Of a DNA stretch of 41,661 nucleotides, positions 1 through 41,661 are shown piece after piece; position 1 is the stretch's first letter; every line of letters begins with the position of its first letter. This DNA is from a virus. The translations under genes and the position numbers were made by a program. A model generated the notes under the pieces. That model saw only the letters and a program-made list of their open reading frames with translations, made no database searches and had not been told where the DNA came from. The stretch lies in the IMG/VR virus record IMGVR_UViG_3300024346_000163, positions 1 through 41,661 of that record; one strand, given 5' to 3'.

Positions 1-52
1 AATTAAATAAAGAATTAGATGGGAGAATTCATCTTTACATTCTGAAATAGAA

Positions 53-223
53 ATGATTGATGGAGATATAACAAGGGTTCAAAATAACATAACAACAATA
101 AGGAAAAATACAGATGACAAAATTAATTCCGTTGATGCTTTTACTTTTAGTGAGCTTCAAAAGTTTTTCGCAAACAGATACGATAGTATCGTTGAAAGAA
201 CCAGTAGCAAGACTGGTAATTAA
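53..223 (+). CDS. possible small coiled-coil protein overlapping the next gene
   Basis: An ATG at 53 opens a 56-residue frame ending at TAA 221-223. Its first half (D-I-T-R-V-Q-N-N-I-T-T-I-R) looks like a short amphipathic helix. The same frame is open upstream back to a stop at 8-10, and another frame ends at TAG 48-50, so the left edge may also hold the tail of an earlier gene. A frame change near positions 10-30 could join the two. The 3' part overlaps the gene at 114 by 110 bases, and its second half may be only a shadow of that gene. No family is recognised. Confidence 0.3.
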   Translation: MIDGDITRVQNNITTIRKNTDDKINSVDAFTFSELQKFFANRYDSIVERTSSKTGN

Positions 224-512
224 AGATTTAATTAAAGGTGATGGGCTTGGGTTAGAATTAAAAGAAACTCAAGAACTTCTTCATTTAGAACAAAAGAAAG
301 TTGTTATTAAAGATTCTATTATTGGAAACTTACAATCAAAAATTGTAAATCTTGAAGTTATAATTGCAAAAAAAGATGAACAGTTTTCAATAGAAAGACA
401 AAAATCAGAATCCTTATTAAAAGAATTAAAATCTGAAAAAAGAAAAGGATTCTTATATAAGATTGGAACATATGTTGGTATAGTAGCAACAGGATTATTA
501 TTAGTAAAATAA
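114..512 (+). CDS. small exported coiled-coil protein with C-terminal membrane segment
   Basis: This is a 132-residue protein. Residues 1-20 form a signal peptide: a Lys, then a Leu-rich core, then S-F-S before Q20, a cleavage context common in Bacteroidota. Residues 35-110 are a charged heptad-like coiled coil. Residues 116-131 are a hydrophobic helix followed by a final Lys. There is no lipobox Cys, so it is not a typical one-piece spanin, although exported coiled coil plus membrane anchor would suit a lysis or envelope role. A purine-rich AGGAAAA lies about 10 bases before the ATG. It sits directly upstream of the terminase gene. Function is unknown. Confidence 0.75.
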   Translation: MTKLIPLMLLLLVSFKSFSQTDTIVSLKEPVARLVIKDLIKGDGLGLELKETQELLHLEQKKVVIKDSIIGNLQSKIVNLEVIIAKKDEQFSIERQKSESLLKELKSEKRKGFLYKIGTYVGIVATGLLLVK

Positions 513-516
513 ATAA

Positions 517-2097
517 ATGGCAAGTTTAAAGGAAATAATCAAATTAGAATATCAGAGGTGTGCATCAGACCCGATATACTTCATGAAGAAGTATTGTATG
601 ATTCAACACCCAGTTCGTGGTAAGATTCCTTTTCATTTATTTCCATTTCAGGAAAGAACACTTACTGAATTTAAAGACCACCGATATAACATCGTATTAA
701 AATCAAGACAAACAGGTATATCAACCCTTGTTGCTGGATTTTCATTGTGGAAGATGTTATTCAACCAAGATTTTAATGTTCTTGTAATTGCAACCAAACA
801 AGAAGTTGCAAAAAACTTGGTAACCAAAGTTCGTGTAATGAATCAGTATTTACCTTCTTGGTTAAAACAAGAAACGGTAGAAGATAACAAATTATCTCTA
901 CGATACTCTAATGGTTCACAAATTAAAGCAACTTCTGCTGCAGGAGACGCAGGTCGTTCCGAGGCGTTATCACTTTTGGTATTTGATGAGGCAGCCTTCA
1001 TTGATAAGATTGAAGAAATTTGGATATCTGCTCAATCTACTTTATCAACCGGTGGTAATGCAATTATCCTTTCTACTCCAAATGGGGTGGGTAATTTCTT
1101 TCACAAAACTTGGGTGGGTGCCGAAGATGGGACAAATGACTTTAACACAATTCGTTTACATTGGTCAGTTCACCCAGAACGAGGTCAAGCTTGGAGAGAT
1201 GAACAAGAAAGATTGTTAGGTCCAAAAGGTGCTGCACAAGAATGTGATTGTGATTTCGTTTCTTCGGGGGATACTGTAATAGACCCACAACTTCTAATGT
1301 TTTATAAGGAATCCTTTTGTCAAGACCCAATTGAAAAAACAGGTTTTGATGGAAACCTTTGGAAATGGGAATATCCTGATTATCAAAAAGGTTATTTAGT
1401 GGTTGCCGATGTTGCTAGAGGTGATGGGGCTGACTACTCTACTGCTCATGTAATTGATGTAGACCAATCTGCTCAAGTTGCTGAATACAAAGGAAAATTA
1501 GATACAAAAGATTTTGGAAATTTCTTGGTGGCACTTGCAACTGAATACAATCAAGCACTACTCGTAATTGAAAATGCGAATATTGGTTGGGCAGTAATCC
1601 AACAAGTAATTGACAGAGGATATTCTAACTTATTCTATATGAGTAAGGATTTAAAATATGTGGATGTAGAGCATCAACTACATAACAAATACCGAGCAGA
1701 AGAACGAGGTATGGTTGCTGGATTCTCAACTACTCAAAAAACTCGTCCTCTCATCGTTTCCAAGATGGAACAATATATCAGGGAGAAAGATGTAACAATT
1801 CGTTCAACTCGCCTTATAGATGAGTTATTTACCTTTATATGGAGTGGTAATCGTGCAGAAGCAATGAGAGGTTATAATGATGACCTTATTATGGCATTTG
1901 CAATCGGACTATGGGTTCGGGATACTGCCCTTCGATTAAGACAAGAAGGAATTGATTTGACTAAACAGGCAATTGGCAGTATTGGTCAATCATCACTTGA
2001 TTTAGGTGGTTTTGGTGGCAATTCTTTTAATGATGAAAATCCTTGGAAAATGCAAGTTGGCGACCGAAACGAAGACTTAACTTGGCTCTTAAAATAG
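517..2097 (+). CDS. 17: terminase large subunit (gp17-like), DNA-packaging ATPase and nuclease
   Basis: This 526-residue protein has the two-domain organisation of T4 gp17 (610 residues in T4). In the ATPase domain, Walker A is S-R-Q-T-G-I-S-T at about 63-70, Walker B is L-L-V-F-D-E at about 153-158 with catalytic E158, and the coupling motif is S-T-P-N-G at about 186-190. The RNase H-fold nuclease follows, with acidic residues at D298 (V-V-A-D-V-A-R-G), E352 (V-I-E-N-A-N) and D455/D456 (G-Y-N-D-D-L). It should dock on the portal (2544-4271), translocate DNA into the prohead and cut the concatemer. The small terminase gp16 was not found in the window. The start follows the previous stop by four bases. 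Confidence 0.97.
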   Translation: MASLKEIIKLEYQRCASDPIYFMKKYCMIQHPVRGKIPFHLFPFQERTLTEFKDHRYNIVLKSRQTGISTLVAGFSLWKMLFNQDFNVLVIATKQEVAKNLVTKVRVMNQYLPSWLKQETVEDNKLSLRYSNGSQIKATSAAGDAGRSEALSLLVFDEAAFIDKIEEIWISAQSTLSTGGNAIILSTPNGVGNFFHKTWVGAEDGTNDFNTIRLHWSVHPERGQAWRDEQERLLGPKGAAQECDCDFVSSGDTVIDPQLLMFYKESFCQDPIEKTGFDGNLWKWEYPDYQKGYLVVADVARGDGADYSTAHVIDVDQSAQVAEYKGKLDTKDFGNFLVALATEYNQALLVIENANIGWAVIQQVIDRGYSNLFYMSKDLKYVDVEHQLHNKYRAEERGMVAGFSTTQKTRPLIVSKMEQYIREKDVTIRSTRLIDELFTFIWSGNRAEAMRGYNDDLIMAFAIGLWVRDTALRLRQEGIDLTKQAIGSIGQSSLDLGGFGGNSFNDENPWKMQVGDRNEDLTWLLK

Positions 2098-2113
2098 GTT
2101 AATAAAATAATTA

Positions 2114-2123
2114 TATATTTATA
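2114..2123 (+). promoter_or_regulatory. candidate late promoter element TATATTTATA
   Basis: This is a perfect copy of the recurring TATA(T/C)TTATA element. It sits in the 47-base gap after the terminase gene, 20 bases before the ATG at 2144. An AAGGAG ribosome-binding site follows at 2128-2133. The resemblance to an extended -10 / T4 late-promoter box is inferred from position and recurrence. Confidence 0.5.
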
Positions 2124-2143
2124 GTATAAGGAGAAAAATTACT

Positions 2144-2506
2144 ATGATAAAAATGTCATCTTTATTAAACGAAGAAAATTCATATTGTGAAGAATACGAT
2201 GTAGTATCTAACCAAGATATTAAAGAGTTCGTAGAATTCATGAGAGAATATAAATCAGATGTGAATGAGGCAGAATATCAAGGGAGAGAGGTTCCTCTTG
2301 GTAAACCAATGCAAGGTGATGTTAAGAAATTTAAAGTTTATGTAAAAAACCCACAAGGAAATGTTGTAAAGGTAAACTTCGGTGCAAAGGGGATGAAAAT
2401 TAAAAAGAATAACCCCGAACGAAGAAAATCTTTCAGAGCAAGACACAATTGTGATAATCCAGGTCCTCGTCATAAAGCTAGATATTGGTCTTGTAGAAAG
2501 TGGTAA
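2144..2506 (+). CDS. head-region protein with cleavable leader and basic C-terminal domain
   Basis: This is a 120-residue protein. Residues 1-10 (M-I-K-M-S-S-L-L-N-E) resemble a T4 capsid-targeting leader, and D-V-N-E at 39-42 followed by Ala matches the predicted prohead-protease site. The remaining 78 residues are strongly basic, with an R-K-S-F-R-A-R-H-N-C-D-N-P-G-P core at about 94-108 and a Tyr-Trp-Ser-Cys-Arg-Lys-Trp end. I remember this C-terminal domain as a conserved protein of unknown function in many marine and T4-like phages. Cutting after E42 would release a small positively charged protein suited to packing with DNA, which is an inference. AAGGAG lies 10 bases before the start, and the portal gene follows. 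Confidence 0.85.
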   Translation: MIKMSSLLNEENSYCEEYDVVSNQDIKEFVEFMREYKSDVNEAEYQGREVPLGKPMQGDVKKFKVYVKNPQGNVVKVNFGAKGMKIKKNNPERRKSFRARHNCDNPGPRHKARYWSCRKW

Positions 2507-2543
2507 TAAACAAATAAAGGTTATAATTTAAAGAAAGTAAAAC

Positions 2544-4271
2544 ATGGCAGATACTTCATTTTTTGGCAGATTAACAAAACTCTTCCGTTCTCAAGCTGTT
2601 GTAACAGTTGATACAGATGGGAAGCGTAAAGTTTTTGATGCTGATGAAAGACAACAAACCAATTTATCATCCTTGCGTGATAGATACACAAAGATACAGA
2701 AATCTTTCTATGAACAAGCAGGTGGTGCACAATCAATGGCATACCAACAAGTTCGTAGAGAAGTTTTTCGTGATTATGATGCAATGGATACTGACCCTAT
2801 CCTTGCTTCCGCATTAGATATCTATGCAGATGAATCTACCTTAAAGAATGAGTTCGGAGATGTAATGACAATTACTTCGGATAACCAACGAGTTCAAGAT
2901 ATACTTAATAATTTATTTTATGATATTCTTAATGTGGAATTCAACTTGTGGCCATGGGTAAGAAATATGTGTAAGTATGGGGATTTCTTTTTAGGTTTAG
3001 AGATTGCAGAAGGTAAGGGTATTGTAAATGTAACCCCACACTCTGTTTATAATACTGAACGATTAGAAAGAACCGACCCATCAAATCCACACTCGGTAAA
3101 GTTTAAAATTACTGAAGACCCAAATGGGAAACAAGAATACGAAAACTTTGAGATTGCTCACTTTAGATTATTATCAGATACCAACTGGTTACCATATGGT
3201 AAATCAATGTTAGAGAATGGTAGAAGATTGTGGAAACAAATTTCTTTGATGGAAGATGCAATGATGATTCATAGAATCATGAGAGCTCCTGAAAAAAGAG
3301 TTTTCAAAATTGATATCGGTAACATCCCCCCAACAGAGGTAGATAACTACATGCAAAGAATTATCAATAAAATGAAGAAAGTTCCTTTCATTGATAAGAA
3401 TACTGGTGATTACAACTTAAAGTATAACATGCAGAACCTAACAGAAGATTTCTATCTTCCAGTTCGTGGTGGTGATAGTGGAACTTCTATTGATAACCTA
3501 CCTGGTTTACAGGCTGCAGATATTGAAGATATTCAATACTTAAAAAACAAAATGTTTGCTGCTCTTAAAATTCCAAGAGCATATTTAGGATACGAAGAAA
3601 ATGTAAATGGTAAAGCAACCCTTGCAGCAGAAGATGTTCGTTTCGCAAGAACAATTGAAAGAATACAAAGAACAGTAATTTCAGAATTATCTAAAATTGC
3701 AATCGTTCACTTATATGCACAAGGTATTCAAGATTCTGAAATGACTAATTTTGAATTACAATTGGTAAACCCATCTACAATCTACGAACAAGAAAAAGTA
3801 AATCTTTGGTCAGAAAAAGTTAGATTAGCACAAGATATTGCTGGTCTTAATATGTTATCAAAAGATTGGGTTTACGAAAACATCTTTAAATTATCAGGCG
3901 GAGACCAAGACGAAGAACGAGTTAAAATTCTTGATGATATTAAAGATAGATTCCGTTATCGTTCAATTGAAGACCAAGGTAATGACCCTGCTGTTGATAA
4001 TGAAGAACCGGATGATATTGAAGAATCATTGGAAAAATTAAAACAAGAAATTAAAGATAAGGGAGGTAGACCGAGAGAAGGAAATACCTATGGTAAAGAT
4101 AAACATCCATATGGTAGAGACCCTCTTGGTGACGATGAACGAACCTCAAAAAGAAGTAGAACATCGGAACAAAAAGCCCATACTTATATTTCAGGTATTG
4201 CGTCAAAACGAAAGTATTTACACGAAACTAAAAATATGTTAGACGAGGATAATATCCTCCAAGATACATAA
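2544..4271 (+). CDS. 20: portal vertex protein (gp20-like)
   Basis: This 575-residue protein is slightly longer than T4 gp20 (524). The body shows the T4-type portal pattern: an early segment with D-T-D-P-I-L-A-S-A-L-D, then A-L-K-I-P-R-A-Y-L-G near 349-358, followed by a charged helix in the wing/stem region. A dodecamer of this protein forms the DNA channel, nucleates the prohead and docks the terminase encoded just upstream. The last 75 or so residues are an unusual basic, Gly/Pro-containing extension (G-R-P-R-E-G-N-T-Y-G then H-P-Y-G-R-D-P-L-G), probably disordered. No strong Shine-Dalgarno is visible. Confidence 0.93.
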   Translation: MADTSFFGRLTKLFRSQAVVTVDTDGKRKVFDADERQQTNLSSLRDRYTKIQKSFYEQAGGAQSMAYQQVRREVFRDYDAMDTDPILASALDIYADESTLKNEFGDVMTITSDNQRVQDILNNLFYDILNVEFNLWPWVRNMCKYGDFFLGLEIAEGKGIVNVTPHSVYNTERLERTDPSNPHSVKFKITEDPNGKQEYENFEIAHFRLLSDTNWLPYGKSMLENGRRLWKQISLMEDAMMIHRIMRAPEKRVFKIDIGNIPPTEVDNYMQRIINKMKKVPFIDKNTGDYNLKYNMQNLTEDFYLPVRGGDSGTSIDNLPGLQAADIEDIQYLKNKMFAALKIPRAYLGYEENVNGKATLAAEDVRFARTIERIQRTVISELSKIAIVHLYAQGIQDSEMTNFELQLVNPSTIYEQEKVNLWSEKVRLAQDIAGLNMLSKDWVYENIFKLSGGDQDEERVKILDDIKDRFRYRSIEDQGNDPAVDNEEPDDIEESLEKLKQEIKDKGGRPREGNTYGKDKHPYGRDPLGDDERTSKRSRTSEQKAHTYISGIASKRKYLHETKNMLDEDNILQDT

Positions 4272-4294
4272 AATTAATTTAACTTTTATAAATT

Positions 4295-4304
4295 TATATT
4301 TATA
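4295..4304 (+). promoter_or_regulatory. candidate late promoter element TATATTTATA
   Basis: This is a perfect copy of the recurring element in the 74-base gap between the portal gene and the gene at 4346, 41 bases upstream of that ATG. It would drive the run of head genes from 4346 to about 12180, which has almost no internal gaps. Confidence 0.5.
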
Positions 4305-4345
4305 ATAGAGTAAATTTACTATATCATTATTGAAAGATATTAAAA

Positions 4346-5218
4346 ATGAGAAAGATTAGACATTCAAAATTTAAAAATACGGGTTTTCTTTTTGAACTAT
4401 TAACCCGTCAAATCACCCTTGAGGTGTTGAATGGCGGAGAAGAAAAGTCAAAGAAAATCATCCGAGAATTTTTCGGTGGTAAGACTGAACTTGCCAAAGA
4501 ACTTCGTTTATTTAATTTATTAATAAACGAGAGATATAACTCTGAAAATAAAGCCGAAAAATTTATCGATGCTATATTAGAAGCTCACACGAAGTTAGAC
4601 CAAAAGAAACTTCAAAGAGAAAAGTATAACCTTGTTAAATCAATCAAGGAATCTTTAGATATAGATTCATTTATGTCTTCTCCTGTAACTAACTATAAAG
4701 TATTGGCTTCTATCCACAAATTATTTGAAGCAAAGAAAATGGATGTTCTTGATGTTAAGGATGTATTTGATTCTAAATTAACATTAGTAGAGCATATTTC
4801 AACTTCAACTCCTTCTATTAAACAAAAAGAAGATAAGTTAGTTGAAGAATTTAAAAAACAAGAAAAAGACCTTCGTTTATTGACCTACAAAATACTTGTT
4901 GAGACATTTAACAAAAAATATACAAACTTAAATGAATCACAGAAGAATCTTCTTCGTGAGTATATTAACAATGTAACAAACACCTCCAATTTTGGTGAGT
5001 ATTTTGAAAAAGAACTTATCAAAACAATTACCGAACTTCATACCATGTATAAAGGAATGAAGGACAAAATTACAAAAATCAAATTAAGAGAAACTATCAA
5101 TGTTTTGAAAAAACAAAAAGTTGGTAAAAAAATTACCGATGAGCAAGTTTCTGCTTTGATGATGTCTTATGAATTGATTAAGGAGATAAAAAATGTCAAT
5201 GAAACACTCAAATCTTAA
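4346..5218 (+). CDS. conserved T4-like head-region protein, alpha-helical, function unknown
   Basis: This is a 290-residue, Lys/Glu-rich, mostly helical protein. It opens with M-R-K-I-R-H-S-K-F-K-N-T-G and then F-E-L-L-T-R-Q-I-T. I remember this N-terminal signature from uncharacterised proteins beside gp20 in marine T4-like phages. The C-terminal third is a predicted coiled coil. No enzymatic motif and no clear V-N-E cleavage site was found, unlike its neighbours. Its place between portal and protease suggests a prohead-core or assembly role. Its 3' end overlaps the next gene by 26 bases. Confidence 0.85.
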   Translation: MRKIRHSKFKNTGFLFELLTRQITLEVLNGGEEKSKKIIREFFGGKTELAKELRLFNLLINERYNSENKAEKFIDAILEAHTKLDQKKLQREKYNLVKSIKESLDIDSFMSSPVTNYKVLASIHKLFEAKKMDVLDVKDVFDSKLTLVEHISTSTPSIKQKEDKLVEEFKKQEKDLRLLTYKILVETFNKKYTNLNESQKNLLREYINNVTNTSNFGEYFEKELIKTITELHTMYKGMKDKITKIKLRETINVLKKQKVGKKITDEQVSALMMSYELIKEIKNVNETLKS

Positions 5219-6527
5219 AAATTTTATAGAAGAGCTCATCAAAGAAGTTGAAACTGAATTGGATGAATCTAATGTAACCGGTAATATTGATGGTTATCAG
5301 ACCCCTAATGCATTTTCAGATGGTGGTAGTAAAGATAAGAATCGTAAAAAGAAAATTGCTACTCAATTTGGAATGAAGATTGTCGGTAAGATGGATGAAT
5401 CTTTTATGTCTGATTTAGATATTATTAAAAAAGGTTCAAAAGACATTACCGATTTCGTTAAAAGAGTATTATCAGATAAACAATTTAAAGATGTTAGAAC
5501 TGATAAAGAATTCCATAAATACCTAAAATCATTTTACAACGAATCAGTAAATGAAGGAATCATTCAAGACCGAGAAAAACAACTAGAAAAATTACCAAAG
5601 GGAACAAAAGTTTCAGGTGGTGGTTATGGTCCTTTTGTAAAGACACACTCCAATTCATTTAAAGATTCAAAGTCAGGAAAACTATATCACTCTGCTGCAT
5701 TAGCAAGTTTTATTGGCGGATTTAAAGATTTTAAAATTAATGAAGCATACAAAGGTAATCAATCTGATTTTAAGACTGATATTGTAAATGCTTTAGACAA
5801 TGTTGGTATTTCTCCAAAAGCTATCAAAAAGATTTCTAAAAAAGGAAAAGGGTTTGAAGTAAGAATGTCATCTTATATGTCAAACAAAGATGCATGGGAA
5901 AAACTTGGTGATGTTATGGGAGCTAAATTAGTTGATTTCCAAAAAGGGTCAATCAATGTTGGCTTATACGAATCAGTAAACGAAGGAATGGTTAGACCAA
6001 GAATGGGACATAAGTTCTATCAACTAACCAAAGATGCAAAAGTAGAAGTAGATACAGGAAGATATATTACAGGTAAAAAAGGTGCATACCTTATTGATTA
6101 CTTTGATAATATATTCTATTTAGATATGAAGGCTAAAATTGCATATAATATCTTAAAAATAAAAGACCAAAGTGATTTAGGATGGAAACGAAACTTTGTA
6201 GAAGTTGATAAGGCACCTGAATTAAAAGATTGGAAATCCTATATTAAAGAAGGACTTAACGAAACTAAATCAAAAAGACCTGTAAATCGTTGGTTGGAAT
6301 TAAAAAATGATGAATCGATGCATGCTAATAAAAAATTGGCAGTTGGATTGAAAGAATTAAAATATCAATTAGCAGAAGTTGAAAAGTTTTTCACTTGGTA
6401 TAATAAGATAAAAACAATGAATGAGTTAGATTCTTCTGACTATTGGAAAAGAACTAACAATCATATTTATAAGATAAAGGAGAGAATCCTAAATATAGCT
6501 AAAACCATACAGGAGATAGAAAAATAA
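5193..6527 (+). CDS. modular head protein, predicted polyprotein with four x-N-E cleavage sites
   Basis: This is a 444-residue protein. The N-terminus is a Lys/Glu-rich helix like a capsid-targeting leader, then N-V-T-G-N-I-D-G-Y at about 27-35. Predicted prohead-protease sites follow E121 (E-S-V-N-E/G), E184 (K-I-N-E/A), E264 (E-S-V-N-E/G) and E357 (G-L-N-E/T), giving pieces of 63, 80, 93 and 87 residues after a 121-residue first part. The last piece is a helical coiled coil. AAGGAG at 5180-5185 is seven bases before the first ATG, and a second ATG at 5199 would remove two residues. The start overlaps the previous gene and the stop overlaps the next start (TAATG), suggesting coupling. No domain is recognised with confidence. 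Confidence 0.88.
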   Translation: MSMKHSNLKNFIEELIKEVETELDESNVTGNIDGYQTPNAFSDGGSKDKNRKKKIATQFGMKIVGKMDESFMSDLDIIKKGSKDITDFVKRVLSDKQFKDVRTDKEFHKYLKSFYNESVNEGIIQDREKQLEKLPKGTKVSGGGYGPFVKTHSNSFKDSKSGKLYHSAALASFIGGFKDFKINEAYKGNQSDFKTDIVNALDNVGISPKAIKKISKKGKGFEVRMSSYMSNKDAWEKLGDVMGAKLVDFQKGSINVGLYESVNEGMVRPRMGHKFYQLTKDAKVEVDTGRYITGKKGAYLIDYFDNIFYLDMKAKIAYNILKIKDQSDLGWKRNFVEVDKAPELKDWKSYIKEGLNETKSKRPVNRWLELKNDESMHANKKLAVGLKELKYQLAEVEKFFTWYNKIKTMNELDSSDYWKRTNNHIYKIKERILNIAKTIQEIEK

Positions 6528-7702
6528 TGAAAATTACAAGAGAAAACTTTAAAAATATAGTTCGCGAAACTATGATTGAAGAAAATGAATACCAACAATT
6601 CTTCAAGAAAGCTTTAGAGAAAACTGGAAAATCTATTCCTGATATGTCTGATGAAGAAAAGAAATCATTCTTTAATAAAATTGATGCTGCTTGGAAAGGT
6701 AAAGGAGAGAAGAATGAAGAATTAGTTGGCAATCAAAAGAAATTAGATGTTGATGGTGATGGTGAAATTGACGCATCTGATTTAGCTGCATTAAGAGCTG
6801 GTAAAAAGAAAGATGAAAGATTTGGTAGAGGAGCAGGTGTTGGACCAACTTTTGGTTCTGCAGACCAACCTGAAGATGAAATCGAAGAAACTGCAGTAAT
6901 GATTCATAAAAGAACTCCAAGTGGAAATATTGTTTCTAAACTTAAAGAAGAAAACGAATCAATCAACGAGGCTGATGTAGTTGGTAAAACTATATTCTCT
7001 GATGGTAAAGGTAAATTGTTCTTTGGATATTATAAAACTGATGATGCAGTTGAATTTGTAGATTACAAAACTTGGAAGAAACTTTCTTTCAAAGATGTAT
7101 CTAAAGGCGATACCAACAAAGAACGAGTAATCAAAGCAATCCTTAAAGGACAAAAACAGTTCAATAAGAAAGTTGATTTCAATATGTGGGCTAAAAAAAA
7201 TAACCCATCTTTTGAACAAACTATGGATTGGTTTATTCAAAATGGTTGGATATCTAATATCAACAAAGGTGGTATTAAAGAATCAGTAAACGAAATACAA
7301 TATAAAGATGCAGTTGAAAAATTCAATGATGAGTTAATTAAACACCCAATGGTTAAAAAGGCAGCTCAACACTACAAAAAAACTCCTGCTGAAATTGTAA
7401 AAGTATTACAACAAAGATTATCTACAAAAGGAAATCGTGGTGGTGATACAAAAGAAGTATCTATTGATTTCAAAGATACCGATAGTGGTATTAATGTTAA
7501 ACACAAAAAATCCTTTAATGAATCAGTAAACGAAGCATCAATTGATATTAAAGTTGGTGATATGGTTAAAGTTGATAACCCACATTGGGAAGGTGCTTTA
7601 GGTAAAAAAGGACCATTTAGAAGAAAAGTAAAAGCAATTTATGATGATAATGTATTCTTTACCGATGGTTCTAATTCATCAATGAAATATATTAAAAAAT
7701 AA
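6527..7702 (+). CDS. modular head protein with EF-hand-like loop, predicted polyprotein
   Basis: This is a 391-residue protein starting in TAATG overlap with the previous gene. Residues 1-148 contain a leader-like N-terminus, a segment F-F-K-K-A-L-E-K-T-G-K, and a calcium-loop pattern D74-x-D76-x-D78-G-E-I-D82 near 74-85, as in EF-hand or dockerin loops. Predicted cleavage sites follow E148 (S-I-N-E/A), E256 (E-S-V-N-E/I) and E336 (E-S-V-N-E/A). The resulting pieces are about 148, 108, 80 and 55 residues. The last looks like a small beta-barrel (V-G-D-M-V-K-V-D then G-P-F-R-R-K-V). It is probably a prohead-core or internal protein precursor. Specific functions are unknown. Confidence 0.87.
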   Translation: MKITRENFKNIVRETMIEENEYQQFFKKALEKTGKSIPDMSDEEKKSFFNKIDAAWKGKGEKNEELVGNQKKLDVDGDGEIDASDLAALRAGKKKDERFGRGAGVGPTFGSADQPEDEIEETAVMIHKRTPSGNIVSKLKEENESINEADVVGKTIFSDGKGKLFFGYYKTDDAVEFVDYKTWKKLSFKDVSKGDTNKERVIKAILKGQKQFNKKVDFNMWAKKNNPSFEQTMDWFIQNGWISNINKGGIKESVNEIQYKDAVEKFNDELIKHPMVKKAAQHYKKTPAEIVKVLQQRLSTKGNRGGDTKEVSIDFKDTDSGINVKHKKSFNESVNEASIDIKVGDMVKVDNPHWEGALGKKGPFRRKVKAIYDDNVFFTDGSNSSMKYIKK

Positions 7703-7703
7703 A

Positions 7704-7880
7704 ATGACTAAACAAAGATTATTAGAAATAATTGACGAAGAAATCCAACATGCAAAATGGGGGATTATCAACGAAGAAATTACGAGTGAGGATGAAAAGA
7801 AAATCCGTGAAATCATTCGTAGAGAAGTTTCTGCAATTTTCTTTGATTTATTTAAAAAACGAAAAACTTGGGGAGCATAA
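7704..7880 (+). CDS. small head-region protein (58 residues)
   Basis: An ATG one base after the previous stop opens a 58-codon frame ending at TAA 7878-7880, which overlaps the protease start (TAATG). The product is charged and helical (L-L-E-I-I-D-E-E, then I-R-E-I-I-R-R-E-V). It carries G-I-I-N-E at 20-24, another hydrophobic-N-E site. Size and position match the small prohead-core proteins gp67/gp68 that precede gp21 in T4, but I cannot show homology. Confidence 0.7.
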   Translation: MTKQRLLEIIDEEIQHAKWGIINEEITSEDEKKIREIIRREVSAIFFDLFKKRKTWGA

Positions 7881-8470
7881 TGGGACTATTAATTGAAACC
7901 AGATTATTTGAAGGCAAGATAAACGAAGACGAAAGTGGAAGAACTGTCGTTAAGGGTATCTTACAAAGGGCTGGTGCAGAAAACCAAAACGGTAGAGTTT
8001 ATCCAAGACCAATCTTGGAAAGAGAAGCTAAAAAATACGAACAACTTATCAAAGAAAGAAGAGCATTAGGTGAATTAGACCACCCTGATTCTTCTGTAAT
8101 CAACCTAAAGAACGTATCTCATAACGTAAGAGAGATTCATTGGGATGGTGATGATTTAGTTGGTACAGTAGAGATACTACCTACACCAAGTGGAAACATC
8201 CTTAAAGAACTTTTAAGAGCAGGTATCCTATTAGGTATATCATCACGTGGTATGGGTTCAGTAACTCCAATGAGAGGTGCCGATAGTGGTAAAGTTCAAG
8301 TTGGTGAAGACTTTGAATTGATTGGTTGGGATTTTGTATCTAACCCATCAACTCATGGTGCATTTATGACCCCATTACAAGAATCAGTAAACAATAAACA
8401 AGCGAATGTTTGCAGTGATTTTTGTAAAGCACAAGATTTGATGAGAGAAATTATAACAGAATTAACATAA
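7880..8470 (+). CDS. 21: prohead maturation protease (gp21-like)
   Basis: This 196-residue protein aligns by eye with T4 gp21, a serine protease. Conserved blocks are N-G-R-V-Y-P-R at 37-43, A-L-G-E-L-D-H-P at 62-69 with candidate catalytic H68, and L-G-I-S-S-R-G-M-G-S at 118-127 with candidate nucleophile S121 or S122. In T4 this enzyme sits in the prohead core, cuts scaffold and capsid proteins after hydrophobic-x-Glu, then removes itself. K-I-N-E at 13-16 could be an autocleavage site, and E-S-V-N-N at 168-172 looks like a decayed E-S-V-N-E. The ATG at 7880 (TAATG) is preferred to an in-frame TTG at 7868 because it keeps the gp21-like N-terminus and tight gene packing. Confidence 0.95.
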   Translation: MGLLIETRLFEGKINEDESGRTVVKGILQRAGAENQNGRVYPRPILEREAKKYEQLIKERRALGELDHPDSSVINLKNVSHNVREIHWDGDDLVGTVEILPTPSGNILKELLRAGILLGISSRGMGSVTPMRGADSGKVQVGEDFELIGWDFVSNPSTHGAFMTPLQESVNNKQANVCSDFCKAQDLMREIITELT

Positions 8471-8474
8471 TAAT

Positions 8475-8663
8475 ATGGCATTTTCAATACAAGATTATTT
8501 AGCGAATAACAAAATATCTACTGGTACTATTACCCAAGAAGTGGGTGATACTCCATATAAAGGTGGACATAATGATATTCGTAAAACAAATTACGAAGTT
8601 AAGATTACCGAAGATGGTAAACTTGATTTATACACACACAAGAAAGTTACGACAACTAAATAA
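8475..8663 (+). CDS. small protein of unknown function
   Basis: This 62-residue frame sits four bases after the protease stop and 10 bases before the next start. It begins M-A-F-S-I-Q-D-Y-L-A and its second half looks beta-rich (Y-E-V-K-I-T-E-D-G-K-L-D-L-Y). Codon use and packing fit a real gene, but no family is recognised and there is no strong Shine-Dalgarno. Confidence 0.6.
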   Translation: MAFSIQDYLANNKISTGTITQEVGDTPYKGGHNDIRKTNYEVKITEDGKLDLYTHKKVTTTK

Positions 8664-8673
8664 TATTACAACC

Positions 8674-10377
8674 ATGATAAAATTAGGTGGATTAGTATCA
8701 TTAAAACCAATCAACGAGGCGGATTACGTTCACGTTGGGTATGGTAAATATAAAGAAAAGGGTAAAGAGAAAGACCCTAACGCACAAACATTTAAAAAAG
8801 ATGATAATGATAAGTTTACACCTATTTCATCTGATGATAAGGCAGCGAAGGGAGGTGTTTCCTCTGCCGGTAAAGACGTTCCTAAAGTGAACATCTTTGA
8901 TAAACCGAAAAAAGAACCTAAATCAGATAAATCATCAGAACCTGATTACGATAAATACAATAACAAATCTCAAACTATGACAGATTTCTTTAAAGGAGAT
9001 TTGTCTATTGATGATTTACAAAAAGTTGCTAAGAAAAACTTTGATTCTGAAATTGCATCTGAAAAAGATTTAGATGGATTCTTGAATAACAAGTTCATGC
9101 AAGATGTAATGGCAGATGAACATGGTGTAGATAAAGATACTTTAATTTCTAAAGTAAAAGATTTAAAAACAGCAATGTTTGGTGGTGAGAAAGAAGGACC
9201 AAAATCTAACCTATCACCTAAAAAAGTTAAAGATGATTTAGAAGATATAAAAGGAACTAAATCTGAAAAGTTGATGAACTCTCTTTTAAAAGGAGATAAA
9301 GACCCACAAACATCTTTAGGATTGGGAGACTCACAATATGATAGTTTATTAAAAAAATTGGCTAAAATTGGTGGTGAAAGTGAACATGAAGAAAAATTTA
9401 GAAATAACAACTACTCAACTGCTGAATTAGAAAAATGGGCAAAAGAAAGAGTAGAATTAGTTTCTAACCAATCAAAAGAAACTCCATCAAAAGAAGAACC
9501 TAAATCAGAACCTGTAAAAGATTCAAGTGGTGGTAGAGCTGGAAAACCTGAAGTAAATAAAGCAGTAAGAGCAAAGGCAGATTCATTTGGTATTACACCT
9601 GAAAAATTAGGTAAAGAAGAATATCAAACAAAAATGGCTCAAGCAGCTATTGAGGCTCTTACAGATTCCAACTTCCATAGTGAAGCAAGAGAATTGGTTG
9701 CTAAATTAGAAGGGAAACCTGAATTAGCTGAGAAACCTGATTATCCAGATGTGAGGGACCCTAAATTCAATGAAAAGATGAGTGTTATTAAAGCAAAATA
9801 TGCTTCTAAATACACAGATGATGTTGACAATGATGCAAGGGAGTTGGGAACAACTGCTTCTCAAGAGGCTGGTTGGAGTGGTGATGATGCAGTTGATTCA
9901 ATTGCGTACACTTTAAGAATGAAAGGTTTCCATAAATTAGCAGATACTATCCAATCGGTAATAAAAGAAAATAAATCAACAAGTTTAAATTCTCTATTAC
10001 CAGAAAGTTTAATAATCAACGAAGGAACTCGTTCTCAAGTTGGTGTGATTAAAGGTGGAAAGATTATTTCTGTATATGTGCACTATGATGGTTATCCATC
10101 TAATATGAAAGATGGTCTTAAAAAACACATGAAAGATGAGAAGGATGTGATGACCCTTATTAAAAAGGGTGGTGCACGTGGTATCTATGATGATAAAGAC
10201 ATCGAGTATTATGGAAACATGAAACCAATGAAAGGTGATGTAAAAAATATAGATGATTATGTGAGAAACGCTGGTAATGAAGCTAGTGCAGATTATGTGT
10301 ATCTATACAACACAGCTGATAAAAAATGGTATTATGCTAAAACATACGATGATACTAAATTAAAAAAATTATTCTAA
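8674..10377 (+). CDS. modular head protein with capsid-targeting-like leader and SRAN-type C-terminal domain
   Basis: The start is placed at the ATG at 8674 (567 residues). An earlier in-frame ATG at 8545 would overlap the preceding gene and add 43 residues of poor quality. Residues 1-15 (M-I-K-L-G-G-L-V-S-L-K-P-I-N-E) followed by Ala look like a T4 internal-protein targeting leader. Residues 16-450 are a hydrophilic Lys/Asp/Ser-rich body. After I-I-N-E at 447-450 comes a separate domain, 451-567, with S-V-Y-V-H-Y-D-G-Y-P-S-N near 466-477. I recognise this pattern from small stand-alone phage proteins with C-H-W-D-G-Y-P, whose function is unknown. It is probably a packaged protein precursor. 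Confidence 0.85.
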   Translation: MIKLGGLVSLKPINEADYVHVGYGKYKEKGKEKDPNAQTFKKDDNDKFTPISSDDKAAKGGVSSAGKDVPKVNIFDKPKKEPKSDKSSEPDYDKYNNKSQTMTDFFKGDLSIDDLQKVAKKNFDSEIASEKDLDGFLNNKFMQDVMADEHGVDKDTLISKVKDLKTAMFGGEKEGPKSNLSPKKVKDDLEDIKGTKSEKLMNSLLKGDKDPQTSLGLGDSQYDSLLKKLAKIGGESEHEEKFRNNNYSTAELEKWAKERVELVSNQSKETPSKEEPKSEPVKDSSGGRAGKPEVNKAVRAKADSFGITPEKLGKEEYQTKMAQAAIEALTDSNFHSEARELVAKLEGKPELAEKPDYPDVRDPKFNEKMSVIKAKYASKYTDDVDNDARELGTTASQEAGWSGDDAVDSIAYTLRMKGFHKLADTIQSVIKENKSTSLNSLLPESLIINEGTRSQVGVIKGGKIISVYVHYDGYPSNMKDGLKKHMKDEKDVMTLIKKGGARGIYDDKDIEYYGNMKPMKGDVKNIDDYVRNAGNEASADYVYLYNTADKKWYYAKTYDDTKLKKLF

Positions 10378-10389
10378 TAGGAGTATATA

Positions 10390-11529
10390 ATGAAACTAAT
10401 TCAACTAATGAACGAAGGCGAAGAGAAAAGACCACTTTCTAATGAAGTTAAAAAACACTTCTTGGAAATTGTTTCTACATATAACAAATATCAAGAGATG
10501 ATGGATAGAAAATCCGATTTATCTCAAGTTGCTGAAACTCTTGGCGGAATCACCGAGGCTGCAAGAACTCTTGCTATCCACGAGGGTGATGATTGGTTTG
10601 ATAAACAAACTATCAAACGAAACATGAGTGAGTTAGATAAGTTAGGTAAAGAATTTGATAAGTGTGCAGTTGAAGCAAATGCATTAGACCAAAGATTACA
10701 TGGTTTATACGAAGATATGGGACATATCTTATCAAGATACTACAAGATAGGTGAAATAACCGAAGAACAGATGAAAGAACGTTTAGGAATGAACGAATCT
10801 CATTCTAATTGTGGTTGTGGATGTGGTGGAAAGACCGTAGGTGGTTGTTCTACATCAGTAAACGAATCAGTTAACGAAGAAGAAATGATTAAGTTAGGTG
10901 AGGAAGTTGAAAAAATAATGGAAGAAAATGTTCCAACTGACCCAGGTAAATGGTCTTACTACAAAGCACAAGCTAAAAAGAAATTTGATGTATATCCATC
11001 TGCTTATGCAAATGGTTGGGCAGCAAAAAAATATAAAGAAGCAGGTGGTGGTTGGAAAAAAGGTAAAAGTGAATCAGTAAACGAAGGAGTTTGGACAGCC
11101 GAACAAGAAAGAGCAGTTGCTTTATTAGATTCTCAATTTAGAAAATACCTTTCTGCTAAAGGTATAGAACCTACTTCAATTGAAGCAAGTAGAGCATGGA
11201 AATCTTATGGATTCCAAGATAAAATGAGAAAGATTTTTCCAAAATCTAAATACGAATCAGTAAACGAAGCGAAATTCGGTTATAAAGATTCAACTGCTTC
11301 TTATATCAAGAAACACAACAACGAATATAAGATTGCTGAAAAAATGAATAAAGGGAATGAACAAAAGTTTTACGATGATTTACAAGCAATGGAAGATAAA
11401 CTTGGTCATTCAAAAACAATGTTATTTATTTCAAATGCTTTAAGAGGATATGGAGTAGATATGTTCAAAGACCCTAAAATTAAAAACCCAGCTGATGCAC
11501 AAGAGGCTCTATTTTTATTGAGTAAGTAG
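10390..11529 (+). CDS. modular head protein, predicted polyprotein with YPSAYANGWA domain
   Basis: This is a 379-residue protein with AGGAG six bases before the ATG. Residues 1-9 (M-K-L-I-Q-L-M-N-E) followed by Gly are leader-like. Residues 10-135 are a helical domain. A Cys cluster follows (C141, C143, C145, C153; N-C-G-C-G-C-G-G). Predicted cleavage sites follow E159 and E163 (a doubled V-N-E), E232 and E293. The 164-232 piece contains V-Y-P-S-A-Y-A-N-G-W-A at about 201-211, a small domain widespread in phages and giant viruses (I recall DUF5872, from memory only). Pieces 233-293 and 294-379 are unrecognised helical modules. This gene shows the module-plus-linker design most clearly. Confidence 0.88.
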   Translation: MKLIQLMNEGEEKRPLSNEVKKHFLEIVSTYNKYQEMMDRKSDLSQVAETLGGITEAARTLAIHEGDDWFDKQTIKRNMSELDKLGKEFDKCAVEANALDQRLHGLYEDMGHILSRYYKIGEITEEQMKERLGMNESHSNCGCGCGGKTVGGCSTSVNESVNEEEMIKLGEEVEKIMEENVPTDPGKWSYYKAQAKKKFDVYPSAYANGWAAKKYKEAGGGWKKGKSESVNEGVWTAEQERAVALLDSQFRKYLSAKGIEPTSIEASRAWKSYGFQDKMRKIFPKSKYESVNEAKFGYKDSTASYIKKHNNEYKIAEKMNKGNEQKFYDDLQAMEDKLGHSKTMLFISNALRGYGVDMFKDPKIKNPADAQEALFLLSK

Positions 11530-11530
11530 T

Positions 11531-11815
11531 ATGAGAGTAAATTTCAAAATGGGAAGTGAATCCTTCCAAGTAGATTTCACATTAGTACCTACTAAAGGTG
11601 GTGGATTTTCTGCAATTGCAAAATCATCAAAAGATTTAGATACATTACAACGAGCAATTCCACTTGGGGTTCGGGGTGATGATTTAATTGGTAAGATACT
11701 TGCTGGTCAAATTGAAAAACAAACTAAACTTCCAATTGATGTAGATTTCGACCACAAAGGTGCAGGATATGGTTTCAAGATTGATATGTATTCACTTTTA
11801 AAATCTATTAAATAA
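11531..11815 (+). CDS. small protein of unknown function in head block
   Basis: This 94-residue frame starts one base after the previous stop and ends in TAATG overlap with the next gene. The N-terminal half looks like beta strands (M-R-V-N-F-K-M-G, then F-Q-V-D-F-T-L-V-P), followed by a helix and a final strand. No x-N-E site, leader or known domain is seen. Confidence 0.7.
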   Translation: MRVNFKMGSESFQVDFTLVPTKGGGFSAIAKSSKDLDTLQRAIPLGVRGDDLIGKILAGQIEKQTKLPIDVDFDHKGAGYGFKIDMYSLLKSIK

Positions 11816-12180
11816 TGAAACTCAACGAACTAATAGACGAAATCATTCAAGAAAACACTTGTATCCATTGTGGAAACATAGTGAATGAGGATTTAAAAAA
11901 TTGGTTCAAAGCTAAATGGGTAAACATTGGTAAAAAGGTTGGTGGAAAACATCCACCTTGTGGAACAAGTGGTGATAAGAGTGGGTATGCTAAATGTGTT
12001 CCTGCTGCAAAAGCCAAAACAATGTCCAAAAAAGAAAAAGAATCTGCAACTCGTAGAAAAAGGGCAGCACAAAACAAAGCAAATCGTGGTGGTAAAAATT
12101 CACGAGGTCAAGGAAAAAAACCTATAAATGTTTCAACTCATACAGGTGGAAAAAAATCTGGAACCGGAAAAGGTTCGTAG
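11815..12180 (+). CDS. basic head-region protein with cleavable leader and Cys-rich KHPPCG domain
   Basis: This is a 121-residue protein. Residues 1-25 contain M-K-L-N-E-L-I-D-E-I-I, a C-I-H-C pair (C16, C19) and N-I-V-N-E ending at 25, a predicted prohead-protease site. The 96 residues after it are very basic. They hold W-V-N-I-G-K-K-V-G-G-K-H-P-P-C-G and Y-A-K-C-V-P-A-A-K-A, then an R/K/G-rich tail. I remember this W-x-x-I-G...K-C-x-P pattern as a recurring phage domain of unknown function (possibly DUF6321, from memory only). It could bind packaged DNA, which is inferred from charge. It is the last gene of the long head run. Confidence 0.82.
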   Translation: MKLNELIDEIIQENTCIHCGNIVNEDLKNWFKAKWVNIGKKVGGKHPPCGTSGDKSGYAKCVPAAKAKTMSKKEKESATRRKRAAQNKANRGGKNSRGQGKKPINVSTHTGGKKSGTGKGS

Positions 12181-12182
12181 TA

Positions 12183-12192
12183 TATATTTATA
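12183..12192 (+). promoter_or_regulatory. candidate late promoter element TATATTTATA
   Basis: This is a perfect copy in the 42-base gap before the bS21-like gene, ending 30 bases before its ATG. No Shine-Dalgarno lies between them. Confidence 0.5.
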
Positions 12193-12222
12193 TAAACAAA
12201 GTTACAATCTAAATTATTTATA

Positions 12223-12546
12223 ATGGCAAAACATACAACTAAAGTAAGTGTAGAAGTTAGAAAAGGAGACATTAACAAGGCACTTAAAATTTTTAAAAGA
12301 AGGGTAATGGATTCAGGACACCTTCAATGGTTAAAAGAGAATCAAGAATATACGAAACCTAAAACGATTCGTAGAAAACAAAAACTTGATGCTATAAGAA
12401 GAAACCAAAAGGAAGTTTTGTTTGATAAATGGGAAAGTGGGGATAATTCCATCACTTTATTTAATAAAAAGAAACAAAAAATCCAAAATACTGAAAAATC
12501 TTCAGAAAAAACCATAGAAAATTATGGTTTAAAACTTGAAAGATAA
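12223..12546 (+). CDS. rpsU: bS21-like ribosomal protein
   Basis: This is a 107-residue protein. Residues 8-65 follow the bS21 pattern: V-E-V-R-K-G-D then A-L-K-I-F-K-R-R, a Gly-containing turn, E-Y-T-K-P and R-R-K-Q-K-L-D-A-I-R-R (E. coli bS21 has A-L-R-R-F-K-R, Y-E-K-P and R-K-R). Normal bS21 is about 65-70 residues, so the last 40 residues are a Lys/Ser-rich extension. bS21 binds the small subunit near the anti-Shine-Dalgarno, and some phages of aquatic bacteria carry a copy. It has its own upstream element and a terminator directly behind it. The start region (T-T-T-A-T-A-ATG) has no Shine-Dalgarno, unlike several neighbouring genes. Confidence 0.8.
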   Translation: MAKHTTKVSVEVRKGDINKALKIFKRRVMDSGHLQWLKENQEYTKPKTIRRKQKLDAIRRNQKEVLFDKWESGDNSITLFNKKKQKIQNTEKSSEKTIENYGLKLER

Positions 12547-12560
12547 TACTTATTATAAAT

Positions 12561-12584
12561 AACCCACCTCAATGTGGGTTTTTA
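12561..12584 (+). terminator. rho-independent terminator after the bS21-like gene
   Basis: AACCCAC (12561-12567) pairs with GTGGGTT (12574-12580) around a six-base loop, followed by TTTAT. The rest of the gap to 12705 shows no ORF, tRNA or copy of the recurring promoter element. Confidence 0.75.
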
Positions 12585-12705
12585 TCTTATTGGTCGATGA
12601 ATACCCACGATTCTTATGTGAGGTCACCGAAAAACCGATTTTAAAAAAATCATTATTGAAAATCCCTAATATTTTCACGAAAAAACAAACGAAAGGTAAA
12701 TAACA

Positions 12706-13797
12706 ATGAGTAATTCAAAATTGTTAAAAGAAGCAATTGCTGATGCTAAAGCGGTTCGTGAAACTGCTATCGCTAATGCTAAAATCGCTCTTGAAGAAGC
12801 TTTTACTCCACGTTTACAATCTATCTTATCACAAAAACTTCAAGCTGAAATGGAAGGCGAAGAAGAAGAAGCTGATTTAGAAGAAAATGAAGTAAACGTA
12901 ACTGAAGCAGAAGATGATTCAGAGGAAGCAGTTGAAGAAACTGTAACTGAAGAAGAAGAATCTGAAGAAGGTGAAGAAGAAGTATCTGAAGGCGAGTACA
13001 ATGCAGAAGGTGAAGAAGAAATCACTGCTGAATCTGAAGAAGAAATGTCTGAAGAAGAAGCAATGGAAGAAGCTGAAGAAGAAGCAATGGAAGATGCTGA
13101 AGAAGAAGACGAGGACGAATTGGACCTCGAGGCAATCATTAGAGAACTTGAAGAAGAACTTGATGATGAAGAAGAAGAAGAAGTTGAAGACATCGCTAAT
13201 GATGTAGTTGACGGACACGAAGAAGAAATGCATGATGAAGAATCATCTGAAGAAGAACCATCTGAAGAAGATGCTGAAGAAGTATCTGAAGAAGAAGGTG
13301 AAGAAGAAATGCATGACGAAGAAATCGACCTTGAAGAAATCCTTCGCGAGATGGGTTACGGTGAGGACGAAGAAGAAGTTAACGAAGAAGAATCAGAAGA
13401 AGAAGATTCTGAATTAGAAGAAGTAAAAGCTGAACTTGGTGAAGCAATCTCTACTATTAAAGAATTAAAGAAAACTATCAACGAAGTTAACTTATTGAAT
13501 GCAAAATTACTTTACACTAACAAATTATTCCGTTCTTACGATTTAACCAACGAACAAAAACACAAAGTTGTTGAAACATTAGACAGAACTGGTAATGTTA
13601 GAGAAGTAAAATTAGTATTCTCAACCTTAGCTGAATCACTTAAAATGGGTGGTACATCTAAAAAAGTAAAACAAACCGCTAAATTAACTGAATCATTTGC
13701 ATCTAAACCAGTTGCTTCTACTGCTCCTAAAAAGGAAATTATCGCAGAAAGCAATTCTTTAGCTGAAAGATTCAAACAATTGGCAAACATCAATTAA
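12706..13797 (+). CDS. 22: prohead core scaffold protein (gp22-like), very acidic
   Basis: This is a 363-residue protein directly before the capsid gene, as in T4. Residues 1-48 are a helical leader. Residues 50-240 are dominated by Glu/Asp runs, with repeats such as M-H-D-E-E. Residues 245-363 form a helical domain with L-T-N-E-Q-K-H-K-V and F-S-T-L-A-E-S-L-K, resembling the T4 gp22 C-terminus. Candidate protease sites include V-T-E/A near 65-68, L-T-E/S and I-A-E/S, fitting the fate of gp22, which is degraded to small peptides in the capsid. The acidic tract is far larger than in T4. The poly-Ser and poly-Phe antisense frames here are shadows of GAA codons. Confidence 0.85.
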   Translation: MSNSKLLKEAIADAKAVRETAIANAKIALEEAFTPRLQSILSQKLQAEMEGEEEEADLEENEVNVTEAEDDSEEAVEETVTEEEESEEGEEEVSEGEYNAEGEEEITAESEEEMSEEEAMEEAEEEAMEDAEEEDEDELDLEAIIRELEEELDDEEEEEVEDIANDVVDGHEEEMHDEESSEEEPSEEDAEEVSEEEGEEEMHDEEIDLEEILREMGYGEDEEEVNEEESEEEDSELEEVKAELGEAISTIKELKKTINEVNLLNAKLLYTNKLFRSYDLTNEQKHKVVETLDRTGNVREVKLVFSTLAESLKMGGTSKKVKQTAKLTESFASKPVASTAPKKEIIAESNSLAERFKQLANIN

Positions 13798-13822
13798 CTA
13801 AAACTCATAGGAGAGATATAAA

Positions 13823-15436
13823 ATGGCAAATTTTGATTTATCTAAACTTATGGAAGGCAAAAACCCACAACAAGTAATGTTGGCTGAAACTCGCCAATTA
13901 CAATCTAAATGGGAAAAAACTGGTCTTCTTGAAGGTTTAAAAAGTAGAGAGCAATCTCAAATCGCAGTTCTTTTAGAGAACCAAGCAAAACAATTATTAG
14001 ATGAAGCTACCGCAACAGGTACTTCAGCAGGTTCAGAAGAATGGTCAGGCGTTGCTTTACCATTAGTAAGACGTATCTTTGGTGAAATCGCATCAAAAGA
14101 ATTCGTTTCTGTACAACCAATGAACTTACCATCAGGTCTTATTTTCTATTTAGACTTTAAATACGGTACTGCACAACCAGGTAACCCATCATTCAACGGA
14201 ACTTCACTTTTTGGTGGTAATGGTTCTTCTGCATTTGATGGTGACTTCGGTAGAACTAAAGCAGCTGTAAAAGGTCTTTATGGTGAAGGTAGATTTGCTT
14301 ACACTATTAACGATTCAACTTCTACTATCGCAGTAGGAAACGTAACTATCGCTTCTGCTTCTTGGGATGAAGTAGGTTTTGATTCTTCATTATCAGCTTC
14401 TATCGCTGCAGATGAAATTGCAAAAATCTCTTTCGCTCATTCAGGTCTAACTCGTCCTGATTTAGATGCAGTTCGTTCATTCTACTTCTCATCTTCAGCA
14501 TTCGCAGGTGCAGATTTATTCTACCCAGCTCACACTAAAGTCGATGGTGCTAATGTAGTATTCTTCGCTAAATGTGATGGTGGACCAAAAGCTGCAGTAG
14601 AAGTTAAATATTCTGAACAACCAACCGCTAACACTCGTGGTGATTTCGAAGATGCTGCTCCATCTGAACCAGCAACTGATTTAGGAATTCCTGAAGTTGA
14701 TTTAGAATTACGTTCAGAGGCTATCGTTGCTAAAACTCGTAAGTTGAAAGCAGTATGGACTCCTGAATTGGCTCAAGACTTAAATGCTTACCACTCAATC
14801 GATGCAGAAGCTGAATTAACTGCAATGTTATCAGAGTACATCTCTTTAGAGATTGACCTTGAAATCCTTGATATGTTGAAAGCTAACGCATTGACTACTG
14901 AATACTGGTCAGTAACTTTAGGTGAAGAGTACAACTCTGCAACAGGTGCTTGGGTTGCTAGTGGAGCTGCTGCAGCTTACACTAAAAACTCTTGGTTCCA
15001 AACTTTAGGAACTAAATTGAACAAAGTATCTAACAAAATTCACCAATTAACACTTCGTGGTGGAGCTAACTTCGTTGTTGCTTCTCCAGACGTATGTACT
15101 ATCTTGGAATCTATCCCAGGATTTACAGTTTCTGCAGATAAAGATGCAATGTCTTTCGCTGCTGGTGTAACTACTGTTGGTGCTATCGCTAACCGCTACA
15201 CTGTTTACAAAAACCCATACATGACTTCTAACGAAATCTTGTTAGGTTTCAAAGGTTCTAACTTCCTTGAAACAGGTGCTGTTTATGCTCCATACGTTCC
15301 ACTTATTATGACTCCATTGGTGTACGACCCAACTAACTTCACTCCACGTAGAGGAGTTATGACTCGTTACGCTAAGAAAATGGTTCGTCCTGAATTCTAC
15401 GGAAAAATCTATGTTAAAGATTTGAGTAACATCTAA
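13823..15436 (+). CDS. 23: major capsid protein (gp23-like)
   Basis: This 537-residue protein (T4 gp23: 521) has an HK97-type fold by family. Residues 1-61 look like the propeptide, ending L-L-D-E at 58-61 followed by A-T-A-T-G. T4 gp23 is cut at the equivalent place after L-T-E. Conserved blocks include L-V-R-R-I-F near 81-86, V-S-V-Q-P-M-N-L-P-S-G near 95-105, and a C-terminal segment with Y-A-K-K-M-V-R-P-E-F-Y. AGGAG lies nine bases upstream. Codons shift to those of a highly expressed gene (many GCT, ATC, TAC, AAC). A strong terminator follows. It forms the hexamers of the head shell. Confidence 0.96.
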   Translation: MANFDLSKLMEGKNPQQVMLAETRQLQSKWEKTGLLEGLKSREQSQIAVLLENQAKQLLDEATATGTSAGSEEWSGVALPLVRRIFGEIASKEFVSVQPMNLPSGLIFYLDFKYGTAQPGNPSFNGTSLFGGNGSSAFDGDFGRTKAAVKGLYGEGRFAYTINDSTSTIAVGNVTIASASWDEVGFDSSLSASIAADEIAKISFAHSGLTRPDLDAVRSFYFSSSAFAGADLFYPAHTKVDGANVVFFAKCDGGPKAAVEVKYSEQPTANTRGDFEDAAPSEPATDLGIPEVDLELRSEAIVAKTRKLKAVWTPELAQDLNAYHSIDAEAELTAMLSEYISLEIDLEILDMLKANALTTEYWSVTLGEEYNSATGAWVASGAAAAYTKNSWFQTLGTKLNKVSNKIHQLTLRGGANFVVASPDVCTILESIPGFTVSADKDAMSFAAGVTTVGAIANRYTVYKNPYMTSNEILLGFKGSNFLETGAVYAPYVPLIMTPLVYDPTNFTPRRGVMTRYAKKMVRPEFYGKIYVKDLSNI

Positions 15437-15482
15437 TCAATAACTGATTTAAAGTAAGATTTACATAAGTGTAAATAAAATT

Positions 15483-15514
15483 AGAGGTAACCCCGTAAGG
15501 TTACCTCTTTTTTT
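15483..15514 (+). terminator. strong rho-independent terminator after the capsid gene
   Basis: AGAGGTAACC (15483-15492) pairs perfectly with GGTTACCTCT (15499-15508) around the loop CCGTAA, followed by a T run. It separates the head operon from the neck genes. Confidence 0.9.
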
Positions 15515-15541
15515 GTTTTATACCCTCCTTTTTTGCAATCC

Positions 15542-15551
15542 TATATTTATA
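15542..15551 (+). promoter_or_regulatory. candidate late promoter element TATATTTATA
   Basis: This is a perfect copy between the capsid terminator and the gp13-like gene, 33 bases before its ATG. AAGGAG is at 15570-15575. Confidence 0.55.
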
Positions 15552-15584
15552 TTAGTATAATTGTATAATAAGGAGAGAACAAAT

Positions 15585-16736
15585 ATGTCTCAAGCAAGAA
15601 TTTGGACAGGTTCAGCATCATTTACATCAGGCTCTTCCACTCCATGGGGAACTTATGATTCTGATTCATTATTTCAAGATGAAGCACCAAAATTTGCATC
15701 TTGGGCTGCTAAACGATTAGGTTATCCAATCATTGATATTGAATTACAAGGAGAAAACTTCTTCGCAGTATTTGAAGAATCGGTTTCTGAATATTCAGCA
15801 CAAGTTAACCAATTTAACATACGAAACAATCTCGGTTCATTAGAAGGACAACCAACTGGTTCTAATTACCAAGGTAGTTCAGTATTAGGTTCCGAAATTA
15901 ACAATGTAATCACTATTGCAGAAGGATATGGTACACTTGCTAATGTTGGTGGTAGAACTGATATTAAAAAAGGACATATTACTTTAGTTGCAGGACAACA
16001 AGAATATGATTTACAAACTTTATGGTCGGATGTATCTGAAAGTGGTGAAAGAATCGATGTAACCAAGGTCTATTACGAGGCAACTCCAGCAATCAATAGA
16101 TTCTTTGACCCTTATTCAGTAAGTGGACAGGGAACTCTTAATTTGATTGATGAATTTGGGTTTGGTTCGTTCTCACCTGCTGCACAATTTATCTTAATGC
16201 CGTTATATGAAGATATGTTGAGAATTCAAGCAATTGAGTTCAATGACCAATTTAGAAAATCTGCTCATACCTTCAATATTGTAAATAATAAATTACAAAT
16301 ATTCCCTTTACCAACCGGTGTATCGGAATTGTGGTTTGAATATCAAGTTAAAAAAGAATTTAGAGAAAATTCAACTATTATTACTCCAAATGTAGTATCA
16401 GATTACTCAAATGTTGGATATAATTTTGCAACTTATTCACGAATCAACGATGTTGGTAAACAATGGATTAGAAAATACGCACTTGCTCTTGCAAAAGAAA
16501 TGTTAGGTGCGATTAGAGAGAAATATAACACAGTTCCGATTCCCGGTACTGAAGTTTCTTTAGATGGCGCGGCATTGAGAGCAGAAGCACAAACAGAAAA
16601 GGATAACTTAATTGAACAATTAAGAGAAAACCTTAATGAAGTGAGTAAGAAAACAAGAATGGAGAATGAATCCAATATGGTTGAACAACAACAAAAGATT
16701 ATTGGTAAGGTTCCATTAGCAATTTATATAGGATAA
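15585..16736 (+). CDS. 13: neck protein (gp13-like)
   Basis: The start is taken at the ATG at 15585, nine bases after AAGGAG. An in-frame TTG at 15561 would place the ribosome-binding site inside the gene. The product has 383 residues (T4 gp13: 309). After a Ser/Gly-rich start, A-A-K-R-L-G-Y-P-I-I-D-I-E-L near 41-54, followed by an acidic helix, matches the N-terminal signature of T4-type gp13. The C-terminal part is helical with many Glu/Lys. gp13 and gp14 form the neck that seals the filled head and joins the tail. The gp14-like gene follows after four bases. Confidence 0.8.
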   Translation: MSQARIWTGSASFTSGSSTPWGTYDSDSLFQDEAPKFASWAAKRLGYPIIDIELQGENFFAVFEESVSEYSAQVNQFNIRNNLGSLEGQPTGSNYQGSSVLGSEINNVITIAEGYGTLANVGGRTDIKKGHITLVAGQQEYDLQTLWSDVSESGERIDVTKVYYEATPAINRFFDPYSVSGQGTLNLIDEFGFGSFSPAAQFILMPLYEDMLRIQAIEFNDQFRKSAHTFNIVNNKLQIFPLPTGVSELWFEYQVKKEFRENSTIITPNVVSDYSNVGYNFATYSRINDVGKQWIRKYALALAKEMLGAIREKYNTVPIPGTEVSLDGAALRAEAQTEKDNLIEQLRENLNEVSKKTRMENESNMVEQQQKIIGKVPLAIYIG

Positions 16737-16740
16737 TACT

Positions 16741-17295
16741 ATGCCAAAGTTTTTTAACGCAAGAGATTTAGATTTTATCAAATCAATCGCTGAAGAAGTG
16801 GTTGATTATGTGGTAGAACAATCTATTGTCCTATTCAAAGTATCAGTTGGTGAAACAAAAACCAATCTATATGGAGAATCTTTAGGTAAAGTTTGGCACG
16901 CACCTGCTGTTTTGATGGCAATTGTAGATAGAGAACCAAATAATGTTCAATATGAAGGATTCGGACCAGATAAAACACAAGCAGTAGAGTTCCGTTTTAA
17001 TCGTCAACGATTAAGAACTCAAACCCTTCCCAAATTAAGAGATATAAATGGAACTTTAATTCCAGCTGGTGCAATTCAAAATGAACAGTTCGGTTACCCT
17101 GAAATTGGTGATGTAATTTTGTTTGATGGTTCGTATTATGAAATAGATAACGTAAGACAATCACAACTTATAGGTGGTTCACCACAAATTTATGACCAAG
17201 AAACAGGTGAATTTGAAGATTCGAGGATGAATCTAATTGCAATTGCACATAAAGTAAGAAGAAGTCAAGTACAAATAGAGGATAGGATTTACTAA
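16741..17295 (+). CDS. 14: neck protein (gp14-like)
   Basis: This 184-residue protein is shorter than T4 gp14 (256). The middle and C-terminal parts follow the gp14 pattern: F-R-F-N-R-Q-R-L near 88-95, then P-E-I-G-D-V-I-L-F-D-G-S-Y-Y-E-I near 119-134 and Q-L-I-G-G. It follows gp13, as in T4, and overlaps the gp15-like start (TAATG). It should form the lower neck ring that contacts the tail terminator. The assignment rests on pattern and order. Confidence 0.72.
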   Translation: MPKFFNARDLDFIKSIAEEVVDYVVEQSIVLFKVSVGETKTNLYGESLGKVWHAPAVLMAIVDREPNNVQYEGFGPDKTQAVEFRFNRQRLRTQTLPKLRDINGTLIPAGAIQNEQFGYPEIGDVILFDGSYYEIDNVRQSQLIGGSPQIYDQETGEFEDSRMNLIAIAHKVRRSQVQIEDRIY

Positions 17296-18413
17296 TGAGT
17301 ATTGACCCATTAAAAAAGACTCCAATTAATAGGGGAGAACAAATTAAACGAGAATCCACCGATATGGGTAAGGGTGTTCGTTTATATGACATTGATTTAG
17401 CAATAGCTGAACATATGATTGATGTCGTTGTTCCTACTGTTGAAGTATTTCGTGAAAAAGTAAAGGTTCCTGTGATTTATGGTAACCCCGAAAGATGGAC
17501 TGCCGTAAGAAAAGATGGGTATCTGCGAGATAAACAAGGTCAAATACAAATTCCTCTTATAATGTTTAAGAGAAATTCAGTTGCAAGAGATGAGGCAATG
17601 GCTTCTTCTATGAATCGTAACCTTTATTATCCAACCGTAACTAAATATTCTAAAAAACACAAGTACGATTTGTTTTCACAGATGACAGGTACTAAAAGAC
17701 CGGTAGAGCAAATAAGTGTTACCATGCCTGACTATGTAACAGTTAGTTACGAGGTAATGATTTGGACTGATTTTACTGAACACATGAATAAAATTGTAGA
17801 GGCATTTCAATATGCAACTGATGAGTATTGGGGAGATAAAAGTGGGTTTAAATTTAGAGTAAAAATAGATTCTTTTGATAATACAACCGAAGTTGGTGAA
17901 GGTTCTCAACGAATTGTTAGAACTTCATTCACTATGTTGGTTAATGCATACCTTTTACCCGAAAAATTTGATAATGAACTTACTCATAAAAAATCATTAT
18001 CACCAAAGAAAGTGGTTTGGGGTATGGAATTGGATATGACAGGAGGTAGTGGTAATCAAAGTTCAACTACTCAAAAAATGTATAACGAATATTCAGATAT
18101 AATTGATTTCATGTCTATTCGTGGTTCAATTCAGGGTACTTATGTTGGTTCAGATACTTTAAAATTAGAAAATGTTCAACTACCAAAGTTACCACCCGAA
18201 TTAGTTGATGTTTTTAATGTAAATGATTGGTTTAGGGTGTATATTAATGGTGTTTATATACCATCAACAAAATACACTTATAGTTTTGATTACACTACAA
18301 ATGAAATAACATTTGTGTTTAATACAAATTCACCTGCAACAACAACTCAATTAGGTTATATTCTTGAAAGTACTGATGAATTCGGTATAACTGGAAAGTT
18401 TATTGAATTATGA
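17295..18413 (+). CDS. 15: tail sheath stabiliser/completion protein (gp15-like) with extra beta domain
   Basis: This is a 372-residue protein (T4 gp15: 272). Diagnostic blocks are V-K-V-P-V-I-Y-G-N-P-E-R-W near 56-68, a central M-P-D-Y-V-T-V-S-Y-E-V-M-I-W-T near 144-158, and the following helix (H-M-N-K-I-V-E-A-F) that in T4 reads Q-I-V-E-Q-I. The last 110 or so residues form an added domain with F-R-V-Y-I-N-G-V-Y-I and, near the end, S-T-D-E-F-G-I-T-G-K-F-I-E-L. That domain recurs in the next two genes. gp15 caps the tail and contracts with the sheath. The start overlaps the gp14 stop and the stop overlaps the next start (ATGA). Confidence 0.78.
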   Translation: MSIDPLKKTPINRGEQIKRESTDMGKGVRLYDIDLAIAEHMIDVVVPTVEVFREKVKVPVIYGNPERWTAVRKDGYLRDKQGQIQIPLIMFKRNSVARDEAMASSMNRNLYYPTVTKYSKKHKYDLFSQMTGTKRPVEQISVTMPDYVTVSYEVMIWTDFTEHMNKIVEAFQYATDEYWGDKSGFKFRVKIDSFDNTTEVGEGSQRIVRTSFTMLVNAYLLPEKFDNELTHKKSLSPKKVVWGMELDMTGGSGNQSSTTQKMYNEYSDIIDFMSIRGSIQGTYVGSDTLKLENVQLPKLPPELVDVFNVNDWFRVYINGVYIPSTKYTYSFDYTTNEITFVFNTNSPATTTQLGYILESTDEFGITGKFIEL

Positions 18414-18742
18414 TAAAAGATTTACAAAAAATATTAAAGCAAGTTCATGAACCAGATGAGTATCAATTGATTCCTCATAACATGGTACATCCTTTGTATT
18501 GGGTATGGAAAATTGAAAATGCAAAAATGAAAGATTTAGATTCATTTTTAAGACCATTTCGTAAGGAACATGCTCGTTTTGATATATTTATTAATGGACA
18601 GTATATTTTGGAAAAAGATTATATTGCTGAGCAAAGTGGAAAGGATTTTCATATAAAATTCATTAAAGCAAACTTTGCAGGAGCATATAACCTTGAAACA
18701 GATGATGATATAAAATTAGAAGGGGATATTGATTTAGTATGA
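18410..18742 (+). CDS. small tail-region protein with I-N-G beta module
   Basis: This 110-residue protein has ATGA overlaps at both ends. The C-terminal half has F-D-I-F-I-N-G-Q-Y-I-L then K-D-Y-I and a final strand in a D-D-I-K-L-E-G-D context. This parallels the C-terminal domain of the gp15-like protein and the N-G-x-x-x-x-x-x-D-Y pattern of phage tail and fibre beta domains. The N-terminal half is helical with H-N-M-V-H-P-L-Y-W-V-W. The role is unknown, perhaps a tail-completion accessory. Confidence 0.75.
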   Translation: MIKDLQKILKQVHEPDEYQLIPHNMVHPLYWVWKIENAKMKDLDSFLRPFRKEHARFDIFINGQYILEKDYIAEQSGKDFHIKFIKANFAGAYNLETDDDIKLEGDIDLV

Positions 18743-19104
18743 GTAAAATTAAACCAAATATCATAACTCCTTTCAATGATAGACAAAGATTTAAAGATTT
18801 GGTATTAGAAGTAATAAGTGATACAAGTATTTTTACTCATATACCCGATTCTATTTCTTTAAATGGTGTATTATTTACTTTGACGCTTTCAAACAAGAAA
18901 TTTGTTTTTGAAGATGTAAAAGTAGATGGTACATCTGATTATATTGATGTATATTTGCAAGGAATTAAAAAACCAGCAGATATATATGTTGTTACGGATA
19001 ACGGTTCAGATATTATAATAACATTTACCGAAAATATAACTTTATCTCCGATAGATATTGTAAATACAGATTTTTTGGTAAAAGGAAAGATAGTGAGTAG
19101 ATAA
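18739..19104 (+). CDS. small tail-region beta protein
   Basis: This 121-residue protein overlaps the previous stop (ATGA). Its C-terminal half repeats the same module: Y-I-D-V-Y-L-Q-G-I-K-K then I-I-I-T-F and a closing T-D-F-L-V-K-G-K-I-V. The three adjacent genes therefore appear to carry related domains. It is followed three bases later by the first giant adhesin gene, so it may link tail and fibres. Confidence 0.72.
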   Translation: MSKIKPNIITPFNDRQRFKDLVLEVISDTSIFTHIPDSISLNGVLFTLTLSNKKFVFEDVKVDGTSDYIDVYLQGIKKPADIYVVTDNGSDIIITFTENITLSPIDIVNTDFLVKGKIVSR

Positions 19105-19107
19105 GAA

Positions 19108-22100
19108 ATGGCAACATTAATTCAAAGTAAACAGATACAGGGTATTGTAACCGCTTCGGCAGTTGAAGGGGATTTTATAGTATCGGGTCAAGTTATTGCG
19201 ACCGGGTCGGAATCCATCTTTAGTGCCATATCATCTTCGGGTCCAATTTATGGCGTTCGTTATGATGATATTCAAGGTACTCCTAGTTTTGTCGGTGGTA
19301 CTGGTATCCTTATTACCCAAGTTGGTGATGTTATTACAATTACCAATACGGGTGGCGGAGGAGGTGTTTCTGGTTCTGCAGAATTAATTTCATCCGTTGC
19401 TCAACTAAATGCTTTTACGGGTTCTAATGATATTATCATAGTAGGACTTCAACAACAAATTGATTCTTTAATTGCCGCTACTTCTTCATACGAAACAAAA
19501 GGGAGAGGTATAATTTCGGGTTCATCTCAATTATATGCTGATTTAGATGCAAGATATGCTTTAAGTGGTTCAATTGGTAGAGGTGGTGTTTCATCTTGGA
19601 ACGATTTAACCGATATTCCAAGTGGATTAGTATCTTCATCAGACCAAATTCTTGGTGGTAGTGGTGTATTAAGTGGTTCTCATACCGATATATCATCTTT
19701 AAATGAGTTTACATCTTCAATACAATCACAAGTTGATGCATTAATAAATGCAACTTCTTCTTATTTAACATCCGAAACCGATTCACAAACTTTAACTATT
19801 GTTGGTGACCAATTAACTATTTCGGGTGGTAATACTGTAACTATTCCAACCGGTAGTGGTAGTGGAACATCTGATTTTACTCAATTAACAAATGTACCAA
19901 GTGGTTTAGTATCATCTTCAGACCAAATTAATCTTGCTGGTGTTGATGGATTTAGTTCTTACTTTACCTCGGTTAATGATGCACAAAATGTACAAGATGC
20001 AAGATTACTTTCTTTAGAATCATTTACTGCTTCTTTAGATTCAACTTACGCAACTGATAGTGATTTAACATCATTATCTGCTTCTATTGCTACCGAAATT
20101 GGTAACATACAACATACACAAATTCCAAGCGGTACAATTTCATCATCACAACAAATTAGTGATTTAGGATTTGTAACTTCAAGTGGTGCTAGTGGCGAAC
20201 ATACTGATATATCATCACTAAATAATTTTACATCTTCTATTGATGGTAGATTATCAAGTATAGAATCAACCACATCATCATTACAATCACAGATTGATTC
20301 ATTAGTTTCTGCAACAAGTTCTTACTTAACTTCGGAAACGGATAACCAAACTCTGACAATCGTTGGTGACCAATTAACTATTTCAGGTGGTAATACTATA
20401 ACAATTCCAACTGGTAGCGAAGTATCACTTCCAAGTGGATTGATTTCATCATCTCAGCAAATTTTAGATTTAGGATTTATTGATTCTGCCCACACGGATA
20501 TAACTCAATTAAATCAATTTACTCAATCTATACAATCAGAGATTAATGCATTATCTTCTGCAACTGCATCTTACTTAACTGAGCTTCCAAGTGGATTAGT
20601 TAGTGGTTCGGTATTAAGAACTTTAGATGGAACTGATGTATTAAGTGGTTCTATTTTACCTGGTACTGGTATTACAATTGATTCATCAAGTGGTGATTAT
20701 GTAATAACTTCAACTGGTGGTGCTGGTGATACTTCATTTGATGGTAACCGAGAAGTAACTAATACTTTATTAGGAGATTTATTCTCACAATCATATAACG
20801 CTGGTACAAGTGGTTCGATACAAGATTTCTTAAATGAAATGTTCTTTCCATCTTATGCACCAACGGCAACATTTACTACTCAAACAAGTAACTTAAACAC
20901 TAACTTAACCGCCGATGGTACTGTAATTGAAACAATATCTATAACTGATACTGTTGATGATTCACCCTATGTAGTAACGATAAGTAACGATGGTGGTGCA
21001 TTTAGAGTAGTACCAACCAATGTTGATTCATCTTCGTGGGAAATCCAATCTATTGATAATTTATTAGCCGGTACTTTTACTTATGATATAACCATCACCG
21101 ATAAAAACTCGGCCTCAAGAACTTATAGTGGAAGAAGTATTGAGATTCTACAAGCTGGAAGTGGGACTTTAACACCAACTGGTACTTTTTATATAATCGA
21201 ATCAGCTACAACTGGCCCGATTTATTTGGGTTCTAATGGTAGAAGTGGTGCACAGGGTGGTGTAAGTGTTTCTTATTCTCCAAACTATGGTTCACAAGTT
21301 GTACAAAACTTTACTTCATCCAATCCTCTTATCTCTATTGCATCAAATGGATTGTTATCCGTTGGTTCTCCAATAAGTGGTAGTGGAAATATAAGTGGTG
21401 ATATTATTACAAGTACAATTAGTTGGGTAGACCAATATGGTAACTCAAGTTCAGATACAATTTCTGTAAATGTAACTCAAAACAATGCACCTGACATTCA
21501 GTTTTCTAACTCAACACTACTAAATACTAACCAAGCAGTAAATGGTGGTGGAACTTTGGTAACTATTTCTTTTAGTGATACTGAAGGAGATTCTATTAAT
21601 CATAGTTCATTTCAATTTACAGATGTAAGTGGTCAATTAACTGCAACACGCAGTGGTAACAACTATTTAGTAACTGCCAATTCTAATTTAAGTGGTTCAA
21701 CTACCTATACTATTGGTGTGACTATCGAAGATGTTCATGGATTCCGTTCTAATACTGAATCTCATTCATTTACAATTACTCAAAGTGGTAATGGAACCAT
21801 CACAGGTGATACTACCATTTATATTGTAGAATCTGCACTAACAGGTGACTCTTTTAGAGATGCAACTGGTTTTGGTAACGGAAATATTGCAGATGTAAAT
21901 GTTACTTACTCACCTTCTGCAGGTTCACAAACTGTTCAATCATTTAGTTCATCAAATCCAGCAATATTAATTGATTCAATTGGTAATATGACTCTTGGTG
22001 TAGATTTGAGTGGTTCGGTAACTCAAAGTGGAGATTCATTTACTTCAATTATAACTTTCCAAGACCAATATGGAAACATTGGTAGTGGTTCGGTAACTGC

Positions 22101-22998
22101 TAACGTATTTAGTAATCTTGCACCATCAGTATCGTTTGTAGCAACTTCTAACTACAATACTGATAATGCATTGGCCAATTCAAATGCAGGGGTCATTACA
22201 ATTTCAGATACAGAATCCAACTCACCATATAATGTAATATTAAGTGGAACTGATGCTGCTAGTTTTAATGTAGTACCACAAAATTCTATATCTTCATCAT
22301 GGCAAGTTCAGCCAAAAAGTACATTATCATTAGGAACTTATTCTATTGATATTGTAACAACTGATAACTATGGTAAAGTTTCAACATTATCTAATAAATC
22401 AATTTCAGTTTCATCTGCAAATGATTATGGTGTAATTTATGTTTATACTCAAAACCTTGGTCCGGCTGGCTCTTGGGCAGAAGCAACTTATAAAGGTATT
22501 TATGGTATATCGGTTGAAAATGGTGATACTCCACCTGAAGTAACTTCCTTCACAACTGCTGCTTCAATGTTGAGCACTATTGCAAATAATGATGTTATTG
22601 GTGATAGTACAATTACGTTCAATTCATCATATATAATGACATTAAGAGATACAATAAATGGTAGTACTACTTTAAATTCTGCTTTATCTGCAAATGGTAG
22701 TGTTTCATTTGGTGGTACTGCAAATATATTGTTACTTTATCCAAGTGGCTCTGATATGGTAGTTCCAACTACAATTCAACAAAGTATAAATGGAACTATT
22801 GGTGGTGGTGTTCCTTATTTAAATGCTGATAATGGTGGATGGGGAATTGCTAGTGCAAAATTAAACTCAATTACATTAGGAACTCCACATTTAGGATATA
22901 GTGAGTGGTTTGTATTAGGAAGATTAGGTACGGATGGTGTTGGTTCGAGTTTCGAATACAGAATAGTGGATGCAGATGGTGGTTCCGCTCCAAGTTAG
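19108..22998 (+). CDS. large tail fibre/adhesin protein with alternating Ig-like domains
   Basis: This is a 1296-residue protein. Residues 1-540 are fibre-type sequence rich in S-G-S-S-Q / S-S-S-Q-Q turns separated by short helical stretches. From about 584 five beta domains alternate: type A (A-P-T-A-T-F..., D-T-V-D-D-S-P-Y-V; about 584-685), type B (Y-I-I-E-S-A-T-T-G; 686-792), A (793-896), B (Y-I-V-E-S-A-L-T-G; 897-1003) and A (D-T-E-S-N-S-P-Y-N; 1004-1106). Type A resembles cadherin/Ig-like adhesion repeats. The final 190 residues are a unique, aromatic domain ending D-A-D-G-G-S-A-P-S. It is probably a host-recognition or decoration fibre. It lacks an S74 chaperone domain. Confidence 0.85.
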   Translation: MATLIQSKQIQGIVTASAVEGDFIVSGQVIATGSESIFSAISSSGPIYGVRYDDIQGTPSFVGGTGILITQVGDVITITNTGGGGGVSGSAELISSVAQLNAFTGSNDIIIVGLQQQIDSLIAATSSYETKGRGIISGSSQLYADLDARYALSGSIGRGGVSSWNDLTDIPSGLVSSSDQILGGSGVLSGSHTDISSLNEFTSSIQSQVDALINATSSYLTSETDSQTLTIVGDQLTISGGNTVTIPTGSGSGTSDFTQLTNVPSGLVSSSDQINLAGVDGFSSYFTSVNDAQNVQDARLLSLESFTASLDSTYATDSDLTSLSASIATEIGNIQHTQIPSGTISSSQQISDLGFVTSSGASGEHTDISSLNNFTSSIDGRLSSIESTTSSLQSQIDSLVSATSSYLTSETDNQTLTIVGDQLTISGGNTITIPTGSEVSLPSGLISSSQQILDLGFIDSAHTDITQLNQFTQSIQSEINALSSATASYLTELPSGLVSGSVLRTLDGTDVLSGSILPGTGITIDSSSGDYVITSTGGAGDTSFDGNREVTNTLLGDLFSQSYNAGTSGSIQDFLNEMFFPSYAPTATFTTQTSNLNTNLTADGTVIETISITDTVDDSPYVVTISNDGGAFRVVPTNVDSSSWEIQSIDNLLAGTFTYDITITDKNSASRTYSGRSIEILQAGSGTLTPTGTFYIIESATTGPIYLGSNGRSGAQGGVSVSYSPNYGSQVVQNFTSSNPLISIASNGLLSVGSPISGSGNISGDIITSTISWVDQYGNSSSDTISVNVTQNNAPDIQFSNSTLLNTNQAVNGGGTLVTISFSDTEGDSINHSSFQFTDVSGQLTATRSGNNYLVTANSNLSGSTTYTIGVTIEDVHGFRSNTESHSFTITQSGNGTITGDTTIYIVESALTGDSFRDATGFGNGNIADVNVTYSPSAGSQTVQSFSSSNPAILIDSIGNMTLGVDLSGSVTQSGDSFTSIITFQDQYGNIGSGSVTANVFSNLAPSVSFVATSNYNTDNALANSNAGVITISDTESNSPYNVILSGTDAASFNVVPQNSISSSWQVQPKSTLSLGTYSIDIVTTDNYGKVSTLSNKSISVSSANDYGVIYVYTQNLGPAGSWAEATYKGIYGISVENGDTPPEVTSFTTAASMLSTIANNDVIGDSTITFNSSYIMTLRDTINGSTTLNSALSANGSVSFGGTANILLLYPSGSDMVVPTTIQQSINGTIGGGVPYLNADNGGWGIASAKLNSITLGTPHLGYSEWFVLGRLGTDGVGSSFEYRIVDADGGSAPS

Positions 22999-23007
22999 AT
23001 ATTTATA
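22999..23007 (+). promoter_or_regulatory. candidate late promoter element (ATATTTATA)
   Basis: Nine of ten positions match the recurring element, starting one base after the stop of the 1296-residue adhesin gene. AAGGAG follows at 23012-23017 and the ATG is at 23029. The arrangement is almost identical to that at 2114-2144. Confidence 0.5.
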
Positions 23008-23028
23008 TTATAAGGAGAATACAAAAAT

Positions 23029-23508
23029 ATGCCTTTATTCAGTTCACAATTAGAATTAAACTCAGCTGCTTCTGCATCGGGTACTCCGTTAGCAGATGTT
23101 GCTGCAATTAAAGGTGCTTTTAAAGTTTACCCAACTTATGAAGGACTGACAAATGTTCCTGTGAGTTTATGCTCAAACGGACAAATTGTTTGGGTAGAAG
23201 ATGCTCAATCACTATACAAAGCAACTGTTACTTTAGCAGATTATATAAGTACATTTGAAGATACGGTAACTTGGGCAGAGTTTAACTTTCCAGGTGGAAC
23301 TGGCGGAGTTGGTGATATTACTGCAGTAGTTGCTGGAAGTGGTTTAACCGGTGGTTCTTTTAGTGGAACTGCAACTTTGAATGTTGGTGCTGGAAATGGT
23401 ATCACTGTATCTGCTGATGCTGTATCAATTAACACCGGTTCTGCACATTTTGAGAATGGTGTTGAAAAAATTGTTGTTGTTACAACAATTGATGGTGGTT
23501 CCATATAA
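23029..23508 (+). CDS. short fibre-associated protein ending I-D-G-G-S-I
   Basis: This is a 159-residue protein with AAGGAG 11 bases before the ATG. The N-terminal 90 residues are a compact domain (L-E-L-N-S-A-A-S-A-S-G-T-P-L-A). The C-terminal part is Gly/Thr-rich fibre sequence with G-S-G-L-T-G-G and G-N-G-I-T-V-S-A. It ends T-I-D-G-G-S-I, the same C-terminal signature found in the proteins encoded at 23640 and 32620. It is probably a tail-fibre adaptor or tip. Function is not established. Confidence 0.75.
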   Translation: MPLFSSQLELNSAASASGTPLADVAAIKGAFKVYPTYEGLTNVPVSLCSNGQIVWVEDAQSLYKATVTLADYISTFEDTVTWAEFNFPGGTGGVGDITAVVAGSGLTGGSFSGTATLNVGAGNGITVSADAVSINTGSAHFENGVEKIVVVTTIDGGSI

Positions 23509-23524
23509 TAATAAAAACAATCTT

Positions 23525-23553
23525 TATACTTATTATAGAACACTATATAGTGT
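23525..23553 (+). promoter_or_regulatory. promoter-like element plus palindrome in the 131-base fibre intergenic gap
   Basis: TATACTTATT (23525-23534) is a near match to the TATACTTATA form of the recurring element. It is followed by the perfect 14-base palindrome ACACTATATAGTGT at 23540-23553. The palindrome could be an operator or processing site. It has no T run, so it is a poor terminator. The next ATG is 86 bases further on (23640), preceded by AAGGA. Confidence 0.4.
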
Positions 23554-23639
23554 CATTAATCATTAGGCATATGTCCTGTTGAAAATTGAGGTTATTATCC
23601 AAAAACAAAAATTAACTAAAAAACAAGGAAAAAAACAAA

Positions 23640-26600
23640 ATGGCACAAATTATTAAACACAGACGTGGTTCGTTAGAATCGGTTTCAAGTGCTACAAAAA
23701 GGTCAGGTGAATTACTTGTAGTAACGGGCTCAACCGGAATTACAGCTACTAATGGTGATTCAATTCTTTTTGTAGGTATTGACGGTTCTACTGCAACTCC
23801 TGCTAACAAAATATTATTAGGTACATCAGTTCCAGATTTAACTGGTGCTTCGTATGACACTTCAGTAGATGGTATTCCATTCTATGATAGTTCATCGGAA
23901 AAATTATACATCTTGAAAAAAGGTGGAAACATTGAAGTTAAAGCAACTGCAAACACAGGTGGAACTGGAATCGTTTCAGGTTCTTCTCAAATTGATGCTT
24001 TAGGATTCTTACAAGTAAATGGAGATGGTGTAGTTTCAGGTTCTTCTCAAATTTCTTTGAGTGGTGTATTAGGAACAACTGATGATGTAACCGAAGGTTC
24101 ATCTAATCTTTATTATACTGATTCAAGAGTAAAAGTTAAATTAGATGCAGAATCAGTAGTTTCTGGTTCTTCTCAAATTACTATTTCTTCTACAACTGGA
24201 TATTCTGCATTCTCATCTTCAATTGCTTCTGCAATCGCTAATCTTGACTCATCTACTGATGGAAGATTAACTGACTTGGAGGCATTCTCATCTTCATTAG
24301 GTGATGGATTTGCTACCGATGCTGAATTACAAGCTATTTCATCTTCAGTTGCTGCTACAATCGGTGCTTTAGATACTGATGCTGTTGCTGAAGGTTCTAA
24401 CCTTTACTATACTGATGCAAGAGTAAAATCTAAATTGAATGTTGAAGGTGTAATTTCTTCTTCTGCTCAAGTTAATGCTGATTCAATCACTAACTTTGAT
24501 TCAAATGTAAAAGATAAATTAAACGCAGATTCAGTACTTTCTGGTTCAATCCAAGTAACTCTTGCAGATACTAATGGATTCTCTGCTTTTTCATCTTCAC
24601 TCGCTGCAAAAGATTCTGAATTATTTGCTACTGCATCTGACCATGAGTCAAGAATCGATGACATCGAAGCTGCAATTGGTGGTGGTTCTAACATTGACAC
24701 TCGTTTATCTTCATTAGAGTCATTCTCTGGTTCTGCAGAAGCTGATTTAGCTGAATTATTCGCTACTGCATCTGACCATGAAGTTAGAGTTGGTGATTTA
24801 GAAACATTCCAATCAGACATTGAAACTGCAATTTCAGTTAACGGACAAGATGTAATCGTTAATGGTAACTTTACCGTTAGTGGTACTACAACCGTTGTTG
24901 ACTCTACAACTGTACAAATTGGTGATAACATCATCGAATTAAACGGTTCAGGTGCTGCAAATGGTGGTCTTTTGGTAACTGACGTTACTGCACCAAACAC
25001 AAATTCAGGTTCATTATTGTGGGATTCTACAAATGACTACTGGAAAGCTGGAGCTCAAGGTTCTGAATCACAGATTCTTGTTGCTGGTGGAATGGATGTT
25101 GTATCTGGTTCATCTCAAGTTGTACTTGCTGGTGTTGATGGATTCAGTTCTTATTCTACTTCAGTTACTAATGCACAAAATGCACAAGATGCAAGATTAT
25201 CTTCTTTAGAAGCTGAAACTGGCTCTATTGCAGACGAACAATCTGCACAAGATGCAAGATTATCTTCTTTAGAAGCTGAAACTGGTTCTATTGCATCTGA
25301 ACAAGGAGTTCAAGATGGTAGATTAGATGATTTAGAAAACTTCTCATCTTCATTAGCAACTAATTTTGAAACAACTGGTAGAGGAATTGCTTCTGGCTCT
25401 TCTCAAATCGTATCTTATTTAGATTCTCAAGATGTAAATCTTGGTGGAATTTCTGGTTCTTCATTAGATATTACTGGAAACGCTAAAATCGATGGTAACA
25501 TCGTAATTGGTGGTAACATTACTATCGGTGATGCATCAGGAGATACTATCTCTTTCGGTGGTGAAATTTCTTCTGATATCTTACCATCTGCAGATAATAC
25601 TTACGATTTAGGTTCTTCTGCTGCTAAATTTGCTGAAGTTCATGCAACTAACTTATTTGGTACTGTAAATGGTGTTGTAAATGCATCTAATGGTGTTGTT
25701 TCTGGTTCTGCTCAAGTAATCGGACTTTTACCTTCAGGTGTTGTTTCAGGTTCATCTCAAGTTAATGCAGATTCAATCACTAACTTTGACTCAAATGTAA
25801 AAGACAAATTAAATGGTGATAACGTACACAGTGGTTCTTACCTTGGTACTGCTACAACTTCAGATTTAAGTGAAGGAACTAACCTTTACTATACTGACGC
25901 TCGTGTTAAAACTAAATTAAACGCTGAAAGTGTTGTTTCTTCATCTGCACAAGTTGTTGCTCACTTGGTTGACAAAAATGTTGATTTAGGAACTGGTAGA
26001 TTATCTGCAGATTTAATCGGTAGTGTTGATGGTTCTTCTGTAATCACAGGTTCATTTGTTGGTGATGGTTCAGGATTAACTGGATTAGCAACTAACTTAT
26101 CAATCGCTGGTGATACTGGAACTGATACAGTAGATTTATTAAATGATACTTTAACTATTGCTGGTGGTGAAGGAATTGATGTTGATGTAACTGATAACAC
26201 AATTACTATCTCTGCTGAAGATGCTTCAACTTCTAACAAAGGTGTTGCTTCATTCGATTCAGACGATTTCTCTGTAACTTCAGGAAACGTATCTATCAAA
26301 TCAGGTGGTGTTAGAGCTGATAACTTAAATGCTGATGTAGTTGGAACTGGTCTTTCTTTAGATGCTGGTGATAACTCAATCAATGTTGATTATGGTTCAA
26401 CTGCTGGAACTGCTGTTGAAGGTAATACTTCATTAATAGTTCAAGGTACTGCATCTGAAATCGAAATCGCAGGTGGTTCAGTAACTTTAGGTGCTGGTGG
26501 TACTATTACCATTGGATTACCTGATGATGTAGTAATCGGTAACAATTTAGATGTAACTACTGACCTTTCAGTAGGTGGTGATGTTACTATTACTGGAAAC

Positions 26601-27077
26601 CTTTCAGTATTAGGTACAACTACTACTATTGACTCTACAACTGTACAAATCGGTGACAACATCATCGAACTTAACTACGGTGGTGCTCAATCAACTGCTG
26701 GTATCCAAGTAACCGATGCAACTGGTGGAAACCTTGCTTCAGGTTCATTAATTTGGAACGGAACAAACGATGTTTGGACAGGTGGTGCTTTAGGTTCAGA
26801 AAAAGAATTTGCAAGAATTGATTCTTCATTATCTGCAAACACAGTTCTTAAATCTGATGCTAATGGATTATTAGTTGATTCTGTACTTTCTGATGATGGT
26901 ACTGATGCTACATTTAGTGGTGATGTTATTGTTAGTGGTTTAACCGCAAATGCTTTCTTGGTATCTGATGGTGATAAAACTTTAACTGCAGTAGCTCCTT
27001 CAAATGCTGGTGATTTAATTCAATGGAATGGTTCATCATTCGTTGCTTCAAACGAAATTGATGGTGGAACTTTCTAA
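23640..27077 (+). CDS. tail fibre protein with duplicated modules, ending I-D-G-G-T-F
   Basis: This is a 1145-residue protein. It starts M-A-Q-I-I-K-H-R-R-G-S with G-E-L-L-V-V following, a fibre N-terminus shared with the proteins at 27235, 32620 and 36389 and similar to the N-terminal domain of Mtd-like receptor proteins. The shaft is built of S-G-S-S-Q units, N-L-Y-Y-T-D-A-R-V and short coiled coils (D-A-R-L-S-S-L-E-A-E-T-G). The segment T-T-V-Q-I-G-D-N-I-I-E-L occurs twice, at about 423 and 1000, each followed by a related beta domain, so a large internal duplication is visible. The end is E-I-D-G-G-T-F. It has no S74 domain. Confidence 0.87.
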   Translation: MAQIIKHRRGSLESVSSATKRSGELLVVTGSTGITATNGDSILFVGIDGSTATPANKILLGTSVPDLTGASYDTSVDGIPFYDSSSEKLYILKKGGNIEVKATANTGGTGIVSGSSQIDALGFLQVNGDGVVSGSSQISLSGVLGTTDDVTEGSSNLYYTDSRVKVKLDAESVVSGSSQITISSTTGYSAFSSSIASAIANLDSSTDGRLTDLEAFSSSLGDGFATDAELQAISSSVAATIGALDTDAVAEGSNLYYTDARVKSKLNVEGVISSSAQVNADSITNFDSNVKDKLNADSVLSGSIQVTLADTNGFSAFSSSLAAKDSELFATASDHESRIDDIEAAIGGGSNIDTRLSSLESFSGSAEADLAELFATASDHEVRVGDLETFQSDIETAISVNGQDVIVNGNFTVSGTTTVVDSTTVQIGDNIIELNGSGAANGGLLVTDVTAPNTNSGSLLWDSTNDYWKAGAQGSESQILVAGGMDVVSGSSQVVLAGVDGFSSYSTSVTNAQNAQDARLSSLEAETGSIADEQSAQDARLSSLEAETGSIASEQGVQDGRLDDLENFSSSLATNFETTGRGIASGSSQIVSYLDSQDVNLGGISGSSLDITGNAKIDGNIVIGGNITIGDASGDTISFGGEISSDILPSADNTYDLGSSAAKFAEVHATNLFGTVNGVVNASNGVVSGSAQVIGLLPSGVVSGSSQVNADSITNFDSNVKDKLNGDNVHSGSYLGTATTSDLSEGTNLYYTDARVKTKLNAESVVSSSAQVVAHLVDKNVDLGTGRLSADLIGSVDGSSVITGSFVGDGSGLTGLATNLSIAGDTGTDTVDLLNDTLTIAGGEGIDVDVTDNTITISAEDASTSNKGVASFDSDDFSVTSGNVSIKSGGVRADNLNADVVGTGLSLDAGDNSINVDYGSTAGTAVEGNTSLIVQGTASEIEIAGGSVTLGAGGTITIGLPDDVVIGNNLDVTTDLSVGGDVTITGNLSVLGTTTTIDSTTVQIGDNIIELNYGGAQSTAGIQVTDATGGNLASGSLIWNGTNDVWTGGALGSEKEFARIDSSLSANTVLKSDANGLLVDSVLSDDGTDATFSGDVIVSGLTANAFLVSDGDKTLTAVAPSNAGDLIQWNGSSFVASNEIDGGTF

Positions 27078-27103
27078 TAAGAATTAGAATTTTTTAATAA
27101 AGA

Positions 27104-27133
27104 ACCCTCACCCTAAAAGGTGGGGGTTTTTTT
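27104..27133 (+). terminator. rho-independent terminator after a fibre gene
   Basis: ACCCTCACC (27104-27112) pairs with GGTGGGGGT (27119-27127, one G-T pair) around CTAAAA, followed by a run of T. It ends the transcript carrying the fibre gene 23640-27077. Confidence 0.88.
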
Positions 27134-27151
27134 ATATACTTTTTGTTTTAT

Positions 27152-27161
27152 TATACTTATA
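27152..27161 (+). promoter_or_regulatory. candidate late promoter element TATACTTATA
   Basis: This C-variant of the recurring element lies just after the terminator, 73 bases before the ATG at 27235. A second copy follows at 27202-27211, so this gene may have two start sites. Confidence 0.45.
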
Positions 27162-27201
27162 TAAGTGGTGGTGTGTTTTAGAACCACAATTTTCAACAAT
27201 T

Positions 27202-27211
27202 TATATTTATT
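27202..27211 (+). promoter_or_regulatory. candidate late promoter element TATATTTATT
   Basis: Nine of ten positions match the recurring element, 23 bases before the ATG of the 1790-residue fibre gene. AGGA lies between them. Confidence 0.45.
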
Positions 27212-27234
27212 AGTAATAAATTAGGAAGACATTA

Positions 27235-30200
27235 ATGGCAGCAATATTACAATTAAGAAGAGGAACTTCAAATGTAACACTTACTGAAGGCGAATTATAT
27301 TTACACCAAGGTAAAGGTTCAATTCAATTTGGAAGTGGTTCTTCACAACATACTCTTGTTAAAATCGGTTCAAATAGTGGTTCTATTTCATTTAGTGGGG
27401 ATGTCACTGCATCTAATGCCTTATTTACTGGTAATACTACCGTTAATGGTAACATTTATTTGGGTGGAGATATCTTTTTGGGTGATGGTACTCAAGCAAC
27501 TGATAATATTAATGTAAATGCAACATTTAGTGGGTCTATCGTACCAAATACTGCAGATGTATTTGATTTAGGTGCATCTGATAAGAAATGGAATACAATA
27601 TATGCATTAACGGGTTCTTTCTCAAATGGAATCATATCAGGTTCTTCTCAATTAACTGATGATTTAGATTTAAGATATTTGGAAATTGGTGGAGATAATG
27701 TTTTTTCTTCATCAGTTCAAACCGATTTAACACAAACCACTAACTATATAAGTGGAATAAAATCACGATTAAATTCAGAAACCGTCATTTCTGGTTCTTC
27801 ACAAGTACAAATTAATTCAGTAAATGGATTTACCTCTTATAGCTCATCTGTTGATTCAAGGTTAGATTATATTGAGGGTACTTTTAGTTCTTCAGTAGAT
27901 TCTCGTTTAGATATTTTAGAATCATATAGTTCTTCAATAGAAACACGAGTTTTAGATTTAGAATCAACCGGGTCTGACCACGAAACACGAGTTTTAGATT
28001 TAGAATCAACCGGTTCTGACCACGAAACACGAGTTTTAGATTTAGAATCAACCGGTTCTGACCATGAAAATCGTATTGATTTATTAGAATCATTCTCGTC
28101 CTCATTAGATAATACATTTGTAACTGAAATTGAATTAAATGATGCAACTGCATCATTATCGGCGTCTTTAACAATTACGGATATTGATTTTGAGAACAGA
28201 ATTAATACTTTAGAAACCACATTTAGTTCTTCAGTAGATTTACGTTTAGATAATTCTGAATTAACCGGCTCAGACCACGAATCTCGTATAAATAATTTAT
28301 CGAGTGTTACTGGTTCTTATGCTACAACCGGTTCAAACTTATTTATTGGCAATCAAACCATAACAGGTTCTATTGAATCAAGTGGTTCGGTATCTTTTCA
28401 AGGAGTTCCTTGGCCAAGTATAGGTTCGGAATCTCATATTATAAAAACTCAACCATATTCTTTAAATTTAGAATCTGGTAGTAGAACTTATGAATATGCA
28501 GGTCTTGCACTACAACATTTTGAAGCATCTCCATCATATTATCACAATTCAATATTACTTTATTCGTATGATAATCATGATACACCCAACTATGGTACTG
28601 AATTAAATGTAGGTCCATTAAGAAATCACATGAGATTATATCCATCAACATCTTTTGATGGGCTTGATGTTTCTCATATGGCAAATATATCTATTGAAGA
28701 TACCCAAAATGGGACAAGTAATGCATTAATATATGCCGATAATATTCAAATTGGGGCATATAACTCTGAAAATATAGCAATTGGTAATCTTACAACCGAG
28801 ATTTCTATTGCTGCATTAAATACGAATATAAATTCCCCAATAACATCATCAAATACTATACAAGCAACGTATTTCCATGGTGATGGTTCTAATTTAACAA
28901 ATATTCAAGCAGGAAATGTAGTATTTGGTGGAAGTGGTATTGTTTCTGGTTCATCTCAAATTGATGTAAATGATACTCAAAACTTCCAAACATTCTCATC
29001 TTCAGTAGATTCTCGTTTAGACTATTTAGAAGGAGATTTCTCTACTTCAGTAGATGACAGACTTGATAATGTTGAAACATATACATCTTCATTAAAACAA
29101 GCAATTGATGTTGATGGTTCAAATTTAATTGTTCTTGGCAACTTAACAGTTCAGGGAACTCAAACTTCTCTTAATACCACACAAGTTTTAATTGAAGACT
29201 TACTTTTAACACTCGCAAGTGGTTCTGTTGATGGAAATGAAGCAAATGGTGCAGGTATTGAAATTGCAGGAGCAAATCAATCTATAACTTGGGACAACCC
29301 AAACACTCGTTGGAGTATTACAAGTGAAGTATCTGCATCAGGATTCATTGGTGATGGTAGTGGATTAGAAAATGTAACTGCTGCCGATGTAGAATTTTCA
29401 AATATTTTAAACAAACCAACTTTAGTTTCGGGCTCCGACCAAGTAACTCAATCATTAGATTCAAGATACTTGCAAATTGAAGGAGATAGTGTAGTTTCAG
29501 GGTCTTCTCAAATTGATTTAACTCAAACTTCCAACTATGTAAGTGGTATTAAAGACAGATTAAATGCAGAAAATGTTCATAGTTCTTCTTATTTAGGAAC
29601 TGCGACTACTTCAAATTTAACAGAAGGTATTAATTTATACTATACCGATTTAAGAGTAAAAACTAAATTAGATTTAGAAGGTGTAATTTCAGGTTCATCT
29701 CAAGTAAATGCTGATTCAATCACTAACTTTGACTCAAATGTATTAGAATACAATAATTTATTGGGTGTAATTTCAGGTTCATCTCAAGTTAATGCTGACA
29801 CTATTGCTAACTTTGATTCAAATGTATTAGATAAAATAAATGCAGAAGGTGTATTGAGTGGGTCTGACCAAGTAACTCAATCATTAGATAATAGATATTT
29901 ACAAATTGAAGGAGATGGAGTTGTTTCGGGTTCATCTCAAATTGATGTAAATGATACTCAAAACTTCCAAACATTCTCATCTTCAGTAGATTCTCGATTA
30001 GATTACGTTGAGGGTGAATTTTCAACTTCTTTAGATTCAAGATTAGATTTACTTGAAAACTTTAGTTCATCACAATATAACAATGATTCTCAATCATTTG
30101 ATTCTCGTTTAGATTTTATTGAATCATATTCTGCGTCATTGGATTCAAGATTAGATTCAGTAGAAGGAGACCAACATACTCACTCAAATAAAGCAAATCT

Positions 30201-32607
30201 TGATGAAATTAATCAAAATTTAGGAACATCTGATTCTCCTATATTTGTGGGATTGACTTTAAGTTCTCTTCCTCCTATCCCAAGTGGTAGTTCTGAATTA
30301 AATGCTGTTTTCTTGAGTTCTTCAAACGAATTAACTTATAGAGAATTAGGAACTGCTGCTCTTTATCATGTTACGTCATCAGATGGTATTGCTTTAGTTA
30401 GTGGTAGTATTTCTTATGAATCTGATAACTTACTTACTGCTGGTGCAGTTAAAAAGTATGTGGATTGGAGAACCGAAGAAATCATCGATGCAGTTGGTGC
30501 TGCCGATATAACCTCGGTAACCACCGAATTGGGATTAAGTGGAGGAGCATTATCAGGTGCAGTAACACTTTCACTTGACACTGCATCTGCTCACTTTAAC
30601 GATGGTGTTGTTGCTAATTTTAGTTCCTTAAACTCATTTACATCTTCTATTGATACTACAATCAAAACTAAATTAGATATTGAAAATGTACATAGTAGTT
30701 CTTATCTTGGTACTGCAACAACATCTAATTTAACTGAAGGGACAAATCTTTACTATACCGATGGTAGAGTAAAATCTAAATTAGATTTAGAGGGTGTAAT
30801 TAGTGGTTCAGTTCAAATACTTGGTGGTAGCAATGTATTATCATCATCTGTAACTAATTTTACAGATTTCTCACAATCAGTTGATGGTAGAATAGATTTA
30901 TTAGAATCATTCTCATCTTCTTTAGACAATGGATTTGTTACTGAGCTAGAATTAGCCTCAGCAACAGGTTCGCTAATTAACTCAATTTCAACAAAACTTG
31001 ACACGGGTTCATTTAATTCATATACATCATCTACTAATATTAGATTAAGTAATATAGAATTAGTTACACAATCACAAGATATTAGATTAAATAATATTGA
31101 AGGATTTACATCTTCTATTGATACTACAATCAAAACTAAATTAAATACAGAAGGTGTAATTAGTGGTTCGGTTCAAATTTTAGATGGTAGTGGGATATTA
31201 TCATCATCAGCAACTAACTTTACAGATTTCTCACAATCAGTTGATATTAGATTAGACCAAATTGAATTGGTAACTTCATCTCTTGATTCAACTTATGAAG
31301 AAAAAGCAAGTTTAACTCATACATTAGTTTCGGGTTCATCTCAAGTTCAGTTAATTAAAACGGATAGTGGTTCTTTCTCTACTGATATGGTTATTGAAGG
31401 TTCTAACCTTTACTATACTGATGCAAGAGTAAAAACTAAATTAAATGTAGAAACCGTAGTATCTGGTGCAGCTCAAATTAAAGATTTAGGATTTGTAGAT
31501 TTAACATCAGAACAAACAATTAGTGGAACAAAAACATTCAACGATATTGTTGTTAATGGTACTGGTTCATTCGCATATATTACATCAGTTGCTGGAGATG
31601 CAAAAATTATCGGTGATTCTTACATCATCTTAAACAATGATACTCCAACTCAAAGATATGCTGGTATTGCAGTTTATGATTCGGGTTCGGCAACACCAAC
31701 AACTGCATCATTTAACTTTGATGGACAGACAAACGATTGGTTCTATGAATATAGTGCATCTACCGTAGATTATGGGGTTGTACTATTCGGACCAGAATAT
31801 AATACAAAAGGTTCGCCTACTTATTTAACTACAAATAGAATTCCAAAAGCAGAGGGAACTCATCACTTAAATGATTCAAACATTTCTGATAGCGGTACTT
31901 TAATTACATTAAACTCAAATTCTCAAGTAAATGGAAATTTAGTAGTAACTGGTACTGTATCTGCAAACAATTTAATTTCAGGTTCATCTCAAGTAACACT
32001 TTCAGGTGATATTACTGGTGCTGCTAACAATACACAAATCGCATCAGGTGTGATTGTAAACAATGATGTAAATGCATCTGCTGCAATTTCACATACTAAA
32101 TTAAATTTTGGTGGTAGTGGTATTGTTTCTGGCTCATCTCAAGTATCAAAAACTTTACAAGAAGTAACTTCTGCAGGTAACACCACATCGACAACTATCT
32201 CAATCACAAATTCAACTGCATCTACTTCTATTACTACTGGAGCATTGGTTGTAACAGGTGGTATTGGAACAAGTGGTGCTATATTTGCAGGTGGTGATGT
32301 TGTTGCTTTTGCAACATCAGATAGACGTTTAAAAGATAATATTCAACCAATAGAAAATCCTTTACAAAAAATTAACTCAATTGGTGGGTATTCTTTTGTT
32401 TGGAATGAAGAAGAACAACATATTTATAAAGGTAAGGATTACGGAGTAATTGCTCAAGAAATCGAAGAAATTTTACCTGAATTGGTAGACACACGAGAAA
32501 ATGGGTACAAGGCTGTAAAATATGATAAAATAATATCACTCCTTATAGAAGGTATTAAAGAATTATCTTCAGAAGTACAAGAATTAAAAAATAAATTAAA
32601 TCAATAG
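27235..32607 (+). CDS. giant tail fibre protein with C-terminal S74 chaperone domain
   Basis: This 1790-residue protein is the largest in the window. The N-terminus M-A-A-I-L-Q-L-R-R-G-T with G-E-L-Y-L matches the shared fibre attachment domain. A D-V-F-D-L-G-A-S-D-K-K-W block follows near 110. The long shaft alternates S-G-S-S-Q turns, S-S-V-D-S-R-L-D coiled coils and N-L-Y-Y-T-D units. Residues 1694-1790 are a Peptidase_S74-type intramolecular chaperone: T-S-D-R-R-L-K-D-N-I with candidate Ser1695/Asp1696, then Y-G-V-I-A-Q-E-I-E and a C-terminal coiled coil. Such domains trimerise the fibre and then cut themselves off. It is probably the main receptor-binding long fibre. Confidence 0.9.
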   Translation: MAAILQLRRGTSNVTLTEGELYLHQGKGSIQFGSGSSQHTLVKIGSNSGSISFSGDVTASNALFTGNTTVNGNIYLGGDIFLGDGTQATDNINVNATFSGSIVPNTADVFDLGASDKKWNTIYALTGSFSNGIISGSSQLTDDLDLRYLEIGGDNVFSSSVQTDLTQTTNYISGIKSRLNSETVISGSSQVQINSVNGFTSYSSSVDSRLDYIEGTFSSSVDSRLDILESYSSSIETRVLDLESTGSDHETRVLDLESTGSDHETRVLDLESTGSDHENRIDLLESFSSSLDNTFVTEIELNDATASLSASLTITDIDFENRINTLETTFSSSVDLRLDNSELTGSDHESRINNLSSVTGSYATTGSNLFIGNQTITGSIESSGSVSFQGVPWPSIGSESHIIKTQPYSLNLESGSRTYEYAGLALQHFEASPSYYHNSILLYSYDNHDTPNYGTELNVGPLRNHMRLYPSTSFDGLDVSHMANISIEDTQNGTSNALIYADNIQIGAYNSENIAIGNLTTEISIAALNTNINSPITSSNTIQATYFHGDGSNLTNIQAGNVVFGGSGIVSGSSQIDVNDTQNFQTFSSSVDSRLDYLEGDFSTSVDDRLDNVETYTSSLKQAIDVDGSNLIVLGNLTVQGTQTSLNTTQVLIEDLLLTLASGSVDGNEANGAGIEIAGANQSITWDNPNTRWSITSEVSASGFIGDGSGLENVTAADVEFSNILNKPTLVSGSDQVTQSLDSRYLQIEGDSVVSGSSQIDLTQTSNYVSGIKDRLNAENVHSSSYLGTATTSNLTEGINLYYTDLRVKTKLDLEGVISGSSQVNADSITNFDSNVLEYNNLLGVISGSSQVNADTIANFDSNVLDKINAEGVLSGSDQVTQSLDNRYLQIEGDGVVSGSSQIDVNDTQNFQTFSSSVDSRLDYVEGEFSTSLDSRLDLLENFSSSQYNNDSQSFDSRLDFIESYSASLDSRLDSVEGDQHTHSNKANLDEINQNLGTSDSPIFVGLTLSSLPPIPSGSSELNAVFLSSSNELTYRELGTAALYHVTSSDGIALVSGSISYESDNLLTAGAVKKYVDWRTEEIIDAVGAADITSVTTELGLSGGALSGAVTLSLDTASAHFNDGVVANFSSLNSFTSSIDTTIKTKLDIENVHSSSYLGTATTSNLTEGTNLYYTDGRVKSKLDLEGVISGSVQILGGSNVLSSSVTNFTDFSQSVDGRIDLLESFSSSLDNGFVTELELASATGSLINSISTKLDTGSFNSYTSSTNIRLSNIELVTQSQDIRLNNIEGFTSSIDTTIKTKLNTEGVISGSVQILDGSGILSSSATNFTDFSQSVDIRLDQIELVTSSLDSTYEEKASLTHTLVSGSSQVQLIKTDSGSFSTDMVIEGSNLYYTDARVKTKLNVETVVSGAAQIKDLGFVDLTSEQTISGTKTFNDIVVNGTGSFAYITSVAGDAKIIGDSYIILNNDTPTQRYAGIAVYDSGSATPTTASFNFDGQTNDWFYEYSASTVDYGVVLFGPEYNTKGSPTYLTTNRIPKAEGTHHLNDSNISDSGTLITLNSNSQVNGNLVVTGTVSANNLISGSSQVTLSGDITGAANNTQIASGVIVNNDVNASAAISHTKLNFGGSGIVSGSSQVSKTLQEVTSAGNTTSTTISITNSTASTSITTGALVVTGGIGTSGAIFAGGDVVAFATSDRRLKDNIQPIENPLQKINSIGGYSFVWNEEEQHIYKGKDYGVIAQEIEEILPELVDTRENGYKAVKYDKIISLLIEGIKELSSEVQELKNKLNQ
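27940..28065 (+). repeat. 42-base tandem repeat, three copies, inside the giant fibre gene
   Basis: Copies at 27940-27981, 27982-28023 and 28024-28065 each encode E-T-R-V-L-D-L-E-S-T-G-S-D-H and differ at only a couple of bases. A degraded fourth copy follows (E-N-R-I-D-L-L-E-S). The 14-residue unit fits two heptads of coiled coil, so copy number could change fibre length without breaking the frame. Confidence 0.95.
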
Positions 32608-32619
32608 GGATTAACAAAC

Positions 32620-33252
32620 ATGGCACAAATCGTAAGATTAAAAAGAAGTTCAACACCTGGTTCAAAACCAACAACATCGAATTTAGAAACTGGCGAATTA
32701 GCAATCAACGTTTATGATGGTAAGGTATTCTTACGAAAGTCTGGTTCAGCTGATACTATTGAAGAATTAGTTTCTAACAATTATAGTGGTAGTGTAAATA
32801 TAACAGGAGCAGTTACTGCTTCTTATTTCGTTGGAGATGGTTCTCGTTTAGAGAATGTTAGTATTGCACAAACTGCAACAATTCAAAGGTCATTTACTGA
32901 TTCATCTACATGGGTAGTAAATCATAACTTTGATACTCCAAATGCAATTGCTCAAGTTTATGATTTCGATGGTTACCAAATCATACCAGAAACTTTAAGA
33001 CATACAAATAATAATACAATCACCATCACATTCGAAGCTGCAAGAAGCGGTTACGTAGTTGTTGCAAAAGGTGGTCATATTGTTAGTGGGTCTGTATCTG
33101 CAGCAAACATCGAAGGATTTGAAGATAGAGTACAAACAAAATTAGATGCACAAGGAGTATTTAGTGGTTCTGCACAAGTAATCATGGGGGGTGATGTAAG
33201 TGGTACTGCTGATGCAGTAGTAATTTCTACCCTTGATGGTGGTTCAATTTAA
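32620..33252 (+). CDS. short tail fibre protein ending L-D-G-G-S-I
   Basis: This is a 210-residue protein. The N-terminus M-A-Q-I-V-R-L-K-R-S-S followed by G-E-L-A-I-N-V-Y-D-G-K-V-F is the shared fibre attachment domain. Residues about 85-150 are a compact beta module (W-V-V-N-H-N-F, Q-V-Y-D-F-D-G-Y-Q-I-I-P, G-Y-V-V-V-A-K-G-G-H) that recurs in the protein at 36389. It ends with S-G-S-A-Q-V and S-T-L-D-G-G-S-I. It lies directly between the two S74 fibre genes and may be a short fibre or adaptor. Confidence 0.82.
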   Translation: MAQIVRLKRSSTPGSKPTTSNLETGELAINVYDGKVFLRKSGSADTIEELVSNNYSGSVNITGAVTASYFVGDGSRLENVSIAQTATIQRSFTDSSTWVVNHNFDTPNAIAQVYDFDGYQIIPETLRHTNNNTITITFEAARSGYVVVAKGGHIVSGSVSAANIEGFEDRVQTKLDAQGVFSGSAQVIMGGDVSGTADAVVISTLDGGSI

Positions 33253-33258
33253 AAAAAA

Positions 33259-33268
33259 TATATTTATA
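33259..33268 (+). promoter_or_regulatory. candidate late promoter element TATATTTATA
   Basis: This is a perfect copy in the 40-base gap before the second S74 fibre gene, 24 bases before the ATG at 33293. Only a weak AAGGA follows. Confidence 0.5.
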
Positions 33269-33292
33269 CAAAATAAAAAAGGATAATAAGAG

Positions 33293-36271
33293 ATGATATT
33301 ACACAGCCCAACGATTTCAGGTTCATTAACATTCGCAGATGGTGGAACATTTACATTACCAGATAATGGTGTATATAGTGGTTCATTTAGTGGTTCAATC
33401 CAAGTACATCAGGCAATTTCAAGCATTTTACCAAGTGTAACCAACACATTTGACTTGGGTTCGCCAGAAAAACAATGGAGAGATATTTATCTTTCTTCTG
33501 CTTCTCTTTACATTGATGGAACTCCTGTATTACAGTCAAATAATTCTGAACTTATCATTAGTACAGATGTCAACCAATCTCTTAAATTGGTTGAAACTGG
33601 TGCTGATACAATAACTTTACAAACAGAGAATGGTGATATTACATTTGCTACAACAGGAAATGGTAATATCGAATTAGATGCACCAATCCAAATTGCCGCA
33701 GGTAATAAAATTCTTTCATCTGATGGAAACAATATCCATTTTGGAAATGGATTAAGTGTAACTGGTAGTATTTCTTTAAGTGGTAATGTTGATGGTGTTG
33801 ATGTTGCTACATTAAAATCTTCATTCGATACTCTTAATTCTAAATCATTAGTTTCAGGTTCATCACAAGTTGATGTAACTGCTACAACTGGTTATTCTGC
33901 TATATCTTCTCACATATCTTCTACATCAAACCCACACTCGGTAACAAAAGCTCAAGTTGGTTTAGGTAGTGTAGATAATACTTCAGATTTAGATAAACCA
34001 GTATCAACTGCAACTCAAACTGCATTAAATGCAAAATTGAATATCAATGGAGCAGGTGTAGTTTCGGGTTCATCTCAAGTTGATGTAACTGCAACTGCAA
34101 ATTACTCAACCATATCTTCTCACATTAGTGATACATCTAATCCACACTCTGTAACAAAATCTCAAGTTGGATTAGGAAATGTAGATAATACTTCAGATTT
34201 AGATAAGCCAATTTCTACTGCAACTCAAGATGCATTAGATTTAAAAGCTACTGTATCTGCATTAAACACTCAAGCAGGTAGAATTGATGCAATCCTTGCT
34301 TCATCTACTGCAGACGCAGATACATTCGCTGAAATTGTATCCTTAATTAATTCAGTAGATACTACAAACGATTCTGCATTTGCTGGATTTGTAACTTCAT
34401 CTAATGCTGCACAAGCAGTACAAGATGATAGATTATCTGCTTTGGAATCTACAAGTGGTTCATTACTTTCTTCTTTAGATTCTCATATTTCCGACACAGA
34501 TAATCCACACTCTGTAACAAAAGCACAAGTTGGATTAGGAAATGTAGATAATACTTCAGATGCTAACAAACCAGTATCAACTGCACAACAAACTGCATTG
34601 AATTTAAAAGCAGATTCTACAACTTTATCTGCTCACGTTGGTGATACTAATAACCCACACTCGGTAACAAAAGCTCAAGTTGGATTAGGAAACGTAGATA
34701 ATACTTCAGATTTAGATAAACCAGTATCAACTGCCCAACAAACTGCATTAAATGCAAAATTGAATATCAATGGAGCAGGTGTAGTTTCGGGTTCATCTCA
34801 AGTTTCTTATCCAAGTTTATCTAATATTCCAAGTGGAATAGTTTCTGGCTCATCTCAAGTTTTAGGTGGAAGTGGAATTGTATCATCTTCTGCACAAATT
34901 GATTCATTAGGATTCTTAAAAGTAGGTGGAGATGGTGTAATTTCAGGTTCATCTCAAGTTTCATTTAGTTCAATCGTAGATAAACCAACTTTAATTAGTG
35001 GTTCATCACAAGTAGACCATGATTCAACTACAAACTTTGTTGCAAACAAACACATTGACCACTCAACTGTATCAGTTACTGCAGGTGCAGGTTTAACTGG
35101 TGGTGGTGATATTACAATCTCAAGAACTTTAAATGTTGTTTCTGCAAATGATGCTATTCTTGTAAATGCAAACGATATTCAGTTTGTTAATACATCTGTA
35201 ACATTAAGAGATGGTATTAAAACTAAATTAAATCTTGACGGAGTACTTTCAGGTTCAACTCAAGTACAAGCTGGTTCAATTAGTGGTGATATTGCACTTG
35301 GTGCTCAAACAAGTGGTAACTATGTAGCTTCGTTAGTTGCTGGAACTAATATTACACTTTCAAACAATAGTGGTGAAGGTGCAACTCCAACAATCGGTTT
35401 AACAAATAATTCAATCACTATTTCAGGCACATCAGTATCTTTAGGTGGTTCAATTACAGATGCGGTATTATTTGGTGGAACTAATTTAATTTCAGGTTCA
35501 ACTCAAATCCTTTCAGAAGTGTCTATTGATGAAGATGCAATGACATCGAATTCTGCTACTAAATTACCAACTCAACAATCGGTAAAAGCGTATGTAGATT
35601 CTAAAGTTGCAGGATTAGTAGATTCCGCTCCTGGTGCTCTTGATACTCTTAATGAACTTGCACTTGCACTTGGTGATGATGCAAACTTCTCAACAACCGT
35701 AACAACTTCAATCTCTACTAAAGCAAATAGTTCAGTACAAATTATTGCAGGTGCAGGTTTAACAGGTGGTGGTGATTTAACCGCAAGTAGAACTCTTAAT
35801 ATCGGTGCTGGTACGGGTGTAACTGTTGCTGCTGATAGTATATCTATTGGACAGCCAGTTGGAACTGGTGATACCGTACAATTTGCTAAACTTGGTGTAG
35901 GTGGAGCTGCAGATGCAACTTATGAATTGAAAGTAACTGGAGATATTGGTGCAACAGGTGATATCGTTGCTTATGTATCTTCGGATGAGAGATTGAAAAA
36001 TAATATAGAATTGATTTCTAACCCAATTGAAAAAGTACAATCACTTCGTGGTGTAACTTGGGAATGGAATGAATTTGCTTCAGATGCTGCAAAACAATCA
36101 CCAAATCTTGGTGTTATTGCACAAGAAGTAGAAAAAGTTCTTCCTCAATTGGTTCATGATAGAGAAAGTGGTTTTAAAGGTGTAGATTATTCTAAACTTA
36201 CCGGTCTTTTAATTGAAGCAATAAAAGAACAACAAAAACAAATTGACGAATTAAAGTCAAAATTAGGTTAA
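33293..36271 (+). CDS. tail fibre protein with H-S-V-T-K repeats and C-terminal S74 chaperone domain
   Basis: This 992-residue protein lacks the shared attachment N-terminus and opens with beta sequence (S-P-T-I-S-G-S-L-T-F), so it may be a distal fibre segment. N-T-F-D-L-G-S-P-E-K-Q-W lies near 50. Four copies of N-P-H-S-V-T-K-(A/S)-Q-V-G-L-G-(N/S)-V-D-N start near residues 212, 282, 403 and 453. This is a known phage tail-fibre repeat (Phage_fiber_2-like, from memory). The Gly-rich V-T-A-G-A-G-L-T-G-G-G-D block occurs near 600 and again, as I-A-G-A-G-L-T-G-G-G-D, near 820. Residues 896-992 are an S74 chaperone domain (S-S-D-E-R-L-K-N-N-I; L-G-V-I-A-Q-E-V-E), with the Ser-Asp pair at 897-898. 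Confidence 0.9.
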   Translation: MILHSPTISGSLTFADGGTFTLPDNGVYSGSFSGSIQVHQAISSILPSVTNTFDLGSPEKQWRDIYLSSASLYIDGTPVLQSNNSELIISTDVNQSLKLVETGADTITLQTENGDITFATTGNGNIELDAPIQIAAGNKILSSDGNNIHFGNGLSVTGSISLSGNVDGVDVATLKSSFDTLNSKSLVSGSSQVDVTATTGYSAISSHISSTSNPHSVTKAQVGLGSVDNTSDLDKPVSTATQTALNAKLNINGAGVVSGSSQVDVTATANYSTISSHISDTSNPHSVTKSQVGLGNVDNTSDLDKPISTATQDALDLKATVSALNTQAGRIDAILASSTADADTFAEIVSLINSVDTTNDSAFAGFVTSSNAAQAVQDDRLSALESTSGSLLSSLDSHISDTDNPHSVTKAQVGLGNVDNTSDANKPVSTAQQTALNLKADSTTLSAHVGDTNNPHSVTKAQVGLGNVDNTSDLDKPVSTAQQTALNAKLNINGAGVVSGSSQVSYPSLSNIPSGIVSGSSQVLGGSGIVSSSAQIDSLGFLKVGGDGVISGSSQVSFSSIVDKPTLISGSSQVDHDSTTNFVANKHIDHSTVSVTAGAGLTGGGDITISRTLNVVSANDAILVNANDIQFVNTSVTLRDGIKTKLNLDGVLSGSTQVQAGSISGDIALGAQTSGNYVASLVAGTNITLSNNSGEGATPTIGLTNNSITISGTSVSLGGSITDAVLFGGTNLISGSTQILSEVSIDEDAMTSNSATKLPTQQSVKAYVDSKVAGLVDSAPGALDTLNELALALGDDANFSTTVTTSISTKANSSVQIIAGAGLTGGGDLTASRTLNIGAGTGVTVAADSISIGQPVGTGDTVQFAKLGVGGAADATYELKVTGDIGATGDIVAYVSSDERLKNNIELISNPIEKVQSLRGVTWEWNEFASDAAKQSPNLGVIAQEVEKVLPQLVHDRESGFKGVDYSKLTGLLIEAIKEQQKQIDELKSKLG

Positions 36272-36289
36272 AATTTTAATAGAAAATAA

Positions 36290-36316
36290 CCTCCCCTTTA
36301 TAGGGGAGGATTTTTT
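36290..36316 (+). terminator. rho-independent terminator after the second S74 fibre gene
   Basis: CCTCCCC (36290-36296) pairs with GGGGAGG (36303-36309) around TTTATA, then A and a T run. Confidence 0.88.
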
Positions 36317-36339
36317 CCTTATATAAGGAAATTTTTTTT
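36314..36339 (+). terminator. second hairpin with T run directly after the first terminator
   Basis: TTTCCTTATATAAGGAAA (36314-36331) is a perfect 18-base palindrome followed by eight T. It is AT-rich and weaker than the first hairpin but placed as a backup terminator. Confidence 0.6.
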
Positions 36340-36350
36340 AATTTACCATA

Positions 36351-36360
36351 TATATTCATA
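36351..36360 (+). promoter_or_regulatory. candidate late promoter element TATATTCATA
   Basis: Nine of ten positions match the recurring element, lying between the double terminator and the fibre gene at 36389, 28 bases before the ATG. Confidence 0.42.
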
Positions 36361-36388
36361 TATATAATGAAAAAGGTAAGTCATAAAT

Positions 36389-37363
36389 ATGGCACAACAA
36401 GTAGTAAAGTTAAAGAGAACATCTGTACAAGGTAAGATACCCACTGTATCTAATTTAGAATTAGGAGAATTAGCAATCAATACCTTTGATGGTAGGTTGT
36501 TTTTTGAGAAGGATAATGGAGTTGAATCCATTCAGGAAATTCTAACTACTAATTCAAATGTTACTGGCTCTTTAAATTTAAATGGTGCTATAACTTCCTC
36601 AACATTATTAATTACAGGTGATACTACTATTGATGGTAACCTAACCATAGGTGGTAATATTACGATTGGAGATTCTACTACTGATTCAGTAACTATATCT
36701 GCTGAATTAAGTGGTTCTCTTATACCCGATTCAACTGACTTTTATGATTTAGGTTCTTCTACAAAAAAGTGGAATAAATTATACGTTGTAACATCTTCTG
36801 CTGATTATTTTATAGGTGATGGTAGTGGATTAACTAACTTACCAACCGCAGATGTATCACAAGTTGCAACCGTAACTTCTTCATTTGACAATACATCATC
36901 AATTTCAGTATCACATAATTTTAATACGAAAAATGTAATAATTTCGGTATATCAAAGCAATGATACTCAAATTATACCACAATCAGTAACTCTAACAAAT
37001 AATAATACCGTAGATATTATTTTATCGGGTAATCATAGTGGTTATGTAGTTGTTGCAAAAGGTGGACATATAGTTTCTGGTTCTGCAGATGATTCAAATC
37101 AACTAAATGGCCAACCTGGTTCGTATTATTTAGATTATACAAACTTTACTAACACTCCAATAACAACTTATAAGGAAGATGTTAGTGGTAATTCTACTTA
37201 TACAATTACTCACAATTTAAATGAGGAATACCCAATAGTACAATCTTGGAATACATCTACAAATAGACAAGAAGTTCCTTCAATAGTTGAATCTTTAAGT
37301 TTAAATTCAATAGAAGTAACTTTTTCAGGAAACTTTTTTGGTAGAATTATAGTTAAAAAATAA
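36389..37363 (+). CDS. tail fibre protein with two terminal beta modules
   Basis: This is a 324-residue protein. The N-terminus M-A-Q-Q-V-V-K-L-K-R-T-S, then G-E-L-A-I-N-T-F-D-G-R-L-F-F, is the shared attachment domain. Next come D-F-Y-D-L-G-S-S-T-K-K-W near 112-123 and G-D-G-S-G-L-T-N-L near 143-151. Residues about 160-234 (V-S-H-N-F; G-Y-V-V-V-A-K-G-G-H) repeat the module of the protein at 32620. Residues 257-324 are a diverged second copy (I-T-H-N-L; F-G-R-I-I-V-K-K) ending the protein. Its stop abuts the glycosyltransferase start, so the two are probably co-expressed. Confidence 0.83.
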   Translation: MAQQVVKLKRTSVQGKIPTVSNLELGELAINTFDGRLFFEKDNGVESIQEILTTNSNVTGSLNLNGAITSSTLLITGDTTIDGNLTIGGNITIGDSTTDSVTISAELSGSLIPDSTDFYDLGSSTKKWNKLYVVTSSADYFIGDGSGLTNLPTADVSQVATVTSSFDNTSSISVSHNFNTKNVIISVYQSNDTQIIPQSVTLTNNNTVDIILSGNHSGYVVVAKGGHIVSGSADDSNQLNGQPGSYYLDYTNFTNTPITTYKEDVSGNSTYTITHNLNEEYPIVQSWNTSTNRQEVPSIVESLSLNSIEVTFSGNFFGRIIVKK

Positions 37364-38362
37364 ATGGTTTACGATGTATATTATACAACAGGTGGAGGTC
37401 CTTGGGTTAATGCAGGAACGGATACTTGGGTAAACCTATGGATAGACTTAATTGCACCTAAATTACAGGTAAAACCCATCCTTATTCTTCATAGAAACAA
37501 ACCAAAAGGACATGAAGATTACCAATTTCCAATAGAAGCATATTGGCATGGTGATGATACCCAAAAAGTAGAAGAATTATGTAGAGGTGCACGTAGAATA
37601 AACATTCTACACGGTCATTATACCCCAATGGGAGTGATTGAGGAGAACAAACACAAGATTCACTCAAACATACTCCATAATTCAGTTGACCATATCTTAA
37701 AATCGCAAGTTGGGACTGATGCTTCATTAGGTTGGCATCCTTATTTAGATTCAAGTTGGGAAACACAAGTAAATGAATGGGCGACTCACTCAATTTGGGT
37801 AGGTTTATATGATATTTTAATTCCAAACCAAAATATTCGTAATTTTTACGAATTTAAACATCATCAACCTCTTTCAGAATCAAATAATATTGGTTTTGCT
37901 GCAAGATGTGAGGGTAGAAAGAATCCACATTATTTAGATGGATTAAAATCTTATATTTTTACAAATTCAGTAGAATTTAATCTAATTTGGAAAAATGGTG
38001 TAAAAATTGATACATCTAAATCAAAGATATACCATTATGATTCATCATTCAAAGATAAATTTTATAATATGAATTGGGGAATCTCCCATTCATCGTTTAC
38101 ATCAGAACCATTTGGATATGGTATTTTTGAAGCAGTAGATAGAGGTAAATTACCAATAATAAACAAAACTTGGTGTAAAGAATTAGAATACCCATATCGT
38201 GCTTCAACTAAAAAAGAATTCGGTTATATTTATAGTAAGTTGTTAGAAACCCCTTATGAAGAAAAAAATCGTTGGTTTAATGTTATTAAATCGTTTATGA
38301 TTGATAATTTCTCTGATAAAGATAAGTGGGTAGAACAACTGCTCAATATTTATAATATATAG
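37364..38362 (+). CDS. GT-B fold glycosyltransferase (GT4-like)
   Basis: This is a 332-residue protein. The N-terminal half is Rossmann-like with a Gly-rich start (T-T-G-G-G-P-W). The C-terminal half has G-F-A-A-R-C-E-G-R-K-N at about 177-187, comparable to the donor-binding G-R...K block. It also has S-E-P-F-G-Y-G-I-F-E-A-V-x-x-G at 247-261, the E-x7-E motif of retaining GT4-type enzymes (E248 and E256) followed by the usual G-x-x-P-I-I. The specific sugar and acceptor are unknown. The ATG follows the previous fibre stop with no gap, so fibre or virion glycosylation is one hypothesis, and modification of the host surface is another. Confidence 0.75.
   Translation: MVYDVYYTTGGGPWVNAGTDTWVNLWIDLIAPKLQVKPILILHRNKPKGHEDYQFPIEAYWHGDDTQKVEELCRGARRINILHGHYTPMGVIEENKHKIHSNILHNSVDHILKSQVGTDASLGWHPYLDSSWETQVNEWATHSIWVGLYDILIPNQNIRNFYEFKHHQPLSESNNIGFAARCEGRKNPHYLDGLKSYIFTNSVEFNLIWKNGVKIDTSKSKIYHYDSSFKDKFYNMNWGISHSSFTSEPFGYGIFEAVDRGKLPIINKTWCKELEYPYRASTKKEFGYIYSKLLETPYEEKNRWFNVIKSFMIDNFSDKDKWVEQLLNIYNI
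38345..38354 (+). promoter_or_regulatory. candidate late promoter element AATATTTATA
   Basis: Nine of ten positions match the recurring element. It overlaps the last codons of the glycosyltransferase gene, 21 bases before the next ATG. GAGGAA at 38362-38367 is the ribosome-binding site. A perfect copy at 38225-38234 lies deeper in the same coding region and is probably chance. Confidence 0.35.
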
Positions 38363-38375
38363 AGGAAATATAATT

Positions 38376-39659
38376 ATGGCAATTACATCAGGAGAAACCC
38401 TTTCACTAAACTCATTAGGTTCTGCAACAGGACAAACAACTAAATCATTATCAGCTGCAAAAGGAAACACAACCGGTCCTATTGCAATGTCATCTTTTGG
38501 TATAGATGAAGTTGGTTCAATTAGTGGATATACTTATGCAGTCGAGGGTACATCAGAAAATTATACATTAGGATTTGTTGGTGCAGGTTCAAACTTCTCA
38601 AGAATTAGTTCAAGAGGTGCCAACTTTACTTGGTCTATTCCAACACAAGGTGGGTATTTAAGTTTAAGTACCGATTCTGGTGCAACAAGAACATTTTCAA
38701 TAGGACAGATGAACCCACAAACTCCTGTTTCTCAATCTGCATTACAATCTATTGTTTCTCATACAATTAGAGTAGTTTTTGCAGATGGTTTTAATCACCA
38801 TGCTACAAATTATAATTCAAATAGAGATAAAGTAGTTTATTCAGTAGATTCATACGATGGTAACTCTACTGCACTTTGCTTAAAATCAGATACTTTAGTA
38901 ACACTTTCTGATGGTTCATCAATGCAAATTGGTGATTTGGAAGAAGGAATGAAATTAAAAGGATATTCATTGACAGGATTAAATTCTTCTATGAATATGA
39001 TGGAGTGGAATTCTTCTGAATTATCACCTGAAGAAGTTGAGGTTAATGTTGTAAATGTTGTATTCTCATTTGCTGAAAGAGCTTATAATATTAATAATGG
39101 TGAAATTATTGCAACTGCAGAACACCCATTAGTAGTTAAAGATTCCAATGATGTTTTTAAATTTAAAACAGTACATTCAGTTGTTGTTGGTGACTCTTTA
39201 ATAAAAGGAGATGGTTCTTCTGTTTTAGTTGAATCCATTGTAGTTGAAGAAGGTACTATTGAGATTGTATCTCTTGATGTAGATGGCCCTGATACTTATT
39301 TAGCAAATGGATACATTACTCACAATAAAGGTGGTGATACTCATAGTGATTTACCTGCACCTGGTGCTCCAACTTCATTAGCATATACATCAGTAAATGG
39401 TGAAAATAAAAATATAACTTGGGTTGCTCCTGCTTCAACCGGTACTACTGGTATTACTGCATATGATATTCAAGTAGATAATAATTCTGATTTTTCATCA
39501 CCAAACTTGAATTTTTCAGAATATAGTACGACTACTTTAAATATTGTAGCATTACCAACTGGAACTTACTATGCAAGAGTTAGAGCAATAGACCATGGAT
39601 TGAAATCAAACTGGACTTCAACTTTAACTATTAGTCATACTCAAGGTATTGGTCAATAA
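38376..39659 (+). CDS. virion protein with intein-like Hint domain and fibronectin-III domain
   Basis: This is a 427-residue protein. Residues 1-165 are a beta-rich structural domain. Residues 168-317 form a Hint module: block A C168-L-K-S-D-T-L-V-T-L-S-D-G, block B A-T-A-E-H250-P-L, and block F/G T-Y-L-A-N-G-Y-I-T-H316-N317. It is only 150 residues, so there is no homing endonuclease. The residue after the terminal Asn is Lys318 rather than Cys, Ser or Thr, so normal splicing is not expected, but N-terminal thioester chemistry or Asn cleavage could still occur. Residues 327-422 are a fibronectin-III-like domain (A-P-G-A-P-T-S-L, N-I-T-W-V-A-P, Y-Y-A-R-V-R-A). It is probably a self-processing tail adhesin. 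Confidence 0.85.
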   Translation: MAITSGETLSLNSLGSATGQTTKSLSAAKGNTTGPIAMSSFGIDEVGSISGYTYAVEGTSENYTLGFVGAGSNFSRISSRGANFTWSIPTQGGYLSLSTDSGATRTFSIGQMNPQTPVSQSALQSIVSHTIRVVFADGFNHHATNYNSNRDKVVYSVDSYDGNSTALCLKSDTLVTLSDGSSMQIGDLEEGMKLKGYSLTGLNSSMNMMEWNSSELSPEEVEVNVVNVVFSFAERAYNINNGEIIATAEHPLVVKDSNDVFKFKTVHSVVVGDSLIKGDGSSVLVESIVVEEGTIEIVSLDVDGPDTYLANGYITHNKGGDTHSDLPAPGAPTSLAYTSVNGENKNITWVAPASTGTTGITAYDIQVDNNSDFSSPNLNFSEYSTTTLNIVALPTGTYYARVRAIDHGLKSNWTSTLTISHTQGIGQ

Positions 39660-39685
39660 TAATTTTATCGTTTGGTGAATTTCTA

Positions 39686-39695
39686 TATATTTATA
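39686..39695 (+). promoter_or_regulatory. candidate late promoter element TATATTTATA
   Basis: This is a perfect copy in the 68-base gap before the coiled-coil gene, 32 bases before the ATG at 39728. Confidence 0.5.
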
Positions 39696-39727
39696 TATAT
39701 TAATAACAAACACTAAATTATATCAAA

Positions 39728-40003
39728 ATGGCAAAAACAATTAAGTTTACAGAAGAAGAAGTAAATTCAATCAATCAATTGAGATTAGAAGTTGCTAATG
39801 TTTTTACTCAATTAGGACAAATTTCTATTGAGAAAAAAAGAAGAATGAATGAGTTAGAAAGTGTTGAAGCTCAATTACTACAAAAGCATTCCGAATTACA
39901 ACAACAGGAACAAGAAATCTTCAAAGGATTAAATGAGAAGTATGGAGATGGTAATTATGACCCACAAACCGGTGAATTTACTCCAACTTCAGAAGACAAG
40001 TAA
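39728..40003 (+). CDS. small coiled-coil structural-region protein
   Basis: This is a 91-residue protein. F-T-E-E-E-V-N-S-I at 7-15 opens a long helix rich in Glu/Gln/Leu to about residue 68. The end is N-E-K-Y-G-D-G-N-Y-D-P-Q-T-G-E-F-T-P, a C-terminal motif I remember from uncharacterised proteins near the sheath genes of marine T4-like phages. It could be an assembly factor. Function is unknown. Confidence 0.8.
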   Translation: MAKTIKFTEEEVNSINQLRLEVANVFTQLGQISIEKKRRMNELESVEAQLLQKHSELQQQEQEIFKGLNEKYGDGNYDPQTGEFTPTSEDK

Positions 40004-40036
40004 TAAAACGAAAATTTATTTTTTGTAAAAGTTATC

Positions 40037-40046
40037 TATACTTATA
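40037..40046 (+). promoter_or_regulatory. candidate late promoter element TATACTTATA
   Basis: This C-variant of the element lies 44 bases before the sheath ATG. A strong AAGGAG at 40076-40081 follows. Confidence 0.45.
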
Positions 40047-40090
40047 TAAAGAGTATTATTATACAAAAACATAACAAGGAGTAATAAAAC

Positions 40091-41661
40091 ATGGCAGAAA
40101 AGATTGTATCACCTGGTGTATTTACAAGAGAGAATGACCTTTCTTTCTTATCACAAGGTATTGGAGAAATCGGAGCAGCAATAATAGGACCATTCCATAA
40201 AGGACCTGCATTCGTACCAACCGTTGTTAGTACACAATCAGAATTTGAATCAATATTCGGTACACCGAATGGTGATTTCTACACGGGATATACCGTACAA
40301 AATTATTTAAGAGAAGCTGGAACAGTAACTATCGTTCGTGTTGGACACATCGGTGGTTATACTCATGTTGACCCAATTGCAATTAAAGTAAGTGGTTCTA
40401 ATGGTATTCATGTTGTTGGTACTCTTAATGTAACTCACAATGGTGATGAATCAGTTGGTTTACCAAGTTCAGTAATTACATCTGTTCCATCTTCTTCTGC
40501 ATTTTCTATTTCAGGTTCTGAATTAGGAACTGAATTATCTGCATCTATCTTACCATCTGCTGGTAATGATTTGTCGGATGTATTTGGTGAAAATGCAAGA
40601 GGTTCTAAAAATGCTTATGTTTACAATTACTACGAATCAGCTGCAACTAATTTAGTAAATGAAATTGCAAGTGGTTCTCAAGTAATTTTAGAAGTAATGC
40701 CTGACCAAGATTTTGCTCAAGATATTTCTCACGCTTCCACTCCTTGGATTCAATCACAATTAATTTCTGGTGAGAGACACAATCTTTTCCAATTACATAC
40801 TCTTGGTGATGGTTCAAACTATAACAAAGAATATAAAGTATCTATCTTTAATGTAAAGGCAGCAGGAGAAACCAATTCTACTGATTACGCTACATTCTCA
40901 TTAATGATTAGAGGCTATTCTGATACTGACAGAAGAAAATCTGTATTAGAAACTTACTCTAACTTAACACTTGACCCTGCATCTCCAAATTACATTAAGA
41001 AAGTAATTGGTGATATGAATGTTACTATTGATGCAAATGGTAAACAAACAATGAATGGTGATTATCAAAACCGTTCTAAATTTGTAAGAGTTGAAACTGC
41101 TGAAGAAGGTTCATTCCCAATCATCGCAGGACCATTTGGACATGAAGCTTATACTAACACAGTATTAGTTGCAACTGAAACTGAAGTTCCTGCAGTGGTA
41201 TTCTCAACTGATTCAGATTCTAACACTGCTTCAAGTGGTACATCATTTAGTGGTATTGATTTAGAAACTGCAGTAGTTAAGATTGATAATTCACACTACC
41301 TTAAACCAATTCCAACCGGTGCTGGTGTAGGTTCTAACGTTGCTTTTGCTTTTGATTCTACATTATCTTATGAACTAACCGGTTCTGATTCTGCAGATGT
41401 AAATAAAAGACAATTTACAGTAGGTTTCCAAGGTGGATTCGATGGTGTATCTCCAACAGTTAAAGCTGCAAAAGCAGGTGATTCTGATTGGGGTGCTGGA
41501 AACTCTCAAGGTTTCAACTTATCTACTTCAACTGCAAGTGGTTCAGTTGCCTATGTAAAAGCAATCAATGCAGTATCTAATCCTGATGATTTTGATATCA
41601 ACTTGGTATCTGCACCTGGTGTTGTTCGTAGATTACATTCTTATGTATTTGATAAAGTAGT
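40091..41661 (+). CDS. 18: tail sheath protein (gp18-like), 3' truncated by window end
   Basis: The ATG at 40091 is nine bases after AAGGAG, and the frame stays open to the window edge (523 complete codons). The N-terminus matches T4-type gp18: I-V-S-P-G-V-F-T-R-E, then A-A-I-I-G-P-F-H-K-G-P-A-F-V-P, F-E-S-I-F-G near 54-59 and V-T-I-V-R-V near 79-84. The middle carries inserted beta sequence. The sheath polymerises round the tail tube and contracts on infection. Its conserved C-terminal polymerisation domain lies outside the window, as does any tube gene (gp19). Confidence 0.95.
   Translation, partial: MAEKIVSPGVFTRENDLSFLSQGIGEIGAAIIGPFHKGPAFVPTVVSTQSEFESIFGTPNGDFYTGYTVQNYLREAGTVTIVRVGHIGGYTHVDPIAIKVSGSNGIHVVGTLNVTHNGDESVGLPSSVITSVPSSSAFSISGSELGTELSASILPSAGNDLSDVFGENARGSKNAYVYNYYESAATNLVNEIASGSQVILEVMPDQDFAQDISHASTPWIQSQLISGERHNLFQLHTLGDGSNYNKEYKVSIFNVKAAGETNSTDYATFSLMIRGYSDTDRRKSVLETYSNLTLDPASPNYIKKVIGDMNVTIDANGKQTMNGDYQNRSKFVRVETAEEGSFPIIAGPFGHEAYTNTVLVATETEVPAVVFSTDSDSNTASSGTSFSGIDLETAVVKIDNSHYLKPIPTGAGVGSNVAFAFDSTLSYELTGSDSADVNKRQFTVGFQGGFDGVSPTVKAAKAGDSDWGAGNSQGFNLSTSTASGSVAYVKAINAVSNPDDFDINLVSAPGVVRRLHSYVFDKV

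Follow-up and report, generated by a model that had tools for sequence, protein, structure and literature searches.

In T4, the head protease gp21 cuts after L/I-X-E, processes its own C-terminus, and removes the propeptide of gp23 (PMC9026906), and type IV restriction is blocked by the injected internal proteins Ip1-Ip3 (PMC9026906, PMC12373910). Multidomain cargo thought to be delivered with the DNA has been described as polyvalent proteins in phages and conjugative elements and has been likened to polyproteins (PMC5512222), and the N-terminus of P1 DarA is removed by the head protease Pro (PMC12810830). The ejection proteins of SPN3US and phiKZ are cut after Glu at several motifs by a distant gp21-type protease (PMC10052503). 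Precedents exist for leaders, for cutting by gp21, for core proteins with several cuts, and for multidomain polyvalent proteins (PMC9026906, PMC10052503, PMC5512222, PMC12810830, PMC12373910). A search of the open-licence literature found no published cargo polyproteins assembled from exchangeable modules that are joined at head-protease sites.

The DNA analysed here (the window; 41,661 nucleotides) is a linear IMG/VR virus fragment carrying T4-like phage head genes. Its gp23 is 51-55% identical to those of Flavobacterium phage immuto, Microcystis phage Mel-JY01, and an uncultured 484-kb phage, and one relative of these aquatic phages infects Flavobacterium. The cargo-type genes sit between TerL and gp22 (Table 1), and the seven open reading frames (ORFs) singled out in the initial annotation (2144, 5193, 6527, 7704, 8674, 10390, and 11815) are all present with the starts as claimed, the one at 7704 being a 58-aa gene. 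Two of the encoded proteins, termed carriers 1 and 2, are placed between gp20 and gp21 in both the window and its relatives. That interval holds the core genes 67 and 68 in T4. Carrier 2 also contains an EF-hand/dockerin-like stretch, DVDGDGEIDASDLAALRAGK (6725-6790), that falls below the Pfam cut-off and is possibly calcium-related; DVDNDGD stretches in cyanophage proteins resemble it. A homologue of ribosomal protein S21 (12223-12546; Pfam E = 4e-11) is encoded within the head cluster, and relatives have one too.

Table 1. Head and cargo-type genes of the window with their candidate cutting sites (window coordinates; ↓ marks the predicted cut).
Feature	Positions	Strand	Candidate sites (codons)	Description
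TerL	517-2097			
2144 protein	2144..2506	+	2165-2173, 2261-2269	Leader MIKMSSLLNE and acidic stretch to SDVNE↓, then basic module (phrog_7595)
gp20	2544-4271			
Carrier 1	5193..6527	+	5547-5555, 5736-5744, 5976-5984, 6255-6263	444 aa; conserved N part (..NVTGNIDGYQTPNAF..), inserted modules, conserved C part KRPVNRWLELK; MNE at 6417-6425 judged no site
Carrier 2	6527..7702	+	6962-6970, 7286-7294, 7526-7534	391 aa; leader MKITRENFKNIVRETM, EF-hand-like stretch, modules after
58-aa protein	7704..7880	+	7767-7775	24-residue leader ending IINE↓, then basic peptide
gp21-type prohead protease	7868..8470	+	7919-7927 (KINE↓D), 8375-8383 (PLQE↓S, past catalytic domain)	Peptidase_S77; start codon uncertain; sites are its own
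8674 protein	8674..10377	+	8710-8718, 10015-10023	Leader MIKLGGLVSLKPINE↓ (first site), long middle part, second site, phrog_1987 module GTRSQVG
10390 array	10390..11529	+	10408-10416, 10789-10797, 10858-10866, 10870-10878, 11077-11085, 11260-11268	Leader MKLIQLMNE↓ (10408-10416), conserved helical core unit, linker (next three sites), DUF5872/phrog_27331-like module, site 11077-11085, helical module, site 11260-11268, helical module
94-aa protein	11531..11815	+		Without site; flanked by two cargo genes
11815 protein	11815..12180	+	11881-11889	25-residue leader ending IVNE↓, basic module (phrog_23735, weak DUF5872)
gp22-like scaffold candidate	12706..13797	+		Acidic; basis is position and composition
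gp23 major capsid protein	13823..15436	+	13997-14005 (LDE)	Propeptide border LLDE↓A

Across the eight cargo-type genes (2,174 aa), [VILM]NE was observed 21 times against 2.0 expected from composition-preserving shuffles, [VILM]NE[AG] 11 times against 0.26, and ES[VI]NE 8 times against 0.01. The rest of the window (10,204 aa) holds 12 copies of [VILM]NE (7.9 expected) and none of [VILM]NE[AG] (1.1 expected) or of ES[VI]NE. These counts confirm that the excess of N-E motifs is real and restricted to the cargo-type genes. In the window, ESVNE is encoded 7 times by nearly identical 15 bases (GAATCAGTAAACGAA and variants). Several details of the initial annotation had to be revised. The sites, described as usually preceding Gly or Ala, do so in only about half of the cases (11 of 21), and leaders of 9-25 residues ending in N-E exist in five proteins (2144, 7704, 8674, 10390, and 11815) rather than in four. 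Among the listed sites, those at residue 409 of the 5193 protein (MNE) and at residue 3 of the 11815 protein (MKLNE) are doubtful; the former lies in the conserved C-terminal part, where a helix is predicted, and is not retained as hydrophobic-x-E in more distant relatives. Some of the sites first listed are probably not sites.

The modules, the leaders, and the location of sites at domain borders, as originally proposed, were supported by comparison. Matches to protein families open at a site or shortly behind one: phrog_7595 covers residues 40-120 of the 2144 protein, phrog_1987 covers residues 451-560 of the 8674 protein, and phrog_23735 covers residues 26-91 of the 11815 protein. Two structure predictions, of an overall confidence too low to judge the exposure of the sites, agreed in part, with most sites between predicted domains and one at a helix end. 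The model of the 10390 protein (mean pLDDT 60) strings helical units together, with sites 9, 136, 163, and 232 in low-confidence stretches between units and site 293 at the helix end; the model of the 5193 protein is poor (46), with one more confident small domain at approximately residues 190-250, between the sites at 184 and 264. Foldseek searches with both models returned no useful match, the one significant hit being an uncharacterised phage protein, and a PDB sequence search with the window 10390 protein and one long array returned none. The arrays tested match almost only families without known function and include no PADLOC family, and no peptidase family was found in the window cargo proteins or in the relatives' arrays tested. 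The carriers had no informative family match in PHROGs or NCBIfam, and none to gp67 or gp68.

A protease of the fitting type is encoded beside the cargo genes, as had been claimed: the neighbouring gp21 matches Pfam Peptidase_S77 (E = 7e-27), the gp23 propeptide border LLDE↓A was confirmed, and hydrophobic-x-Glu↓ is found both there and at the C-terminal border of gp21 itself. In 72 gp21 homologues the segment past the catalytic domain mostly reads P-V/M-N-E↓S, and gp23 has L-L-D-E↓A or a close variant. The cargo sites of the window agree with the T4 gp21 rule in the form hydrophobic-x-Glu↓. A strict site near the N-terminus is present in 15% of the relatives' cargo proteins, compared with 4.5% in shuffles, and is at chance in their core and downstream proteins. 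The leaders resemble the capsid targeting sequences of T4, which have 10-19 residues. An indirect precedent for such a leader on a virion protein is the cytidylyltransferase of cyanophage S-SM1 (cluster T4-GC190), which starts MKKFSAFLNE↓A and whose cluster was detected in purified virions (PMC3037559).

Relatives were collected through gp21, resulting in 80 loci with a common gene order and strongly varying gene lengths. A motif scan of these relatives gave 80 copies of ESVNE in cargo proteins against 0.0 expected, and none in the core or downstream proteins of these loci. P1 is specific for Glu: in the relatives' cargo proteins, [VILM].E[AGS] occurs 700 times against 263 expected and its Asp and Gln versions are at chance level. 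A profile of 452 sites, for which V/I/L/M at P3 and N/S/T at P2 were preset by the search pattern, favours A/E/G/S at P1' and frequently has E-S at P5-P4. Carrier 1, which follows a 290-aa gene, comprises 159 aa in L014 (the N part, one site, and the C part KRPVNRWLELK), 444 aa in the window, and 887 aa in L012, because different modules are inserted between the same N and C parts; the 887-aa array had no tblastn match among cultured phages. Hydrophobic-x-E is located immediately N-terminal of the C part in nearly all distinct relatives, with or without inserts, although these relatives share ancestry and are not independent events. The border motif stands at one of two main offsets and has at least eight different residues at P2; L051 is a clear exception, and in a few relatives, such as L039, L075, and L082, the motif is shifted by one to four residues. 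Because the motif is kept with and without inserts, carrier 1 was probably a cut protein before it received cargo.

To take a census of modules, 193 non-redundant array proteins were split at the sites, which yielded 758 modules in 304 families with a median length of 81 aa. The modules are mostly basic (median pI 9.3), and a single chain, encoded near virion genes in the window and relatives alike, carries several unrelated domains. Three or more members are present in 55 families, 43 of which occur next to two or more different neighbours on each side. The phrog_1987 module stands alone behind a leader of 14-23 residues in L016, L017, and L039 and closes longer proteins in the window and at five further loci; the residues preceding it are hydrophobic-x-E in nine of nine cases. 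Similarly, the phrog_7595 module of the 2144 protein also terminates an 858-aa array in L232. By these comparisons the same module occurs alone behind a leader or within an array, and modules are exchanged between proteins and between phages with breakpoints at the site. A first test of BLAST ends with masked motifs was weak, at only about 2-fold above random, and the module-neighbour and DNA-joint tests are clearer. Avoidance of the motif inside modules was sought and not found; hydrophobic-x-E↓[AGS] is instead slightly enriched there (167 against 110 expected), so exposure must matter if cutting occurs.

The joints were located in DNA by comparing shared modules (at least 85% DNA identity) that have a different neighbour. 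At the linker, identity falls from approximately 0.9 to 0.33, in 284 pairs for one side of the module and 98 for the other; as the pairs were picked to share a module and differ in the neighbour, the drop is expected but its sharpness and position are not. Similarity reaches background at the site while the 15-base linker GAATCAGTAAACGAA stays. The ESVNE codons TCA, GTA, and AAC are used in 78, 93, and 69% of cases versus 36, 47, and 35% predicted from codon usage, and around ESVNE sites no consensus extends past GAATCAGTAAACGAAG. From these joints we infer recombination at a short shared linker sequence. Viral contigs were also scanned, with gp21 not used, for two exact copies of GAATCAGTAAACGAAG located 195-225 bases apart. 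Double copies were present in 49 stretches, and in all 49, when re-found in DNA, the spacing is a multiple of three and no stop codon lies between the copies. The same head genes as in the window family, all on the same strand, accompany 45 of 48 loci in the examined stretch. One match to ESVNE DNA outside the head cluster (G009, 5631) is at the end of a tail-fibre-like protein, with no array.

Additional array-like proteins were seen in other genomic contexts. Enzyme-polyprotein-like proteins of 780-1230 aa are encoded upstream of TerL in L043 (269-3883), L070 (1054-3402), L014 (25-2943), and L145 (8-3706), and hydrophobic-x-E separates some of their parts. Those of L043 and L070 combine a leader (e.g. 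MNRLAQFLIESILGE↓A) with a cytidylyltransferase/NMNAT-like domain and DUF5661; inspection by eye showed an RNA-ligase-like KTDGQ motif in one part of the L043, L070, and L145 proteins, and the L014 protein has a polyA-polymerase head domain. A 252-kb relative (G003) has a second array, 823 aa long and encoded close to tail-fibre-like genes (L113, 2564-5035), which combines a P-loop kinase/zeta-toxin-like domain (weak match) with modules common to head-cluster arrays. In the uncultured 484-kb phage (LR756508; L003, 854-9762), many separate small genes adjoin gp21, whose gene has an apparent intein interruption. Most of these small genes begin with a similar amphipathic leader, MKxxKLRKIIREEI, and possibly represent a one-leader-per-cargo version of the same strategy. 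The gp22-like scaffold of immuto (L001, 16731-17972) contains a tandemly duplicated unit, NEGFEQWLDSVSAQMDKFG, with hydrophobic-x-E before each copy. Immuto also encodes a modular protein of smaller size (L001, 14683-15765) that has sites such as FIAE↓A, MIQE↓A, and LNE↓A. In Synechococcus phage S-BM3, the T4-GC_119 protein (L091, 5548-6561) joins DUF5872-like, CWKGYKQVGMK, and PRRKSFCARM modules in one chain, with hydrophobic-x-E between some of them, and about 500 phage records, among them Prochlorococcus and Pelagibacter phages of 35-38 kb, have matches to parts of this protein.

The reading that we consider likely is that polyproteins borne by leaders or carriers enter the prohead, that gp21 frees their modules, and that recombination swaps these at the linker. 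Either a short amphipathic leader at the N-terminus or a conserved carrier protein of the prohead core would take the chain into that core, where the gp21-type protease would cut after hydrophobic-x-Glu, most commonly in the form E-S-V-N-E↓A/G. Cutting would remove the leader and release several small, mostly basic modules of approximately 80 residues inside the head, which would probably remain with the DNA and be injected to counter host defences. Modules would be gained, lost, and swapped between genes and phages through joints at the 15-base ESVNE linker, and every swap would therefore preserve the reading frame and the cutting site. We give even chances to a stronger version, in which this is a self-propagating cassette system whose 15-base linker is both recombination handle and head-protease site, producing combinatorial arrays of small injected effectors that are built, traded, and cut, with one leader loading a library of modules into every virion.

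If gp21 does cut the arrays, the pieces could still be structural core filler like T4 gp22, gp67, and gp68, expelled or left over rather than delivered to the host, and the carriers do occupy the position of T4 core genes 67 and 68. Cleavage of the T4 core proteins yields multiple fragments, most of which are lost from the head (PMC9026906); delivery does not automatically follow from release, and SPN3US propeptides are likewise cut several times (PMC10052503). Fast exchange of hundreds of unrelated module families would be unexpected of a filler, however, and the modules are mostly basic and recur as single leader proteins; we regard this explanation as unlikely. Somewhat less probable again is that the chains stay uncut and that ESVNE, besides being the scar of recombination, acts as a flexible linker in multidomain, polyvalent-like head proteins. 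Conservation of linker DNA beyond codon usage and exact joints are both possible without proteolysis, and the motif is not depleted inside modules, but an uncut chain fits poorly with a carrier-1 border that keeps Glu at P1 and a hydrophobic residue at P3 while P2 varies widely, with sites directly after leaders, and with the match between these sites and the gp21 and gp23 borders. Chance or composition has almost no probability as the source of the motif: the genome is AT-rich and the cargo proteins are rich in Lys, Asn, and Glu, but this origin was ruled out by the shuffles, which preserve composition and give 2.0 copies against the 21 observed, by the motif counts in relatives, by the DNA joints, and by the double hits in viral contigs, 49 of 49 of which are in frame and open.

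If polyprotein loading and release by gp21 are correct, these aquatic phages load effectors by polyprotein, as opposed to the one-leader-one-protein scheme of T4, and one head-targeting tag would load many different small proteins per particle in a large T4-like aquatic phage family. The 304 mostly nameless module families would then form a catalogue of candidate injected anti-defence proteins with borders set by the sites, and a protease site could double as a frame-safe recombination joint. The cassette mechanism has a fair chance of meriting its own class. Like IPI-IPIII and Alt of T4, the cargo proteins described here combine a short N-terminal leader ending in hydrophobic-x-Glu, a head protease of the same family, and small phage-variable proteins; unlike these, which have one leader per protein, a chain here can comprise as many as ten modules or more, every joint carries a site, and exchange of modules takes place at the DNA of the site. 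They share their location with head genes with T4 gp22, gp67, and gp68, which gp21 cuts at several places (PMC9026906), but the fragments of those proteins are scaffold remnants, whereas the predicted cut units here are distinct folded-looking modules in many orders. In SPN3US and phiKZ, multiple cuts destroy one propeptide and do not separate several modules, unlike what is predicted here. The polyvalent proteins are similar in being multidomain chains and putative DNA-accompanying cargo; their release has been proposed to occur via embedded peptidase domains, whereas the arrays described here would rely on a separate protease acting on a site repeated at the borders of modules of approximately 80 residues.

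Follow-up and report, generated by a model that had tools for sequence, protein, structure and literature searches.

A tailed phage bS21 with arginine at the Tyr54 position, and Shine-Dalgarno motifs nearly confined to the late genes of its relatives: a possible switch of initiation mode

Shine-Dalgarno (SD) motifs are nearly confined to late genes in a group of phages whose bS21 homologue carries arginine at the position of a tyrosine that, in Flavobacterium johnsoniae, helps to hide the anti-Shine-Dalgarno (ASD). The window, a 41.7 kb virus record from IMG/VR that was analysed over its whole length, belongs to this group and, judged by its sequence, encodes a bS21 homologue at 12223-12546. 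We consider it somewhat probable that phage bS21, made late in infection, is built into host ribosomes, where it exposes the ASD and gives late mRNAs with an SD an advantage. Ribosome entry, ASD exposure and late-mRNA preference are all inferred, with support from the phenotypes of Y54A and truncation mutants of bS21 and from the incorporation of a pelagiphage bS21.

In F. johnsoniae, the 3′ tail of 16S rRNA with the ASD is held in a pocket of bS21, bS18 and bS6, where Tyr54 of bS21 stacks on A1534; the Y54A exchange or a truncation of the bS21 C-terminus raises the translation of strong-SD mRNAs (PMC9976891). Aligned with the F. johnsoniae sequence, which was confirmed against PDB 7jil, the window protein has Arg59 at the place of Tyr54, and arginine is also found in most relatives. 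The aromatic residue at position 54 that marks ASD-sequestering bS21 of the Bacteroidia is therefore absent from the window protein, although an arginine could stack on an adenine too. Phage-encoded bS18 or bS6 as additional parts of the pocket were found in none of 13 records.

The bS21-like ORF put forward in the initial annotation is real, and its coordinates are exact. The HMM search proposed there as a check gives matches above the curated cut-offs in both Pfam and NCBIfam: residues 9-61 match PF01165 (Ribosomal_S21; E 4e-11, 42.8 bits, cut-off 27) and residues 8-63 match the equivalog TIGR00030 (S21p; E 9e-11, 41.4 bits, cut-off 28.95). The protein also matches PHROG 21469 'ribosomal protein S21' and PDB bS21 chains (phmmer; best E 4e-5). 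No second bS21 was found in the window, and a tblastn search with the window bS21 against phage records returned no match, though Mel-JY01 and HTVC008M carry bS21. Family membership predicts association with the 30S subunit, and 30S/ribosome association has been demonstrated for a different phage bS21 (PMC6375957). The gene and its surroundings, all on the plus strand, are as follows.

517-2097, +: terminase large subunit, TerL (profile matches)
2544-4271, +: T4-type portal protein (profile matches)
7880-8470, +: prohead core serine protease, Peptidase_S77 (profile match)
12181-12194, +: AT-rich late-promoter-like element TATATATTTATATA before bS21 (sequence; TA[TC]TTATA counts in relatives)
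12195-12222, +: bS21 leader without an SD; GTTACA at 12201-12206 is conserved in relatives (sequence, comparison)
12223-12546, +: phage bS21 gene, 107 aa, core residues 9-63 (profile matches and alignment)
12418-12543, +: basic extension at the C-terminus, about 42 residues (66-107), with EKTIENYGLKLER as its end (alignment with relatives)
12561-12580, +: intrinsic terminator AACCCACCTCAATGTGGGTT-TTTAT after bS21 (sequence)
12706-13797, +: very acidic ORF where the prohead scaffold is expected (similarity label in relatives)
13823-15436, +: major capsid protein (MCP) Gp23 (profile match)

T4-type portal, S77 prohead protease, Gp23 and TerL together make up the head module of a T4-like myovirus. 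With these genes and the acidic scaffold-like ORF, which has no Pfam match, all around bS21, the proposed location among head genes holds, as does the proposal of a promoter-like element (TATATATTTATATA at 12181-12194) and a terminator (the hairpin at 12561-12580) of its own. The motif ES[VI]N[EN], which may be the cleavage site of the S77 protease, occurs nine times in four proteins of the prohead region (5193-6527, 6527-7702, 7880-8470 and 10390-11529) and not once in the 7771 residues of the other window proteins. Elsewhere in the window, a small protein upstream of TerL (114-512), possibly lysis- or spanin-like, begins with a signal peptide that looks flavobacterial, MTKLIPLMLLLLVSFKSFSQTD, and has a hydrophobic stretch at its C-terminus; two long tail-fibre-like proteins (27235-32607 and 33293-36271) end in Peptidase_S74 intramolecular chaperone domains; and 38376-39659 holds a Hint/intein-like domain that stays below threshold (PT-HINT E 4e-4, Intein_splicing E 6e-4) along with a weak fn3 match.

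SD motifs are abundant in the window. They lie at -18 to -5 of 18 of its 30 genes, where upstream control windows give a rate of 0.117 (p 3e-10; the start codon taken from the longest ATG ORF). Examples on the plus strand, all read from the sequence, include the following.

2128-2133, +: AAGGAG of ORF 2144-2506
5180-5185, +: AAGGAG of ORF 5193-6527, within the preceding ORF
6511-6515, +: AGGAG of ORF 6527-7702, within the preceding ORF
10379-10383, +: AGGAG of ORF 10390-11529
13809-13813, +: AGGAG of the capsid gene, 9 nt ahead of its start at 13823
15570-15575, +: AAGGAG of ORF 15585-16736
23012-23017, +: AAGGAG of ORF 23029-23508

The possibility that the motif is part of a late promoter was rejected: it is locked to the start codon, about 11-15 nt ahead of it, is found in 29 of 67 late genes that lie no more than 12 nt from the upstream gene, and is also present inside preceding ORFs (5180-5185 and 6511-6515).

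Since the window itself has no early genes, its late-only pattern, like its host, is read from relatives. Genes were classed with the annotated Flavobacterium phage immuto as the reference for similarity, the early class comprising replication, nucleotide metabolism, chaperonins and glycosyltransferases, and the late class the virion. Pooled over ten contigs with an Arg54 bS21 and the window, SDs precede 115 of 207 late genes and five of 102 early ones; the p value of 1e-20 overstates independence because the contigs are related fragments. Single contigs give p values of 5e-5 (G010), 6e-4 (G015) and 2e-3 (G006). Independent support for these labels comes from the TA[TC]TTATA element, which in the same related contigs stands ahead of 66/207 late genes and none of the 102 early genes. 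In long contigs, SD use is blocky: in G010 the head block reaches 0.77 and other blocks are near zero, and in G008 SDs are found on none of 21 genes at 30-60 kb compared with 0.55-1.0 at 60-120 kb. Early genes of Arg54 phages pair more weakly with the ASD than their upstream control, as in immuto (two contigs contribute one labelled early gene each). In the open-access literature, no prior description of SDs restricted to the late genes of Bacteroidota phages was found.

T4, HTVC008M and G025, which served as SD-using controls, bear SDs in both classes (15/25 early, 31/41 late), and in immuto, whose record (MW353177) contains no bS21 anywhere, SDs are nearly absent (1/32 early, 3/35 late). Among phages whose bS21 has Tyr54, G020 has SDs on none of three early and none of eight late genes and G019, with few labelled genes, on 3% of all genes; G029, with weak late SDs (35%), is a misfit to a strict rule. 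So is Mel-JY01, in which SDs occur on early as well as late genes despite Bacteroidota-type promoters. A first group of 22 loci 'without bS21' was left out; several of them have a bS21 that starts with TTG or GTG or lies elsewhere in the record.

Which feature of the protein goes with SD use? The mean SD pairing energy is -0.3 kcal/mol in aromatic-54 phages versus -3.5 kcal/mol in the others (p 4e-4, at the level of MCP clusters, with hosts mixed and the tree ignored). Residue 54 as the sole determinant was rejected, as it shows no independent effect after tree correction (p 0.64; three aromatic tips). The second candidate is the tail. The core of the window protein stops near residue 65, and the extension, put at 40 residues in the initial annotation, comes to about 42. 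Where a tail is present among 34 related phage bS21s, it consists of a conserved KIxxGDTxxRxxTKK followed by a Lys-rich stretch, and in the nearest relatives, including L001, L003, L004 and L005, it ends in EKTIENYGL or EKTIENYGLKL. The length of bS21 correlates with SD pairing energy across 41 Arg54 MCP clusters (rho -0.77), as it does in independent contrasts computed over a 40-member tree of the capsid protein (r -0.52, p 0.003). Where Arg54 occurs with a short tail, SDs are weak; exceptions to the trend are L055 and L056, with a bS21 of 71 aa and clear SDs nonetheless. Tail length is thus, in these comparisons, a better predictor of SD strength than residue 54, because the length correlation survives tree correction and the residue 54 effect does not.

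A protein that opens the ribosome to SDs should be made from an mRNA that can do without one. Among 62 distinct relatives in the window's clade, not one bS21 start has a well-spaced SD, and the clade accordingly lacks the mark of autoregulation in ASD-sequestering bS21, a strong SD at the proper distance from the start of the bS21 gene. SD motifs with the usual spacing do precede bS21 in G025, HTVC008M, Mel-JY01 and several more SD-rich phages. In 32 of 39 loci with a bS21 of at least 86 residues, a single base parts AGGAG from the start codon, a distance too short for initiation to proceed normally. It is possible that SD-blind ribosomes can start at such a site and ASD-free ones are hindered, which would amount to negative feedback. 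The leader GTTACA...AATAAAGGAGA-ATG, in which only one base stands between SD core and start codon, is conserved in L004, L005, L013, L044, L156-L170 and others; the window and its closest relatives have retained a GTTACA-like sequence and lost AGGAG from the bS21 leader.

Host assignment draws on the promoter TTG-N20-TAnnTTTG, the established vegetative promoter of Bacteroidota. Counted in intergenic regions of the Arg54 phages with spacers of 18-20 nt (nearly all exactly 20 nt), it occurs in sense:antisense ratios of 35:3 (G006), 17:0 (G015), 6:0 (G010), 5:1 (G011), 5:0 (G022), 4:0 (G017), 3:0 (G016) and 2:0 (G014). Intergenic sense copies are missing from T4, HTVC008M and G025, and P-HM2 has one. 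The promoters in their contigs suggest that the relatives' hosts are of Bacteroidota type and SD-blind. Immuto has none of them either, and because it is a proven Flavobacterium phage, their absence is uninformative. For the window phage we infer a Bacteroidota host by kinship, because its MCP is 79-81% identical to those of loci L044, L013 and L174 (contigs G014, G008 and G010); the signal peptide of ORF 114-512 is a weak further clue. A cyanophage host was rejected, with no psbA/psbD (PF00124) in 19 records. The nearest cellular bS21 was set aside as a host clue: the genome scan gave mostly Bacteroidales, for which the search pattern itself may select. Mel-JY01 (PP395634, loci L341-L350), for which the recorded host is Microcystis, has 22 intergenic Bacteroidota-type promoters and no antisense copy, and for this reason it may in truth infect a Bacteroidota companion.

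The course of events that we envisage would begin with Bacteroidia ribosomes that keep the ASD in the bS21/bS18/bS6 pocket and ignore SDs. Such unmodified host ribosomes would translate the early phage genes and then the SD-less phage bS21 mRNA; the product would occupy the place of bS21 on 30S subunits and, because it lacks Tyr54 and bears a basic C-terminal extension, would leave the 16S 3′ tail free. Re-tooled ribosomes would prefer mRNAs with SDs, that is, those of late (virion) genes almost exclusively, and in many relatives the mis-spaced SD at the bS21 start might feed back on bS21. Taken as a whole, a timed switch of initiation mode, by which SD-blind Bacteroidota ribosomes become SD-reading late in infection, late mRNAs outcompete host and early mRNAs, and the switch gene does without an SD and may restrain itself via a mis-spaced one, falls in our judgement just on the probable side. 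Against it count the lack of an independent tree effect of residue 54, the short-tailed Arg54 phages, G029 and Mel-JY01, as well as the chance that arginine stacks on an adenine and the T that commonly stands ahead of AAGGAG in late SDs. The initial annotation had suggested that a tailed phage bS21 could replace host bS21 and change the choice of mRNAs. The comparative data fit this suggestion well, with apparently Bacteroidota-type hosts, late-confined SDs, SD strength that rises with tail length and a bS21 gene without a well-spaced SD; ribosome entry and ASD exposure are its conjectural part.

The phage protein might instead hide the ASD as the host's does, which is how Chen et al. 2022 read it, with late SDs exploiting ribosomes that have lost host bS21 in the course of infection or have been freed by another phage factor. 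F. johnsoniae ribosomes without bS21 do read strong SDs (PMC9976891), SD use is not tracked by residue 54 alone on the tree, and the phages of Chen et al. retain the aromatic residue (PMC9723584). That residue is missing in the window's lineage, however, SD strength follows the tail length of the phage's own bS21, and immuto, without bS21, has nearly no SDs, and so we regard ASD hiding as unlikely.

Rather less probable still is that SD use is normal in the hosts, that the lack of SDs on early genes has an unrelated cause, and that phage bS21 is neutral or a general booster. The host is known by inference, most bS21s outside the Bacteroidia also lack Tyr54, and Mel-JY01 combines Bacteroidota-type promoters with SDs in both classes. 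The base ahead of AAGGAG in late SDs of the window's clade also bears on this question, being T in 59 of 83 sites versus 33-35% T upstream: this T suits a 16S end of the form CCUCCUUA and gives no extended pairing along the expected Bacteroidota 16S end, CCUCCUUUCU. But early genes pair with the ASD below the upstream control, as in immuto, the same contigs hold Bacteroidota promoters, and phages of SD-using hosts bear SDs on early genes too. Finally, action off the ribosome, for example as a virion-packaged protein or in nucleic-acid binding during head assembly, would suit the basic tail, the position among prohead genes and the mention of bS21 packaging as a possibility by Chen et al. (PMC9723584), but is very improbable given the well-preserved bS21 core, the entry of pelagiphage bS21 into E. 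coli ribosomes (PMC6375957) and an SD pattern that it leaves unexplained.

The general idea of a phage bS21 that joins ribosomes and picks out phage mRNAs has been published before (PMC6375957, PMC9723584, PMC9976891). New here is the pattern of SD use: arginine at the place of Tyr54, late-only SDs, the link to tail length and the SD-less bS21 start. For a large lineage, late-only SDs offer a concrete and testable answer to the question of why many aquatic phages carry bS21. If the proposed switch is true, phage bS21 alters how ribosomes select their mRNAs, in the reverse sense to the published view of a Bacteroidetes-phage bS21 that hides the ASD, and provides natural specialised ribosomes under temporal control; it might also enable SD-dependent expression in Bacteroidota.

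Among known systems, F. johnsoniae RpsU (PDB 7jil), which sits by the ASD, belongs to the same fold family by sequence. It has 64 aa and holds the 16S 3′ tail with Tyr54, where the window protein has arginine and a tail, and its gene bears a very strong autoregulatory SD (PMC9976891), whereas the window gene has no usable SD. The bS21 of Pelagibacter phage HTVC008M, likewise phage-encoded, was incorporated into E. coli ribosomes and impaired translation there (Mizuno et al. 2019, PMC6375957); unlike the window protein it has 67 aa and no tail, SDs in this phage are both early and late, and an SD-like motif stands at its bS21 start. Immuto (MW353177) shares the head gene order, with TerL 55% and MCP 51% identical, but lacks bS21 and is nearly SD-free in any gene class. 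In Microcystis phage Mel-JY01 (PP395634; MCP 54% identical), rpsU lies between the prohead protease and a capsid gene, but its bS21 has 75 aa, Lys at position 54 and an SD at its gene, with SDs on early and late genes. Closest in setting are the phages of Chen et al. 2022, who proposed an ASD-related role of bS21 in Bacteroidetes phages and late ribosome takeover (PMC9723584): as in the window, bS21 sits among TerL, portal, protease and capsid genes, and the hosts are Bacteroidetes (for the window, as the promoters of its relatives suggest). Their 61 phage bS21s all have an aromatic residue at position 54 (PMC9723584) and are encoded on the opposite strand; the window lineage differs from them in that arginine replaces this residue, with bS21 on the same strand, a long tail and SDs on late genes.

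Follow-up and report, generated by a model that had tools for sequence, protein, structure and literature searches.

What does a Hint module do inside a phage tail protein when its His-Asn end is followed by lysine? We addressed this question for a 427-aa gene product encoded in the window, the whole 41,661-nucleotide stretch of IMG/VR record IMGVR_UViG_3300024346_000163 that was analyzed. Sequence conservation of the HN-Lys end, which is invariant, suggests that the module may weld together two parts of a host-binding protein, beyond cutting it. The features on which the argument turns are as follows:

37364–38362, + strand: gene for a 332-aa neighbor, without a Pfam match above cut-off
38376–39659, + strand: the whole gene, an open reading frame of 427 aa in the order Ig-like domain, Hint, Lys, FN3
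38376–38876, + strand: N-terminal part, residues 1–167, predicted as a partly helical start of ~40 residues and then an Ig-like beta sandwich (AlphaFold2, fold matches)
38877–39326, + strand: Hint module, C168–N317, resembling A-type bacterial-intein-like (BIL) domains (profiles, conservation, fold)
38877–38879, + strand: Cys168, predicted thioester-forming residue (91/91 aligned rows; TGT codon)
39114–39125, + strand: block B, T247-A-E-H250 (H250 invariant and T247 nearly invariant; codon counts)
39321–39326, + strand: His316-Asn317, predicted site of Asn cyclization (invariant)
39327–39329, + strand: Lys318, the invariant +1 residue and proposed acyl acceptor (80/80 and 195/195 ends)
39354–39626, + strand: FN3 domain, residues 327–417 (Pfam fn3, fold), with LamG or another module in relatives
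40091–41659, + strand: tail sheath gene (gp18-like), incomplete at the window end (PHROG tail sheath, E = 5e-8)

The translated reading frame contains C168, T247-x-x-H250 (within TAEHP), H316-N317 and K318, and the module occupies residues 168–317 exactly, as the first-pass annotation had described it. That annotation had also set a structural domain on the N-side of the Hint and a fibronectin-III domain on its C-side, an arrangement with which both profile and fold matches agree, but it named A167 as the crosslink site, whereas the residue before C168 is Leu167 and the alanine is residue 166. A docking role can be suggested for the ~40-residue N-terminal start.

Profile searches gave NCBIfam intein_Cterm above its cut-off (18.0 vs 15.6 bits, residues 300–317) and intein_Nterm slightly below it (22.7 vs 24.5 bits, E = 1.5e-4, residues 168–254). 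Pfam PT-HINT, Intein_splicing and fn3 were all sub-threshold (E = 3e-4 to 6e-4; fn3, E = 3e-4), PHROGs returned no match for the Hint gene, and the best PDB match by sequence profile was the C. thermocellum BIL (E = 8e-5), followed by the KlbA intein and BIL2. An AlphaFold2 model of the precursor, built on an alignment of 91 relatives, had a mean pLDDT of 87 and a pTM of 0.52, hence an uncertain placement of the domains, and pLDDT fell below 50 only around residues 161–164 and 319–323, which are the two Hint junctions. The predicted Hint matched solved BIL and intein domains with Z of 18–21 over ~130 residues, led by BIL2 of Tetrahymena BUBL1 (6y75; Z = 20.8, rmsd 1.7, 138 residues) and followed by the C. 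thermocellum BIL (2lwy; Z = 19.3), the Ssp DnaB intein (1mi8; Z = 19.1) and the Hedgehog autoprocessing domain (Z = 17.7). Because BIL2 leads another BIL and a true intein by only 1.5–1.7 Z, the fold is uninformative on mechanism. The FN3 part gave a fold match of Z ~12 in the predicted structure, and residues 1–166 modeled alone (pLDDT 87.5, pTM 0.83) formed an Ig-like sandwich whose best matches were T5 pb6 and lambda V, both of them tail tube proteins, at Z values (8.4 and 8.0) only in the common-fold range.

Relatives of the Hint gene occur on hundreds of IMG/VR contigs. Three scans yielded 382, 514 and 475 confirmed relatives, the best 80 of each being fetched; HNK was part of the search pattern in the first scan and absent from the pattern in the other two. 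A further scan with HNK in its pattern contributed 80 listed loci and, in addition, L171–L210. Across 91 sequences, reaching down to 26% identity after clustering below 88%, 18 columns were invariant, including C168, H250, P251, H316, N317 and K318, a conservation beyond chance; K318 is the sole invariant column after the Hint. Lys occupied +1 (HNKG) in 80/80 loci chosen by an N-side motif alone (the best 80 of 475), a set used so that the search pattern could not preselect Lys. It also followed HN in 195 of the 198 unique Hint ends fetched; the three others were a contig end (L254), a frameshift (L195) and an HNA end from outside the family (L212, NCTB), which makes 195/195 among the readable family ends. 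By C-terminal type, the unique ends carrying Lys comprise 64 LamG, 10 of a third type and 121 FN3-like/other, the last a remainder class assigned by motif; all were K. A regular expression recovered K in 151 of 157 unique N-domain ORFs, and the remaining six consist of three HNKG ends (L262, L043 and L069), two with HNKG in another frame (L195 and L136) and the contig end L254.

The codons of H250, H316, N317 and K318 varied synonymously only in 57 and 50 unique sequences from two scans (Lys318: AAA 99 times, AAG 8 times), where Cys168 was always TGT and the block-B Thr was replaced by Ser once; the count omits L254 and L274 of 80 owing to pattern mismatch, L274 having HNKG. Hint domains can in principle lose catalysis, and an inactive Hint retained as a structural spacer would be compatible with a module known here from its sequence and predicted fold. 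Such retention is very unlikely, however, as C168, H250, H316 and N317 are invariant and their codons change only synonymously, against a mean top-residue frequency of 69% for the Hint overall among 70 unique close relatives.

In complete family members, the N-domain and the Hint are followed by a C-terminal module of which at least three types occur: FN3, a lectin-like LamG module (Pfam Laminin_G_3, E = 9e-17 in relative L095) and a third type. The tail setting proposed in the first-pass annotation is borne out by 128 distinct loci, in 127 of which a tail sheath gene lies just downstream; fibre-like genes are present in 91, the 332-aa neighbor is present in 117 and directly upstream in 116, and a 93-aa gene is directly downstream in 87. 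Since the gene order is the same across these 128 loci, the Hint gene is a fixed member of the tail operon, not a mobile insertion. No description of a BIL family fixed in a phage tail operon was found in the literature searched, which covered few subscription journals.

If a tail gene had acquired a mini-intein that splices in the usual way, the intein N- and C-terminal profile matches would be accounted for. This origin is scarcely credible, given Lys at +1 everywhere in the family, the constant gene order, no endonuclease within the 150 residues, and no Hint-less homologue among the 157 unique N-domain ORFs (nearest matches only, three of them cut or frameshifted). Nor was Cys, Ser or Thr seen at +1 in any of the family ends examined. 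With the catalytic set and the +1 Lys kept family-wide, the description of the module as a splicing-deficient mini-intein, in the sense of a decayed one, is not supported, and a decayed or mobile intein is not favored.

The terminase of this virus is phage T4-like, its nearest relatives being those of Microcystis phage Mel-JY01 and Flavobacterium phage immuto (~56%). Mel-JY01, the nearest isolate by terminase and sheath, gave no Hint or N-domain match in the 15–64 kb examined, and none of 24 pattern stretches in bacterial genomes was a relative. A tblastn search of the window protein against 50,697 phage records matched only the FN3 stretch, in one record, and the LamG-type relatives found weak Hint relatives among phage records only in Erwinia phage pEa_SNUABM_32 (two records) and Phage NCTB. 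Within the window, the 332-aa neighbor is, by a motif, probably a GT-B glycosyltransferase and may modify tail proteins. A 992-aa fibre protein at 33293–36271 is built with repeat units of the type NPHSVTK..VGLGNVDNTSD and carries a Peptidase_S74 chaperone domain (Pfam, E = 5e-15).

Phage Hints outside the family, a comparison that rests on L211, L212, L385, L386 and L387, carry Ala, Thr, Ala and Thr after HN and, in one protein with three Hints, Ala, Arg and a Lys that ends the chain. One scan for further phage Hints returned its own source only; another returned 11 loci, and the two new ones examined both belong to the family. This triple-Hint protein (765 aa; L387:725-3019, on the 275,970-base IMG/VR contig G002) has tandem Hints ending HN-A, HN-R and HN-K-stop, and its first part resembles by eye that of a 509-aa protein (L386:777-2303, on the 288,673-base contig G001) whose Hint is C-terminal and has 29 Cys-rich residues beyond HN; the first part of the latter gives an ATP-grasp-like impression and has no Pfam match. 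The proteins at L385:786-3302, L211:2104-3543 and L212:1-3588 are large phage proteins, one of them collagen-like and from an Erwinia phage, in which the Hint lies at the very C-terminus with 7–10 residues past HN, as if for activating the N-side.

We propose that the gene product is the precursor of a tail-associated adhesin made up of an Ig-like virion domain, a self-processing Hint and a variable binding module, FN3 here. C168 would form a thioester with L167, and the acyl group could then pass to Lys318 by either of two routes: its side chain may accept the group, which would give an isopeptide, or N317 may cyclize and the freed alpha-amine of Lys318 accept it, which would give a normal peptide bond. 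In both cases the Hint would be released and the product would be a single Ig-FN3 adhesin of ~277 residues. We infer the activity, the ligation and the acceptor amine, and for the two routes together we regard amine-driven ligation via Lys318 as the tentative first choice, at somewhat short of an even chance. The larger part of this falls to the side chain and the remainder to the alpha-amine; by itself, ATP-free isopeptide splicing with the fixed +1 Lys as nucleophile, joining an Ig-like base to an exchangeable module (FN3, LamG or the third type), is doubtful. That Lys stays constant at +1 although the fold following it differs between relatives would be best explained by a role of Lys318 in the reaction.

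Type A BILs, which have a His-Asn end and no +1 nucleophile, are reported to give mainly cleavage products, and for their splicing an attack on the thioester by the freed alpha-amine has been proposed (PMC4031507). In BIL2, by its authors' report, splicing attaches to a lysine of the C-flank through an isopeptide bond, and the N-flank is also conjugated to other substrates (PMC8616854). Because some splicing does occur in type A BILs and BIL2 reportedly forms an isopeptide, the absent +1 nucleophile alone does not, on our analysis, imply that the module cleaves rather than splices, as the first-pass annotation had concluded. Its further suggestion of a covalent link to a virion or host amine fares better, in that an amine linkage is plausible; the likeliest acyl acceptor would be Lys318 itself, not a host amine.

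Cleavage alone, in which hydrolysis of the C168 thioester and cyclization of Asn317 would split the precursor into Ig-like part, Hint and an FN3 domain either released or held non-covalently, is possible if on balance unlikely. It fits a Lys that is not a canonical +1 nucleophile and reviews in which BILs mostly cleave (PMC4031507, PMC7664689), yet it needs no lysine, leaves the fixed one unexplained and would sever what is presumably the host-binding module, located behind the Hint in the complete family members examined. We consider ligation via Lys318 more likely than pure cleavage since BIL2 is reported to make its bond with a C-flank lysine. Also in favor of such ligation, the closest solved fold to the predicted Hint is this reportedly isopeptide-forming domain, both junctions are low-pLDDT stretches in the model, and outside the family most ends of phage Hints have a residue other than Lys at +1. 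Against it, Cys, Ser or Thr would achieve the joining by the ordinary route, cleavage products predominate in type A BILs as reported (PMC4031507), and the conservation of Lys-Gly could have another cause, for instance a function at the N-terminus that release of the module would expose.

Alternatively, the Leu167 thioester might conjugate the Ig-like domain in trans, the acceptor being an amine on the host surface or on a different virion protein; the reported conjugation by BIL2 offers a precedent. The distant phage Hints at the very C-terminus of large (e.g., collagen-like) proteins would also suit such a transfer, as C-side ligation there adds only 7–10 residues. This outcome is nonetheless improbable for the family studied here, as it leaves the FN3/LamG module and Lys318 without a role and the acceptor protein is only hypothetical.

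If Lys318 is the acceptor, a phage lysine amine would replace the Cys/Ser/Thr side chain of inteins, hundreds of natural variants would be at hand for comparison, and tail adhesins would have a new way of being finished and diversified. Side-chain splicing, if true, would mean that a lysine-dependent protein ligase exists in nature outside eukaryotes and is widespread there. Even with cleavage only, the genes would represent a large BIL-domain family with a constant place in a phage tail operon.

Judged by its sequence and predicted fold, the module is A-type BIL-like, with two departures, the invariant Lys at +1 and the conserved setting. It shares with type A BILs the His-Asn end (H316-N317 in 91/91) and the lack of Cys/Ser/Thr at +1, and the C. 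thermocellum BIL is its top PDB match by sequence profile. Type A BILs are reported from bacterial proteins that are not conserved, within their hypervariable regions (PMC7765530), whereas here the N-domain, flank and gene order are conserved and only the C-terminal module varies. Cys at position 1, block B T-x-x-H and His-Asn are those of a Class 1 intein such as the mini-intein Ssp DnaB, but Lys318 stands where such inteins have Cys/Ser/Thr, and no Hint-less alleles were seen among the 157 N-domain ORFs, which are the nearest matches. A type B BIL is excluded by the presence of block G (His-Asn) and by intein_Cterm above its cut-off, and a Class 3 intein, with no Cys/Ser at position 1, by the invariant Cys168. 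Phage NCTB ('large intein domain protein') and Erwinia phage pEa_SNUABM_32 have sequence-related Hints in large phage proteins, but at the C-terminal end, with Ala and Thr at +1 and without FN3/LamG behind. BIL2 of BUBL1 from Tetrahymena thermophila (6y75, 6tmm) has 22% identity to the Hint over 138 residues and, like the phage module, lies between two independently folded domains (for BIL2, as reported in PMC9200820); its flanks are ubiquitin-like, in a ciliate, whereas those predicted here are Ig-like and FN3/LamG, in phage tails. The account of BIL2 consulted places the reacting lysine in the C-flank and does not specify +1 (PMC8616854); the invariant Lys318 is no more than consistent with isopeptide splicing of the BUBL/BIL2 type.
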